Source: Polytrichum commune (lineage: Eukaryota; Streptophyta; Polytrichopsida; Polytrichales; Polytrichaceae). Taken from it: DNA of 64,000 bases. The notes under the pieces are model-generated. The model was given only the letters and a program-made list of their open reading frames with translations, searched no databases and had not been told where the DNA came from. The stretch covers positions 1,676,501 to 1,740,500 of the forward strand of contig OX485805.1 of assembly GCA_950295325.1 (NCBI GenBank). Direction: 5' to 3'. This document shows positions 1 to 64,000 of the stretch, one piece after another; within the stretch, counting starts at the first letter, position 1; each line of letters opens with the position of its first letter. The position numbers and the translations under genes were made by a program.

Positions 1-1600
1 AACTCATATGTTGGTAGTGGAAGAATAGGCCTCATAAGTGGACAAATGGCACTATCTAACAGGTGACACTAATTCCCATAAAAGGTGTAGTGCACTTGCC
101 CTCCTAACTACTGTAGCAACCTCTAAAACATTAACTATACTTGCAAAGTTTCGCTACTCAGTACATTTCCAACTACCACCAAAGATTTTGAGCTTGCACA
201 TGACCTTTCTTTTTCTTTTTCTTTATTTTTCCCTTCAGTGATGTTTTTGAAACCCCAAGATTCATAGTATCATATATTACTTCAAGAAAAGTAATGTCTT
301 TCCAAGAGCCCACCTCTTTGTTGTTGTAGGAATATCATATTTAAGTTTTAACTTGTATTGAATATTCTGCATGGCCCTTCAATATTCTCATGTCCTAGCA
401 TGCATATAATTGTCCCAAGACTTTGTTGAGCATGCATTTAAGGTGCCGAGGCCTTAAAGTAACACATCTCCAATTATGGCACCTACTTTGGGTCTATAAC
501 CTAAAGCTAGCTAGCATGTTCAATGTATGCCTCCAAGCTACTTGAAGTTACATGAGTGGTTGTCGTACAAGGGAGCATGCACAAGTGAATAGACCCCCCT
601 ACTTAGCAATGAAAGACTCAAATAAAAAATGACCTTTCTGATTTTGCCCTGGACTAATACAAACTTCGTTTGCGCCAAGGTTGAGTTGCTTCAATGAGAC
701 TCGTGTTCGCTAATCCACATTAATTTTTTGCAATTATTTTGACGATTCTAATGATTTGAAATTTGTAGAATAACTCTAAAACTGACACTTTAAGGCATCG
801 ATACCTTAAGATAGACGAATCTAAATCGAACACAACAACAATTTGGAGACCTGTAGTTGAATAATAAGTGTTTGGGTGTGGATCTAAGAAGTGGCACTAA
901 AAAGACATGTGTTTTAAAGAGATTCGATTAAATGCTCAAAATTTGCTATTTGTCGACATGATATCTATATCATTGTCAACATGATCGGGGGGGCATGTAT
1001 GAGCGTTTAACAAGCACAAGAACCTTCGCTTTGATAATGAATAAGATAATCAAATGAGCTCCAAAAATTGCAAAGCAAATGGCTACGGGCACAATTTGGA
1101 TTTGCTAATCATCTTGCACTAATTGTGTGTTTCACATCCTACATGAAGTGGTGCAAGGAGAAAAGTATTCAAATAACACACATCTACCTTAGGTCACTTC
1201 TCTATGTACAATTACTTGTGTTCATGATGCATATTCAGAACACACTGAATTTCTTTGTCTAACAGGACATAAAATAATATTGCTTGGCCAAGTGCCTTGG
1301 GACCTTTAGGGCCGATGTACGCTACAATGGAGAAGTGCACCAGTCGGTCAAGAATTTTAGCCCAAGGCATGGTTATTTTAGGCGAGGGATGGTATGCCGG
1401 AGAAGATGAAAAGGAAATAAAATAATGCTTTAAATTTTTATATTGATCAAAAAATAAAATGTATATGGCAATGTTTTAGAACTTCTTTCATGACAAGAAT
1501 TTATTTGAAAATGTTCCACATCTATAATACATCCAAATTAAGGTAAATAAGTAGGTAGCATTATCTTCTTATTGGTTTTTAAAGAATTTACATGTTGGTA
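1..1600. other. Gene-free stretch
   Basis: No ORF here has recognisable protein similarity, codon-like continuity or splice structure. It is AT-rich non-coding DNA. The only structure I see is part of a dispersed repeat at about 820-1200, listed separately. Confidence 0.6.
820..1200 (+). repeat. Dispersed repeat, copy 1
   Basis: About 1017-1165 matches 50186-50325 in the same orientation (shared words such as CTTTGATAATGAAT, GCAAATGGCTAC, TTTGGATTTGCTAATCATC). A looser relative of the part just upstream (a 'gattggaccatgtgctca'-like stretch) lies near 40420-40490. No coding capacity or termini were identified, so the class is unknown; it is probably an old transposon fragment. Confidence 0.6.
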
Positions 1601-2350
1601 TAGTCCAACCTCGTTAATAGGACACCCTCGATATTACGACACATTGTTGTGAGACCAAAATTTTGAGTTCAAAACTCCCTCTTTTATACAACTACAACAC
1701 TTGAAAATGCAACATTTAGAATCTCCGTTTTGTCATATTAAAGAGATAGTTAATGTTAGAATTCATGTCATTTATATTATGTATATCTAAAATACATCCA
1801 ATTTCACTTGGGAACTACTTGGGAACTTCACTTATTGTTGGGAACTTAATGGTAATTAGGAATACTAGTGTAGAATGGACATGGTTAGGGTGAGAGTGGT
1901 CTCCTACCTAGTATGTTGCCCTGTACACGGGTCATATAATATCACTAGTATCTTGATGCTAAACGTCATGCATCATTGTTGTCTAGTTTCTTATTAGAGA
2001 AATCTTTATATTTTGGTGTTAATGAAATTATTAGTTTCCAAAAGTTAGATGGAAATTTAGATAAGATGGCAGTTGTTGCCTTGGGTAGGCAACACCAAAG
2101 ATCTTTGGACTCTTATTTTAAGAGTTCTTGAGAATATTTGTATTTGTTTGGAGTTATAAGTTATTATTTCATACCATCTATATTTCTTAAACTCGTTGTA
2201 TATATTTTTAATCTCATATTACTTATGTTTTTGTATTCCCTCAATACTATGACAACTTTACGTCATTTGTCATATTAATGAGAAGACGACACCTCGATAA
2301 TACGACTTTTTTGTGTTCGCCAAAAATGTCATACTAAAGAGGGAGAACAA
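1601..2350. mobile_element. Possible pogo/Tigger-like (Tc1/mariner superfamily) remnant
   Basis: The left edge reads AGTCCAACCTCGTTAATAGG followed by a CCTCGATATTACGAC motif. The right edge carries, inverted, the related words CTCTTTAGTATGACA and GTCGTATTATCGAGG. Ends rich in 'acctcgTTAATAcgac' are typical of pogo/Tigger-type elements. The arms are diverged and no transposase is visible, so this would be a non-autonomous or decayed copy. Confidence 0.35.
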
Positions 2351-2393
2351 TAGTGTAAAGATTTCTCTAAGGAAGAAATATTTTATTCAAGTT

Positions 2394-2467
2394 GGAGTTC
2401 TCCGGAGGCCAAGTTTCTTGTTTGAGGCTTTGAGGTTGCCCAAGAAACTTGACCTCTGGAGAACTCC
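2394..2467. repeat. 27-bp-stem hairpin
   Basis: Arms 2394-2420 and 2441-2467 are reverse complements over 27 bases with one G-U pair and one C-A mismatch, enclosing a 20-nt loop. Pairing can be extended weakly outward. The size and near-perfect stem resemble a plant microRNA foldback or a tiny MITE. I do not recognise a known miRNA in it. Confidence 0.65.
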
Positions 2468-2847
2468 CCTTCAAAAATAGTGTCGCCACGTTGCCAACCA
2501 TGTCATTTTTTCATCCATGTTCAAAATTCTCCACCAAAGGACTCTTGGTTGTAGTGTAAATCACCACTGGACAAGAGTGTCACTCACATCCAATCAAATT
2601 TCAGAATTCCCCTAGAATTCATGACCGGTGGACTTCTCCACCGTAGTGTAAAGCAACCCTTTAACCAAAGGCATTATAAGTTATTGCGTGCTTTTAAGTC
2701 TTGACAAGTCTGAGAAGTTTCCACATTGGGTGATAAGTCCACTATGTGCTCAAAGATGCCTAGTTTTTTACTTGGATTGGGAAAGGACTCTGCGTGCACT
2801 TGAATTGCTCTATATGACTGCAATCAAATCCAAAAAAGTCCACATAT

Positions 2848-3130
2848 GAAATGATTTTTCAACTCTTATAAGGATAAGAATTTTTGATGGAAGCATATTA
2901 TTTGTAGATGTTATAAAAGAATGGCACATAACATTAAGAAGCAAACCCATAATGACCTTCTCAAAAGAGCACCAAACCGACACGCAAAAAAACACATATT
3001 AAATTATTTCTCAATTCTTATGAGGATAAGAATTTTTGATGGAAGCATATGATTTGTAGATGTTATAAAAGAACGGCACCTAACATTAAGTAGCGAGTCC
3101 AGAATGACCTTCTCAAAAAAGCATCAAACT
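2848..3130. repeat. Two-copy direct tandem repeat
   Basis: About 2848-2978 and 3004-3128 are direct copies with a period of about 152 bp. They share GATAAGAATTTTTGATGGAA, GTAGATGTTATAAAAGAA and AATGACCTTCTCAAAA. No coding function is seen. Confidence 0.8.
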
Positions 3131-3339
3131 GGCACTTTCCGGTTTGATGCTCTTTCAAGAGCAAAGGTAGCGTTATTATTAAGTTTTACTTAGGCTATTT
3201 TTAATCTATTTGGGTATTAGAATTAATAATGTCAGTTTCTAGGACAAAACTAATGCCAAGTGGTGGTAAAGGTCCTGATCTGGGCTAAATTATGATCTAA
3301 ACAAATCTAAATAATTATAAATCAACGGGAAAGTTGGTG

Positions 3340-4040
3340 AGGTCAAAAAGGTGGTTGCACTTTTTGGAAAAGTCTCCTGACAACCACATGGAAACGCCCC
3401 AAGCTAGATCACATTTACCCAAGGTTGGGCTCCACCTTGGGCACACTTCCTTCACTACCCAAATAAAGCTCATGCTCCCTGCCCACTCCACTTGACTTCA
3501 AAAACTAAAATTATCCTTGCATTCTTGAAGGTTGCTTATCCGTATAACCCATATTGAGTGCACTTCATCTTCAAGGTCCAAAATCCAATATACATGTTCA
3601 CTTCCATTGAGAAAATAAGCAATTGATTGGGATTTCATTTTTGAAGTGAAACCGTCATTAAAGCATGTAATTAACTTGAAAGTCAAAAATATTACAAAAC
3701 CCTCATTAGCACCGAGGTTGTAATTTTCGTGATTCACCATTGAAAGAGTCTTTGTCATTCTAATTAAGTTTGATTTCTCAATGGAAGTGAACATATATAT
3801 ATTGGATTTTGGACCTTGAAGATGAAGTGCACTCAATATAATGGGTTATATGGACAAGCAGTTTTCAAGAATGCAAGGGCAATTTTAGTTTTTGAAGTCG
3901 AGCAGAGCAAGCAAGGAGCATGGGCTTCATCCGGGCAATGAAGGAGGCGTGCCCAGGGTGGGGCCCAACCCTAGGCATATGTGATCTAGCCCAAGGCACT
4001 GGAATCCTCTTTGATACCTTTTTGAAGCTACTATGGTTGA
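3340..4040. mobile_element. Foldback element, copy 1
   Basis: Long inverted arms run inward from about 3340 and 4040. Examples are GCTAGATCAC at 3403-3412 against GTGATCTAGC near 3980, and ACTTCAAAAACTAAAATT near 3495 against AATTTTAGTTTTTGAAGT near 3880. The inner part is shared with the better bounded 30023-30952 element (TTCACTTCCATTGAG, CCTCATTAGCACCGAGGTT). It is a non-coding foldback (MITE-like) element. The exact ends and target duplication are unclear. Confidence 0.7.
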
Positions 4041-5935
4041 TTAATTATCCATTCATTCACCCTTGTTTTGCAAGCTTGTCTCTTCTTGTTGACGTAATAT
4101 TGCAGGTACTCAAAGGGCACCCTCCTAGCATTGCTACTTAATGTTACGCATGGAGTGCAACAATATGAAGGACATGTCCATTGAAGTGTCTTCTAACCAC
4201 TTGAGTAGAGTAAAGACACCCACAACCGAACACTCAAGAGATTTTGTGCCAAATTTGGAGAAGTATAAGACGGTGCAAATTTTTCCCATGTAGAAAGATA
4301 GACATCATGAGGATTGCACATTTTTCCGGTAATTTTATTCCTTGAATTGAAATTACTATGAATTTTTGAAGCCAAAAGTTGACCCGCACATATTACCAAT
4401 GTCTAGAGACCGCTCATTCCTCCTCACTTTAACACTCCAAACCAAGACATGTGTCATGACACGATTGGTTCTGGCCCGATCGAAATCCAATCCCAGCCTG
4501 TTCGAAATTATGATACCCTATAGATTGTTGATGGGTCCTGGTCGGGAATAGGCGCCTCTGTTATATATAGAAAGTTAGAGCTCAGCTGGACTTCTATACT
4601 GTTAACCGGTGCAAGTTGAATATTGTTCAGATGAGACTTTATTCAATCATGACACTCTGCACGTGGGAACATTATTGACCCACACATTCTCATGAAGAAT
4701 ACCAGAAACTTATGATATTTTTCTGAAACATGCAGAATATATATTCAGCCTCCAAACAATGAACGGGACCACTAGATACAGATGAACCGGTTGAGTTTGA
4801 GAAATAACCGGCTGAAGTTCAAGATTTCAGGAAAATTACCAATCATTTTAGAGGAATCTGTGGAATATACCTCAAATCAATATAGGAAAACCAAAAGATC
4901 ACAACATGTAACTAGTTGGACTTTGAAGCACTAGGATTTTGACTGATTGTGTCTAAAAATATCCTCAGACACTGCCTACGCTTGTGTATTCTAGATATTC
5001 TAGATATGTGTCTGAGGATATGTGTCTGAGGATATCCTTTCTGATCTAGAATACGCTTGGTGAGAAGTACACTAAATATGATGTTAGTGTCATATGGTAG
5101 TTTAATGTCACTGTGGTAACTTTTTGGTTGACATTTGGTATGAACAAGTGAATAAATATTGGCATGGATGATGGGTGAGTTCATCCATTGGCCAAAGCCC
5201 TACCTTCTCTTTGTGAGCAACTTGTGATGGAAAATTGTCATGGATGACTGAAATTTAGATGAAAAATCACTTTGTAAGTGACAGTCTTTGCAACACTGTA
5301 AATCTATAATTCCTTAAATTTTTTTTACAAGGAATGACAAATAATGTTGGGTTAACATTTAGTGTTGGTGACACTATACCGCAGTTTACAATTTATTATT
5401 GAGCAAGACCATTAGAATTGGTGACACTAAATATCATCTTTAGTGTAGTTCCTGTGCAACATATGGTTGACAAGCAACTACTTCATTCCATCACATTATG
5501 ATGGGAATAAGGACCATTGTAGATGGAATCTTGTGGGGCAGTTTTTGCATGTGCTAACCAACTACATCCTAACCTTTCATAATGTCACCCTCTGTAACGC
5601 CACTCCCTCTCTTATATCTCGAAGCCCTAGGGAATGGATGTGTTTGATTTGAATCTCCTCCCTTGTTGTCACATTTTCTTCCCGTATATCAAAAGTTTTG
5701 ACATTAAATAATCCACCAATTAATTCAAACCCTACACTTGCACACATCACATTATCATCATTGTCATCATTGTCATTATTGTAATATTGACTTTGTTATT
5801 CCATATTGTCACACACCCCACTAATTCTCTATTATCATGCATCCATGTAACTCCATATACCTCCTTAATATCCCGTGCACTTTGATTGCCACATGCATGA
5901 TATCAAAGAGGTTAAAGTGTCTTTATTTCAAATGT
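4041..5935. other. Gene-free stretch with a dispersed repeat
   Basis: No gene seen. About 4775-4920 is an inverted relative of 47430-47575 (shared GAACCGGTTGAGTTTGAGA, TCATTTTAGAGGAATCT and CAACATGTAACT, read on opposite strands). That is an unclassified dispersed repeat. Confidence 0.5.
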
Positions 5936-6106
5936 TTAGTGGGCACATGAAAATCTAGCAACCCATGGCCATGGCCCTCAACATTCTTGTAGGCAACCCA
6001 AATATAATTGGTTAGTTGCTTTTGTTTATGTACACGAAAACACATCCAACCTATTATTATCTAGAATCTAGTGAGTGAGTGGCCTTCATGGAAATCCACC
6101 CTAAGC
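5936..6106 (+). repeat. Right-end fragment of a Harbinger-type MITE
   Basis: The segment matches the last ~170 bp of the complete element at 44998-45906 (shared ATTATTATCTAGAAT and CATGGAAAT/CATGGAAAC followed by CACCC). It ends CACCC next to TAA, the TWA-type target site of PIF/Harbinger elements. The left end was not found. Confidence 0.55.
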
Positions 6107-6257
6107 ATGTGACTTGTAACCAACCGGTGTGTTATATTAAGACCTTTTTATGCATCGAGCTCAAGCACTTTCAAGAGCTTGAGTTAGTGAGCATCGCAAC
6201 ATGATGGAGAGCTTAAGTTTGTGATCTTGAAGTGGTGTGGGATCCCAAAGTCACTTA

Positions 6258-7260
6258 GGGTCGGTTTACATAATGGACCATGTAGTCGGACCATGGAAAA
6301 TAGTTTTTTTCCATGATCCAACTTCATGGTCCAATTTCCATGGTCTGACTTCTTGAAATATCAATTTTCAAAGCTTTTGGGACCCTCGCTAGGTGTAAAT
6401 CAAATGTGGACCAAGAGGAATGACCATGCACCAAAATGTGAATGAGCTGATTATTTTAATATATGCCAAAAAATGGTGGTTTTGAAAAAAAAATCAAGTT
6501 CGACCATTTTACACATAAGTGTTGGACGAGATTGTATGTTCTGGGATTTTGATTTGGATGGGCAAGAAGTCTTCACGATTGGATTGTTTTTCATGTTACA
6601 AGGATCGAACGTGCACGCATAGAAGGCAAATCCAAGCCATATAATCTTATAAAAGATGCCGCATATCCGGTAAAGCCTTGGATATACTTTGCATTTTGAG
6701 GGTGGAAATGTTGCATTATCCAGGAAGGGGGCAAATAGGAAATTTCTTTAGTCTTCAACTAGAATGTGTGTGAAAATGACATTTGAGATTTTTAAGGATA
6801 GATGAAGGTTGATAATGAAGCGATCCAAAGTATATTTGAGGAATATGGCCGATATTGTAGCAATTTGCATAATATTGCATAATTTTTGCATTGTAAGCAA
6901 TAAAAAGATTGGAAATGAATGGATTGTTGAAGGGGGGGAAAAAAAAAACTACCTAGAAGAGTACCTAAGGGAGGAATATGAGATGCAAGTAAACTGTAGG
7001 GGAAAAAAACTAAAATTGTTGAAGTGAAAAAAAAAATTAGCTTGGGAAGATGCTCCAATTGTAGATGAAAAAAAACGATGTAGAAACATTTTTTTATTAA
7101 CAGAAAATGAGAAGGAAAATGTTTTTCTTTGTGAAACCACATTAGTGCATGATTTGAAGCCAGAAAGTCTATGGCAATACAAATACGAAATTAATTATGA
7201 AATTAAAAAACAAACAATGATAGTGGAACTAATATAGTAAAAGAATAACTAAAATTTATC
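6258..7260 (+). mobile_element. PIF/Harbinger-type transposon remnant
   Basis: It starts TTA-GGGTCGGTTTACATAATGG, where TTA fits the 3-bp target site of PIF/Harbinger elements. The same terminus recurs, inverted, at 28610-28635. The body contains a decayed transposase at 6640-7200. No matching right end was found, so the extent is a minimum. Confidence 0.55.
6640..7200 (+). pseudogene. Harbinger-like (DDE_Tnp_4) transposase fragment
   Basis: Plus-strand frames near 6650 read D-AYP-KPWIYF, followed (6750-7027) by a reading frame with STRMCVKMTFEIFKDR, a stop, then RLIMKRSKVYLRNMADIVA and CIILHNFCIV. This is the C-terminal signature of plant Harbinger nucleases ('..R..VE.aFG.LKgRWr.l....l......vv.aCciLHN'). 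The in-frame stop near 6799 sits where the family has Trp (GRW), and two Gly positions read Glu or Asp. All are G-to-A type changes. The N-terminal half is missing and poly-A runs break the frame after 7027. Not functional. Confidence 0.75.
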
Positions 7261-8903
7261 TAGGGGAGTAGCAAAGTTTATGTCCATGTCCATGTTCTTA
7301 ACGAAATTTTTAGATTTTTAGATTGATACAAGAAAAGCTCTAGAATTACCAACAACCTATTCTAACAGACTTTCAATCTTCTATTGAAGTTTTTTTTCCA
7401 TCTTTTTCTGTGTGATCCAACAATTGTTGGTATTGTAACTGTAGTTGCTTGATGTACGTGTAAATGGAATAACATATTATTCTAATAATTTTGTAACACT
7501 TGCTAGAATATGATTATACACAATTGTCATGTTGTCATATCATTCATCCAATTCTTGAAACATTCAAGCAACGAAACAAAACTTGAAAGATCCAATTACA
7601 TTCATGTTTTGTATTCGATCCTAAAACTTCATAAGCCCTCTTGTCAATCCTGTATTTTTTTAGAATGGTCTTGTACTTTTTTTTCCAAGATAATCAAGAA
7701 CGATTAAAACCTTTGATTGCAATCACTATTTAAATATGTAATTTAATCCAAGTGTCAACAACTAAGGAAGAAAAAATAATAATATAAAATAAACAAGCTT
7801 AACAAAAGTTAAGATACATTATAAAAATATTAATAAGTAATGACAACAATAAGAGACGGGTTGTCATTAGACGAAAAAGACGGAATAGTTTTGAGCCGAA
7901 AAGATGCGAGTTCAAATCCCTTCAATGCGAGAAATTTTAAATATAGTAAACAAATCTTGAAGCCCTCACAACATCAATTCATGCTAGGGCTATATGACTA
8001 AGGCCAAGGCCTTCTACTGTCTCACCATACGGTTCACATATTACTTCATACATTCACATTCAACCTCATGCAACATCTCTTCTTGTAAAAATAATACTAT
8101 TTTTTTTTAAATATTCATATTTTAAAAAATGTACTCATATAAAAAAATTTACCTTGTTCTTGAAATTACCTTGACATTTCTTCTTCTTCTTCTTCTTCTT
8201 CTTCTTCTCAATGACATCGTTTTTGGTTTTTTTCATCTTCTTCGCTTCTTTTTTTATTGGTTACCTTATTTTCTTTCAAGTATTTGCTTCTTTGTTGTTA
8301 TTGTTGTTGTTGCCACTTTTTTCCATTCTTTGAAAGATATCACATTTAGGAGGATTATCTAGTTATCCTCCTTGCAAACAATTGAACATGGATATAGTTG
8401 AAGGACAAAATGCACTAAAAGGAGAGGAAAACATATTAGGGTTATGCAACATTTGATAAATGAACGATTAATTGGTCTTAAAAATCATAGTTCCATTTTT
8501 TTCCATTTATTGTGAATTTTGTGACCACTCTTCTTGTGACTCTCCTACGTTTAGAGCAATGTGATAAGGCAACATGTAAACCTTAATCCTAAAAATCAGA
8601 AGGAATTTTTCCCCCGTTTTGAAACAACTCTTTGCGGGAAATTTTTTCTGTTCTAATCCATTCCCCATAAGTTTTTTCCGTTTCGGTCCACTCTCGTGGA
8701 GGATTTTTCTTCCGATTCAAATCATATCCCTTGGGGGATATAATTTCTAAAAATAAACACCATTTTGGCCATAATCTTTAAGGAAAATTGAACGCTTTGG
8801 AACGGTCAAGAAAAAAAATACCATTTCATGAGGGTTGTACGCAGGAGGCACACGGAGTGCAGAGGGAGGCAAACGCTCCAAGTGAAGCGCCAATGGAAAA
8901 ACA
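7261..8903. other. Gene-free stretch with low-complexity tracts
   Basis: No gene recognised. A (CTT)n microsatellite lies at about 8178-8207 and a TTG-rich tract near 8293-8315; the ORF spanning them is low complexity. The rest is AT-rich DNA without recognisable structure. Confidence 0.6.
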
Positions 8904-9069
8904 ATGGCAAGCGCGTTTGCTATAGCAAATGAGATCCTTCATCAAGCGGTGAACAAACCATTCATATCCGCCAGTGTGTACAGAACGTCCGATAGCGATG
9001 ATGAAGCGACGGTTGGCATAGACGTAAAATTGGCAACGCCATCATCAAACCTTTCTTCAGAACAACATG
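8904..9069 (+). CDS. Possible first coding exon of the outer ParB/methyltransferase-like gene
   Basis: An ATG opens a 55-codon frame (MASAFAIANEIL...SSEQH) with normal amino-acid composition. It runs into a good donor (CAT-GTAAGT) just after 9069, beyond which the frame becomes low complexity. The position suits a first exon for the decayed gene whose ParB-like exon begins near 12290. It shows no visible similarity to exon 1 of the intact inner copy (21416-21697), so the link rests on position only. It could instead belong to an unrelated small gene. Confidence 0.3.
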
Positions 9070-9116
9070 TAAGTTTTTTTTTTCATTCTATGTATAAGTG
9101 TTTTTCAAATCTTAGT

Positions 9117-9716
9117 GTTTCAGTACTGAAACCCTATTCTAAACTTTTCTTTCAAAAAAAATACTTATCATTCATCAATTTTATATTTATGTCATAGCCG
9201 CTGTCCTCATTTTCTTCTATGTTTCTTTCTTTAAAGAAAATTGTGAAATAAGGATTTCGGTACCGAAACTTTTATTTCAAAAAAATTCTTCAAAACAATG
9301 TACTTCTCATTCAACAATTTCATGTCGACGCCATAGCCGATGTCCTAGTTTTCTTTCTTGCTTATTTCTTCAAAGAAAGTTGTGGAATAGAAGTTTTGGT
9401 ACCTGAAATAGAGATTTCGGTACCGAAACCCCTATTTCACAGATTTATTTCAAAAAAAGTTTTTGTCTTTTATCAATTCATTTTGACACTACAACTAATG
9501 TCCTCAATTTTTTCCATGCGTATTTTTTGAAAGAATGTTGTGAAATAGGAGTTTCGATACTAAAACTCTTATTTTATAAATTTTTTTCAAGTATTAAAAT
9601 TTCTTCTTTATTAATTTCATGTATATGTTACAATTGTGGCTTTATGTTTTTGTATGGCTATTTCTTGAAAGTTAGTCATGAAATAGGGGTTTTGGTACCA
9701 AAATCCATGTTCCATA
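9117..9716. repeat. Array of GGTACC-centred palindromes
   Basis: At least five palindromes recur every ~130-140 bp in related flanking sequence: GTTTCAGTACTGAAAC near 9117, TTTCGGTACCGAAA near 9252 and again near 9424, and weaker copies near 9545 and 9685. In most, the arms extend to a GAAATAGR...YCTATTTC frame, giving 30-36-bp near-palindromes. A further diverged copy (AATTTCGGTGCCGAAAATT) lies at 11890-11910, on the other side of the solo LTR, so the LTR split the array. The array lies between the putative first exon and the ParB-like exon of the outer gene. Confidence 0.8.
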
Positions 9717-9737
9717 CTTTTCTTTTAGAAGAAATAC

Positions 9738-11798
9738 TGTCGAGGTCACCTTCAAACCCTCAGCAACTTAGACGGTGTAACCCGCTGTTGACCGGTTTAC
9801 ATGGACACTACACTTATCTAAATTAACTTTTGAAGGTGTTTCCTCTTCGAATAAATCTATAAGGAGAAAGTAGCCTAAGCTTTCAAGCTTACGTTCCCCG
9901 AAATCCTAATGTCGAGGTTAAGTGTTATGAATGAAGAGAGTGTTCTTTTGTAATCAATAACAACATTCTTCCATTCATTTATAAATCCTCAACCAAAGTT
10001 CACAATCACATTACTTTGAGAGTTTTCATTTAACAATTCATTGCAATGCCTTCAAAGTGGAAGTTGACTACTTGATGGTCTTTAATTTCTTCTTTTCTCG
10101 AATGATGGCTTTGAAATCCTCTTAATGTCTTCATTCTTCTAAAGTTCTTTTTTTGTCTGGTTTTCCTTTGTATTCTCTACTCATGAGAGTTTAGTTCTTC
10201 ATTCTTGAATATCTCTAAATTCCTAGGAAAGATCTTTTCTAATCTTCATATTCTCTTGAGTGCTTCGGTCTTGGATTCCTTATGCAATCTTCTTTGTCTT
10301 CACGATGAGCTTCGGATTATGTCAATCTCTTAGCATCTTCACTTTTGATATCTTGACATCTCCTTAGACCCAAAAGGTATCTTAGATCTTGGTTAGAAAG
10401 TTCGTTTAAACCTTTAGTCCTCAAAAGGGCTTCAAACTTGCGGTCTTGGTCTCGGGCTTGCGGTCCTCTGGTCCCGCGGGCCCTCAGTCTCCAAATCTTG
10501 AAGAAAGCTTTCAATGTCTTCAAGTCTTTTCTTGTAGTCCTTGATTTCGTAATCTCTTGAAAAGACCTTCAAATCCTAAAGTCCTCTCGGCCTCTGGTAC
10601 CGTGGTCCTTCAGTCGCGCGGGCCCTCAGATTTTAAGACCGGCGTCGCGCCTCCGCGATTCTTCGAACTCGTTCGTTGCGGATCTTAATTTAAAGACCGG
10701 CTCCGATCAATTCTCCGGACCTTCGGTCTCGTGGGCCTTCAACTCGAAGACCGGCGAAAACGAACTTGCGGACTTTCAATTCGAAAGCCGGCTTCGAGCA
10801 ATCTTGCGGACCTTCAAATTAAGGCTGGCTTCGTGCAATCTTGCGGACCTTCAAATTAAGGTTGGCTTCGTGCAATCTTGCGGACCTTCAATCAAGGCCG
10901 GCTTCGATGACGCTCACGTAGGAATGTTGGAAATGATTAATGAGGTGCTATAGGGGTCCGTAGTGCCCCCTTTATATAGGTTTTGAAATCTTAAAATTGG
11001 TTGAATTAGCGGTTAGGTGTGGCCCCTAATGCCAAATGTCTAAATAGGCTAATTTTAGTCTGAATTAGGGCTACCGTCTAAATTTAGGTCTGCCGGATCT
11101 ATTTACAGAACCCCCACGTGCTAAATATAGATGTTATTGTGGGGAAGATTGGTTATGTTCTTCTAATTTCCTAGATGTGCCTAGGTGTGTTCGGTTACCA
11201 TTCATGAGTCATTCATCCAAGATCTCATCCTTTCATTGCTTAGATGGTTAAAGCGGTTAATGTCATCCAAGGGATGGAAATCCCTTGGCATTGTCTTTCA
11301 TCCACCCGCGTTAGTAAGTACGTGTCCACTCATTGTTGGTTAACTACTAAGTGGTCACTACCTAAAGTCACTAGGGCGCTTGCTTCTCATCCAAAATTTG
11401 ACTACATCATCACTAATCTCTAACCTAACTTACTAATACCTACAACCGTCCATTACGGCTTTGTTTCCGTCGGTTCGCACTCGCTCCCATCGGTTTAGGC
11501 TTGTTCCCGCCGGCCTAATTCGCGTTCCCGCCGCATTAAGTAACGTTCCCGTTCCTTAAGCCACGTGGCCGACGTCTATTGCCTCCCCGTTCGCCTCCGT
11601 GGCTCCCTTGAGTTTACAAGTACCCGGCCGTCCTGGGTATTAACCCAGTCTTCTCTCCATACCGGGTCTCTCCCTGCTGGGTTCCTTGCAAGCCGCTACC
11701 TGTCTGTCTTCTCGCTCCCTCGGCCATCGCTCCATTCTCGCTCTCTGAATTCTTCACTTTGGATCTTCACTCCTACAGCTGGCCTCATTGATCACACA
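9738..11798. mobile_element. Solo LTR (2.06 kb) with 5-bp target duplication
   Basis: The segment begins TGTCGAGG and ends CACACA (TG...CA termini). It is flanked on both sides by AATAC (9733-9737 and 11799-11803), the 5-bp duplication expected of an LTR retrotransposon. No internal retrotransposon genes are present, so it is a solo LTR left by recombination. It is more GC-rich than its surroundings. A TATA-like CTATATAAAG (minus strand) lies near 10970; transcription orientation is unresolved. It interrupts the palindrome array, which continues at 11870. Confidence 0.7.
10690..10905. repeat. 37-bp minisatellite inside the solo LTR
   Basis: A unit of about 37 bp (core GCAATCTTGCGGACCTTCAA with ...GGCTTCG) recurs roughly five times. 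The two copies from about 10810 to 10885 are nearly identical; those to the left are more diverged. Such minisatellites are common in plant LTRs. Confidence 0.8.
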
Positions 11799-14700
11799 AA
11801 TACTCCTAATTTGTCAATTTCAAGTAGAGGGGTTAGCCACTCCCCTCACTTTCTACCATATTTAGTTCTGAAATGAAAGTTTTGGAATGGCAATTTCGGT
11901 GCCGAAAATTTACTTGAAAATAAATATTACCTTTAGTAAACCATTTTTATGTTTTTAAGTCTATATATGTGTTTTTGGTAATATCAAAATCTTGATGGTT
12001 ATGTCAAATATACGGTCATGTAGGTGGCCTTCATTTGTTTTTGCGTTGAACTTTAAATGTCAAGTATATTTCATTTTATAGTCTAATTTATTTATTCATT
12101 TGAAGATGCTTATAATTTGCATTTGATGTTTTGTTGTTGAGTGGATGATTATTTCCGCATGATTTTCTCACTTATTATAGGCTTTGATTTGGTTGTTAAT
12201 ATGTAGCGTAACATTTTGGCGGACACCGACATTGAAGAAACATAAAAATTGAAGTTGGAGAAAATAGATTTTAACTCTGTCATCAATAGCTTGCACAACC
12301 TCTTTCTAAATCTTGTTTATCATTCCTATATGCCGCTTGGAGCCATTGCCTTTGGTTAGGCCAATTCTAGAATTTGATATTTATTTATTAGAGAATGAAT
12401 TTCTCAATGGATATAGATAAGGTGATCGTATCTTGTGTGTTTCTATCGTCAATGATCGTGGGGAGAATTTATGTGTAACAAAAAACAAATTGAGTTCTTG
12501 GGATCCAATATGGCAACAAGTGAACGATGTTTTTGAGCAGTCACTTTCCCGATATGAAGATTTAAAAGTTTTCAAAGGTAAAATATTTTGGGTATAGGAG
12601 GGTTGCCACCGAATTACAGCATGAAGACGGCACATAGATAAAATTCATGCTGATGAGGAGGAATGACATTATAGTGGGGATTGTATATGCCTTAATGCGA
12701 TGAATGCGACTAACGTTCTCTTGATTGTCATGAATGACATCAATAAATAAGGTATGAAGCCCATTGTTTTCAATTTTTTTAGTCAAATGTATTGAATCTT
12801 ATATTTATAAATTTATTTTGTTGAATGGTAAATTCACGAAGAATGATCACGTAAAGACCATTTTCGTTCATAAAATCTATCGCATTCGGAGGTTTGGGAT
12901 TTTTTAACACAAGAATTTAAAAAAAATTGTTCCCTGATGATTATGCTAAGTGCGAAAAGAAACGCCCATTGACTACATGGTATCCTCTATCTGCAAACAT
13001 TTTTGCAGCTTTCATGTACAATGTGAGTCAATTTTATGTTCTTACATTAAGTTGTTTTCTTCTTTTAAACTAAAAAATTTCAATGTTGATTTCAACGTAA
13101 TGTTGTAGCAACATCAGAAGAGGCATGTCGTAAGTACAAGGACAACATCCCGTTGGTCCAAATATCTTTTAGGCTTGAATTGGAGGCTATAGCAAATGCG
13201 GTGAGGAAAATAGTAAGAGCATATAGGTCAAAGGAGTTTGATAAATTCCTTGCAGTTGCGGATCCCGCAAATAACGTTGATTTTGTGAAAAATGTAAGTC
13301 TTAATTTACAGTATTCATTTGATTTTTATAATATGTTTTGTTAGATTATATATTTTATATTCAACATTGTTTTCATTGTTTTTAGGTAAATGAGCATAGG
13401 AATTCCACTCCTAATCCAAAAATGATTTTGGAGAAATTCCAAAAAATTACAAGAACTTTGATGGATGGCAAGTATAAAAAGAAATGATTGAAGTGGTGGA
13501 ATTCATCTCCGATGACACGCGAGGCTTGCATTTTTTTGCCTCCAAATTTTGTATACAATGATCTTGATTTATGGTTGTTGAAAACATTATTTTCATCTCA
13601 GATAATATTATAAATTATAATTATAAATGCATTTATGCTTATGAAAGCACATTAATCATTATTTAACATTTATATTTGTTAAGATAGCTATTTGACATAA
13701 CGCTTTATATATAAATTTTAATCTTTTGTTGGAGGAGGATGCCATCAATGAATTTTATGACATTCTACCATAAATAGGTGATGTGGTTTGGGATAATGTC
13801 CTCTAAATTGGAGATTACATAGAGAAATGACGTTGTCTTCTTTGGAACAAAGCGTATACTTCAATATTATGCGGTTTAATACCATTTGCAAAATCCACAA
13901 TATTGATGAAGAATCATGAAGATGAATTGGCAGTGAAACGTGTGATATATATGTATTTTTTTCCACTTGACTATTTTGAAGTAATAAAATTTACCACCAT
14001 TGGTGATATTGAATTAAATTTGTTTATTGAATTTGTGTAGGTATCTAACAAGGGAGCTCGAATCCCGGAAAGCAATTTTATTGCAAACGTTGTCTTCATT
14101 CTTGAACTCATGGGCTGACATGTCAAGTGACCAATGCATATTTTCAGCCTTGCAGTTGATATTGTGGATTCATGGTTTATTGGTTCATTATCTATAGTTT
14201 ATTGAATATCCAACAAATTTCTATCCCGCCGAAGAAAAAACTTTTGGTTTTCAATGGAACCATCACAACCAATGAAGAAAGAACATCATGAGGAACAACT
14301 ATATGTTGGGAGAGGAGGTAAACGTAAACGGAAAGCGCATGCTACACCAACACCTTCTGTACCAGCGAAAGTGGTTGTACCGTCACCGCCACCGCCACCA
14401 TGTACACCAATGCTACAAAACAATAAAAATAATGTTGATTTGCATTTTGATGATATTGCATTAACTCTTAGTCCATCCCAAGTTGTTATTGCTTCAACAC
14501 CTTCAAATTTTGTTTTTCAATCTCAATATGTGGTTGTTAAAGGTTATGATGGATCTAATATACACAAGGTTTCTACGTTTTTGAAGATTGACTCCATTAC
14601 CAATATGTTGGAGAATGTTGCATCGACAACCTAGTGTTGATGTCGTCGTTTGATTTTTTTTAAAATGTTAGTGAGCTTGAATAATATTAATTAATTTTGG

Positions 14701-15335
14701 ATGTTTTTTCAAGTTTTTGTGCTTGAAAATAATACTTTGTTGTTTATAAAATTCTAATATATTTCATTTTGATTTATAGGTTGGCTATGCTCGCAAGACT
14801 CGTGTTTCGTCCGAAATTTATAAAATTGGTGGATTTGATCTTATCATTACGGATTTGCCAGAGGGTCTGCCTATTCTAAATGTGTCTTCTCCTTCAAATT
14901 TAAGTCCATCTTGGAATGCACATAACTCAAAGGACATAGAGGCTTTATTTGAGTTTACAGATAGTTTTTTCTCACAGATGATGTTTCATTGTTATTATTT
15001 CTTCCGGAGTTCAAAATAGTTAGAACTGATGTTAGAGCATATGCTGCTTCATATGGATTTGCATTGACAAAGGATTGGTGGACAATAAATGAATTACAAT
15101 TGTGTTTGCCAACATATATAAAACTTACGGTACACTCCTATCTAAAATCTTCAAGTATATATTTTTAATATGTGTGGATTATATTTGTTGTTTGATATCA
15201 TGACAAATAACTATTTTCTAATAATGAGTATACAACATTGTATATAGAGTCGACGGTTTCGACTCATGATGTTCTTTCGATTGGAGCCATGTCCACAATT
15301 TGTTTTCAACAAAGTAGGTGGTCTATCTCCAATGG

Positions 15336-15412
15336 GGGAGTGCTATCTTATGAGCGGTGAGCAATGAGCGGTGAGCGATGAGCGGTAACTTATGAGCAGT
15401 GAGGAAGATGAA
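15336..15412 (+). repeat. Left terminal inverted repeat of the inner MULE
   Basis: Reads GGGAGTGCTATCTTATGAGC, then near-tandem 8-bp units (GAGCGGT, GAGCAAT, GAGCGAT), then AACTTATGAGCAGTGAGG. It is the inverted partner of 26885-26971, which carries the same GCTATCTTATGAGC and octamer tract. Confidence 0.85.
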
Positions 15413-15531
15413 AATTTTGGTAATAGGGCCACCAATATCCTATAACCGTGGAATTGTGGCCTTAAAAATGATGATTTTAGGGTTTAGTAATAAGAGGGTT
15501 GAGAAGGATAAACAACATGAAGTCCAAAAAT

Positions 15532-18500
15532 TTATTCATAAGTAGTAGCACTAGACATGAAACTATCTTTTGCCTCGTCATCTATATATATTCGAGCACC
15601 TTTGCATTGCGAATTGATTTTGGAACTATAGCAAGATTCTTCATTTGGATCCGAATCTTCGAGATTCAACATTGCAATTGCAACATTCTCGGCATATGAT
15701 GGGAGACGCGGGCTACGACTTGGACTTCGTAGGAATTGTCTATGTGCCCAAAACGGGAGACATGTCCTCTTTCCAATCGTATTCCTGAAATCAAATCGAT
15801 GAAACGTGTAAATAATGTGAAGAAATAAAAATGAACCAATGAATTGAATGAAACGAATGAATTGAATAAAAAAAATTTGTATCAAAACTTACTCACACTC
15901 AAATTCAAGCATCTCCTCATCCGAGAGGTCATCATCTTCTTTTGTGAGATCTTGTATATTCTCCTTAGATGACCCCTCTTTCAAAACCTTTTCCAAAAGC
16001 GGTTTCAATATGTGCTCAAACATGTCATTATCACCCTCAAATGCAAGAAGATGTCTGCCACATGCGCGTGTTGCTAGGATAGAAGCTCCAGTGGAACATG
16101 TCAAATCAACAACGCGTCCATTCGATGGTGTAAACAATTCAATAAGATCTTGAAAAAAACGCGGCGATTTTTGATATGGCCCCCTCCAAGGTCTTCCCGA
16201 TTTTTGAAGAAGCGTGTTTTTTTCATCCACAAAATTGAAAAGCAAGTTTTTGCTTTTCAATCCAGTGCCGAAAAAAGTGGAGTTTGGTTGTCTCGTGGAT
16301 TTTTTGGTAGTAAAATCCCTTACCAAGACATGAGCCATAAATGCCGGAGTCTACAAAAAAAATGTAAATTGTGTTAAAACTATATACAATGCAAATAACA
16401 CCAAAATAATTAAATAGAAACAATTGTGATGTGTTATACTTACGGTGTAGGTTGGAGACTCCGGATCCTTGAACACCATGTACGAATTGAGGCAAATAAA
16501 AGTCCTAAGAACTTTCATGTTGCCGTTGTGTAAGGTTGAATTCAAAACCTTCTTGGTTTGCATATCGATAGCAGAAAATACTATGAGGACACCATCATCA
16601 GACAAGATGGACTTGCACAAGGACATTGTTGCAACCATCCAGTTCTTGTCATATTTATTCCAAAGAGGAATTTCAGCAGGACTATTGGAGAGGTTGAAGT
16701 CAAAACCGTCCGGAAATTGCAGAAAAACCAAGTCAACGGCAAATGGAGTCGGACTTCCCATGACATGAAATTCGCGATTGTCTTTGAACTGAAATACCAC
16801 AACATATCACAATATAAGACACAAAATAAAATCCAAATGAAAGTAAGAACATTACAGAAAATACAAAATGAAGATTACTTACATTTTCAAGAAATGCCCG
16901 CCATTGGATCCACTCAGGAGGGCTTACTTCAACCCCTTCAGACTTGTTCTTGACAGCAGTAGATCGAGCAAAAGAGAGCGTAAGAAAGTTCTTCAGTATG
17001 AATAACTCTTTTCTCAAAACATTCGTTGGCGCACGATGAATAGCGTCATAGGTGCTAGAATAATGAAATTCCAATACATCGCACCCGGATTTTGAACTTT
17101 CGCCTCCAAGTGTATTCTTATCCAAATCATTGGAAAGAACAAGCAATTCTTCATGTTGTGAAATTTCCGATTGACCTTGTATTTTGGTTTCAGGAACATA
17201 TTTTCTCTTACGACGTTTTGTCTCTTTTGGTTCTGGCTCTCTAAGTTTAAGCTGCACAATTTGTGCTTGCAAAATTGCAGTATCACGAGGATCTACATTT
17301 TTGGCATCATTTATCTGACGGATTGTCTTCTCACTTGACGGACATGCATCCTTAGGACAATCAAGATACCAACCACAATCCTCATAGTGTGGGAGCGACC
17401 AATCTAAACAAATCTCAGTAGTGAACATGCATGAGTCTTCCGCACCAGTGTCAAGCCAATTTGGAAAAAAACGAGGTTCTCCTATAACGCATTTGTGCGG
17501 AATCAAAACATATCGGAAATACCTACACACAAAAATATTATGAGCCAAATATTGAATGAAAAGTAAAATGTAATGAAAAAATATCAAGAAATAGTAAAGA
17601 ATAAGTTGTACCTGTATAGAACACGCTTCATAGCAAGATCAATATTCGGTTGCTCATCCCAAACGTTGTATTTTTTTACTTTTCCGCTTTTGAATTCACG
17701 ATAGAATATTGAATTGAAAGCCGCAAACTTCCAGGTTTGGATATATTCGGAGAGAGTAGGCACATCTGCAGGCAATTGAAGAGGAGATGAAAGAATACTT
17801 TGAAGCTCTTCAATAGCTTTTTTCTCTAACTGTGCCCAATATGTAGCCTTTGATAACCAATCATCAAGTGCAGAATCAGAGAGGGGTGATTTCGGGAAAT
17901 GCAATGCATCTTTGTCAAATCTATTGCCATTCCAAAGCTTGAGCCATCCGACTTTGACATCTGGATCCACATTACTAACAGCAACACGATGAAGTTTCTC
18001 TTGTAACATTTCAGGCACCGAAAATGAACTCCAATGGTGCTTAATTTCTTCAAGAAAAGCAGGGGTGAGGTTGATGTCAGCAATTGCTAGTTGTTTTGTA
18101 AAACTAGAAGACAACATTGCACGTTTTTTGTTGACAGCTGCGGACATTGCTTTAGAAACTCCTTCTGAAGTTCGTTCAAGAGGATGGGTTTCATTGTAAA
18201 GGTTGAGAGCAATATCGCTAGCCTCGGTAAGTTCTTGCTGAAAAATCAAACAAAATCCAAAATTAATAAGTACATATAGATGTGATCTAAATGAAAGATA
18301 AATAAACATTAAAAACATAGTAGGAAATGCTAGAAAAACTTACACTGTACATATAATCAAGAAAAATTGGCCGCGTCAAAGAATACCAAGTTTCAACGGA
18401 CTTCTCCTCACATCGCTTATAACTTCTAGGATCCAGTTGTTTTTTAAAAGAAGTCAAAGGCATGGTGCCAATACTTTGCATCCGATACAAAGTATGCACC

Positions 18501-21500
18501 AAATTGGTAGAAACGTGAGAGTTTTCTGTTGACCTGAAAAAATATTGAATTCATGGATTTAGGATGATATAATTCAAATAACAAAATACAAACCAGAAAT
18601 AAATGAAAATAAAGAAGTAAAAACATTACTTGTTGATGTCGTGCATAGCAGTCAACAAACTTGGAATGTCATCAAGCTCGGGCGCCAAAATGATGGAATC
18701 CACAACGACATGAAGCTCGTAATCTTCGGTATGCAAGCGGTCAATATAACTTTTCCAAGCAAAAAATCTGTGATTACCATCCCATATGAAGAACATCTTG
18801 TTCTTGTATGATGTAAATGAAGGATCGGCATTTAACTCAGTTTCAAACACCGCATTAGCTTGAGCCCAATTTGGGCTCCAAGATGCACGAACCTCGTCAT
18901 CTACAAATTGAAAATTTCCCTTAGAGTCGGTAGCCGATAGATAAAACACACGGTCACCATCACGATAACCATTGAAAAAGTCAGCCTCCAATTTAGTGAT
19001 GTCGCCTCTCAAAGCAGGACGCACAATAGGCATTGGAACCATGCGACATAAAGGTACACGCAAACGAGATTTCGGTCCAGCACGGATTGAAGAAATTGTT
19101 GAAGTGGAATTAACCTTTCGCTTGTCCGTAAGCTCCCAGACTTTCTGTTGATAGGTTTTATTGTCACCATCATTATCTTCATCCGAGTCAAAATCATCGA
19201 GAGATTCATTTATTTTTTTCTTTTTCTTATTATGAAGATTTGACGATATGTCCTGATGAACATGAACTTGTTGAGATGGACGATCTTGAGTTGAATGCAT
19301 TGTAGAATCATCACCAGTAGAAATAACAGTCGTTCTCTCCAAATCCATTGATTGGTCCTAAAACAAATGAAATAAGTTTCATAAATATTTCAAAACCAGT
19401 AGAAACACATTAGCAATAACATTACAAAAACAACAGCAATAGCAACAACAATAACAACAGAATACCACGAACACAAGGAAAAATAACAAAAATGATTCTA
19501 AACACTACCATTTGCACCTTTAAATATTGTACGATAAGGGTGGCCGCTCACCCCAAAACTACAAGGGCAGACCCTGTGCGTTAACGCACAGGGTCTGTGT
19601 GTCCAACTACAGGTCTACAAAAGTTGGGCGCGAGGTTTGGGTCGAACGACCCAAACTGTCCACGCGGTTTCGATCGAGCGACCCAAACTAGACGGACAGT
19701 TTGGATCGACCGACCCAAACTAGACGGACAGTTTGGGTCGCTCGACCCAAACTAGGCCGACAGTTTGGGTCGCTCGACCCAAACTAGGTCGACAGTTTGG
19801 GTCGAGCGACCCAAACCAGGCAGACAGTTTGGGTCGAGCGACCCAAACCAGGCAGACAGTTTGGGTCGACCGACCCAAACTGCCCGTAATTTACGCCTAA
19901 TTATGCGCAATTACCCAGTCATCACGAAAATACAAACAAACCTTGTACTGCACCTGTAGATGAGAGAGCTTGCAGCGACGAGCTCCGGTCCTATAGATGA
20001 GAGGAAAAAGACTGAATGCTTTGAAGGTGTGGCAATTTATACTACTCGTCCCTGCGGCCATATTTAGCGTGGCTCTTCGTGCCCCGCATAGCCGCTAGAA
20101 AGTTGCCAGCACAGACCCTGTGCGTTAACGCACAGGGTCTACTTGCCCAACTTTGTGAAGCCTTTAGCTAGGCAAGTAGACCCCGTGCGTTAACGCACAG
20201 GGTCTGCGCTGGCAACTTTGAGGCCACTGTGCGTTAGCGCATAAGGCCTGTGCGTTAATCGCACAGGGCCGAGACTTGAATTTGCTAAAAACTTTTTTTT
20301 TTGAATTTGGAGAAAAACTTTTGTCTGGAATTGGTAGATTTGCCAAAACTTGTAAAATCTGGAAAAAATGCTAATGGGGTCCAAAAAATAAATAAAAAAT
20401 ATGCTATATTATCTAAATCTTCGTAGCTACAAAATCTTCTTATATTTTGTTTTGGTTTGAAATCATTTTCTTTTCTCATTCTTCTATCTATTTCCTTGTT
20501 TTGGGCGACCTCGTAGATTTTGGGTTTCGGGGTAAAAAAAAAATAATGCTATTTTGTGTCATTTTCTAGCTCCTATAACGTATTGCATGAATACTTGAGT
20601 AGACATATTTCTCATTTCTTGCATTCTAACCCCGTTTTGAATGGTTTTTTTGTTCCTACGCTCTGAAGATCGATTTAAATTCATACAATAAATATTTGTT
20701 TACTTTTAGGCTCTCCTAGTCGTTTTACCTCCCAACTTTTGGCCTTCCTAAGTTGCTCTTACAAACCCTGTGCGTTAATGCACAGGGTTTCTCCTCCCAA
20801 CTTTTTGCCTCCTAAGTTGCTCTTGCAAACCCTGTGCGTTAACGCACATGGTTTCTCCTCCCAACTTTTTGCCTCCTAAGTTGGTCTTGCAAACCCTGTG
20901 CGTTAACGCACATGGTTTCTCCTCCCAATTTTTTGCCTCCTAAGTTGCTCTTACAAACCCTGTGCGTTAACGTACATGGTTTTTCCTCCCAACTTTTTGC
21001 CTCCTAAGTTGCTCTTACAAACCCTGTGCGTTAACGCACAGGGTTTCTCCTCCCAACTTTTGGCCTTCCTAAGTTGCTATTACAAATCTTCTGCGTTAAC
21101 GCACAGGGTTTTAGCTCCCAACTTTTGGCCTCCCTAAGTTGCTCTTATAAACCTTGTGCGTTAACGTATAGGGTTTTACCTCCAAACTTCTTGCCTCCTA
21201 AGTTGCTCTTATAAACCCTGAATGTTCTCCTCCTGACTTCTAGCCTTCCTAAATTTCTGTTATATATCATGTGCATTAACGTATAGGTTTTTTCCTCTCC
21301 AATTTATAACTTCTATAAATTGCTACTACATGATATGTGAGTGAACGTACAAGGTTCTCCGTCCTAACTTACAACTTATGCACTATCAAATTATGTGAAC
21401 GTTGAACTGACTTACCTTTTTGTTTGTCGTCTTCTTTGAACCCGTCTTCAATTCGGACTCTGATATACGATCATCTATATCTTCTTTGCTCTTTGCACCT

Positions 21501-21697
21501 TCATCATCCTCCATCGCATCAAAATCCAGTGTCTTCATAGTTTCTTCTACCGTACTCAACAAGTTTTTTTTCCCTTCCTTATTTGCATTCTTCTTTCCCA
21601 CACTCAGTCTGAACCTCTTTTTCTCGAAAGTGAAATACAAAGCTTTCCTACGTCTTCTCTTCGGCCTCACGGGTGTTCTCTCTACATCGTCCACCAT
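15532..21697 (-). CDS. ParB-like domain plus beta-class DNA methyltransferase-like protein of the MULE (8 exons, 1,173 aa)
   Basis: Exons (minus): 21697-21416, 19357-18630, 18533-18344, 18237-17612, 17522-16883, 16788-16444, 16350-15893, 15784-15532. All junctions are GT-AG with matching phases, giving 1,173 codons plus a stop. Residues 1-94 are basic/acidic with an RPKRRRRK nuclear-signal-like patch. Residues ~195-337 form a domain with FFNGYRDGDR and WDGNHR (D287-R291), resembling the ParB/sulfiredoxin-like DG(N/H)HR motif. Residues 823-937 hold the motif IV region, where the usual (D/N/S)PP(Y/W) reads LQFPDG (845-850). Residues 1019-1025, DLTCSTG, match SAM-binding motif I (DxFxGxG), followed by an acidic AFEGD (E1042). 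Motif IV before I is the beta-class N6/N4 order. The family suggests DNA adenine or cytosine-N4 methylation, but the altered motif IV makes activity doubtful. Its role in the element is unknown. The promoter region is shared, divergently, with the transposase gene. Confidence 0.8.
19568..19597. repeat. 30-bp perfect palindrome
   Basis: A perfect self-complementary 30-mer whose core is CTGTGCGTTAACGCACAG with flanks CAGACC...GGTCTG. It is the isolated first member of the GCGTTAACGC palindrome family that recurs at 20113-21176. Confidence 0.95.
19635..19882. repeat. Tandem array of TTTGGGTCG-NN-CGACCCAAA palindromes (8 units)
   Basis: Eight near-identical palindromes TTTGGGTCGNNCGACCCAAA (the central dinucleotide varies: AA, AG, AC, CT) are spaced ~31-34 bp apart, with spacers such as CTAGACGGACAG and CAGGCAGACAG. 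All but one or two have perfect arms. The same palindrome recurs at 24511-24660, inside the intron of the transposase gene. Confidence 0.95.
20099..20219. repeat. Inverted repeat of two palindromes
   Basis: Two GCGTTAACGC-centred palindromes (20113-20140 and 20178-20205) lie in inverted repeat arms: AAAGTTGCCAGC on the left pairs with GCTGGCAACTTT on the right, and inner GGTCTACTTGCC pairs with GGCAAGTAGACC. The whole ~120 bp can fold as one long hairpin or as two separate cruciforms. A third, less perfect pair follows at 20225-20272. Confidence 0.9.
20700..21340. repeat. 64-bp tandem repeat with GCGTTAACGC palindrome core
   Basis: A ~64-bp unit (TCCTCCCAACTTTTTGCCTC, CTAAGTTGCTCTTACAAACC, then the palindrome CTGTGCGTTAACGCACAG) is repeated. 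Palindrome cores lie near 20763, 20827, 20891, 20955, 21019, 21084 and 21149, with at least two decayed copies after that. Spacing is constant at 64-65 bp. Single-base differences (for example CACATGG for CACAGGG) are shared by neighbouring units, which indicates tandem expansion. Confidence 0.95.
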
Positions 21698-22339
21698 CGT
21701 TGGTGTCTATGATATGTTTTCTATCAGGTACTATCTTTTATTCTTCCAATGTATCTATCTCACAAAATCCGGCGTATATTACAATCACATGTTGTAATTG
21801 GCGTTCAATGAGCGAGATATTTCGACGCGTTTGTCATTATGTGTTTATTTTTGTTATATCCGCCAAAATTTTCTGACACCTACTTTGTTCTATTCATAAT
21901 GAGCAATAATTTATTTTTCCAACCAATTTTAATTCTTTCTACATCTATGTCAGTCCACACATATATATTTTTGTTTTCTACCAATACTTTTAGTATTTGA
22001 CGCCATTTTGTATATATCTTGCTCGTAAATATTCTCTGACTATTATTGTGTTATGTCCACTTCTGTATTATTAGATGCTATGTATCACACGCTTTCATCT
22101 CCATCCATTATTGTATCACACGTTTTCATTTCCATTCATTTCCTCACACAACTCTATACAAAACCAACATTCACCCCATATTTTTGTGATGTGTTGTTCA
22201 TATATTCTTTTGATTTTCTATGGCTACCATTAGAGCTCATGGATCTTTTGTTTCCTTCATCTTGCCACTCTAAGATGATGGTCATGTGAGTGTTTCAGAG
22301 GATTTACTTAGTTTGAGATTCAACCTCCAGATAGGAACC
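21698..22339. promoter_or_regulatory. Divergent promoter region of the two MULE genes
   Basis: This ~640-bp gap separates the start codons of the minus-strand methyltransferase-like gene (21697) and the plus-strand transposase gene (22340). Each has its 5' end here, so it should hold both promoters. It is AT-rich, with TATA-like tracts such as ATATATATTTTT near 21960. No specific element can be assigned from sequence alone. Confidence 0.5.
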
Positions 22340-25300
22340 ATGTATTTAGAGCATGAGATGTACTCTGCAGATGGAGAGGTGTATGAAACGATTTTGGTTC
22401 CAAAAAATAGAACTGATGTTGGTTTTATGTGGATCTTAGGACCTGGTTCATTTAGGGTGATAGGACTTTCTGAGTCTCAGATGCAAGCTTCAACTGTCAT
22501 TTTGACAAACGAATCCGGTACATCCACAGTTCAAATTCCCTCTATCGCACATGTTAAGGTGGAACCCCTTGATGATAGTGTGTTTGTGCTATCAGATTCA
22601 GAAGATGACATTTGTGCATCTGTTGATCTTTCAAACACATCGCCATTTCCATTTAGAAGTGTTCATTCTACTCCCTCCCAACTTCCTATACATATAGCCA
22701 AATCCCCTTGCGGTCTTATGTACAACAAGGTGGTTCCCCAAATCTCACCTTCTCAACGTCCTCCACTACACCCTTCACCTTCATCTACAGGGTTGACTAT
22801 GGTTGATGCCTTGAAGCTGACAAAGTCAAGAAAAAGATCAAAGTCCGATCTTGCATCCATTGATTTTGACAGTATAGATGTTCGTGAAGTCAAGTACTTA
22901 CCATCTTCTTTTAATGGTGATGTTTTGTTTCTCTTGCATCCTGTGGCACTCAAAGCTCCAAGTACGTATGGTCGCTCAATGGACGGCATGGACAAAATGT
23001 GCGACGGTCATCCTTGGTGCACCACCAAAACCACGAATATCCAAAATGACTTTGGACTGTCCTTCCGGCGCTCTACTTGTGCTGGTCATCTCCAATGTCA
23101 TAATGACTACTGTGATTACATGAATCGCAATGGGGGCCTCCGGAACAACACGGAATGGGCCGGTTCAACTCCTATCCCATTTGCTGTGGGTGTTGTTCCC
23201 CCTACTAAGTCCACTGTCGAGTGTAAGGTATGTCGGTCCACACCTATGTGCATTGCTTTGTGTAATGTTCGAATCATATACATCCACTCCACATCCGTTG
23301 GAATGTCCAGGGCTTGCATTCATCTTGGTGTACATGATCACCATGTGGCCAATGGCACATGCCGTGAATCATTGGACATGACATACCAATGCGTTGCAAA
23401 TGAAGTATTGAAAACACCCACAGCAAAAAATTCAGCCATAGTTATGGCGGTGAGCAAACAATTCTTGGCCGATTACCTTCTCAAATCTCCCGCAAATGTC
23501 GAAGGCCATCACTTGATTGGTTCATCCCTAGAGGTCGTCATGGACAAATTCAGCACTCTTGCCTCTCCAAATTGTCGTAACTTTGTATCTGGATCAAAGC
23601 GTTTTTTGCGTAGTGGAATGGGAACTATGGATAGTATTATGGCGCTCAAAGACCACTCTGCTTTCAAATTCGTCCATGGTAGTCGGTTCCCAGGGCAGTC
23701 AAAGGACAAAGTGTTTGTTTTCAAGATGTCTGTAGACCTTCCAGGTAGTGGTGTGGAGCTTGTGAAGAGGATGCAAGTCGGTGGGGATATGGAGAATTCA
23801 TGGATTATGTTTGACCATGTCAAACGTTTGAAGGACTGGACGACCATGGCTTGCCATGTGTACGACAGTCGATATTGTAAAGTGTTGACTATTGCGTGTT
23901 GTGACATGCAATCTGAAGATGGTGCAGTACAAATTCTCTTTTGGGAAAATTTGAATGCTGTCATAGCAGAAAATGGTGTACCATACGTAAACTTCAAAGG
24001 GTTTATGGCTGATAGTGCTCAAGCTAATTGGAATGCGGTGAGGGCGATTTACGGGGATGGTGATCCAAGTCTACCCATGGTTGCACATGAGCGTACATGT
24101 CTTTTCCATTGGTCCGCAAGCTTGGATAAGGTGACCCAAAAGTATATCAAACCATCCTTGCAATTTCAACACAAACAAATATGCAAGGATTACAAAGACG
24201 CGAAAACAATGGACGACGCTGAGACCAAGTACCATGTGATTCGTTCTTGGTGGTTGTCATCTGGAGCTGCCTCCAAGGAAGGCATCCTTGGCCTTTCAGA
24301 GTGGTTGGGATTTTGGCACTTTCGTTACAGACAATGGGGTGGCCATATGCTACTTGTAAGTACATATCAAACTTCATTATTCAATGTAATATATCTTATG
24401 TTTTTCTTATCTTTGTCTTTCTGTATTGTTCATAGGATATGACAATAGAAGAGCGTACGGGAATGCCAACATGCAACCTTGCAGAGACTGTACACAACAA
24501 ACAACAAATAGTTTGGGTCGTTCGACCCAAACCTTGTATGCAGTTTGGGTCGAACGACCCAAATGTGGCAGGCAGTTTGGGTCGAACGACCCAAACTACG
24601 CAAACAGTTTAGGTCGTTCGACCCAAACGTGGCAGCCATTTTGGGTTGAACGACCCAAACCTAAATATATAATCTATCTTATGTTTGTCTTATCCTTGTA
24701 TTTGTGTGTTGTTCATAGGATATGACAATAGAAGAGCATGCGGAAATGCCAACATGCAACCTTGCAGAGACTGTACACAACAAATGGCTCCAACAGTCCG
24801 GCAACAAGATGACTTGTTTATATGAAGCTACAGTGGACGACATGATCCGTGCTTTCATGCAAATTGCAAATTACCGGACATGGTTGAAAGGGGGGTCTGA
24901 TGGTAAAGGTCCTGATTCGGCATCCTTGAAACTCAAAGCGGCTGCAAGGTGTGGAGATCCAAAAATGTTGGCCGATGCCATGAAGTCTTATCCAGGGGCA
25001 GAAGACGTCAACACTAGAGATTGTGCATTGGAAGGGTCAGAGCTCTTTGGTTCCACCAAACGCAAACTCAACCTACCACCGGGTGCTGATTGTGACTCTC
25101 ATCGACCCGACAAAGTGAATTATTCCATTCCCCGTCCGAACACCCGAGCAACTCGTCAACGCATAGAGGAATCGTTAAGTTCTGCAATTCATGATGTGGC
25201 TCATACTACATCCGTGTTAGAGACTGATTGTCTTGCTTCCAACTGGCACATTGCAAGATTACCACCCAACTCAGCCAAACGATGTTGGGCACTGCAGGCC

Positions 25301-26086
25301 ATCACAGGGACTATGTGCAATGCCAAAGTCGGGACTGGGAAACATGGCACACCTGCTCCAACATACAAAGGGCTCAGGAAGGAATTTCGCTCTCCCAACA
25401 ATGTGGAGTATAAATTTTGGTTTTGCCCTGACGACATCAAACGTTGTGTGAGTGGCAGTAAGAAGAAATATGTGTTGGACTGGCCTATAGTACCCAACAC
25501 GTGGCCGGTGAAGATAGGTACCAATCTATCGCGAGAGGAGGTTTTGGCACTTGAAGATGCTGGATTTCAACTACAGCAGAGGGAGGCATTGTCCCCTCGT
25601 CGTAGGCTTTCAACAATCGCAACTCTTCCCATCCCTCGCTCGCATTTTTCTATGCCACCAAACCCGGACGCCCACCCTACATTCAGGTTTGGGAAGACAG
25701 TGCGTCGTAATCCAACAGCACCGCTAGCGGATCACAAAAACAAATGGGAGAGCGCCGGACTCATGGAGGGTTACTATGTGGTTGGGGTCACTGCCATTCC
25801 ATATCCGGGCTTTGGAGTGATAATCAACATTGTCTCCAAGCAGGATATCACCTACCATGTCACAATTGGCGACATCCCGCATTGCACATGCCCGGATTTC
25901 ACGAAAATGTCCTCTCATGCATTGGGAAAGAAAGGAAAATGGGTGTATTGTAAACATCTTTATTATGTGTTTAGATTTTTGTGCAAGGTGGATTACGAGA
26001 GTGATAAGTTCATTCATGCACCTACATATACCTATAACGAGGTCATGCGACTACTTGAACTTGCTGGTATCGTAGAGTGTGAGTAG
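22340..26086 (+). CDS. MULE transposase with SWIM zinc finger (2 exons, ~1,127 aa)
   Basis: Exon 1 is 22340-24355 (donor CTT-GTAAGT) and exon 2 is 24719-26086 (acceptor TTCATAG). The ATG at 22340 is the first in frame after a stop at 22271; an unseen upstream exon ending at the CAG near 22299 is possible. Residues ~220-260 hold Cys/His pairs (CDGHPWC, then CAGHLQCHNDYC), like the N-terminal zinc-binding domain of MULEs. The DDE core shows CCDMQSED (D522), FMADSAQANWNAV (D558) and the MULE hallmark CxxH at C587-H590 (TCLFHW); the third acid is not assigned. The C-terminus has a SWIM finger, C1061-x-C1063-x19-C1083-x-H1085. It should cut and rejoin the element ends in the nucleus. The frame is open throughout, so it is probably active or recently active. 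AATAAA lies near 26159. Confidence 0.85.
24385..24787. repeat. Duplicated splice acceptor flanking a palindrome cassette
   Basis: 24385-24502 and 24669-24784 are direct repeats of ~118 bp, each holding the intron 3' end (TTCATAG) and the first ~65 bases of exon 2 (GATATGACAATAGAAGAGC...). Between them (24511-24660) are five TTTGGGTCG-CGACCCAAA palindromes, the family seen in intron 1 of the neighbouring gene. Only the downstream acceptor leads into the long exon 2. Use of the upstream one runs through the palindromes to a stop. Confidence 0.9.
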
Positions 26087-26755
26087 TATTGCAAATGGTC
26101 TATTAAGTACCATATATTTGAATGTCAAAATATGACATGTTTTGGTTTGGATTTTTATAATAAAAATCAGCAATGGGCTGGAAGTATTTCAAATGATTCA
26201 GTACGACCCAACCGTGAGCGGTTTGATTGATTGACATGGATAAATAATAACAAGTTTCTAAAAATAAAAAATAATTGAGAAGATTCTACGTACATCCGCG
26301 TAGTAACGTCTTCTTGGTATCCGCCTATAGATTATTCCTACTTTATCACTAGCTCAATTTGGGATAGCACCAGTCAATGTAACCAACCGGATTCGAACCC
26401 GGGTTGATACAGACCTAATACCAGTCTCTTACACAACTCGCATCCACAGGCGGATGTCTCAAAACCTAGTAGTTACCTACATATTGACTATTTCTAATAT
26501 CTAATTTCCTTTCATTTGTAGATTATGGGCCTTAATTCAACCCGTGAGCAGTTTGAGTGGCTCACAATTATGGCACCTACATGTACGTATAATGAGGTTA
26601 TGCACCTACTTGAACTTGCTGGTGTTGTGGAATGTGAGTAGTTGTGCAAGTGTTGGTTGTAACTACATGTATAAGGATGTCAATAAATGACATGTATTGG
26701 TTTGGATTATTATAATAAAAATCAACAATGAATTGAAAGTGTTTTAAATGATCCA
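26027..26755 (+). repeat. Duplicated 3' end of the transposase gene
   Basis: 26027-26220 (last coding codons, stop and AATAAA region) is repeated at about 26577-26752 with ~85% similarity (CTACTTGAACTTGCTGGT, GAGTAGT, GGTTTGGAT, AATAAAAATCA). The stretch between, 26220-26570, holds the tRNA-like segment below. The copies share an edge word near CCGTGAGC(A/G)GTTTGA, which suggests tandem duplication rather than retroposition. Confidence 0.8.
26270..26480 (-). mobile_element. tRNA-related segment (possible SINE)
   Basis: On the minus strand, CCCGGGTTCGAATCCGG contains a perfect RNA polymerase III box B (GGTTCGAATCC). Upstream is a possible anticodon-like arm (AGACTGGTATTAGGTCT). A T-rich tail lies ~110 bp downstream. 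Position 33 of the loop is not T, there is no proper acceptor stem and box A is poor, so it is not a functional tRNA gene. A tRNA-derived SINE is the likeliest reading. Confidence 0.4.
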
Positions 26756-26884
26756 TGGAAATAGGGCCCTTTCACTTGTGCTTCATTTAAAATATTGGCA
26801 ATTTATAATTGAAAATATGCAATTAATTTGTCAAAATTTTGGTTGTGTACCCTAAACCCGTGTGTCTTTACTAAGTTTGGAATC

Positions 26885-26971
26885 ATTGCTCATATGTTAC
26901 TGCTCATTGCTCATGTGTTACTGCTCACCGCTCACCGCTCACTGCTCATCGCTCATAAGATAGCTTCCCTC
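26885..26971 (-). repeat. Right terminal inverted repeat of the inner MULE
   Basis: Read on the minus strand it starts GAGGGAAGCTATCTTATGAG and continues with GAGCGATGAGCAGTGAGCGG-type octamers, then AACACATGAGC and AACATATGAGC. It pairs with 15336-15412. It is directly followed by the target duplication at 26972-26982. Confidence 0.85.
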
Positions 26972-28095
26972 ATCTCCAATGGAAGTGGGGGCCCTAGATA
27001 TCTTCTTTAATCGTACTATGTCCAAAATTCAATTAATGCACAAAAATATTCTATAGATAGGTACACGTGAGAAAGACCTAGAGCCTTTGCAATTTCTTAT
27101 TGAAACATTAACTAAACCAACAGATGTTGTCCTTGACGCTTATGCATTTACATGTTAAAAACAAGTTTTTTTTTGTTTTTCTTGTAAGTTTTAGAATTTA
27201 AGTCTTTTGTATATGACAAATATGATATGATGTGCACGATTGTATTTATTGCAGGTGTATCTATTCATGTTTGCCGTCGTAGTGGATGACACCTTGTTGC
27301 ATTCGAGAAAGACTCGGCAATTTTTAACTCAATATTAGCCCCTTTGTGTGAATCATTGCCACCTCCTATTGTCCATGGCTTGCAATCAATTAACATAGCA
27401 TGCGAAGATGATGATGAGCCTATTCGGAAAGTTCCAAAGAAATCTTGCTCGAGTGCGTAAGTTTGTTGGTTTAAATGATTTTAAATTTTTGGTTTTTCTT
27501 GTGGACTATTTAATCTACCACAAATTGTTTCTAACACTTTTGGATATTGTGTGTAGAAAAATGAAGGAAGCGATGCCCCCCCCCCTCATCGATTGATTCT
27601 CCTTGTGTATGCCGAGTCTGAGGCGATACGGTTAACAACCATCATTACACCTCCAAGGTGAAGTAGATCTAAACATTATGATCTTCGTATCTTGACATTC
27701 ATGGATATAGAGGTAGAGGAATGTAATGTTCATGTTTGCAATAATAAGGAGAATAATAGATAATAGAATAGAATAGAATATAGGTGCATGAAGAGGTACG
27801 TACGTCTTGCACATGTTTTTTTTTGTGGCAATTATCTAGTTTTTATAAAATAACCACTAAGAGTGGACATTGATTTGTGTGAGCATTGTCTAAAATCCCT
27901 AAACCCTAATGATTTCCACAACATCATTGTTTTATAGCTTCCATTATTGTTTCAAATGTTCATATGAATTGAAGCAATCAATTGGCAAGTTAGTTTTCAA
28001 CATGTAACATGTGTTGATGTTTGAGCTACAAATATGTGGTAATAGGATACAAAACCCATGGTGATGGGTATGTTTCTTGAATTTTTCTCACCCTA

Positions 28096-28151
28096 ATCCG
28101 CTCATTAGTTACTGCTCACTGCTCGCTGCTCATATGATAGCGCTCCCCCTC
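28096..28151 (-). repeat. Right terminus of the outer MULE
   Basis: Read on the minus strand: GAGGGGGAGCGCTATCATAT, then GAGCAGCGAGCAGTGAGCAG and AACTAATGAGC. This matches the inner element's ends (GCTATC-TTATGAGC plus octamers). It lies ~0.5 kb past the last remnant of the outer methyltransferase-like gene, so that gene also belonged to a MULE of this family. No left partner was found in the window; the outer element appears truncated or its left end decayed. Confidence 0.75.
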
Positions 28152-28375
28152 TCTACGTGACTCCTCATCAACAATATATCCCTCCATAATTGCGAAAAAC
28201 ATTCGCACACTACTACCTAAACAATACTATAACAAGGAGGCAAGAGAAATAAGAGATTGCCTAAAAAAAGCAGCCTTACATATCGTGGTTTCATAATATA
28301 ACATGTTTTGTAATAAAATGGAGCTGCCATTTTATTTATAGCTCCCAAAAACAATTCATTAAAAAAACATTTTAA

Positions 28376-28632
28376 CGGCATTTCTTTACCATGGACCCCT
28401 GCCTTTTCCTACCAACCCACCTCTTTTGCTTCTCTCGTCACAAAATCCGTTGGACTATGTGAGTGGATTATGTAGGCCTTAAAATATGTCTTTTGGAGAC
28501 CTCGACCTCCTCGGTCACTCTACCATTTTTTCCTTGGTGTAAACTGAAGTGGTCCCAGAACAATTTTAACAACCAATCATTGCTCTTACAATGCCTTGGG
28601 ACGACTTCGTGGTCCATGGTGTAAACTGGCCC
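28376..28632. mobile_element. Small Harbinger-type MITE
   Basis: The right end GGTCCATGGTGTAAACTGGC then CC is followed by TAA. The left end CGGCATTTCTTTACCATGG is preceded by TAA (28373-28375). The termini are imperfect inverted repeats sharing CCATGG-flanked TTTAC, and resemble the end at 6258. Length 257 bp, no coding capacity. Confidence 0.5.
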
Positions 28633-28639
28633 TAAGTTG

Positions 28640-29107
28640 GTAGACGTAGGCTATGTGACATGGGCTGCCCAAGATTTGTTAGCCCCATCATGTTTCTAAA
28701 AATACTTGGTTTATCATTTTTGTTTGTTTGTATAGAACAATGATCTAGCAACTTGGGCTATGCATGCTTTCCTTCTATCTATAGCAGTCATGCCCCACCT
28801 ACCACGACATCAATGTGTATGTTTGACAAATTTAAATTGACGTTCAACTTCAAATCCAAAGTGTCATATGACATTTTTGAAAACAAAAATGAATGTCAAT
28901 TGACATATACATTTAATTCTAAAATGTCACCTCAACTTTGGGTTACAAAATATTTTAGAAGAAGTAATATTTTGAATAATCAAAATACAATCTTGATTTG
29001 TAACCCCAAAAAAAAACAAAAAAAACAAACAATCGAGCTTAAGTATCCTTCAGTCTCGCATGTTTCTCCAAATGTTGAAGATGGTAGCCCAATCCATTGC
29101 ATCCACT
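28640..29107. other. Gene-free stretch
   Basis: An ORF at 28753-29136 is Lys/Asn-rich and matches nothing I recognise. I see no gene or clear element edge here. Confidence 0.5.
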
Positions 29108-29389
29108 TCAATACCACAAAAGAGAGATCCGCATAAGAGCATCAAGGGTCTTCAAGTTCAGCCTATTTCGCAAGTGGCTTTTCATTACATTTTGTTTGGA
29201 AAATCCTCTCTCACAAATAGCTATACTTGATGGAATGAGTATAATTTTCAGCCAAAGTTGCATAAGTCTAGGCCAATTTGTGTGCCATTCCAAATTGCTA
29301 CCACATATGCGCCAAGCCGTAAATATCGTTTTGTTCTCACACTCGTGTTGAAGTGTTTCCATAAATTCCAAGAGTTCTCCCTTACACAT
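29108..29389 (-). pseudogene. hAT transposase C-terminal fragment
   Basis: The minus-strand frame reads IPSSIAICERGFSKQNVMKS, then HLRNRLNLKTLDALMRISL. This is the hAT dimerisation-domain signature ('P.SsA.cERsFS...iK...RnrL...tL..Lm.I'), closest in style to zinc-finger-862/ZBED-type hAT proteins. Only the last ~90 residues remain. No upstream domains or termini were found, so it is a dead fragment. Confidence 0.75.
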
Positions 29390-29399
29390 CCTCCATCAC

Positions 29400-30013
29400 C
29401 TCTCTGATCACTGTCTAAGTTGTAGAGCCTTCCAGGTTACAAAGGAAATTACAAGAACAAGACTGAACTTAAGTATGTAAGTGAGCGTAGGAAGTTCTCC
29501 TACTATTATGGGTTATGTTTTCCAGATACTTGAACTGCAGTTTATAGTACTAAATTGCCTACTAAGGCGTGTCATTTCAAAATTCTATCATGTCAATTGA
29601 CACGTGCTTCTTCTTTTCTTTTCTTCACAAGTCACAGTTTGTGTCAACTTCTAAATTGTACATGTCAATTGACGTGCAATTTATTTTTTGTGTGCAAGTT
29701 TTGAATGTCAAAAATGAAAAACTTGCAAAAACGTTGTCAAACATACACAGTGCCCAACATGTTGAAGATTAACCGGCTAGGGCAGAAGATGCCTCTACTT
29801 GTCTCTCTTGTAAACCATAGATGCTGGCAACTTCACAGTGATGTTAAATCCAAGTTCAGCCTGGATCGGAGTATAATGCAAAATCTCTGATGATTAATTC
29901 TTTAGATATTTTGCCCGACTGAAAGTCAAGCGTGCAGGTGAGTAGCATTATGTGGTCCCATTGTCACAAAATGATTTTGAAGGGGGAGAAAGACACTCCG
30001 CGGATCACTCAAG
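29400..30013. other. Gene-free stretch
   Basis: No gene seen. CATGTCAATTGACACGTG-like words recur near 28895, 29588 and 29660, but no element could be defined. Confidence 0.5.
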
Positions 30014-30022
30014 AAAGTTGAC

Positions 30023-30952
30023 GGGGGACGTTAAAGTACCCCCATCGAACTTATAGGGGAGGCAGATTCGGGCAGGGGCGGCCGTGTGCCCAAAAAATTT
30101 AATTTTTTTGGATCCGACCGAAAACTGTTGCCCGCCCGCCCGACTTCAAAAAAACCATTGCCCTTGTATTCTTGAAGACCATTTATCCACAAATCCTATA
30201 TTGAGTGCATTTCACCTTCAAGGTCCAAAATCCAATATATATGTTCACTTCCATTGAGTAAATAAGCGATTGATTGGGTTTCATTTTCAAAATGAAATCG
30301 CCAATAAAGCATGTAAATAACTAGGAAGTCAAAATTATTATAAAACCCTCATTAGCACCGAGGTTATGATTTTTGTGACTTGCCATTGCAAGGATCTTTG
30401 TCATTCTTAAATGGAACTAAAATCAGTGGTTTAAATTTAGTATGTTACCTTCTACTTTAATTAATTTAAATGCATATGAATACTTTGTGAAAGTAGAAGG
30501 TATTAACTAAAAGATTATAATACTGAACATACTAAAAATAAATATGCAAATTTTAGTTCCATTTTAAGAATGACAAAGACCCTTGCAATGGAAAGTCACA
30601 AAAATCATAACCTCGGTGCTAATGAGGGTTTTATAATATTTTTGACTTCCTAGTTATTTACATGCTTTATTGGCGATTTCATTTTGAAAATGAAATCCCA
30701 GTCAATCGCTTATTTACTCAATGGAAGTGAACATATGTATTGGATTTTGGACCTCGAAGGTGAAATGCACTCAATATGGGATTTGTGGATAAGTGGTCTT
30801 CAAGAATGCAAAGGCAATGGTTTTTTTGAAGTCGGGCGAGCGGGCAACAATTTTCGGTCGGATCCAGAAAATTTAATTTTTTTGGGCGGACGACTGCCCC
30901 TGCCCGAATCTGCCTCCCCTATAAGTTCGATGGGGGCACTTTAACGTCCCCC
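30023..30952. mobile_element. 930-bp foldback element with 9-bp target duplication (Mutator-type MITE)
   Basis: Flanked by AAAGTTGAC on both sides (30014-30022 and 30953-30961). The ends are inverted repeats starting GGGGGACGTTAAAGT on both strands. The arms run ~400 bp, almost to the centre, with high identity (CATCGAACTTATAGGGGAGG, TAACCTCGGTGCTAATGAGG and so on). An ORF in the right arm (30684-30944) is an arm artefact. The 9-bp duplication points to Mutator-type mobilisation. Copies: 3340-4040 and 47286-49960. Confidence 0.9.
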
Positions 30953-30961
30953 AAAGTTGAC

Positions 30962-31827
30962 AACTCCAAGAGTGCAACTTTCCTTTTGTAGTTATAAGCT
31001 AACTATTAAATGCTTGACAATAAAGGACCTGGCTAGCTACCTATAACACAGTACACACCAAAAGCAGGAGATAACTAAGGGATTTCATCGATCATGTCAC
31101 AGAAGACTCACAGAAGTCCCCGCTGGGACCCTGACTGTTTGAGGGACACTAATGTCCTTAACTTTCAGCACCTATTGCAAGACTTGCTCCAGCTAATTAC
31201 CCAGTACAAAACAGAACGTAACAACATCAATATATATATTATGGGGCCATGGTCATAGAGTACATCATAGTACCACATTGGGTCTGGCAGTATTACATGT
31301 GAGCGAGCAGACTCACTTGGAATGAATGAGCTTCATGACCAATTCCCCACAATATGATATGAGACCTCCTACAATGAATCAGCTGCAGAGTCCGGGGAGT
31401 TCTGTAGAGAACACGGCTAATTGCCGAGCTTTCCGGAGGTGGCTCAGATTTTTTCAATTTTTACCCGGAAGTGGGCCTAGAGAGTGCAAAATTTATCGGT
31501 TGATAGCCTCCATTTCCTAATGTATTTAGGCAATTAGCCGACATTTGTTTTTTCATTTATGCAATTTCCGAAAGGTCTAAAGTGGGGCCGGTTTTATATT
31601 TTGGTGGTGGATGTGTCATTGTCATTTATTCTTTTTTTTTTCAAGTGTTTAGGATTAAATAATGTGGGCATTCACTCTCCATTTTTTTTTCATCTAAATA
31701 GTATCCTTAGCAGGAGTTGAACCTGGCAAAGCCCCTACCATATTAGGGCTAAGGATTTAGCCTTTGGAAAATACAAGCACCACAAAAGGGTCCAAGTATT
31801 ATCCGGAGGCTAGTTAGTATTGAAAAA
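30962..31827. other. Gene-free stretch
   Basis: No gene seen. Short inverted words CGGCTAATTGCC (about 31420) and GGCAATTAGCCG (about 31529) face each other ~110 bp apart, possibly a small MITE. Nothing else stands out. Confidence 0.5.
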
Positions 31828-32160
31828 TCACGATATTTGCGTACCATTGCCCTTAGTATCAATTGCCCCAAACGAACAAGACACATCACTCACACTCACT
31901 GTATTAAGAGAATTCAAATAAGAAGAGGGATTAGCATACAAAAAACGGTACTTACTGTTCTTCTTCCAAAGCGGGATAGAGTCACCAATTATGTCATCTA
32001 CCTCCCCATTTAGCCCTTCCAAGGCAATTTTGTAGCATTGCATCGAGATTCTTACTATCCAACCTATTTCTAACTTTGGTCTTGATCAAATTCTGCACAC
32101 TGAAAGCATGCTCACATGTCGCTGTAGAAACACATTGCACATGAGCCAACAAGGCATAGT
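31828..32160 (-). pseudogene. hAT transposase dimerisation-domain fragment
   Basis: On the minus strand, 32160-31990 reads HVQCVSTATCEHAFSVQNLI then KTKVRNRLDSKNLDAMQCYK, a hAT C-terminal dimerisation motif. An acidic tail (GLNGEVDDIIGDSIPLWKKN) follows, ending near 31830. Differences from 29108-29389 show it is a separate insertion. Upstream hAT domains are missing. Confidence 0.7.
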
Positions 32161-32920
32161 CTCCAACTATGCATAGTATTGAAAAAAATACCTAAAATAT
32201 ATATATTTGGTCGGGTGTCCGCCGTAAAAATAATTTTTCAATCGGTAATTTGCCGTGGATACTCTAGTACAACTTGCCTTAATGCCGGCATTTTATTTTA
32301 AATCAGCTCATTTCCATAAACCTTGATTTTCTTCCGGAACCCCTTCCTAAACCTTCCAATTGCATTCGGAAATTCTCAAAATCAACCGGCTAGCTTGTAA
32401 CTAACTGCCGGCACTACCCGTTCATTGATCATCTGTATACTGTACAAAATTGTCCTCAACTGCATCCTTAACTTACTTCAGTTGCATACACTTTTATGTT
32501 TTAATTTATACTAACCTCAATGTTGAGATTCAGCCACGAGTAGAAGAGAGATGTCAATATATATAATCGCACATCGATTGTGTTATGATTGTGTTTGGGC
32601 CATTTCGAGCTATGTTAAAGGTTGATCAAGATTTCAAGTTTGGTGTCAATGTGCAGTCATGCATGTCACTTCACAAGTAGAAACAAGGTGTTGAAATGAC
32701 ACGAAATTGGTGCACGTTTGGCCCTTTTGACCAATGTTAGCATTCCCCTCCCAAGCCTATATTGAACCTCCTGACATGCCATTAATCATGACCCACGTAA
32801 TATACTGCGTCCCATCATGATCATGTTAAAAAATGCCCAGTGCTTTAATTTAGAAATTCCTCCTAATTAGATGGACTTTACCAACTCTCGCTTGTTGGGT
32901 AATCCTTGCCAATACCTATG
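32161..32920. other. Gene-free stretch
   Basis: No gene or bounded element seen; AT-rich, with scattered CCGGC words near 32290-32410. Confidence 0.5.
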
Positions 32921-33529
32921 CAGGGGCGGAGCCAAAATTTTGACCCAAGGGGGGTTGACCTCGAAATATGGAAATATCCAATGTATATTTTATTTTTAAA
33001 TTTCAATAGGTGGTTGAATTTGATTATTTATTTAGAGATTTGGACTCATCGAGCTGACATCCCCATAAGTTTATTGATAATGTCATTTATATCCAAAGCT
33101 TTGGCAATGGTCTTTTCGATAAAGATGATCATCAGATTGACCATCCAATCATTGCCAATAGACATCACCAATAGTAAGTAGATGCCCGACATTTCTTCAA
33201 TGCACTCGTAGAAAACATTGCGAAAAAGAGCCGCTATCGAGTTCCCATTGCGGTTCTTTTGACCAGTCTGCTCTACAATCACTAAACAATTATAGATTTT
33301 TTTTGGTTTTACCAACTGAAATTTTAGGAATTTGGGGGTTTGTAATATACCGTTGGAAAGGTCTTGAACACACGTTTCCGACGGTGTATTACACATCCCA
33401 AAAAAATTTGCAATCACAAAACAAACAGAAAAAAAAAAAAAAACCATAGTTGTTTTGGCATAGTTTTGTACTACTAATGTCAAGCGGGGCTAAGCCCCCT
33501 CCCCATCCATGCCCCCGGCTTCGCCCCTG
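32921..33529 (-). mobile_element. Deleted hAT element (609 bp) with 8-bp target duplication
   Basis: The termini CAGGGGCGGAGCC (left) and GGCTTCGCCCCTG (right) are inverted repeats with the CAGGGGCG start common among hAT elements. They are flanked by TACCTATG (32913-32920) and CACCTATG (33530-33537), an 8-bp target duplication with one mismatch. The minus-strand frame near 33050-33140 (FIEKTIAKALDINDIINKLM) looks like a piece of a zinc-finger-862-type hAT protein. The rest of the transposase is deleted. Confidence 0.8.
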
Positions 33530-33537
33530 CACCTATG

Positions 33538-34066
33538 TGAAAATATCAGAGTTGAAAGAAAGAACCGAACCCTCCACTTTGTTGGTATAGGTAGATGCCC
33601 TAGACAACTCTCCAAACAAGCTTGCATGATTCTAATGTCTAAGAGCTTACTAGTATTTGAGCCACATTATTCATTGTCAATCCACATTATTTGTGTTGCA
33701 ATAACTAGGTGAAAACTACAAAGGATGTCACATGATACTTAGAGTTTGCACAATAATTCCTTAAGATCGTTCTTATTAACATGACACGTTAACTTTATTC
33801 CCATGCCTCTTTACTCATGCAAATTATCTTGGGTCAAAAAATTACAAAAATTTCCAACTTTTTTTTAATCTTTATAGAAACTACAATAATTTGTAGTAAT
33901 TATATTGATTGGCTATTGCATTTTTATTATTATTGTAGTAATTATTGAGTAATTATTCAAAAAGTGGTGGAATGTTGATATATTAGCACGGGGCAACCTT
34001 ATTGCACATATCAATGTAGATAACCTTTGTAGTTAAGGCTTGTATTTTAGCTCTCAATGTCTAAGT
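33538..34066. other. Gene-free stretch
   Basis: AT-rich sequence without a recognisable gene or element edge. Confidence 0.5.
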
Positions 34067-34481
34067 TGTCACGGTATGCGGCGTCGACGTCCGCACCTTA
34101 TCCGTTGGGTTTCATCCATCTAGATTTGGATGGATGAATCTAGATGTGGAGAGGAAGGCTCCTAAGTGAGGAGCCTCCTCCTTGGCTTGGCATTCTTGCC
34201 AAGTCAAGTCTTGTGAGTTAGTTTGTGGAGAGAGCTTGTGTGAGGTATAGATTGCATGATTTTGCAATAAATCTTGAGTTCTTCTTCCCCTACTTACACT
34301 CTTGGATTCTTCCTTAGTGGAGTGAGAGATGCTTGACTAGTTGTGTGCATTTGGAGAGAAATTAGAGTTCTTATGAGTGTTCTACTCTCTTCCTTTTTTG
34401 TCGAGGTGTGTTGTTTATGTGTGACTTTGCTATGTTTTAGTGTTGTTTGTTAGTGGTGGTTGGTACTCGAGCTGCAGTGAC
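34067..34481 (+). mobile_element. Possible solo LTR (~415 bp)
   Basis: Begins TGTCACGGTATGC and ends CTGCAGTGACA, giving TG...CA termini with a short TGTCAC/GTGACA inverted repeat. An AATAAA lies near 34267, with a TC-rich region downstream, as in plant LTR R-U5 regions. No 5-bp target duplication was found, so this is tentative. Confidence 0.35.
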
Positions 34482-34984
34482 ACACGATCATTATTTACAC
34501 GACAAAGTGATGTATGCACAATTTCTATGAGTTGTCACCAAGTCTTGACTTATGTCAACTTCATTTAAATGGGTTTCAAATCATATGAAGTACATTATCT
34601 TATGCCAAGGATAATTTTAAGAATAGTCATTTGTCACATTGATGATCACCATACTTGATATTTGAGTTATAAACTTCCATTTTAGTCAATTGCGTCAAGA
34701 AGAAGGGAAGCTAGGACATGAGTAGTGATATGTGACATGTGAGCAATGAGTCCAATTTTAAGAAATTTTGCACCGGTTTAGGGTTTACATTGCAAATTTG
34801 GCATGATAATTTACAATGTTTCCAATTTTATATAATAAACACTTATAGTAATCACAAATGGTGGGGGCCTATTACCATGTAAAATTGAAAATACCTTCAG
34901 TCACTTGTTGATTTGTATCATAATAATCCAAAAATTTATTTGTGCAACCACATATGTTTCTAAACATATTGTATCATAAACTAT

Positions 34985-35910
34985 ATGGTGAATACTACAT
35001 TGGCATCAATACTAGCACTCAACAATGTCGGCCAACTCAAGTAGTCACATGACCTCATTGTAGGTGTATGTTGAAGCATGAATGAACTTGTCATGATCAT
35101 AATCCACCTTTCATAAAAAGTTGAACACATTGTCAAGGTGTTTGCAGTACACCCATTTCCCTTCTCAAAACACAAGAGAATGTCTTCGTGAAGTCCGGGC
35201 ATATGCATTGTGGGATGTTACCAAGTGTTACATGATAGGTGACGCCCTCCTTTGAGACAATGTTGATGGTAACTCTAAATCCTAGGTAAGGAATGATAGT
35301 CACTCCCACAACATAGTATCTATTAATGAGTCCAACACTCTCCCATTTGATTGTGTGATTGACCATTGGTGTTGTTCAATTCCGTCAAAGTGCCTTGGAA
35401 AATCTTGAAGTTGGGTGGAAGTTCAGGTTTGGAGGCACATGGAAATGCGACCTGGGGATGGGGAGTGTCGCAATTGTTGAAAGCCTACGACGAGGCAAAA
35501 GTGCCATCCTCTGTTGCAATTGGAGTCCGGCATCTTCAAACGCCAACACCTCCTCCCTTGAGGGATTTGTACCTATTTTCACATGCCAAGTGTGGGTACT
35601 ATAGGCCAAGCCACATCATATTTCTTTTCTTTTTTGCTACTCACACAACATTTGATGTTGTTGAGGTGATACCACAATTCATACTACATATTGTTGGTGG
35701 AGTGGAAATCCTTCTTCAACCCCTTGTATGTTGGTGCAGGGGTGCCATGTTTGTATGTTCCAACTTTCGTATTGCACAAAGTCCATGTATTGGTTTGCAT
35801 TGCCCAATACCTTTTGGCAGAGTTGTATGGCAATCTTGCAATGTGTAGTTGTGTTGACAAGTTGTCCGAATGGTAGGAACACAATACTAAACATTTCAGG
35901 ACTTTGAGGA
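34985..35910 (-). pseudogene. MULE/SWIM transposase remnant (C-terminal half)
   Basis: Minus-strand pieces match exon 2 of the intact transposase in order: LHIARLPYNSAKRYWAMQ and KHGTPAPTYKGLKKDF (35900-35690); WHVKIGTNPSREEVLAFEDA and RRRLSTIATLPIPRSHF (35609-35400); IKWESVGLINRYYVVGVT and QCICPDFTK (35366-35170), the first half of the SWIM finger; then the DKFIHASTYTYNEVM tail near 35050. Frameshifts separate the pieces and the DDE core is absent. 35940-36060 has only ACATGGGAAC-like low-complexity repeats. Confidence 0.85.
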
Positions 35911-35999
35911 GTCCCAAAATGTGAAAAATTTATATTTTGTGCATATGGGAACCTAGGAATATGCTTTTAAAAACATGGGAACCTTTGGAACTGTTTAAA

Positions 36000-37320
36000 G
36001 GAACATGGATATGATTTGAGGGAACATGAGAATGGTATGTGGAAACATGGGAACAATGTATGGGAATGTGTGAAGTTGTTGATTTATAGATATGAGAATA
36101 TGAAAGTGTCGTAACACTTGCACCATGTTGGCCTCCACAACATACACCATATCCACCTCTTACTAGTCTTACATACAAAATTGACAATATTAAATTGAAG
36201 TTTACACGACACTACAAAATAGATAAGTCACCAAAATGGTGACATATATTTGACAAGTGTGAAACACACATAATACCAACATGTATGTTGCTCGACATCA
36301 AGCCTTTCGTTAGGGTCGTATATACACCACACCAATATAATTTGTTAGAGGATGCATGTAAATCATTTAGAAAATAAATAAATAAATCCTCATAACCCTG
36401 AGATGGCATGGTCTCCATGGGTGCCAACAACGGCAGTGTAGGAAGGTGAGAAGCGCAAACATGGTTCTAAATTGGTTGTCATTCCAATACATGAGAAACA
36501 TGAGTCCATGTTGCCTTTGGAAAGGCTATTCTCTTACCTTCCAAAGTATATGCTTCCAATTTGATTGCCCCTCTTGTCTCTTAGCAACATTCACAACTAG
36601 AAGCACAAAATGATAGTGGAGGAACTAGGGTTGTTTCTTCATCTTCTTGAGGTTTACAACATGTTTATGTTGTGGGGAAGAATACATCAATCACAAAAAT
36701 TGAATATTGATGTTTATATGCACTCTATTATGGTTTATATCTTGGAGTTCTTGAAAAATGTGAAATAGGTGCCTTCACCGAATTTCATTGCAATTGTTTA
36801 ATACAATACATTTGATGATGCAATATGATATTATGGGTGATGATTAATTGTAGATATCTTCAAGTGGTTGTAAATTTTATCCTATAGTTCCAAACTTGTT
36901 GGAAAGGCTACATGTTCCCATGTATCTTCACCTTCCCACACCATTCAAAGTGGAATGCACACTCGGCTAATCACATTGAGGCCATGTTTGAATTCACTAA
37001 TGCTTGCCTTCATGAGGATACTTGCATTATTGTATTCTTTCCCCAAGTTAGGTAGGATGTAATGATTTATAGTCACCAAAAATTCCCCACCCTTCGATTT
37101 CGTCCTAGCCCGAGTGGAAAAGTTATAATGACACGTAGAAAATCCTCCCTTAGTAATTCAATGTATGATTCCAATATACCCTTGGAATATACACAACTTG
37201 ATTAATCCCACACTATGTCATCTTGAACCCTAAACCCATTCAAAAGTTACACACACCCCTTCCTACCTAATGAATCCAACACTTTAAGTCTAAGCATCAT
37301 AAGTCAAAAACTATAAGAAT
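36000..37320. other. Element interior without recognisable coding
   Basis: Between the two gene remnants of the second MULE I see no match to the missing transposase core or the ParB-like exon. They are deleted or mutated beyond recognition by eye. Confidence 0.45.
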
Positions 37321-37329
37321 GTGTCACTA

Positions 37330-37780
37330 TTTTTTTGGAAGTTTGGACATAGTCTCGGTTTTTTGGCTCTCAAAAATTCATATGAAGTCCAAAAAATGAG
37401 TTCTTGGTATCCATGGATAGGTAATGAAGTCCTCTACATGAATATGCAATAATATTTCTATTTCCACAAAGTATATGGTCGCAATTCTACGCTGTTCCCT
37501 TTGAATCTGCACTTTTTCACTAGTTTTTTTAAGTTTGGACATAGTCTCGGTTTTTTGGCTCTCAAAAATTTATATGAAGTCCAAAAAATAAGTTCTTGGT
37601 ATCCATGGATAGGTAATAAAGTCCTTTACATGAATATGCAATAATATTTTTACTGCCAAAAAATATATGGTCGCAATTCTACGCTGTTCCATTTGAATCT
37701 GCACTTTTTCACTAGTTTTGGAAGTTTGGACATAGTCTCGGTTTTTTGGCTCCCAAAAATTCATATGAAGTCCAACAAAA
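37330..37780 (+). repeat. ~191-bp tandem repeat (2.3 copies)
   Basis: GTTTGGACATAGTCTCGG recurs at 37341, 37533 and 37724 (spacing 192 and 191 bp), with the whole unit conserved. Each full unit contains a 12-bp palindrome TATCCATGGATA. It lies 5' of the methyltransferase-like remnant, the same relative place as the palindrome arrays of the other two copies. Confidence 0.85.
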
Positions 37781-37859
37781 CTAAATACTCCAATAAGAGA
37801 CTTTGCACATCCGCATAAGTATAAGGCTAATCAATGTAAATATAAGTATTCAAACAAAG

Positions 37860-38390
37860 TCATAAATTGAACTTTAAATCATTCACGCCCAACTATTACT
37901 AACAAGAGGTCAAGCCCTCTTCAAGGCCAACTAGCCTTGGCTCCTATCCTTACACCCATGCACACACACGTCTTTCTATCTTACTTCCCACGCACCCACA
38001 CTTATAACACGTGGGGTGCCAAGGAGCACGAAGGAAAGAGAGGAGGAGTGAGGGAAGAACGAGGCCTTAAATAGTGAGTTCGAGGAGGTGAGCATCCTCA
38101 AGGCTCACGATAAGCCTTCGAAATCTCCTCCTACTTTGTAGGTTCTCATCTTATCTCCTAAGCCTTCCTCCCTCAAACGATCAACAAGGATCCTAATTCA
38201 AATATTTAACTAACCTTGGTTTTCTACCTACCACACTTTCCACCAAGGTCATGTCCTCACACTACTAAACTTAGTCAATCCACTCCACACAAGCCTAATG
38301 CTAAAACTTAGCTTTCTTCAAGCTTCACTCTTTTTATATTTTTGTGAATAGTTATAAATCATAAAAACATCACTTGTAACGTTTTACAAG
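37860..38390. other. Gene-free stretch inside the second MULE
   Basis: Low-complexity, partly purine-rich sequence; no gene recognised. Confidence 0.45.
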
Positions 38391-38399
38391 TGTTAATAA

Positions 38400-39060
38400 C
38401 ACATGTGGGCATCATTTTGGGGTCACACTTATGCAAAAACTTATGATTTTGTTATTGCAACGGATTGGCGGGGCATCAGTGAATTGCTAATATGTTCTGA
38501 AGTTGACGAGACTCTTATGGTACCTAATACATTACTCCTTATTGAATATGTATTGTGTGTTCAATTCAAAAAATTGTTGATACATTCTAACTAGATCTAT
38601 GATTTTGTAGACTTGAAGATTTTTCATATTGGTTTTCATTCATAAGGTGAGATCATTGACTCATTATGCATTTTGAGAGTGTAAGGGTGTGCTAGATGTG
38701 GATGTGGGAGACACCAACCTATTTTTTATTCTAAACAATTCTCGTATTTAGATCATGAACAAAGGGGTCCCTTAGAAAAGAAGTAAAGAGAAAAAAACTT
38801 GAACTTGTTGCAAGTTTTTATTGAGGCATTAACTAAACCCATAGATGTGGTGTTTGATGCCTATGCATCCATATGTGCTTATATATCTCAATGCCAATCA
38901 TTCGAATTTTATTACTCATTGTCTATGTTTTTAATGTTTAATGATTGATGTCTATATTTTGTCTAGGTGCTTCTATTAATGCATGTAAAACAACCATATT
39001 CAATGTCATTTTGTCTCCATTATATGCGGAGACACCTCTCCTAACATAGGGAAGTGTACA
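38400..39060 (+). pseudogene. Methyltransferase-like remnant of the second MULE
   Basis: The frame from 38403 gives HTYAKTYDFVIATDWRGISE, then LLIC, matching AASYGFALTKDWWTINEL of the outer copy. Near 38795-38880 a frame gives LQVFIEALTKPIDVVFDAYA, the motif I region. After an intron-like gap, 38967-39050 gives GASINACKTTIFNVILSPLY. The break within motif I falls at the same point as in the outer copy, where the inner copy has none. The ParB-like part was not found. Confidence 0.75.
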
Positions 39061-39829
39061 TCCCTACATCTCCTACAAATGAAGACAAACATGTTTGAAA
39101 GGTTGCTAAGCATTCTCGCATTATTAAGTAAATCTCTACATATCATTAGATATATGTATTTTGTTGTATTCCATGTGGGTACAGTTTCAAGTATCTTGTA
39201 ATTCTATTTCGTGTGAACATAATCATGAGCCAACTGCAATTACCTCCCAACTTGATGTTGTTTCTTCCACATAAAGAGAATGTGGCACATGTTATGGCAA
39301 CTACCTTGACATTGGTCGCTCATTGAAGAACCCGACAGTTGGTTTGGTTGGCATATGTAGATGGTGAGACAGAAGAGGGTAATGAAGAGGATAGTGAGAA
39401 TGAATAGCACCATAGTTAGTCTTAGACAATATAAGTGGATTTGTGTGGGTTGGATTTCATGTTATGCCTTGCTTTGAATAAACCACAATTAATTGACTTG
39501 GTTTTGTGTGCCAATATCATGTTCCCCCACCATCATTTAATCGGATATAAATGTGTTGGAATTATTATTTTATCTCATTGTGTAACACTTTATTGATCAC
39601 GACCATAGAATCTAAAGTGCATATGAATTTGATTGGTGAATAAAATAAGTATAACCCTTATACATATATGTGTACATAGTCCATCTTGTCATGGCCAATA
39701 ATCTATGGTTATAGGAAATATGTGACCCTAATAACATTTGATTTTTTTCCATCACCATTCATATGTTACCACTCACTACTCACTACTTACTACTCATATG
39801 ATAGCATTCCCCATGTCAAGAAGGCTCGG

Positions 39830-40819
39830 GGGGGGGGGGTAGTCATTGGTTGGAGTAGCAATATACGTGCGAACAAATGATAGGGTATTTTAAAAACATG
39901 GGGGCTAAAAATTATAAATGGACTTAAGAGTAATATAGGGCATCAAAAATGGCAGTGGACATCTTTAAAGTACTATAGGGTATGGAATAATAGGTAATTT
40001 GGAATTATAAGTAATGCAAGCCATTTTTCTATTAACCCAAAGTAGAAATTTACATAATGATAGCATGTGAAAAAAAGAAGAGAATTGAAAGTAATACCCC
40101 CCTATAAAATAATGGTTGTTCGCACCTATATCCTTAACTTTTTAACACACTGCCCCCCCCCCCCCCGAGCAAGAAGGATGAGCCTTTCAAAATTAACTCA
40201 CCCTTCAAGTGCACTTTTCAAACCAAGTGATTAAATGCACTTTATGAATGAGTTAGTTTTATATCATGTGAATTTTGACATAATTAGTTAAATGTGAAAG
40301 TATGTAATTTCAAAAATATACTTTTGGCACTTCAAATTAACATAAATGTGTTTATTGTAGTCTGTGTGTGGAGAGGTTAGGGGTTTAAACTTAACATCAA
40401 CAAGACATTGTGATGATGAGATTGGACCATGTGCTCACAAAACATACAAACCATGCTAAGTTCAATACTTAACACGATCGACATGATCCCTTGAAAACAA
40501 TTAATTCTTATATTAACCTTTTTGTAGCTATTGCATTTTTGAACTCCCATTCTAAAGTTGAAATGATAATCTTCTTGATTTGCAACTACTTACCTAATAA
40601 AGTAGTTCGCCAATTGAGCACATAGCCTCCAATACCAAATTTTAACGTCTTTGGTATTAAGAGCGCATAACCTACGAAGGGGCTACCAAACATCACTTTG
40701 TAGCTACCCAACCTTGCAAGTAGGTGCCGAACCTCATTTATTAGGTACATATTGCCCAACAAACCCCACAAACAATTCATTACCGGTTACCTCGCCACTA
40801 GATACCAAACCTCATTACT
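39830..40819. other. Gene-free stretch with poly-G and poly-C runs
   Basis: Homopolymer runs of about 10 G (39829) and about 16 C (40144). A weak copy of the 820-1200 repeat lies near 40420-40490. No gene seen. Confidence 0.5.
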
Positions 40820-41045
40820 TAACCAATTATCCCAATTAGCGTGTGTTGCTATTTGGAGTTACGTAGTGCAATAACATCTTACTCGGGAGTTCAATTTTTA
40901 CTAACAAAAGTTCAAGAGGTTGTTCAAACATTATAGAACATGAACGACCTTACTTGGTAAATTTTCACATTTTCATCAAATAGTTATATCATTGCATAGC
41001 TCCAAATAATAACACACACTAATTGGGATAATCGATGTAGCTACC
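40820..41045. repeat. Small foldback (MITE-like) element
   Basis: TTATCCCAATTAGCGTGTG (about 40828) and ATTTGGAGTTACGTAGTGCA face CACACACTAATTGGGATAA and TGCATAGCTCCAAAT near 40985-41035. The arms are ~45 bp, the whole ~220 bp. A single-arm copy (ACCATTTGGAGTTACGTATT) lies near 41260. Confidence 0.75.
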
Positions 41046-41577
41046 AAACCACAAATGACATTGAATTATCAACACATATCAAAAAAAAATTAAATTATTA
41101 AAAAATTAAATTAAATAATATAATTTGTCAACCAAATTGTCCGGAATGAACGTTGTTGAAAGTCTCGACTCAAGCTCAGTTTGTGTCATTTGTGGCTATC
41201 ATGAAAATACGTGGTTTTTACTAGCGAGCAACACTGAATTGTCCTCTTAGTGTGGGTTACCATTTGGAGTTACGTATTGCTATAACATTTTACTAAGTAT
41301 CATTTTCAGTTGATTGAGGGTAGAGTGCGAGGCAGACAGTACCAATAACTTGACACGGTAAGTTAGGCTATCAAGAACGTCAGGTGTTGAGGAACAGAAA
41401 ATCACTGACTTTTACCAAAATATTTTAGAGTTGATTTCTGTCTGTCACATCTGACAGCCTGATTTGACAGATTTCCTTGGAATTGGTGAAGAATGGGGGA
41501 ACTTCGAAGAATCCCACCTCATTGAACCTCGAGAAATTTACAACTAATATAGGACAAAATTGTGAAGATTAAGGTAT

Positions 41578-44669
<3,092 letters not shown>

Positions 44670-44997
44670 CTAGCTACTTGGCATCCACTCGCTCACGAAA
44701 TCAAACCTACCAAACCAACCCACCAGCTTCAAACATCATCAAATTCCACTTGGTGCCAAATATTACAACAGTGCAGGATAGATACTCCTTCTAGCTGCTT
44801 GGTTACGCTTGCAAATTAATTCTGCAACCTGGGCAGCGACCAGATCATCGTCGGCTCCTGGACGAGCTTGGGGATGGTCGGCATGAGTATAAACTAGAGG
44901 TGGAATCGGCGGGTCAAGGACTTGTCAAGGTCACGTGGGGAAGGACAGGACGAGAACTTTTGGGAATTGAGTTAGCCCGGTAACCAATCACGCCTTA

Positions 44998-45906
44998 GGT
45001 GCGTTTCCATGTAGTTCGCTCGCCCACCAGATTCTAGTGGGAATTTGGACAAACTCGTTCAAATGTAAGGTCGAGGGATTCATAGTCGACCAGGTCCATT
45101 TAACTGCTCATATGGGGGGTACACTGGCTAGCCAGCTGGGGTTCTTTGGGACTTTGTCCCATTTGCCCTAGATGGGCAATTCCAACTGGGGGGAGGGTGC
45201 ACCAGCTGGGCTAGTTGGGCACCGGCTAGACCTCTTGGTGTGGTTGGCATATCACTAGGGTCATGTAGTGCCGATGTGGATGAGATCTATAATTTTCAGA
45301 CGAACAAAGTTAAGGTTTAAGTTGTGTGGTGGCGGCTTGTGATTGATTCCTTTCATAAGAGTTTAGGCAACAGTCATAGCCAAGAATTAGCATTCGGATG
45401 AGCGGTTGTGGGTTAACCTATAGATCAACTTTGTGTTACCCTCAACTTTACTACTTTGAAATTTGTAGCAATTTCCATATTCATGAAATAAATTAAAATT
45501 GCATTCTCCTTAGAGATGGTTCTCTTTGCAAGAAAAATAATTTCTTGCTATTACTCCTCCTAAACATATGCAAATACAATTATTTATCAGTTATAGATGC
45601 CTCAAGTTTAGATGGTATCTAGTGGGGTAAGGTTCGTATGTGCCAACTAGCTACTCTTATCTTCTCAAATCTAGGCCTACCTACTAACCTCCTTCAATCC
45701 TCCTTTAGTGACCAACACATGTAGGTTTAAAAGTGCTTAGTGGGGCGCATGAAAGTCTAGCGGCTCATGTCCACAACCCTCCACATTCTAGTAGGCCACT
45801 AGAATGTGGTTGGTTGATGGCTTGTGCTTTTTATCTAAATGAGAACACCTTCAACACACTATTATCTAGAATTTAGTGGGCGACTAGCCTACATGGAAAC
45901 TCACCC
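44998..45906. mobile_element. Harbinger-type MITE (909 bp)
   Basis: Terminal inverted repeats GGTGCGTTTCCATGTAG (left) and CTACATGGAAACTCACCC (right) are flanked by TTA on both sides (44995-44997 and 45907-45909). TWA target sites define PIF/Harbinger-type elements. No transposase is visible inside. It sits ~380 bp upstream of the peroxidase start codon. Its right end has a relative at 5936-6106. Confidence 0.75.
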
Positions 45907-45909
45907 TTA

Positions 45910-47285
45910 CGCTACTTTACTAAAGGGCCAACCACACACAAAACAAAACAAAAACCAACCTCAATGTTATCATCGACATGAATAAGAAATGGAAGAAAAA
46001 GGAATGTCAGTGTCTTTTACCTCGACATGCGATGTCCGTTCACCGCCTCCCTCTCATGTCCACATGAGCATGGGAGTGGGGGCGGCTTAGTGCCCATCTT
46101 CATGGGTGGATTGTGTGGGTATTGTTAGGGTTATGTGTTGTACATTAGTTTTGGGTTTTAGTGTTAGTAAGTTTGTTTAGTCAAGTGGGACCATGGCTTG
46201 TTTCTTTTTAATTTCCTTTTGTATAGGATTATGTGTGTTAGGTAACTTAAAGCAATTTGTGAGAAGGATTCCATTAGTTCATGGATTTTGGAGTTGGAGA
46301 TTAGTAGGTCTTAGAGGAGTTTAACAATTGTTGTATGTATAGTGCCCCTTATTCCTACCATGATTATAATGGGTGGTAGTACTATCCACCCTAGTTGGGA
46401 CAGGGGTGGGTGGAGAATGCGTATTTATCAAGGTTTGGGTTGGTGGCTTCTGCGGGGAATCTATCATTATAGTAAGTGAAATTCAAATATTTGCACTTTG
46501 AGGTTTGGGATGGGTGTGAAGGCTGGTTAATCTATAGGTGGGACTCCTAAGATGCATGATATATCATGTCTAAGTCGAGATAAACATTTTCATCTTGGTA
46601 GATAGCATGTGCGTGGGAGTAGCCACGAGGGTATGTGTTAGGCCTATCTCCAAGAGGTGGTTTTTAAAAATAGTCCAAGCGACCATGAAACATGATCCAT
46701 TCGATGCCATGTAAGAATCCATGTAAACTCTACATCCATCTTGCATTCACATACTCCATTGGTCCCTCAAGCATAGTGTGAAGTGAACTTGGACCGGCTC
46801 CGCCTTTTCCACCAATGAGAGTGCTCGAAGTGTTTTGGTCACGGGCTCTCAGTCTCGTGTGTGAAGTGGCCCTTAGTAGCCTTCCCCACATATTCCTTGG
46901 TGGCCTATAAGTTATAAGGTGGCATGGCCATGGACCCATCGAAGGCGGCTTCACCAATGCTGCCAGCTAGACTACCTCCCTGGCTTGGAGCTTCCTATCT
47001 GTTGAAGAACTCCCACTTGCGATAATTTGTTACTTGGGTTGATGCATGCACATGTGCTAATAATTCTTTGCATTGTGCTATCCATATTCAATGTTGAACC
47101 AATGTGCGAGAGGATCCCAAGATAGTAACGCCATCACAAATCTCAAGTTGTTTCAAACCACAAAATATCTTGTGTGGGCTTAATAATATTATATATATAT
47201 TTACATGATAGGGTGTAGTACGTTCCTTTCAATGGGAGAGAGAAGGGAGGGAGGGAGCGCACAACCATGTATAATACTAAAATAA
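45910..47285. other. Gene-free stretch
   Basis: No ORF with recognisable similarity. Small ORFs on the minus strand (46730-46957) lack splice or domain support. Confidence 0.55.
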
Positions 47286-49960
47286 CGTTAAAGCATCCCA
47301 TCGAGCTTTTTGGGGGAGGGGTCTACTCATAGGATTGCAGTTGGGGCCAAGCCCGCAACTTGCAAACCAGTGTTTGGGTAGTTTTTGGACATGGTCAGTC
47401 AAGATCCTAGTGATTCTAAACCTAACCAGTTACATGTTGACATCTTTTGGTTTTGCTTTATTCATTTGAGGTATATTATATAGATTCCTCTAAAATGATC
47501 AGTAATTCTCCTAAAGTCTAGAACTTCAACCGCCTATATCTCAAACTCAACCGGTTCATTTGTAACTGACTGCCATCGCGAACATTGTTGCAAACCTTGG
47601 GTAGCTCAAGAAAAAATGTTTTGAATACAAATAAGAAACTTCAAAAACAAATATAGTCTGTGCATTTTTTGAAGGCCACCAAAACCCATATCGAGTGCAC
47701 CTCAACTTCAAGGCCCAAAATCCAATATATTTGTTCACTTCCACTTAGTAGATAAGCAATTGATTGGGATTTCTTTTCCAAAGTGAAACCGTTTGTAAAG
47801 TATGTAAATAACTTGAAAGTTAAAGATCTGATAAATCCTCGTCAACAATGAGGTGTTAATTTTGCGACTTACCATTTAAATGGGCCTTTTTCATTTTGAA
47901 TTTGAACTTACATTTGTTTATTTGTTTATATAATATCATTAAAATTTTAATTGATGCCTTCTCTTTTTTCAATGGATGAAGGCAATGGAAGAGCCAAATC
48001 CAAAGTGATAGGTACAACCACTTGTTAAATTTCATAAGAGATTAGGAACAATCCTTGCTTTGTTCTAGGACTAGTTGCCTTAGGTTTAGCCAACTAAATA
48101 CTCTAGGATTAGCCAACCAGTTTGTTTGAGGCTTCGCATCATGTCTAATAGGACCAATTGTATTGTTTTTAGTAGTGGTAGTTCAATACCATTTGTTTGA
48201 TAGGGACCACCGCCATATATGGTATAGTTTGATAAGTTGCATTACATATTTATACCTTGCACTCTCATTTTTGAATTAATTTGAAATACAATCACTGTTG
48301 TGACCAAATCTTACCAAATCTTCACATCCAAAATCAAATGACATTAAAATGAATGATAAGGTATTATAAAGACAAACCACAAGATTTTTTTTTTTTTTTT
48401 GTTCCACATAATAACGATGATGGTCAAAATTTTACTTTGCGAATCACCATCCATAGTATTGAAAATATTGTACTTAAAAGAATAATTTCATCATCGATGG
48501 AGAAACATGTTGAAGATTTGAAGCCATACAAAGATTTTAGGTTAGGGTGGTTATAATGACTGAAATACCATCTATGATTTTATATTATTAAAATGTAGAT
48601 AATCAATGCATTTAACATATAATTAAAATGTGATCAAGTTATAGGTGCCAATATTTAGTTATTTGGATGAGTTAATTTACTAATTAGGTTAAGGAGAAAA
48701 TGGATGAGAAGGCTTGTTGGATCTATATTAGATTATCAATAAATTTAAAAACACCTATATATGATATAAAGAAATATGTATTGTGGTGATGATGATGATG
48801 AAAGCATATTAAGTCAAATGCTCTAGTATTGGATTTTCTTTAAACATACTTAAATACGTTATATGTTAAGATGAACATTTAGTGTGGTGAGTTGGTCATA
48901 TTACTTAGTTTGGTTAGGAAGGAATTTTAGAGAAAGTTGGTGAGAGAGACGTCACATCAGGAGAAGAATTAAATGTAAGAGATATCATGGGAAAGAGAAA
49001 ACAGGAGAACATATACCATGTGAGAGATTAAATGTCATGTCATTGCATCATGAAATTAACACATGAGCCCATTAATGAGTTTATGATCTAATTCATTCAC
49101 TATTTGAGAATGTTCTAGGGAGCCTTAAATCTTTCTTATAATTGGAACATCAAGTTGACATTAGCCTCTATTTCATGGAGGCTACTACACTCCACTACTC
49201 TAGAGAATCGGCTAGTTTGAAACCATCCTGATGTGCTTTCAGTCCCATTGGCCTTCTCAGCTTCATGGACTTTGAAATTGAATTTACTTCATTTCATTTC
49301 AAAACCAAAACACTCTATAATGGAATAAATATATTTTGATCTAAAAGTTGAGAGACATTGTAAAGGTAATTATAAACCACTTTCCTGAAATTTATCATAC
49401 TTCTAGTATATGTTAGGGCATACAAATGTGAAAGAATGTGCATTATAATTTTTTTAAATAGATCATTTATCTCACATACCAGTCAATTTCATTCTCACAA
49501 TATAAAGTTTTTTGAATTGGTAAGTTTAGAAACATATGACCCCATAAGGATCTTCTTTTTCCTATTTTTTACTTCCGAATTAATTGAATGTATGATTGAC
49601 GGTTTGATTTGGGAAAGGAAATCTTGGTGAGCTGCTTATTTACTAAGTGGACGTAAACATATATATATTGGATTTTGAAGACATTTTTGACCTTCAAGAT
49701 GAGGTGCACTTAACTTGAGTTGTATGGACAAGGCAATCATCATTCAAGAATGCAAGGGCAATTTTATTTCTTAATTAAGGCGATGGTGGGCAACGTTTTT
49801 AGAAGAAAAACATTTAGGGGCAGGAAATTTATGTCGGGACTACCTAAGGGTGGCAGATTATGTTTCCTATGGATTATCTTGCCAATAGACCCCCCCCCCT
49901 TCCCCCTACCTCATCCCCTTATAAAAGTTCCTAAGGGGGAGAGAATAACATTTGCCATTC
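47286..49960. mobile_element. Foldback element, copy 3 (large, diverged)
   Basis: The left end GTTAAAGCATCCCATCGAGC and the arm at 47660-47890 (GAGTGCACCTCAACTTCAAG, CCAAAATCCAATATAT) match the 30023-30952 element. The right arm at 49625-49770 (ATATATTGGATTTTGAAGAC, CATTCAAGAATGCAAGGGCA) is its inverted partner. The interior, 47900-49620, is AT-rich with no gene seen. The inverted repeat at 47430-47575 relates to 4775-4920. The target duplication was not resolved. Confidence 0.65.
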
Positions 49961-50029
49961 ATTATTGTGACTTACGTTGAGTCACATAATGATACACTAA
50001 AATACATACATCTTGATTCAAGCCAGTAT

Positions 50030-50330
50030 ATTGATATCAATATATGTATGTGGTATGGATCTAAGATATGATATCAAAAAGATGCGTGTTTGAAATAGAT
50101 TGGATTATGCACTCAAACTATGCTAACCATTCTAGGTTCAATAGTCAACATGGTTGAGGAGACCTATATGATTGCTTAATGAGCAGAATAATTCACTTTG
50201 ATAATGAATGAGTTACTCATATGAGCTTCAAAAATTATGAGGCAAATGGCTACAAACACGATTTGGATTTGCTAATCATCTAGCATTGCTTACATGTTTC
50301 ACATTCTATGAGAAGTGGGTGCATAGAGAA
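50030..50330 (+). repeat. Dispersed repeat, copy 2
   Basis: 50186-50325 matches 1017-1165 (TTTGATAATGAATGAG..., GGCAAATGGCTAC, TTTGGATTTGCTAATCATC). The upstream part, with GATTGGATTATGCACTCAAA and GTTCAATAGTCAACATGGTT, also resembles 40420-40490. Class unknown. Confidence 0.6.
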
Positions 50331-51230
50331 AATTATCCATCTAAACCTTGTCCACCTTAGTTATTTTTACAAGGCAAAGTTTTGTTTTTTCTTTATTTGC
50401 TTCAAGCCATCCATTCTAATGAGTATACTATATCTCTAACAACAATTTTTTGAATGAACATGTGGAAATGGGGAAGAGCTTCATCCACTAACCACTAGGT
50501 TAAGCCGTAACCCTTAAAAGACACATGGTCTCTATATACAACCATATACATGATTTATACATGCCTCACCAAGTTCAATAACCATATTATATGTATAAAT
50601 ATTGAGTATGTTTTTGCATGGAACGTCATCCATGTTGTGTATTTGTATCTAAATCTTCAGTAACAATAATGTATACAATCGATTTCAAGTTGAAAAATGC
50701 ATTTGATGAATGAGTTAATTTGGGGCGGGGTCAAAGAAATGGAAGTACATAGTTCAAACACATTATTTTGTGCATAGAGAGGTCCGGATCATGATTTCAA
50801 TTGTAGGTATTGTACACAATATTGAGATCAATACAACATAGATACGACTTAATATGCTATTAATATTGATGTGGCCCCCATGACTTTTTCTAAAGCAACA
50901 AATCTCCTAGACCATCCTCGTGGGTTATCAGTCATTGATTGCAAGATCATTTATGCAAGTTGATAATGAATATTGTGGTCACAATAGAGTTAAATGTAAA
51001 GTCACAAAAATGAGGACTCAACCTCCACTTTTGAAGGAGTCTCCAATAATGCCACTTTCCACATGTATGTGTCAATCACTTCAAATAAAATAAAATAAAC
51101 CCAAAGTAGAACTTCATTTTCTTGTTTGCAGAGAAGTGACAAGGATAATGAAATGGACTTTAGTTACATAAAGATGAAATATGTCAACAGTTACTCCTAA
51201 AACTCTAAGAAGCCCTCTAGTGTTTTAACA
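50331..51230. other. Gene-free stretch
   Basis: No gene seen. The left end of the CACTA element should lie here or further left, but I could not find a CACTAC terminus. Confidence 0.5.
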
Positions 51231-51253
51231 AGAATTTTGTTCTCAAAGCAATT

Positions 51254-53860
51254 TTGATGTGGTGCATTCACGATTATCCTGCGTATGGTCTTGTCTCTGG
51301 GCAAGTGACAAAGGGTTACAGAGGATGCACTGAATGTGGCCCTAATGTTAGTACTCGTTGCTCAACTGCACTGGGCAAAAATGTATATTTGGGTCATCGG
51401 AGATACCTAAAAAGGAATCACCCGTATCGACGATTCCGAAGAGCATTTGATGGCAAAGACGAAAATAGAACGCTACCTTGCCCTCTTACTGGTCGAGACA
51501 TTGTGTGCCACGCTAATGTGAGGGAGAAATGGCTAAATGCCTCTAACGAGAACATACACGGGGGGGGGGGGGGGTCAATGATCCAGTGCACCAAACTGGA
51601 GTGAAGAGGTTGTCAGCCCTATTTTGTCTTCTGTATTGGCAGGTTAGTGAACCATAGCCATTTCTAGACCTTAGACCTTTTTACATTGCTCCTGTACTAT
51701 GTGACTACAAAACACTATATGTGATCAATACATGATTATCTGCACTCAACGCATGACTATATGTAGTGAAGAAATCAGTGTTGCTAGTCACATGTTTGGA
51801 TCCACGGACTCAATAAATACAATATGACTAGTTTGAGTCATCAACACTGAACCCACGACTACATTTGACAACTAAATGTACGACTACATACAGAATGTCG
51901 TAGTGAGGGGATGTGTAGAATTGCTCTAATATGGGTTGAGTACTAAATGCAGGCTCTTATGATCCGCCATGTGTTGGATCCAATGCATTGCGAAAAAAAC
52001 CTGTGCGAAAATATCATGAAGACAATATGGGGATTGAAGGATACTTTGAAAGTAAGACTAGACCTTAAGGAGGCGTTGATACGTCCCGAGCTCCACCCAA
52101 AACCAGGTGGAAATGACACCATCATACTACTAGTTGCTCCCTATGTGCTGTCAAAGGTGGAGAAGGCAAAATTTATCAAAACTATCCGCAACCTAAAGAC
52201 CCCCAGCAACTACGTGGGGCAGTTGTCGAAGAGGATAACTGTTGACGGAGACCTTCGTGGGCTTAAGTCACATGACTACCACATAATGATGTAGCAAATT
52301 CTTCCTTTATGTGTGCGAACACTCCTACCAAAGGAAGTTCGCGCAACAATAATTCGTACAAGTAGGATCTTTGTGCGTTTATGTGCAAAGTCTGTGGATC
52401 CATCAACAATGGAAGACCTCATGGAAGAAATAGCAGTAACTATGTGTATGTTGGAGAAGATCTTTCCACCAACATTTTTTGATGTCATGTTACATCTGCC
52501 GATTCACTTAGTGCAGCAGTTAGACATTTGTGGTCTGGTTCACACACGTTGGATGTACCATGTGGAACGGTATCTGAAAACATTGAAGGGCTATGTACGG
52601 CAACGAGCACAACCAGAGGGGTCGATGGCAAGAGGGTATATCATGGAGGAGGCACTTGAATTCAACACCGAATATATGCAAAATTGTACTATGACATCAC
52701 GCCGTGTATGGGACGACAAAGAGGAGCCAAGAACAAATGACGAAGTGTTACAAGGGAAAGGGAGACGGCGCATATTGTCTCCGGAACTGCAACAGTGGAT
52801 TCATGAGTTCGTGCTTAACAATGCTGAAATACTTCAAGATTACAGAGAGTATGCACCTAACCAATATAACTGTTACATAGTAATATACGGCAAACAAAAC
52901 ACTTCGTCTAGTCATCGTTTTTTATTTTAGGACTAGCTATCAGGACGAGACAAATGAAACAGTAAAAAAAAATGAAGAAAACTACTATGTATAGTCACAT
53001 TATGAAGAAGATGACCAACAAAGCTGTACATGATGTAGTATTCTAACAGTTTATAGAAAATAACGGACTTGAGGTGATGTGTATACTGCAGGCGGTATGC
53101 CACTGAAATGACTCGACGAGAAGAGGCCAAAAAAATCGTCCAAAAACGTAGCAAGGAAAGACGCGCGGATTATCCCATTGATATACGACATGAATCCTTC
53201 AGTACGTGGTTCCAAAACGCAGTGTCCGAAGACATTGCGAGGGAGAATGATGTCTCTGAGGATGTACTAGCACTGTTGTTGCCTCCTAGATGAGAAGCAA
53301 AGGCATACAAGGCGATGTATGCATATGGCAATCATATACGAGTACGGGGAGCAGAAGCAACTATGTCCACATGTGACAGTGGAGTAGCTGCTACGTTTAT
53401 CTAATCTTGTCGTTCTAGTTCTAGTTCTAGTGACAAGAACATGAGGACAACAAATCTGGAATATGTGGGGTGGGTGGACGAAATTATCAGCATAGACCAC
53501 GGGAAATATGAAGTGGTGGTGTTGTATTGCACATGGGCACAAACCAACAAGAGGGGAGCTCGGGCTACAATGAAATGCGACGAATATGGATTCACATTGT
53601 TAAGATTTGATCGACTGATTCCATATTCAGTGGACTCTTTTGCATTTCTTCTTCACGTACAACAAATATTTTTTGTAGACGACGAGGAGAACAATGAATG
53701 GAAGATTGTTTTGCGGCGACAACTACGTGGTGTAAGAATCGAGTCAAGCGATGGCGGAAGGCATGAAATGCAAAGTGTGCAGTTAGGTAGAGTAGATGAG
53801 CATGTAGGCCTGCGGCCCATCATGCAGTACCATGGACAAGGAATCGGACACTCTTGATTA
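51254..53860 (+). pseudogene. CACTA (En/Spm) TNP2-like transposase gene, decayed
   Basis: Pieces occur in family order. 51254-51540: CIHDYPAYGLVSGQVTKGYR, CTEC, HRRYL-NHPYRR (Transposase_21). 51600-51642: GVKRLSALFCLLYWQ up to a donor. Acceptor at 51952, then MIRHVLDPMHCEKNLCENIM. 52230-52710: GLKSHDYHIMM, stop, QILPLCVR and QLDICGLVHTRWMYHVERYL (DUF4218). 53100-53290: EMTRREEAKK, FSTWF. 53440-53750: YVGWVDEIISIDHGKYEVVV, LRFDRL (DUF4216). Damage: a frameshift at the 12-G run near 51560, a stop for Gln near 52293 and a stop near 53291. The protein would bind the CACTA ends and catalyse transposition; this copy cannot. Confidence 0.88.
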
Positions 53861-54469
53861 TAGCAAATGCAGGAGACTTACCACCCAAGATATAAACCAA
53901 ACTTAGGCTGTTGTAGAGGAGGATCTAGAGGTGGGATATGACCAACTATCAGATTCACTATGAAGGGTAGTCATTTATGTCATTGCCAATATATACAATT
54001 GGACTTGCCTTCCAATTAACTTCAACGTCACTGATTGAATAACGAACATGCGTGTGCATTGGTTCAAATTAAAATCCAAATCGACAAGTATTTGAACAAG
54101 ATACGAAGAGAATTGTAGTGATTGTAGACAATTTGAGTTTGTAACTAGAAATTTTTTCCATAACATCTAAATTAAAAAAGAGATGGGAAAATGCTTCCAA
54201 GAAAAAAATTCTGAAATGAAAAAAATTTCAAATAAAACTCATATGAGTTTACAAAAATTTAAAGAAATTTTAAAAAATACAATAACCCTAAGGAGAAAAC
54301 CTTAAAGGAACAAAATAAAATTACGAGAAGAGTGTAAACTGAAGGAAGGAAAGAAGAAGTGAAAGAATAAATTGAACACAAACAAAGGAAAAAAAATTGC
54401 ATTAAAACCATGAATGCCCCACTCCTAAATCCCCCTATAATTGGCTGCCTAAAACTATAGTCACCTAAC

Positions 54470-54694
54470 TACTAGTTCTAGTCATATGGCTGTCCATGAG
54501 AAAAACAATCGGGAGAACACGTTCCCTACGTAGTTCCAATTGAGGCCCCCCCTAAAAATATGACTAAAATCCTAGTCATGTGATGACTATAGTCATTTCT
54601 AATCACCAAAGTGGTCACTGATGACTGCATTCTAACCGATAGTCATATCCGGTCATAAGGCCCTAGTCATATTTCATTTGTTTTCCTAGTAGTG
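54470..54694 (+). repeat. Right subterminal region and end of the CACTA element
   Basis: TAGTCAT/ATGACTA words recur many times (54480-54670), as in CACTA subterminal binding repeats. The end reads TTTTCCTAGTAGTG, the inverted form of a CACTAC... terminus, at 54694. The stretch 53900-54470 is A-rich with no gene. Confidence 0.65.
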
Positions 54695-54699
54695 TCAGC

Positions 54700-55610
54700 T
54701 CGTAGTCATCACTATATCGATTTGCAGCACCTATGTCATGTTCCGGCGATGAATTAAAAGGAACATGCGGATCTCCTAGACTTCTAATCTCCTTCTCCCA
54801 TCCTAGGCCAACAAACATGTCTCTCTCCTCTCCCATTGTGTGCATGTGTCTCTACATTCATATTGGGTATGAGTCTAAATTATGTCCTCATATATATTCA
54901 ACTCAAGATAATCTCTTCGACCACAAACAATAATTGTTGCAGTCCAAGCTCTAGAGTTGACTCACACATAGGACAAAGACAACAGTGATGGAATAAAAAC
55001 GAAGCAAGTTGGTCGCCCTTTGTATTTTGATTGACTCATTCTTCAATTATACCAATCTCAAAAAAACTTGTTCATTTATTCTTTCTTGGGATCAACATTG
55101 GTTTTTATCATTTACTTATCTATTATATCACAATTTTCCTATCATGTTAGCACTTCACGGTTTTCAAACTCAATGAGACCATTTCAAATTCAGGGCCCTT
55201 TTATTTAATTTATGACCTATACATTCCACGAAAATAGGTCACAAATTTTTACTATTTTTGGGAGAATCTGTGTTGGGCGAATCTGTATTAGTATACATTG
55301 TAACGTAGGGCACAGTCAAAGGAGCCTTCTCCTTCTCCTTCGTGATTCAGGAGTGAGCCTCACTCTTTCTCTTCACGTCAGCTTCAGTCACTCAAGTTTG
55401 GTTCGATGTGTTCCGTGAATCCGATCGTCCATCCGCTCTGGACATTCATCTGGGTTTTTTTTCACTACATAACTTGCTGTGCACAGAGTTGGAATGTGTT
55501 AAGCGGAGTTGTAGTTTCCCAACGGAGACGGGCCAGCGGTAATCGCTGCTTCCAACATATCGATTTGCTCCAAATTTATTGCTGCTTGATTTGCAAAGGT
55601 GGAGGTTACT
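54700..55610. other. Upstream region of the glycosyltransferase gene
   Basis: No separate gene seen. The promoter of the downstream glycosyltransferase gene should lie here. I cannot place its TATA box with confidence. Confidence 0.4.
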
Positions 55611-58602
55611 ATGAGTCCACCACGGCCGCATGCCTTGCTGTTTCCGTTTCCGCTCCAAGGCCATGTCCGGCCATTCGTGCAGCTCGCCCAGTGTCTGAGT
55701 GGTGCACATGGTTTCAAAGTCACCATCGCCAACACTTCGCATATTCACAAGCGCTTGGGTCGCCTTGACACGTAAGCTTCTCAATCTCCATCACTCTCAG
55801 ATTTTCTAGTGTGAAATATTGCACTGTAATCGCGAGTCAAACATCGGCATTCTGATTATGTACTGGACCAGTTTAGGGCTCGTGCAGACCCGTTGCACCG
55901 TGCATATGAATTAATATCCATTGCTGTTCCCGCACCATCCCCTTAACACGCCGTTGGAACTAATTCTCCTCAGAACAGTCTTGAGTAGACTAGGATGTTG
56001 TCTCCCTGCTCAGATGGAAAATCCTTAGGTCAGCCTAATAATTATCCCATTTGGGACGCACATCTTCAATTGGATCTTTATACATTGCCAACACTTTGCA
56101 TACTCACAAGCGCTTGGGTCGGCTTTGCACGTATGTTGTTCACGCATTATCACTCTCACATTCTCTAGTGTAAAATATTGCTTGGATTCTTAAACAACTA
56201 CCATCCACATAACATCATTCTTGGTATCCTAGGATGTTGCCTCCCAGCGCAAATAGAATAATTCTTAGGTTTTGAATGTTTCTTAGAAACAATGCCTACC
56301 AAACACAGGGTTGTGATTTAATCTCTTGTTTCGACAATAATGTAGTTGCAAGGCCCACAATATTTAAGTACGAGTTGAATCAGTGTTCATTCAATCATTA
56401 GTTAAAGGTGGAGTTAGCACTAAGATGATAAACTTGGAAGGGTATGTATCAGCACTGACTCAACATAAAGCGGTGGTCACTTGCATTTTGAGATGAATGT
56501 ACTGCTATGATTTGTCTACTTGTAAAACCCCGTCTGATGAACCACAGAGAAACCCTATTTTAGATTTTGATAGAGTACCTGGTAGTCTGGAGAATAGGAA
56601 GCCACCTTTACCTCAAAATCGCATGAACTTCCCTATGAACTTCAACTCATGTAGGAACTATTGGTAGTCCTGTTGACCACGATCACTTAGCGCGGCCTGT
56701 TAGTACTTAGGAATACAAGAAAGAGGGAGGATGGTTTTCAGTACGAGGCAATTTGCGTTGTTAAGGTACGTTCGTGACCCTACTGTGGGCACTTCCAACT
56801 CCACAGACAAATTTGGATGTTAGGATCAGGATGTGAATTGTCTCATCCGGTTAGCAATTGCGTATCGTGAAGATCGGCCTTCAGAATCGAAATTGAGATG
56901 CAAAAGTTATAAATGGTCCAAGTGAAGATTCTCCGTCTCTCTGAGTGAATGCATGAGCCCTCCTGAATGTTTTAATGACTATGGATCTACAATTTTGAGC
57001 ACACAGTCCAATATCATTGTAACATGCGTCTTTCTGGTGTTTATTCTTAACTACAAGCGTTTGCCATATTTCGCTCAATGTCCGAATAAGGAGAGTGAGC
57101 ACATAAGGCTGCCTTAGGTTTCGCAGCTTGGTCGAAGTGATATTAAGAGTTGAATTGTAGGAAATGAAAGGAAGCTCACATGAGCAGAAGATTGAGTGAG
57201 GTGCCTTTACATACTAACAGAAACATCTTGCTCAATGAAATGTTGGGACAGGAGTGCAGAAGATGACATTCACTTTGTGGATATTGAGGACGGCATGCCA
57301 GATGAATACTACACTACCCAGGCACTCAAAACTCTTATGTTTTCGCTCATGTCTCTAGGACCCCTTCTGCAAAGTTTCATACAAAAAATCTGCTCGGATT
57401 CTGTGCCGATCACGTGCATCATATCTGACTTCAATTTTCTGGAAGCTCACTATACATCGATTCGTTTGGGTATTCCAAGTGTGGGCTTCTCCACTCAAAG
57501 CGCCATGTCATTTGTCATCAAGTTTCATTTCCAAAAGCTTATCAATGAAGGATTGCTACCTATACCAACGCCAATCTCGCTTACCGGGTCCGTCCGAACT
57601 TTGCAAAGCATTGCAAATTCGGGCGAACAAACTAAAGTTGCGTGTGCACGCAAAGTGACGTGTGTTCCCGGTTTGCATCCCATAAGAGTTGGAGAACTTC
57701 ACTCGGTTCTTGTGACATCGGATTTGTCTAGTTCCTCGTTCCAGCTTTTTACAACTAAACAAATGGAGAGCCTCCATAGCCGGGATTGGTCTCTCATTAA
57801 CACATTTGGCGAGCTGGAAGACTCTGTCCTCCAACCATTCCAACAAGATCACGCGAGAGTGAACTTGCTCACCGTTGGGCCACTTGTTGTTGCTCCCATG
57901 ATTCCCAACGGAGCCTCCCGTGATGAAGGTGATGGAACAAGTAGTTTATTGCCTGAAGAGGTGGATTGCATTGGCTGGCTCGACAAGCAAAAACCGAATT
58001 CGGTCGTATACATTTCATTTGGGAGCACCACTATTATGACTCCGGACATGCTCGAGGAGTTTGTCCTCGGACTCGAAGATTCTCAAGTGCCATTCTTACT
58101 GGTCATCCGGCCCAACCTTGTGGACGACGGAGCCCAAGGTATACCCTCAGGCTTTGAGGAGCGAACAAAGGATCGGGCCCTTGTCGTGTCGTGGGCTCCT
58201 CAGCTCAAGGTTTTAGGGCACACATCCACGACCGGCTTCGTAACACATTGTGGTTGGAACTCACTTATGGAGAGTGTCTCCATGGGGGTTCCGATGTTGG
58301 GTTGTCCTTTTTTTTCAGATCAAGCCATGAACAACAGGTATGTTGTGGAGGTTTGGAAGATGGGTTTGGAATTTGAGAGGCGTGCTAACCTGTCCATTGA
58401 GAGGCATGAGGTGGCAAAGAAGGTGAGGATGTTGGCGTCCCAAGACTCAGAGCTCAGAATTGCAGCTCAAAGATGGAAAGAGGCTGCTAGAAGAGCTATT
58501 GAGCACGGTGGATCTTCGCACAACAATTTGGCCGCTTTTGCCGTGGACATGTATAAAAGAGCACAAACAATTGTACTGTCAGCACCCCAATCGCTTGAGT
58601 AA
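55611..58602 (+). CDS. UDP-glycosyltransferase (family 1), 2 exons, 503 aa
   Basis: Exon 1 55611-55771 (donor GTAAGC), exon 2 57252-58602 (acceptor GGACAG); the phase-2 junction gives ...RLDT-SAEDDIHF. The N-terminus has PFPLQGHVRPFVQLA with the expected catalytic His18. ISDFN supplies the likely partner Asp113. The PSPG donor-binding box runs from W368 (WAPQLKVLGH) through FVTHCGWNS to Q411 (FFSDQ), exactly 44 residues as in plant UGTs. The final Gln favours UDP-glucose in many members. It transfers sugar to a small acceptor (flavonoid, hormone or other phenolic) in the cytosol; the acceptor cannot be read from sequence. Length is normal for the family and no disruption is seen. A start inside exon 2 (57196) would lack the catalytic His and is rejected. 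Confidence 0.92.
55725..56290 (+). repeat. Partial duplication of exon 1 within the UGT intron
   Basis: 56085-56190 repeats 55725-55830: the last ~45 coding bases of exon 1 (CCAACACTT, CATA-TCACAAGCGCTTGGGT), its donor site (CACGTA) and ~50 bases of intron (TTCTAGTGT, AAATATTGC). A second pair, near 55992 and 56232 (CTAGGATGTTG, CTCCC, TTCTTAGGT/CCTTAGGT), shows the duplication covered more of the intron. The 56085 copy is not needed for the coding sequence. Confidence 0.8.
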
Positions 58603-58639
58603 TCAATCAAAGATTTTCAGTAGAATCAAACTCTTGGTT

Positions 58640-60400
58640 TCTATGTTAAAAGTCGTTCATGGTATAAAATAACATTCGTAAGCCAATACTACCTTGACAC
58701 ATTGTGGCCCTACCATGAGTGAAGTGAGTGAGCTTGAATTGTTTCATAACCATCGCATGAAGAGATCACTGAACCTAACATATATCTTGAAAGGAGCTCA
58801 AGTTGTGGTCTCAAACTCAGTTTTAGATGTTGGAAGGTGCAAATTTATTCTCCTTAGTGCGCTTCGATTCCTTGTAGAAGATTCAGCGTGATATTGTCTT
58901 AAGAATGTTATGCAAAATCCCATTTCCTCCGATATCATTTGAAATGATATGAAGGTATGACTGCAACAATTCAGATAAAGTAACCAAACAACACAACTGT
59001 GCTGCTGTATCCATTAAGTGTGTGGGCAATCATGAGCTCTGCCCACATTTCTAACCATCATCTGACAATCTATCAGCTTTCTTGTTGATAACACTGGTTC
59101 CAAAAGGGGTTCCCTTGTTTTTGGGTGTTCATGGAAGTGTAAATGCTTACAACGTGAGTGAAATCACAATCGCAACACCTTCTTCTGTGTTGTACGGGAA
59201 CTAATTAACATAGTTCATAGAAACTGGGCATATGAACGTTGCGCGAAATCATCCTTGGTTTGGTGGATCGATAGTTTGCTTTTTATGAAATTGGCATGGA
59301 TTTGCAAAGAAATTTGCATTGAACATGGTGCGCCATTCTTCTTCGTGGTGATATAGCTCTGCAAATTGAGGGTGGTTAGTTTAGGTGGTCTGGTAAGAGC
59401 ATTGATTTGGAACAAAATGGACAAAAACCATTCCATAATTTGGTGTTGATGTCATCTAACAATTGCTTTGGTTCATGAACATCTTTGTTAGTCGGAAGAA
59501 CCACCTCGTGCGCTCTCAGCCTCAATGCATGCCCTTTACGGACATAATGACCCCCCCCCCCCCCAAACACATGCAGGCCTTATCTATGAATTAATGCAGA
59601 TGGTCTCAGAATGTTGAAACACTTGGGTTTTTTCTCTCTCTCTCTCTTTGTTTAAGCTTAAGGGGCCTCTACATGCAAAATTGCATGCCCCTTTTTTTTA
59701 AGGATATTGGAGTTATCCATTAACTCAACCGGAGTTTTAGTAGGGAGTTGGTTGTTTCGCATGCATTATTTTCCATGTTCAGTAAGTTTTGGGTGCATGC
59801 TTGGAGTCAATGTGACATGCCAAAATGAGTTTGGTACCCAATGAACCAATATGGAATGTCCTTCATTCAAACCTCCACATTGACTCCAAGCCAGGTGAAC
59901 AAACCGTGGTGAATTGATCAGTGTGGCTTAGCTTTTGTGGAGACTCTTTCAGAATTTCATGAACATGGCTCTTATAGGCGAATGCATTGATTGACTCCTT
60001 GTTGGAGATCCATAATCGTATATGGCAATTTTGTTTAGGAACACTCTGTAATTTTTCCGAATCATTCTCTATTTATATTTTTGTCCAATCTTGCCAACTT
60101 GTGAAATGAACCTTATATAGAGTTTCACTAAATATATTCGATTGGTGCAATACACAAACTATTATGAAGCATTAGATCCCAACAACTAAATACATATGAA
60201 TATCCTTGTGTTAGTTTTTATGTTTATGTGTGTTATACTAGCTTGGGTATGTGTCATCCCAACCCATAGCACTTGTGCATATGAAATACAAATTAATAAG
60301 GCGTGAAAACCAATATGATGTGTACCCAATACAATTGGTTTTACCAAGTGTGTAATGTGTAGTGTGGCCTTTGTTTGCCTTCATACCACCTCACATCAAG
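58640..60400. other. Gene-free stretch
   Basis: UGT 3' flank, then AT-rich DNA with a 15-C run near 59551 and a (TC)n tract near 59630. No gene recognised. Confidence 0.5.
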
Positions 60401-60408
60401 GCTGGGGC

Positions 60409-60488
60409 GAACCAACCCATACACTACTGTAGTTCCTTGGAGGCAAGGGTTTAGGCATCCAACAAAGAATGAGTGTATGGGTTGGTTC
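60409..60488. repeat. Hairpin with 17-bp perfect arms
   Basis: GAACCAACCCATACACT (60409-60425) and its perfect complement AGTGTATGGGTTGGTTC (60472-60488) enclose a 46-nt loop. Pairing extends outward (GGGGC against CCCCC) with one mismatch. No protein-coding role. Confidence 0.8.
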
Positions 60489-60559
60489 CCCCAAATCCTC
60501 ACATCTATATGTTTGCTTGGCACGTGCATGTTACACATTTGTGCATGTGGTATAAATGG

Positions 60560-62740
60560 TGGGTAAGCAAGTGGGTATGCATAAATGATAGGGAGGTCAC
60601 AAAAAGCTTGATAAATGGTTTTTTTCTAGATTAAGAATAGAAAAGTGGAGAGCCACTCCCACATATTGGGTATGATGAAGTGACAATATAAAAGTAAAAT
60701 TTATCATCAATAATTCAAAATTTTAAACTATATTAATCCAGACTAAAGTAAATTAAAGCAAACTAACTTATAATTACACTATAAAATATTATAATAGGGG
60801 CCATTCACAATTGGGGTACTACTTTTGGGACAAAGGAATTAAGGACTATGTCACATTGGATCTCGACGTTTATTATGATTTCTTATTAATAATAAAAAAA
60901 TTTAAACAAATAAGTAGATAGTTCATAGGATTTATCAAGAAATATATTATGTATTATTTAATGATAAATAAACAAATCCTTTATTAAATGAATAGATAGG
61001 TCATAGGACTTGTTTGGGCCACATCAATGGCAATTTCATTATTGAAGTGTACATTGGAGGTGAATTATTTCTTGTTTTGCATCCTAGTACCTTGGTGTAA
61101 GTGTCATGTGTCCATACATATGTTTTATTATGTCCAATTCTAATTCTAAACGTTCTTTTTTCATGTAGCCATGTTATTGTGTAATGTTGGCCATGTTTGG
61201 TGTCATATGTAAAGTTATACAATTGGTATGCAATACATTTTTGGTTTTATTGGTACACAATTGAACGACAAGTGTGATGAAGAAAATTGGGATCATTTCA
61301 ATTAATTTTTGTTGTCCTTTTCATTCCTTTATCCTAAGGTCAACAATTATGACAACAATCATAAATGTCCGTTAAGGAATCAAAATGATATCTTAGATAA
61401 CTCTATTCCTTGTAAATTAACTTTGTCGGTGTACTCATTATGGAATATTAAATGTATGAATGATTCAAAATATGCTCCACAATACAAATCTAAGCACACC
61501 AACTATGTAAAGTTATTTATTTATTCTTTGAACTGATAGACACTCATTCGTGGTACCCCAATGGTGAATGCCCCCATTATATAACTATAACATACAACCA
61601 TGGAATTTACAAATTTTAAACTAAGATTTCTTCTAGAAACCTTGTCGCCATCCTAGCCTCCTTAGTCCCTAGCCTACCCCCTACCCCACTTGAGCCTCCT
61701 CTAGCCACCCAATCCCCTAACCTGGCCATAGCATGTAAGCCTTGACCGGCCTTTGTGTGTATGTCGTGTTGTTGCATTAGTAATGAGTGTTGTGGAAGAT
61801 GGTTGGTTTTTTGTCTAGTGTATTTGCTTGCAATTGTTACTTATGATTGTAATGTTGGTTGTTTTTTTCCAATACTTCCTCATGTGCTAATTGTAGATAT
61901 ATAATGTTGAGTCCTTAGTGTAGATGTATGAGGACAACAACTTTGTAGTCTTAGGGTTTACACAACATGTTGTTGTAGCCATGGTGTGACAGTCACTTCT
62001 TCCGTACAAAACTCATTGTGGGTTGGCTAAAAGGTGAGTTTGAGAGCTTTATGCCCAGCTTATGCATAAAGTGACCCAAATATATTAACTTTTAAATTAA
62101 CATGCTAAAATGGGGTTGGGTAATATAAAAAAAAATTGCCATTTTAGAATCAGTGGACTATAAGCAGAGTCAGCATTCAAGATGGTGGCCCTTTGGGCCA
62201 AATCTTAATAAAGCTATTTGGATTGAAGAAAAATACCCAAATAATTCCACCCATGTTTCAAAAACAGGCTCTCACATGCAAACTCTGATGAGTTTTTTTT
62301 TAAATTTTTTTTTAAAAAGACCTTAAAGAGGCACTAAACTTATTTTTTGGTCATTCTTTAATGAACTTCTCGAATAACTCTATTGTCAAGTAGATTTGAT
62401 GTGACATATTTCCATTATGTAGAAAAGGGGTATTTGAGTGTGCCATATGCCGTAATGTGATTGGTTAAGACCTCTTAAGAAATGATGTGGAAATGGAAAC
62501 TATGCAAAGATATGCCCAATGACACATGGATGTGTGGTTCCTTTGCTCATCCACAATGAGCCAATTGAGGAAATGTAGATTAATGTATAACCCTTAATCA
62601 TGCCACTAAATGAGTGTAATAAGGCACATGGATTAGCCACACCCCATCATCCAACGATGGCTTGTCCTCCACTATGTTGAATGATAAACATGATACGATT
62701 GCCTAGAATTGTAAACATCATAGAGTGATGGGAGGTTACC
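60560..62740. other. Gene-free stretch
   Basis: AT-rich, no recognisable gene or bounded element. Confidence 0.5.
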
Positions 62741-62747
62741 ACATAAC

Positions 62748-62800
62748 CATTACTCAACTTAGCCATGGTGTTATGTGGGCCATGGCTAAGTTGAGTAATG
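62748..62800. repeat. Hairpin with 21-bp perfect arms
   Basis: CATTACTCAACTTAGCCATG plus G (62748-62768) and the exact complement (62780-62800) flank an 11-nt loop. Arms extend ~6 bp further with a one-base bulge (CATAAC / GTTATG). Confidence 0.9.
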
Positions 62801-64000
62801 TTATGCAATGTTGTATGTTGTTCTCGGGGGATCCACTCAATGTAGAAAACCAAAAACACGTGACTGTGAAAGAATGGTTTTACCCCGTATGTACATTGAC
62901 TATAATCATTTTGAAGGTCCAATGTTTCGGATATTATTTCAGTACTTGCAATTCAATTATTTGACAACAAAAACTCATATTAGTGGCCTTCGAAATTCGA
63001 GTGAAAGTTTGGATTGAAATGTCTCATATTTTTTGCTTTGAAGGATTGTAGGATACAAATGATAACACATAATGAATGGGTTATCTTAACACATAAAATT
63101 TGCACAAGGTTTCACATGTATATATTATATGTTTTCATAACAAAAATAAATGTACATATGGAGTGGGGTGGGGTGAGGTACCCATTCATATGCTTTTGGT
63201 CTCCACAATGGGTGGACCCTTGAGATGGTCTTCAAGTGGCAACACTCAAAATATAATCTTTTTGTGATATGAACACTTTGTGAGGCATATAGATTAACCG
63301 TTGATGAATTTACATGACTAGGCTCTTGGAGGTGATAAAGAATTTATGTAGCTATGCATGATAATTTTGTGCACTAAACATTGTCTGTTTTGGACAAAAT
63401 TTACATGTCTATTCATTTGAAGTAAACAATCCCATTTTAAGTATACTATTTTAGCCTTTAAAGGATGAGGGGTTATTGCAAATTCTAAAATATACTCTAT
63501 AAGGGCCGGTACACACAAGGCCCCAAATTCCAAGTCCCACCTATGTGAATAAGTTCCAATTTGGAGGCCAAGTCCTAACTCTTGAGCCTCAAGAGGCCAT
63601 TAAAGTATGATTTACATGGGACTTGGGACTTGTCCATGTGAAGTGCAAAGTCTCATGTACAAGTCCCAAGTCCAATCTCAAATGTAAAGTCTTGAGGGAT
63701 ATCTTGAGTACTTCTATCATCATGGAAGTGCGTGTTAATCCTCTTTTCAAAATTTATAGCCATGGATGAGAGAACACAACACATTCTTGTTGTCCTTGCT
63801 ATGTTCGTGGTTATAAAACATGTGATGATCTTCTACATGAAATGTCAACAAATTATTATATATGAACAAAAATGTTCAAATAATGTTGATGGCCGTTTTC
63901 ATTTTTGAAGAAGGTCGAATGAAGACTACAAGGTCTTTATAGAAATATAAGAGGGTAGGTGGATATGTAGAGAAAAATCTTTTGAGTTTATGTATGAAGA
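62801..64000. other. Gene-free stretch
   Basis: No gene seen. It contains the hairpin at 63619-63673 and repeated CAAGTCCCA words around it. Confidence 0.5.
63619..63673. repeat. Hairpin with 20-bp arms
   Basis: GGACTTGGGACTTGTCCATG (63619-63638) pairs with CATGTACAAGTCCCAAGTCC (63654-63673) with one mismatch and a 15-nt loop. Confidence 0.85.

Follow-up and report, generated by a model that had tools for sequence, protein, structure and literature searches.

Within the 64-kb stretch of DNA that we analyzed (hereafter, the window), we located a transposon that carries two divergent genes, a transposase gene and an accessory gene with a ParB-like and a methylase-like part, and that was inserted into an older related element (Table 1).

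Table 1. Positions in the window of the transposon, its genes and palindrome arrays, and the older element around it
Feature	Position	Strand	Basis or remark
Whole transposon	15335-26971	.	10-bp target duplication and inverted termini
Left target duplication ATCTCCAATG	15325-15334	.	length fixed by comparing other copies
Right target duplication ATCTCCAATG	26972-26981	.	length fixed by comparing other copies
Transposase gene, 1,127 aa	exons 22340-24355, 24719-26086	+	two-exon open frame, ATG at 22340
ParB-like plus methylase-like accessory gene, 8 exons	15532-21697	-	GT-AG model, 1,173 aa open
Accessory exons 1-4	21697-21416, 19357-18630, 18533-18344, 18237-17612	-	GT-AG introns
Accessory exons 5-8	17522-16883, 16788-16444, 16350-15893, 15784-15532	-	GT-AG introns
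ParB/sulfiredoxin-like domain, signature DGNHR, exon 2	18632-19108	-	21-row alignment, structure model, PDB comparison
Methylase-like domain, exons 6 and 7, motif IV QFPD, motif I DLTCSTG	15893-16788	-	profile matches, motif survey
Array of TTTGGGTCGNNCGACCCAAA, period 32 bp	19635-19881	.	intron 1 of accessory gene
Second array of TTTGGGTCGNNCGACCCAAA, period 32 bp	24510-24662	.	transposase intron
Array of AAACCCTGTGCGTTAACGCACAGGGTTT, period 64 bp	20728-21220	.	intron 1 of accessory gene
Single AAACCCTGTGCGTTAACGCACAGGGTTT sites outside array	within 19575-20243 and 21270-21351	.	
Relic of older ParB/methylase gene, left part	12322-15160	+	ParB domain 39% to window gene, E 9e-33
Methylase motif region of relic	14780-15016		
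Right part of relic, beyond insertion	27224-27415	+	E 7e-5
Decayed array of older element, GTTTCGGTACCGAAAC type	9117-9704	.	sites mostly 137-138 bp apart
Further GTTTCGGTACCGAAAC-type site	11893-11908		

An earlier note on this DNA had described the element as cleanly bounded with inverted termini, and both the duplication and imperfect inverted repeats (GGGGAGTGCTATCTTATGAGC... and GAGGGAAGCTATCTTATGAGC..., with short internal repeats) were found. The duplication, which that note put at 11 bp, is 10 bp long, as it is in all 6 copies in which both ends were located (nine were examined); an 11th base matches because the flanking G is the same as the first G of the element. This length falls within the 8-11 bp given for MULEs (PMC6446971), and terminal inverted repeats, also expected of MULEs, are present.

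The gene structure read by the same note, a divergent eight-exon gene of 1,173 aa beside a transposase, both open, was reproduced exactly by our GT-AG model. For the SWIM/CxxH MULE transposase that it named, we recognized a CxC..H block by eye, and a SWIM zinc finger was matched below the Pfam cut-off (E 0.076; 13.0 bits versus 19.6). At E up to 1 there was no match to any Pfam model of a MULE transposase, and Pfam and NCBIfam searches gained no assignment for the transposase. Since Pfam support is absent or below cut-off, the MULE label comes mainly from the duplication length, the termini and the CxC..H block.

The two parts of the accessory protein

The first domain is, in structure modeling, a ParB/sulfiredoxin fold (pLDDT 82.8, pTM 0.82), as had been proposed from its DGNHR motif, and the G, H and R of the G-x-H-R signature are invariant in 21/21 aligned rows. 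The solved structures closest to the model were ParB, Noc, PadC and sulfiredoxin, and 33 of the best 35 of 53 Foldseek rows were named ParB, Noc, PadC, SbnI or sulfiredoxin, although with weak E-values (best 0.055, none below 0.001). The VIA Z of the model was 7.8, in the range below 8 that is often seen when a model has no clear match. The Pfam model by which the domain was expected to be recognizable (ParB_N, PF02195) matched none of the 21 family members at E up to 10, and Pfam, NCBIfam and PHROGs searches with this part gained no assignment. The ParB-domain family is highly divergent.

The second domain has motif IV before motif I, the beta-class methyltransferase order that had been read from the sequence, and it matched PHROG_67 (E 7e-8) and, in pairwise profile comparison by hhalign, two phage methylases (E 4e-9). 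Pfam N6_N4_Mtase (PF01555), also suggested as a check, did match, at E 0.023, yet below its cut-off, and single-sequence matches to phage and plasmid beta-class methylases were weak (E 0.02-0.4). Ruminococcus phage phiRM10 gp48 and Cellulophaga phi10:1 gp028 share the IV-then-I order and an alignable X/I/II block with the window protein. Structure prediction, which supported the ParB-like part, returned a pLDDT of only 38.8 for the methylase part, the query being an intron-containing read-through, and phmmer found 0 matches to this part among solved structures at E up to 10.

In beta-class methylases, the catalytic motif IV reads [DNS]PP[YFW] or DxPY and motif I reads FxGxG, and the motif IV aromatic and the motif I residues are required for activity. 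The window has QFPD as motif IV, 13/16 exon-6 rows have D-x-P-E, and the aromatic residue is present in 0/16, a count in which 15 rows stem from related families and hence lack independence. In place of FxGxG, all 4 rows that cover motif I have TCSTG, TAATG or TASTG, with the first glycine lost. Catalytic residues that the phage and plasmid enzymes have are thus lost in the plant family. Given the loss of the catalytic aromatic residue and of the motif I glycine, methylation is doubtful, and we conclude that the methylase-derived part is probably catalytically inactive, contrary to the active enzyme that the earlier note had in mind.

Proteins of this layout have precedents. The Sola1-1 transposon of Ectocarpus has an accessory protein of 1,104 aa, ParB-like plus DNA methylase, on the strand opposite to the transposase, and the paper describing it also cites red and green algal cases of ParB-methylase accessory genes and suggests that proteins of this kind act on the transposon that encodes them, by binding and modifying it (PMC12477816). 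The novelty claimed earlier for a ParB-methylase as MULE cargo was therefore too wide. The window gene matches the algal layout (opposite strand, ParB-like then methylase-like, ~1,100 aa) and, likened by description only, resembles the Ectocarpus gene in strand, size and both domains. Unlike the window element, however, Sola1-1 belongs to the Sola superfamily, resides in a brown alga and has a methylase predicted to be active, and palindromic arrays and module exchange go unmentioned in the passages of PMC12477816 that concern it. Dinoflagellate and charophyte retrotransposons with cytosine methyltransferases are likewise methylase-carrying transposable elements, yet they are retrotransposons with C5-cytosine enzymes, and the relevant passages of PMC5890265 mention no ParB domain.

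Occurrence of the accessory gene and its palindromes

We found that the accessory gene is a constant component of the transposon family and is under purifying selection, as is the transposase. It is present in 9/9 element copies, so that one of the outcomes named in the earlier note as refuting its reading, other copies consistently without the gene, was not observed. The eight-exon frame is open in four copies (the window's and three others), has 2-3 stops in two copies and frameshifts in two others; in the copy c3_8M, exons 6-8 are absent from the piece examined and there is one in-frame stop. We also considered that many copies might have no accessory gene and rejected this, since three of the nine were chosen for having no accessory-gene match beside their transposase among the matches listed and all three have the gene.

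Genome-wide, we scored 93 loci with transposase relatives. Among the ParB matches listed, at least 69 of the 93 have a ParB-type exon on the opposite strand no more than 10 kb upstream, and at least 72 have one within 25 kb. When positions were displaced by each of four distances, the 25-kb count was 0 every time, and among the same listed matches 1/93 has a ParB-type exon on the same strand within 25 kb. Two of the 21 loci with no listed ParB exon within 25 kb were inspected: L053 has a different ParB gene, and L054 has an interrupted transposase and no ParB-type gene within 9.9 kb. Between subfamilies A and B (20 pairs), the accessory gene had a pN/pS of 0.22 and the transposase one of 0.24; for the three A-B pairs in which both frames are open, dN/dS was 0.15-0.16 and 0.20-0.22, respectively. 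Because pN/pS within subfamilies was 0.65-0.74, selection is detectable only on the longer branch.

Three features went unmentioned in the earlier note: that there are palindrome arrays, that they change with the accessory gene, and that the element is nested within an older relative. The arrays consist of tandem perfect palindromes. Allowing up to three mismatches, the window contains 13 TTTGGGTCGNNCGACCCAAA and 13 AAACCCTGTGCGTTAACGCACAGGGTTT sites, versus 0.22 and 0.01 expected, and by these counts we rejected simple chance as their origin. All 26 sites fall within the two long introns of the element, with 0 elsewhere in the window. Both arrays are present in 9/9 copies, at 10-22 TTTGGGTCGNNCGACCCAAA sites (the two arrays summed) and 6-21 AAACCCTGTGCGTTAACGCACAGGGTTT sites per copy. 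The palindrome arms are more conserved than their flanks (88% versus 52%, and 90% versus 72%), a comparison that is partly biased in that units were selected by arm similarity.

The palindromes change together with the accessory gene and not with the transposase. At L053, the transposase is 90% identical to that of the window (468 residues seen), whereas the ParB domain is only 43% identical; neither window palindrome was found there, and an array of its own (GTGGCCGTTAACGGCCAC, 11 sites) occupies the same position. At the DNA level, L053 and the window are 89% identical on the transposase side and 71-75% identical around exon 1, and beyond that no identity could be detected. The same pattern recurs at L057 and L058 (palindrome GGGTTTCGGTACCGAAACCC) and at L055 (GGCATCTCGGATCCGAGATGCC). 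The transposase relative and the ParB exon share a strand at L060, unlike at these four loci. A perfect palindrome family is present in 7 of the 10 other loci of the gene family, where the gene was at several loci seen in part: a ParB exon and no methylase exons at L055-L060, methylase exons and no ParB match at F3b and C1:468k. No perfect palindrome family was found at F3b, L056 or L059; at L056 there is an inverted repeat whose loop has 4 bases, and at L059 an array of near-palindromes.

The older element into which the transposon was inserted provides a check of this rule. Its ParB relic is 79-82% identical to the L057/L058 type (also given as the L036/L037 type) and at most 55% identical to any other of the 21 rows. 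The GTTTCGGTACCGAAAC type, with 6 matches (up to three mismatches) in 64 kb versus 0.15 expected, is the palindrome of L057 and L058, so that a relic of the L057/L058 type is accompanied by the L057/L058 palindrome.

Candidate roles of the accessory protein

Given that the palindromic arrays change with the accessory gene, the protein probably binds the DNA of its own element and so controls or protects it. We put at about one in two the reading that it is a self-addressing, sequence-specific DNA-binding regulator of a parS-like kind, most likely anti-silencing. A ParB-type nucleotide-binding clamp joined to a methylase-derived domain would recognize the palindromic arrays of the element, as ParB recognizes parS, and, since arrays sit in introns of both genes, the bound protein would coat the region that expresses both. 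The likeliest result would be that the regulatory DNA of the element is kept free of host silencing, as VANC does for VANDAL. That the accessory protein reads the palindromes, and that the effect is anti-silencing, we infer from the co-variation of gene and array and from analogy, respectively.

Two analogies inform this reading. The bacterial proteins ParB, Noc, KorB, PadC and VirB share the fold of the first domain, the G-x-H-R signature and palindromic sites with the window protein, which differs in its methylase-like fusion, its place in a plant transposon and its failure to match Pfam ParB_N. VirB is a ParB-superfamily anti-silencer that acts from a palindromic site (PMC10653881). VANC of Arabidopsis VANDAL elements is likewise a MULE-borne DNA-binding accessory protein of variable specificity whose targets differ between families (PMC5735166, PMC10398659), and the targets likewise form tandem arrays in introns and noncoding parts of its own element, those of VANDAL21 being located in introns of VANC21 and VANB21 (PMC5735166). 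Unlike the window palindromes, the VANC21 motif is 9 bp long, non-palindromic and arrayed in one orientation (PMC5735166), and the passages on VANC in PMC5735166 and PMC10398659 mention neither a ParB nor a methylase domain. An element-specific motif in tandem arrays in introns and noncoding DNA, a trait of the VANC system, is present here. DUF1985, which we take to be a domain linked to VANC proteins, had no Pfam match in the window element at E up to 1.

The exchanges among loci suggest a further step, to which we give slightly less than even odds: a ParB-methylase-like gene and its own parS-like array may form an exchangeable cassette, used for anti-silencing, whose swap gives an element a new private address. 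On the cassette reading, related transposases would escape each other's regulation or the learned silencing of the host, and ParB-parS would have in this system a eukaryotic equivalent, borne by transposons and serving anti-silencing. Anti-silencing, if true, would be a second, unrelated invention of the VANC role, from a bacterial DNA-segregation domain, and would explain how related elements change their regulatory address. For the algal ParB-methylase proteins, self-binding was proposed with no binding site named in the relevant passages of PMC12477816; here, a candidate site accompanies each gene type, in most cases an array of perfect palindromes. Because there are candidate sites and natural swaps away from the transposase, self-recognition by a transposon becomes testable in a binding experiment.

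Alternatively, the same protein could bind the same palindromes as an autorepressor with copy-number control, or could assist the transposase in excision. The genes are transcribed divergently, and arrays are located both in the first intron of the accessory gene and in the intron of the transposase gene, where the bound protein could stop transcription of the two; nothing in the present analysis separates this from anti-silencing. Nonetheless, the VANC and VirB parallels point to activation (PMC5735166, PMC10653881), and we regard autorepression as unlikely.

We consider it rather more doubtful that the transposase or a host factor reads the palindromes, or that they expand on their own as minisatellites, with position as their only tie to the accessory gene. 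The palindromes are indeed physically linked to that gene, in whose intron 1 they sit and with which they would be carried along in an exchange, and the GGGTCG palindrome occurs 9,731 times in the genome. An unrelated transposon, F2, is also rich in the palindrome GGGTCGNNCGACCC, of the GGGTCG type, there beside an unrelated protein, and this palindrome may therefore have another reader. The F2 gene with a DGQH motif reached hhalign probabilities of 1.5 (ParB-like) and 0.2 (methylase-like), so F2 was left out of the support for a ParB-type regulator; its divergent gene is, at a guess, Sola-like. However, similar transposases are accompanied by different palindromes, which argues against the transposase as reader, and slippage alone would not keep palindromes perfect through sequence change, as they are in the seven loci, nor does it fit the arm conservation, with its partly biased choice of units.

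A methylase still active on N6-adenine or N4-cytosine, marking the DNA of its own element, would agree with the clear beta-class relationship in motif order and sequence, with purifying selection on the gene, and with the Ectocarpus protein, predicted to make 4mC or 6mA (PMC12477816). The altered motifs IV and I described above speak against it, and we judge it improbable. Intronic RNA hairpins that control splicing or feed small RNAs, for which the intronic place of every array and the strong folding we infer would speak, seem very improbable, given that wobble pairs of the accessory sense strand are not clearly enriched among broken pairs (87/327 for the GGG palindrome, introns pooled; 39/235 for the TTAAC palindrome versus 114/235 on the opposite strand), a test made weak by the shared ancestry of array units.

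The first 100 of the 9,731 GGGTCG places (~0.43-2.16 Mb of contig 1) form seven clusters; by our assignment, four are of the window's family and the other three of F2. The cluster near 475 kb, one of the four, also contains a small additional array that may belong to an F3 element. A LEAFY domain was found at 4 places in the genome, which is compatible with a land plant or a close algal relative.

Gene content and constancy of the element

The earlier note had given the transposon an 11-bp target duplication; we found 10 bp instead, the extra G being identical to the element's own first base, and the duplication was 10 bp in all six of the nine copies studied in which both ends were located. 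The divergent accessory gene proved to have the eight exons and the length described for it, on the strand opposite the transposase.

Features of the element and its surroundings (window positions)
Feature	Position	Strand	Description
Element	15335-26971		flanked by 10-bp duplication ATCTCCAATG
Transposase gene	exons 22340-24355, 24719-26086	plus	two exons, 1,127 aa
Accessory gene		minus	eight exons, exactly 1,173 aa
Accessory-gene intron 1	19358-21415		holds palindrome sites
Transposase intron	24356-24718		holds palindrome sites
Decayed older ParB-methylase gene	12322-15160 and 27224-27415		split by the window element's insertion

We searched the genome assembly (408 Mb, 64 contigs) and took eight further copies, three of them picked for having no accessory gene listed next to their transposase in that search. 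Copies consistently lacking the gene were what the earlier note had named as evidence against its reading; every one of the nine has it (exons 6-8 are missing from the piece examined of one copy), and the accessory gene belongs to the element. Genome-wide, a divergent ParB-type exon lies within 10 kb of at least 69, and within 25 kb of at least 72, of the 93 scored transposase loci, and four shifted-position controls at 25 kb found it beside none.

The accessory frame is open in four of nine copies under the same exon model. The copies form two subfamilies, A and B, between which pN/pS over 20 pairs comes to 0.22 in the accessory gene and 0.24 in the transposase; where both genes are open, in three A-B pairs, the corresponding dN/dS values are 0.15-0.16 and 0.20-0.22. 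Given that the accessory-gene pN/pS inside subfamilies is 0.65-0.74, the selection signal stems from the longer branch. Between subfamilies, pS reaches 0.23 in exons 2-5 versus 0.04 in exons 6-7 and 0.06 in the transposase, and this far higher divergence of exons 2-5 points to recombination.

Domains of the accessory protein

The proposed ParB/sulfiredoxin-like domain, encoded in exon 2, has no Pfam detection, and its support comes from a structure model built from 21 relatives (pLDDT 82.8, pTM 0.82). ParB, Noc, PadC, SbnI or sulfiredoxin make up 33 of the top 35 Foldseek rows (53 in all), the other two being Agrobacterium Atu1540, with a best E-value of only 0.055. VIA Z was 7.8 to PadC and Noc and 7.5 to ParB and KorB, a level that, according to the tool, is common even without true relationship; the argument for a ParB fold therefore rests on the consistency of the rows. 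Ordinary ParB_N matches exceeded the cut-off on contigs C12 and C23 and may represent DNA of organelles or bacteria included in the assembly.

The methyltransferase domain assigned to the C-terminal part stood as to its ancestry, with matches to the PHROG_67 DNA methyltransferase (E 7e-8) and, in pairwise profile comparison over the motif X-I-II block, to two phage methylases (E 4e-9); the match to Pfam N6_N4_Mtase (E 0.023) fell below the cut-off. Its catalytic motifs, however, read as worn: motif IV is QFPD in the window protein and D-x-P-E in 13 of 16 rows, with an aromatic residue in none of the 16, and motif I reads TCSTG, TAATG or TASTG. Since these motifs are worn and the fold could not be modelled, we call this part methylase-derived and probably not a methylase. 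Among the matches listed, a related methylase exon recurs in nine copies tied at 220.1 bits and 94% identity, with a tenth at that score and 93%; the tied scores suggest a recent burst of that family.

Palindrome arrays and their exchange between loci

Allowing up to three mismatches, the element holds 13 TTTGGGTCGNNCGACCCAAA sites, in two arrays with 32-bp steps inside each, and 13 TGTGCGTTAACGCACA sites, mostly at 64-65-bp steps (0.01 and 0.22 expected by chance), with none elsewhere in the window. All 26 fall in two introns. Both kinds occur in all nine copies (10-22 and 6-21 sites), and exact sites number 9,731 and 694 genome-wide, where the patterns read backwards give 0. The palindromes of all families share a CG-N4-CG centre, or CG-N2-CG in the GGGTCG (TTTGGGTCGNNCGACCCAAA) type, and thus hold CpG sites open to methylation by a plant. 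A 192-bp tandem repeat (2.4 copies, 92% match) lies at 37324-37780.

In a blind search for repeated inverted repeats, scores of at least 3 were reached by 9/9 window-type copies, by 7/10 other loci of the gene family and by 3/3 loci of F2, an unrelated transposon family. F3b, L056 and L059, the three failing gene-family loci, showed no perfect palindrome family. Shuffles averaged about 1 and reached 3 once; five of six control stretches scored 2 or less.

Because the remaining control scored 3, we traced an older element around the insertion. Its relic ParB peptide shares 79-82% identity with the type of loci L057 and L058, against a maximum of 55% with any of the other 19 rows. Beside it, at 9117-11908, lie six matches to the L057/L058 palindrome where 0.15 would be expected, and the remainder of the window has none. 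In the relic too, the type of ParB gene and that of the palindrome thus agree. A terminus resembling the window element's own lies near 28147, in a stretch (about 28090-28147) listed with this older relative, and a related transposase relic with stops, 61-80% identical, occupies 35015-35872 on the minus strand.

At gene-family locus L053, the transposase is 90% identical to the window's (468 residues present in the piece), the ParB domain only 43%. Neither window palindrome was found there; L053 has its own, GTGGCCGTTAACGGCCAC, with 11 sites (three altered at the centre) mostly at 105-bp steps, placed as in the window element, upstream of the ParB exon. Its DNA matches the window element at 89% from 22013 rightwards; over 21407-22009 two pieces match at 71-75%, while the remainder of the accessory gene gives no detectable similarity. 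L057 and L058 carry GGGTTTCGGTACCGAAACCC (transposase 73-93%, ParB about 44% identical to the window), and L055 has three GGCATCTCGGATCCGAGATGCC sites (77-84% and 45%); more distant members have GTGTCTCGGTNNCGAGACAC (F3) and GGTGCCGTTAACGGCACC (L060). The palindrome tracks the accessory gene, not the transposase, and gene and array have evidently been swapped naturally as one cassette.

Precedents and a possible role

The gene type is already known, since excerpts of PMC12477816 report a ParB-like plus methylase accessory gene, likewise opposite the transposase, in Ectocarpus Sola1-1, and cite red and green algal cases. Searches of open PMC text gave no earlier report of element-specific palindrome arrays for such genes, of natural exchange of a gene-array cassette, or of a ParB-methylase gene carried by a MULE-type element where the host is a plant with LEAFY. 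The LEAFY domain is present at four places in this genome, as would suit a land plant or an alga closely related to land plants; sequence features suggest that the plant is not a flowering one. As far as that text shows, the gene's place in such an element, the arrays and the exchange are new here.

Because the palindrome tracks the accessory gene, the strongest candidate for its reader is the accessory protein, although co-exchange by itself is no proof of recognition, as array and gene are physically linked. Taken together, the ParB-type domain, the palindromic form of the sites and their tandem arrangement within the element's own introns suggest a self-addressed clamp, in which the protein would bind its own element's arrays. 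Anti-silencing would be the most likely outcome of such binding, given the precedents of VANC and VirB. VANC proteins of VANDAL elements, in the excerpts of PMC5735166, have motif arrays in the element's introns that differ between families, as the arrays do here; VirB, in those of PMC10653881, belongs to the ParB superfamily and works against silencing from a site that is palindromic.

The GGGTCG palindrome is common to the window family and F2, in which a ParB-like protein was not confirmed. The large, transposon-like F2 loci (L017+L018, L019+L020 and L021+L022, on contig 1 at 0.6, 1.2 and 2.1 Mb) each hold 27-40 GGGTCG palindromes, a gene with a DGQH motif and a divergent gene; the one locus tested has an NLI/FCP-type phosphatase domain (PF03031, E 4.5e-15).
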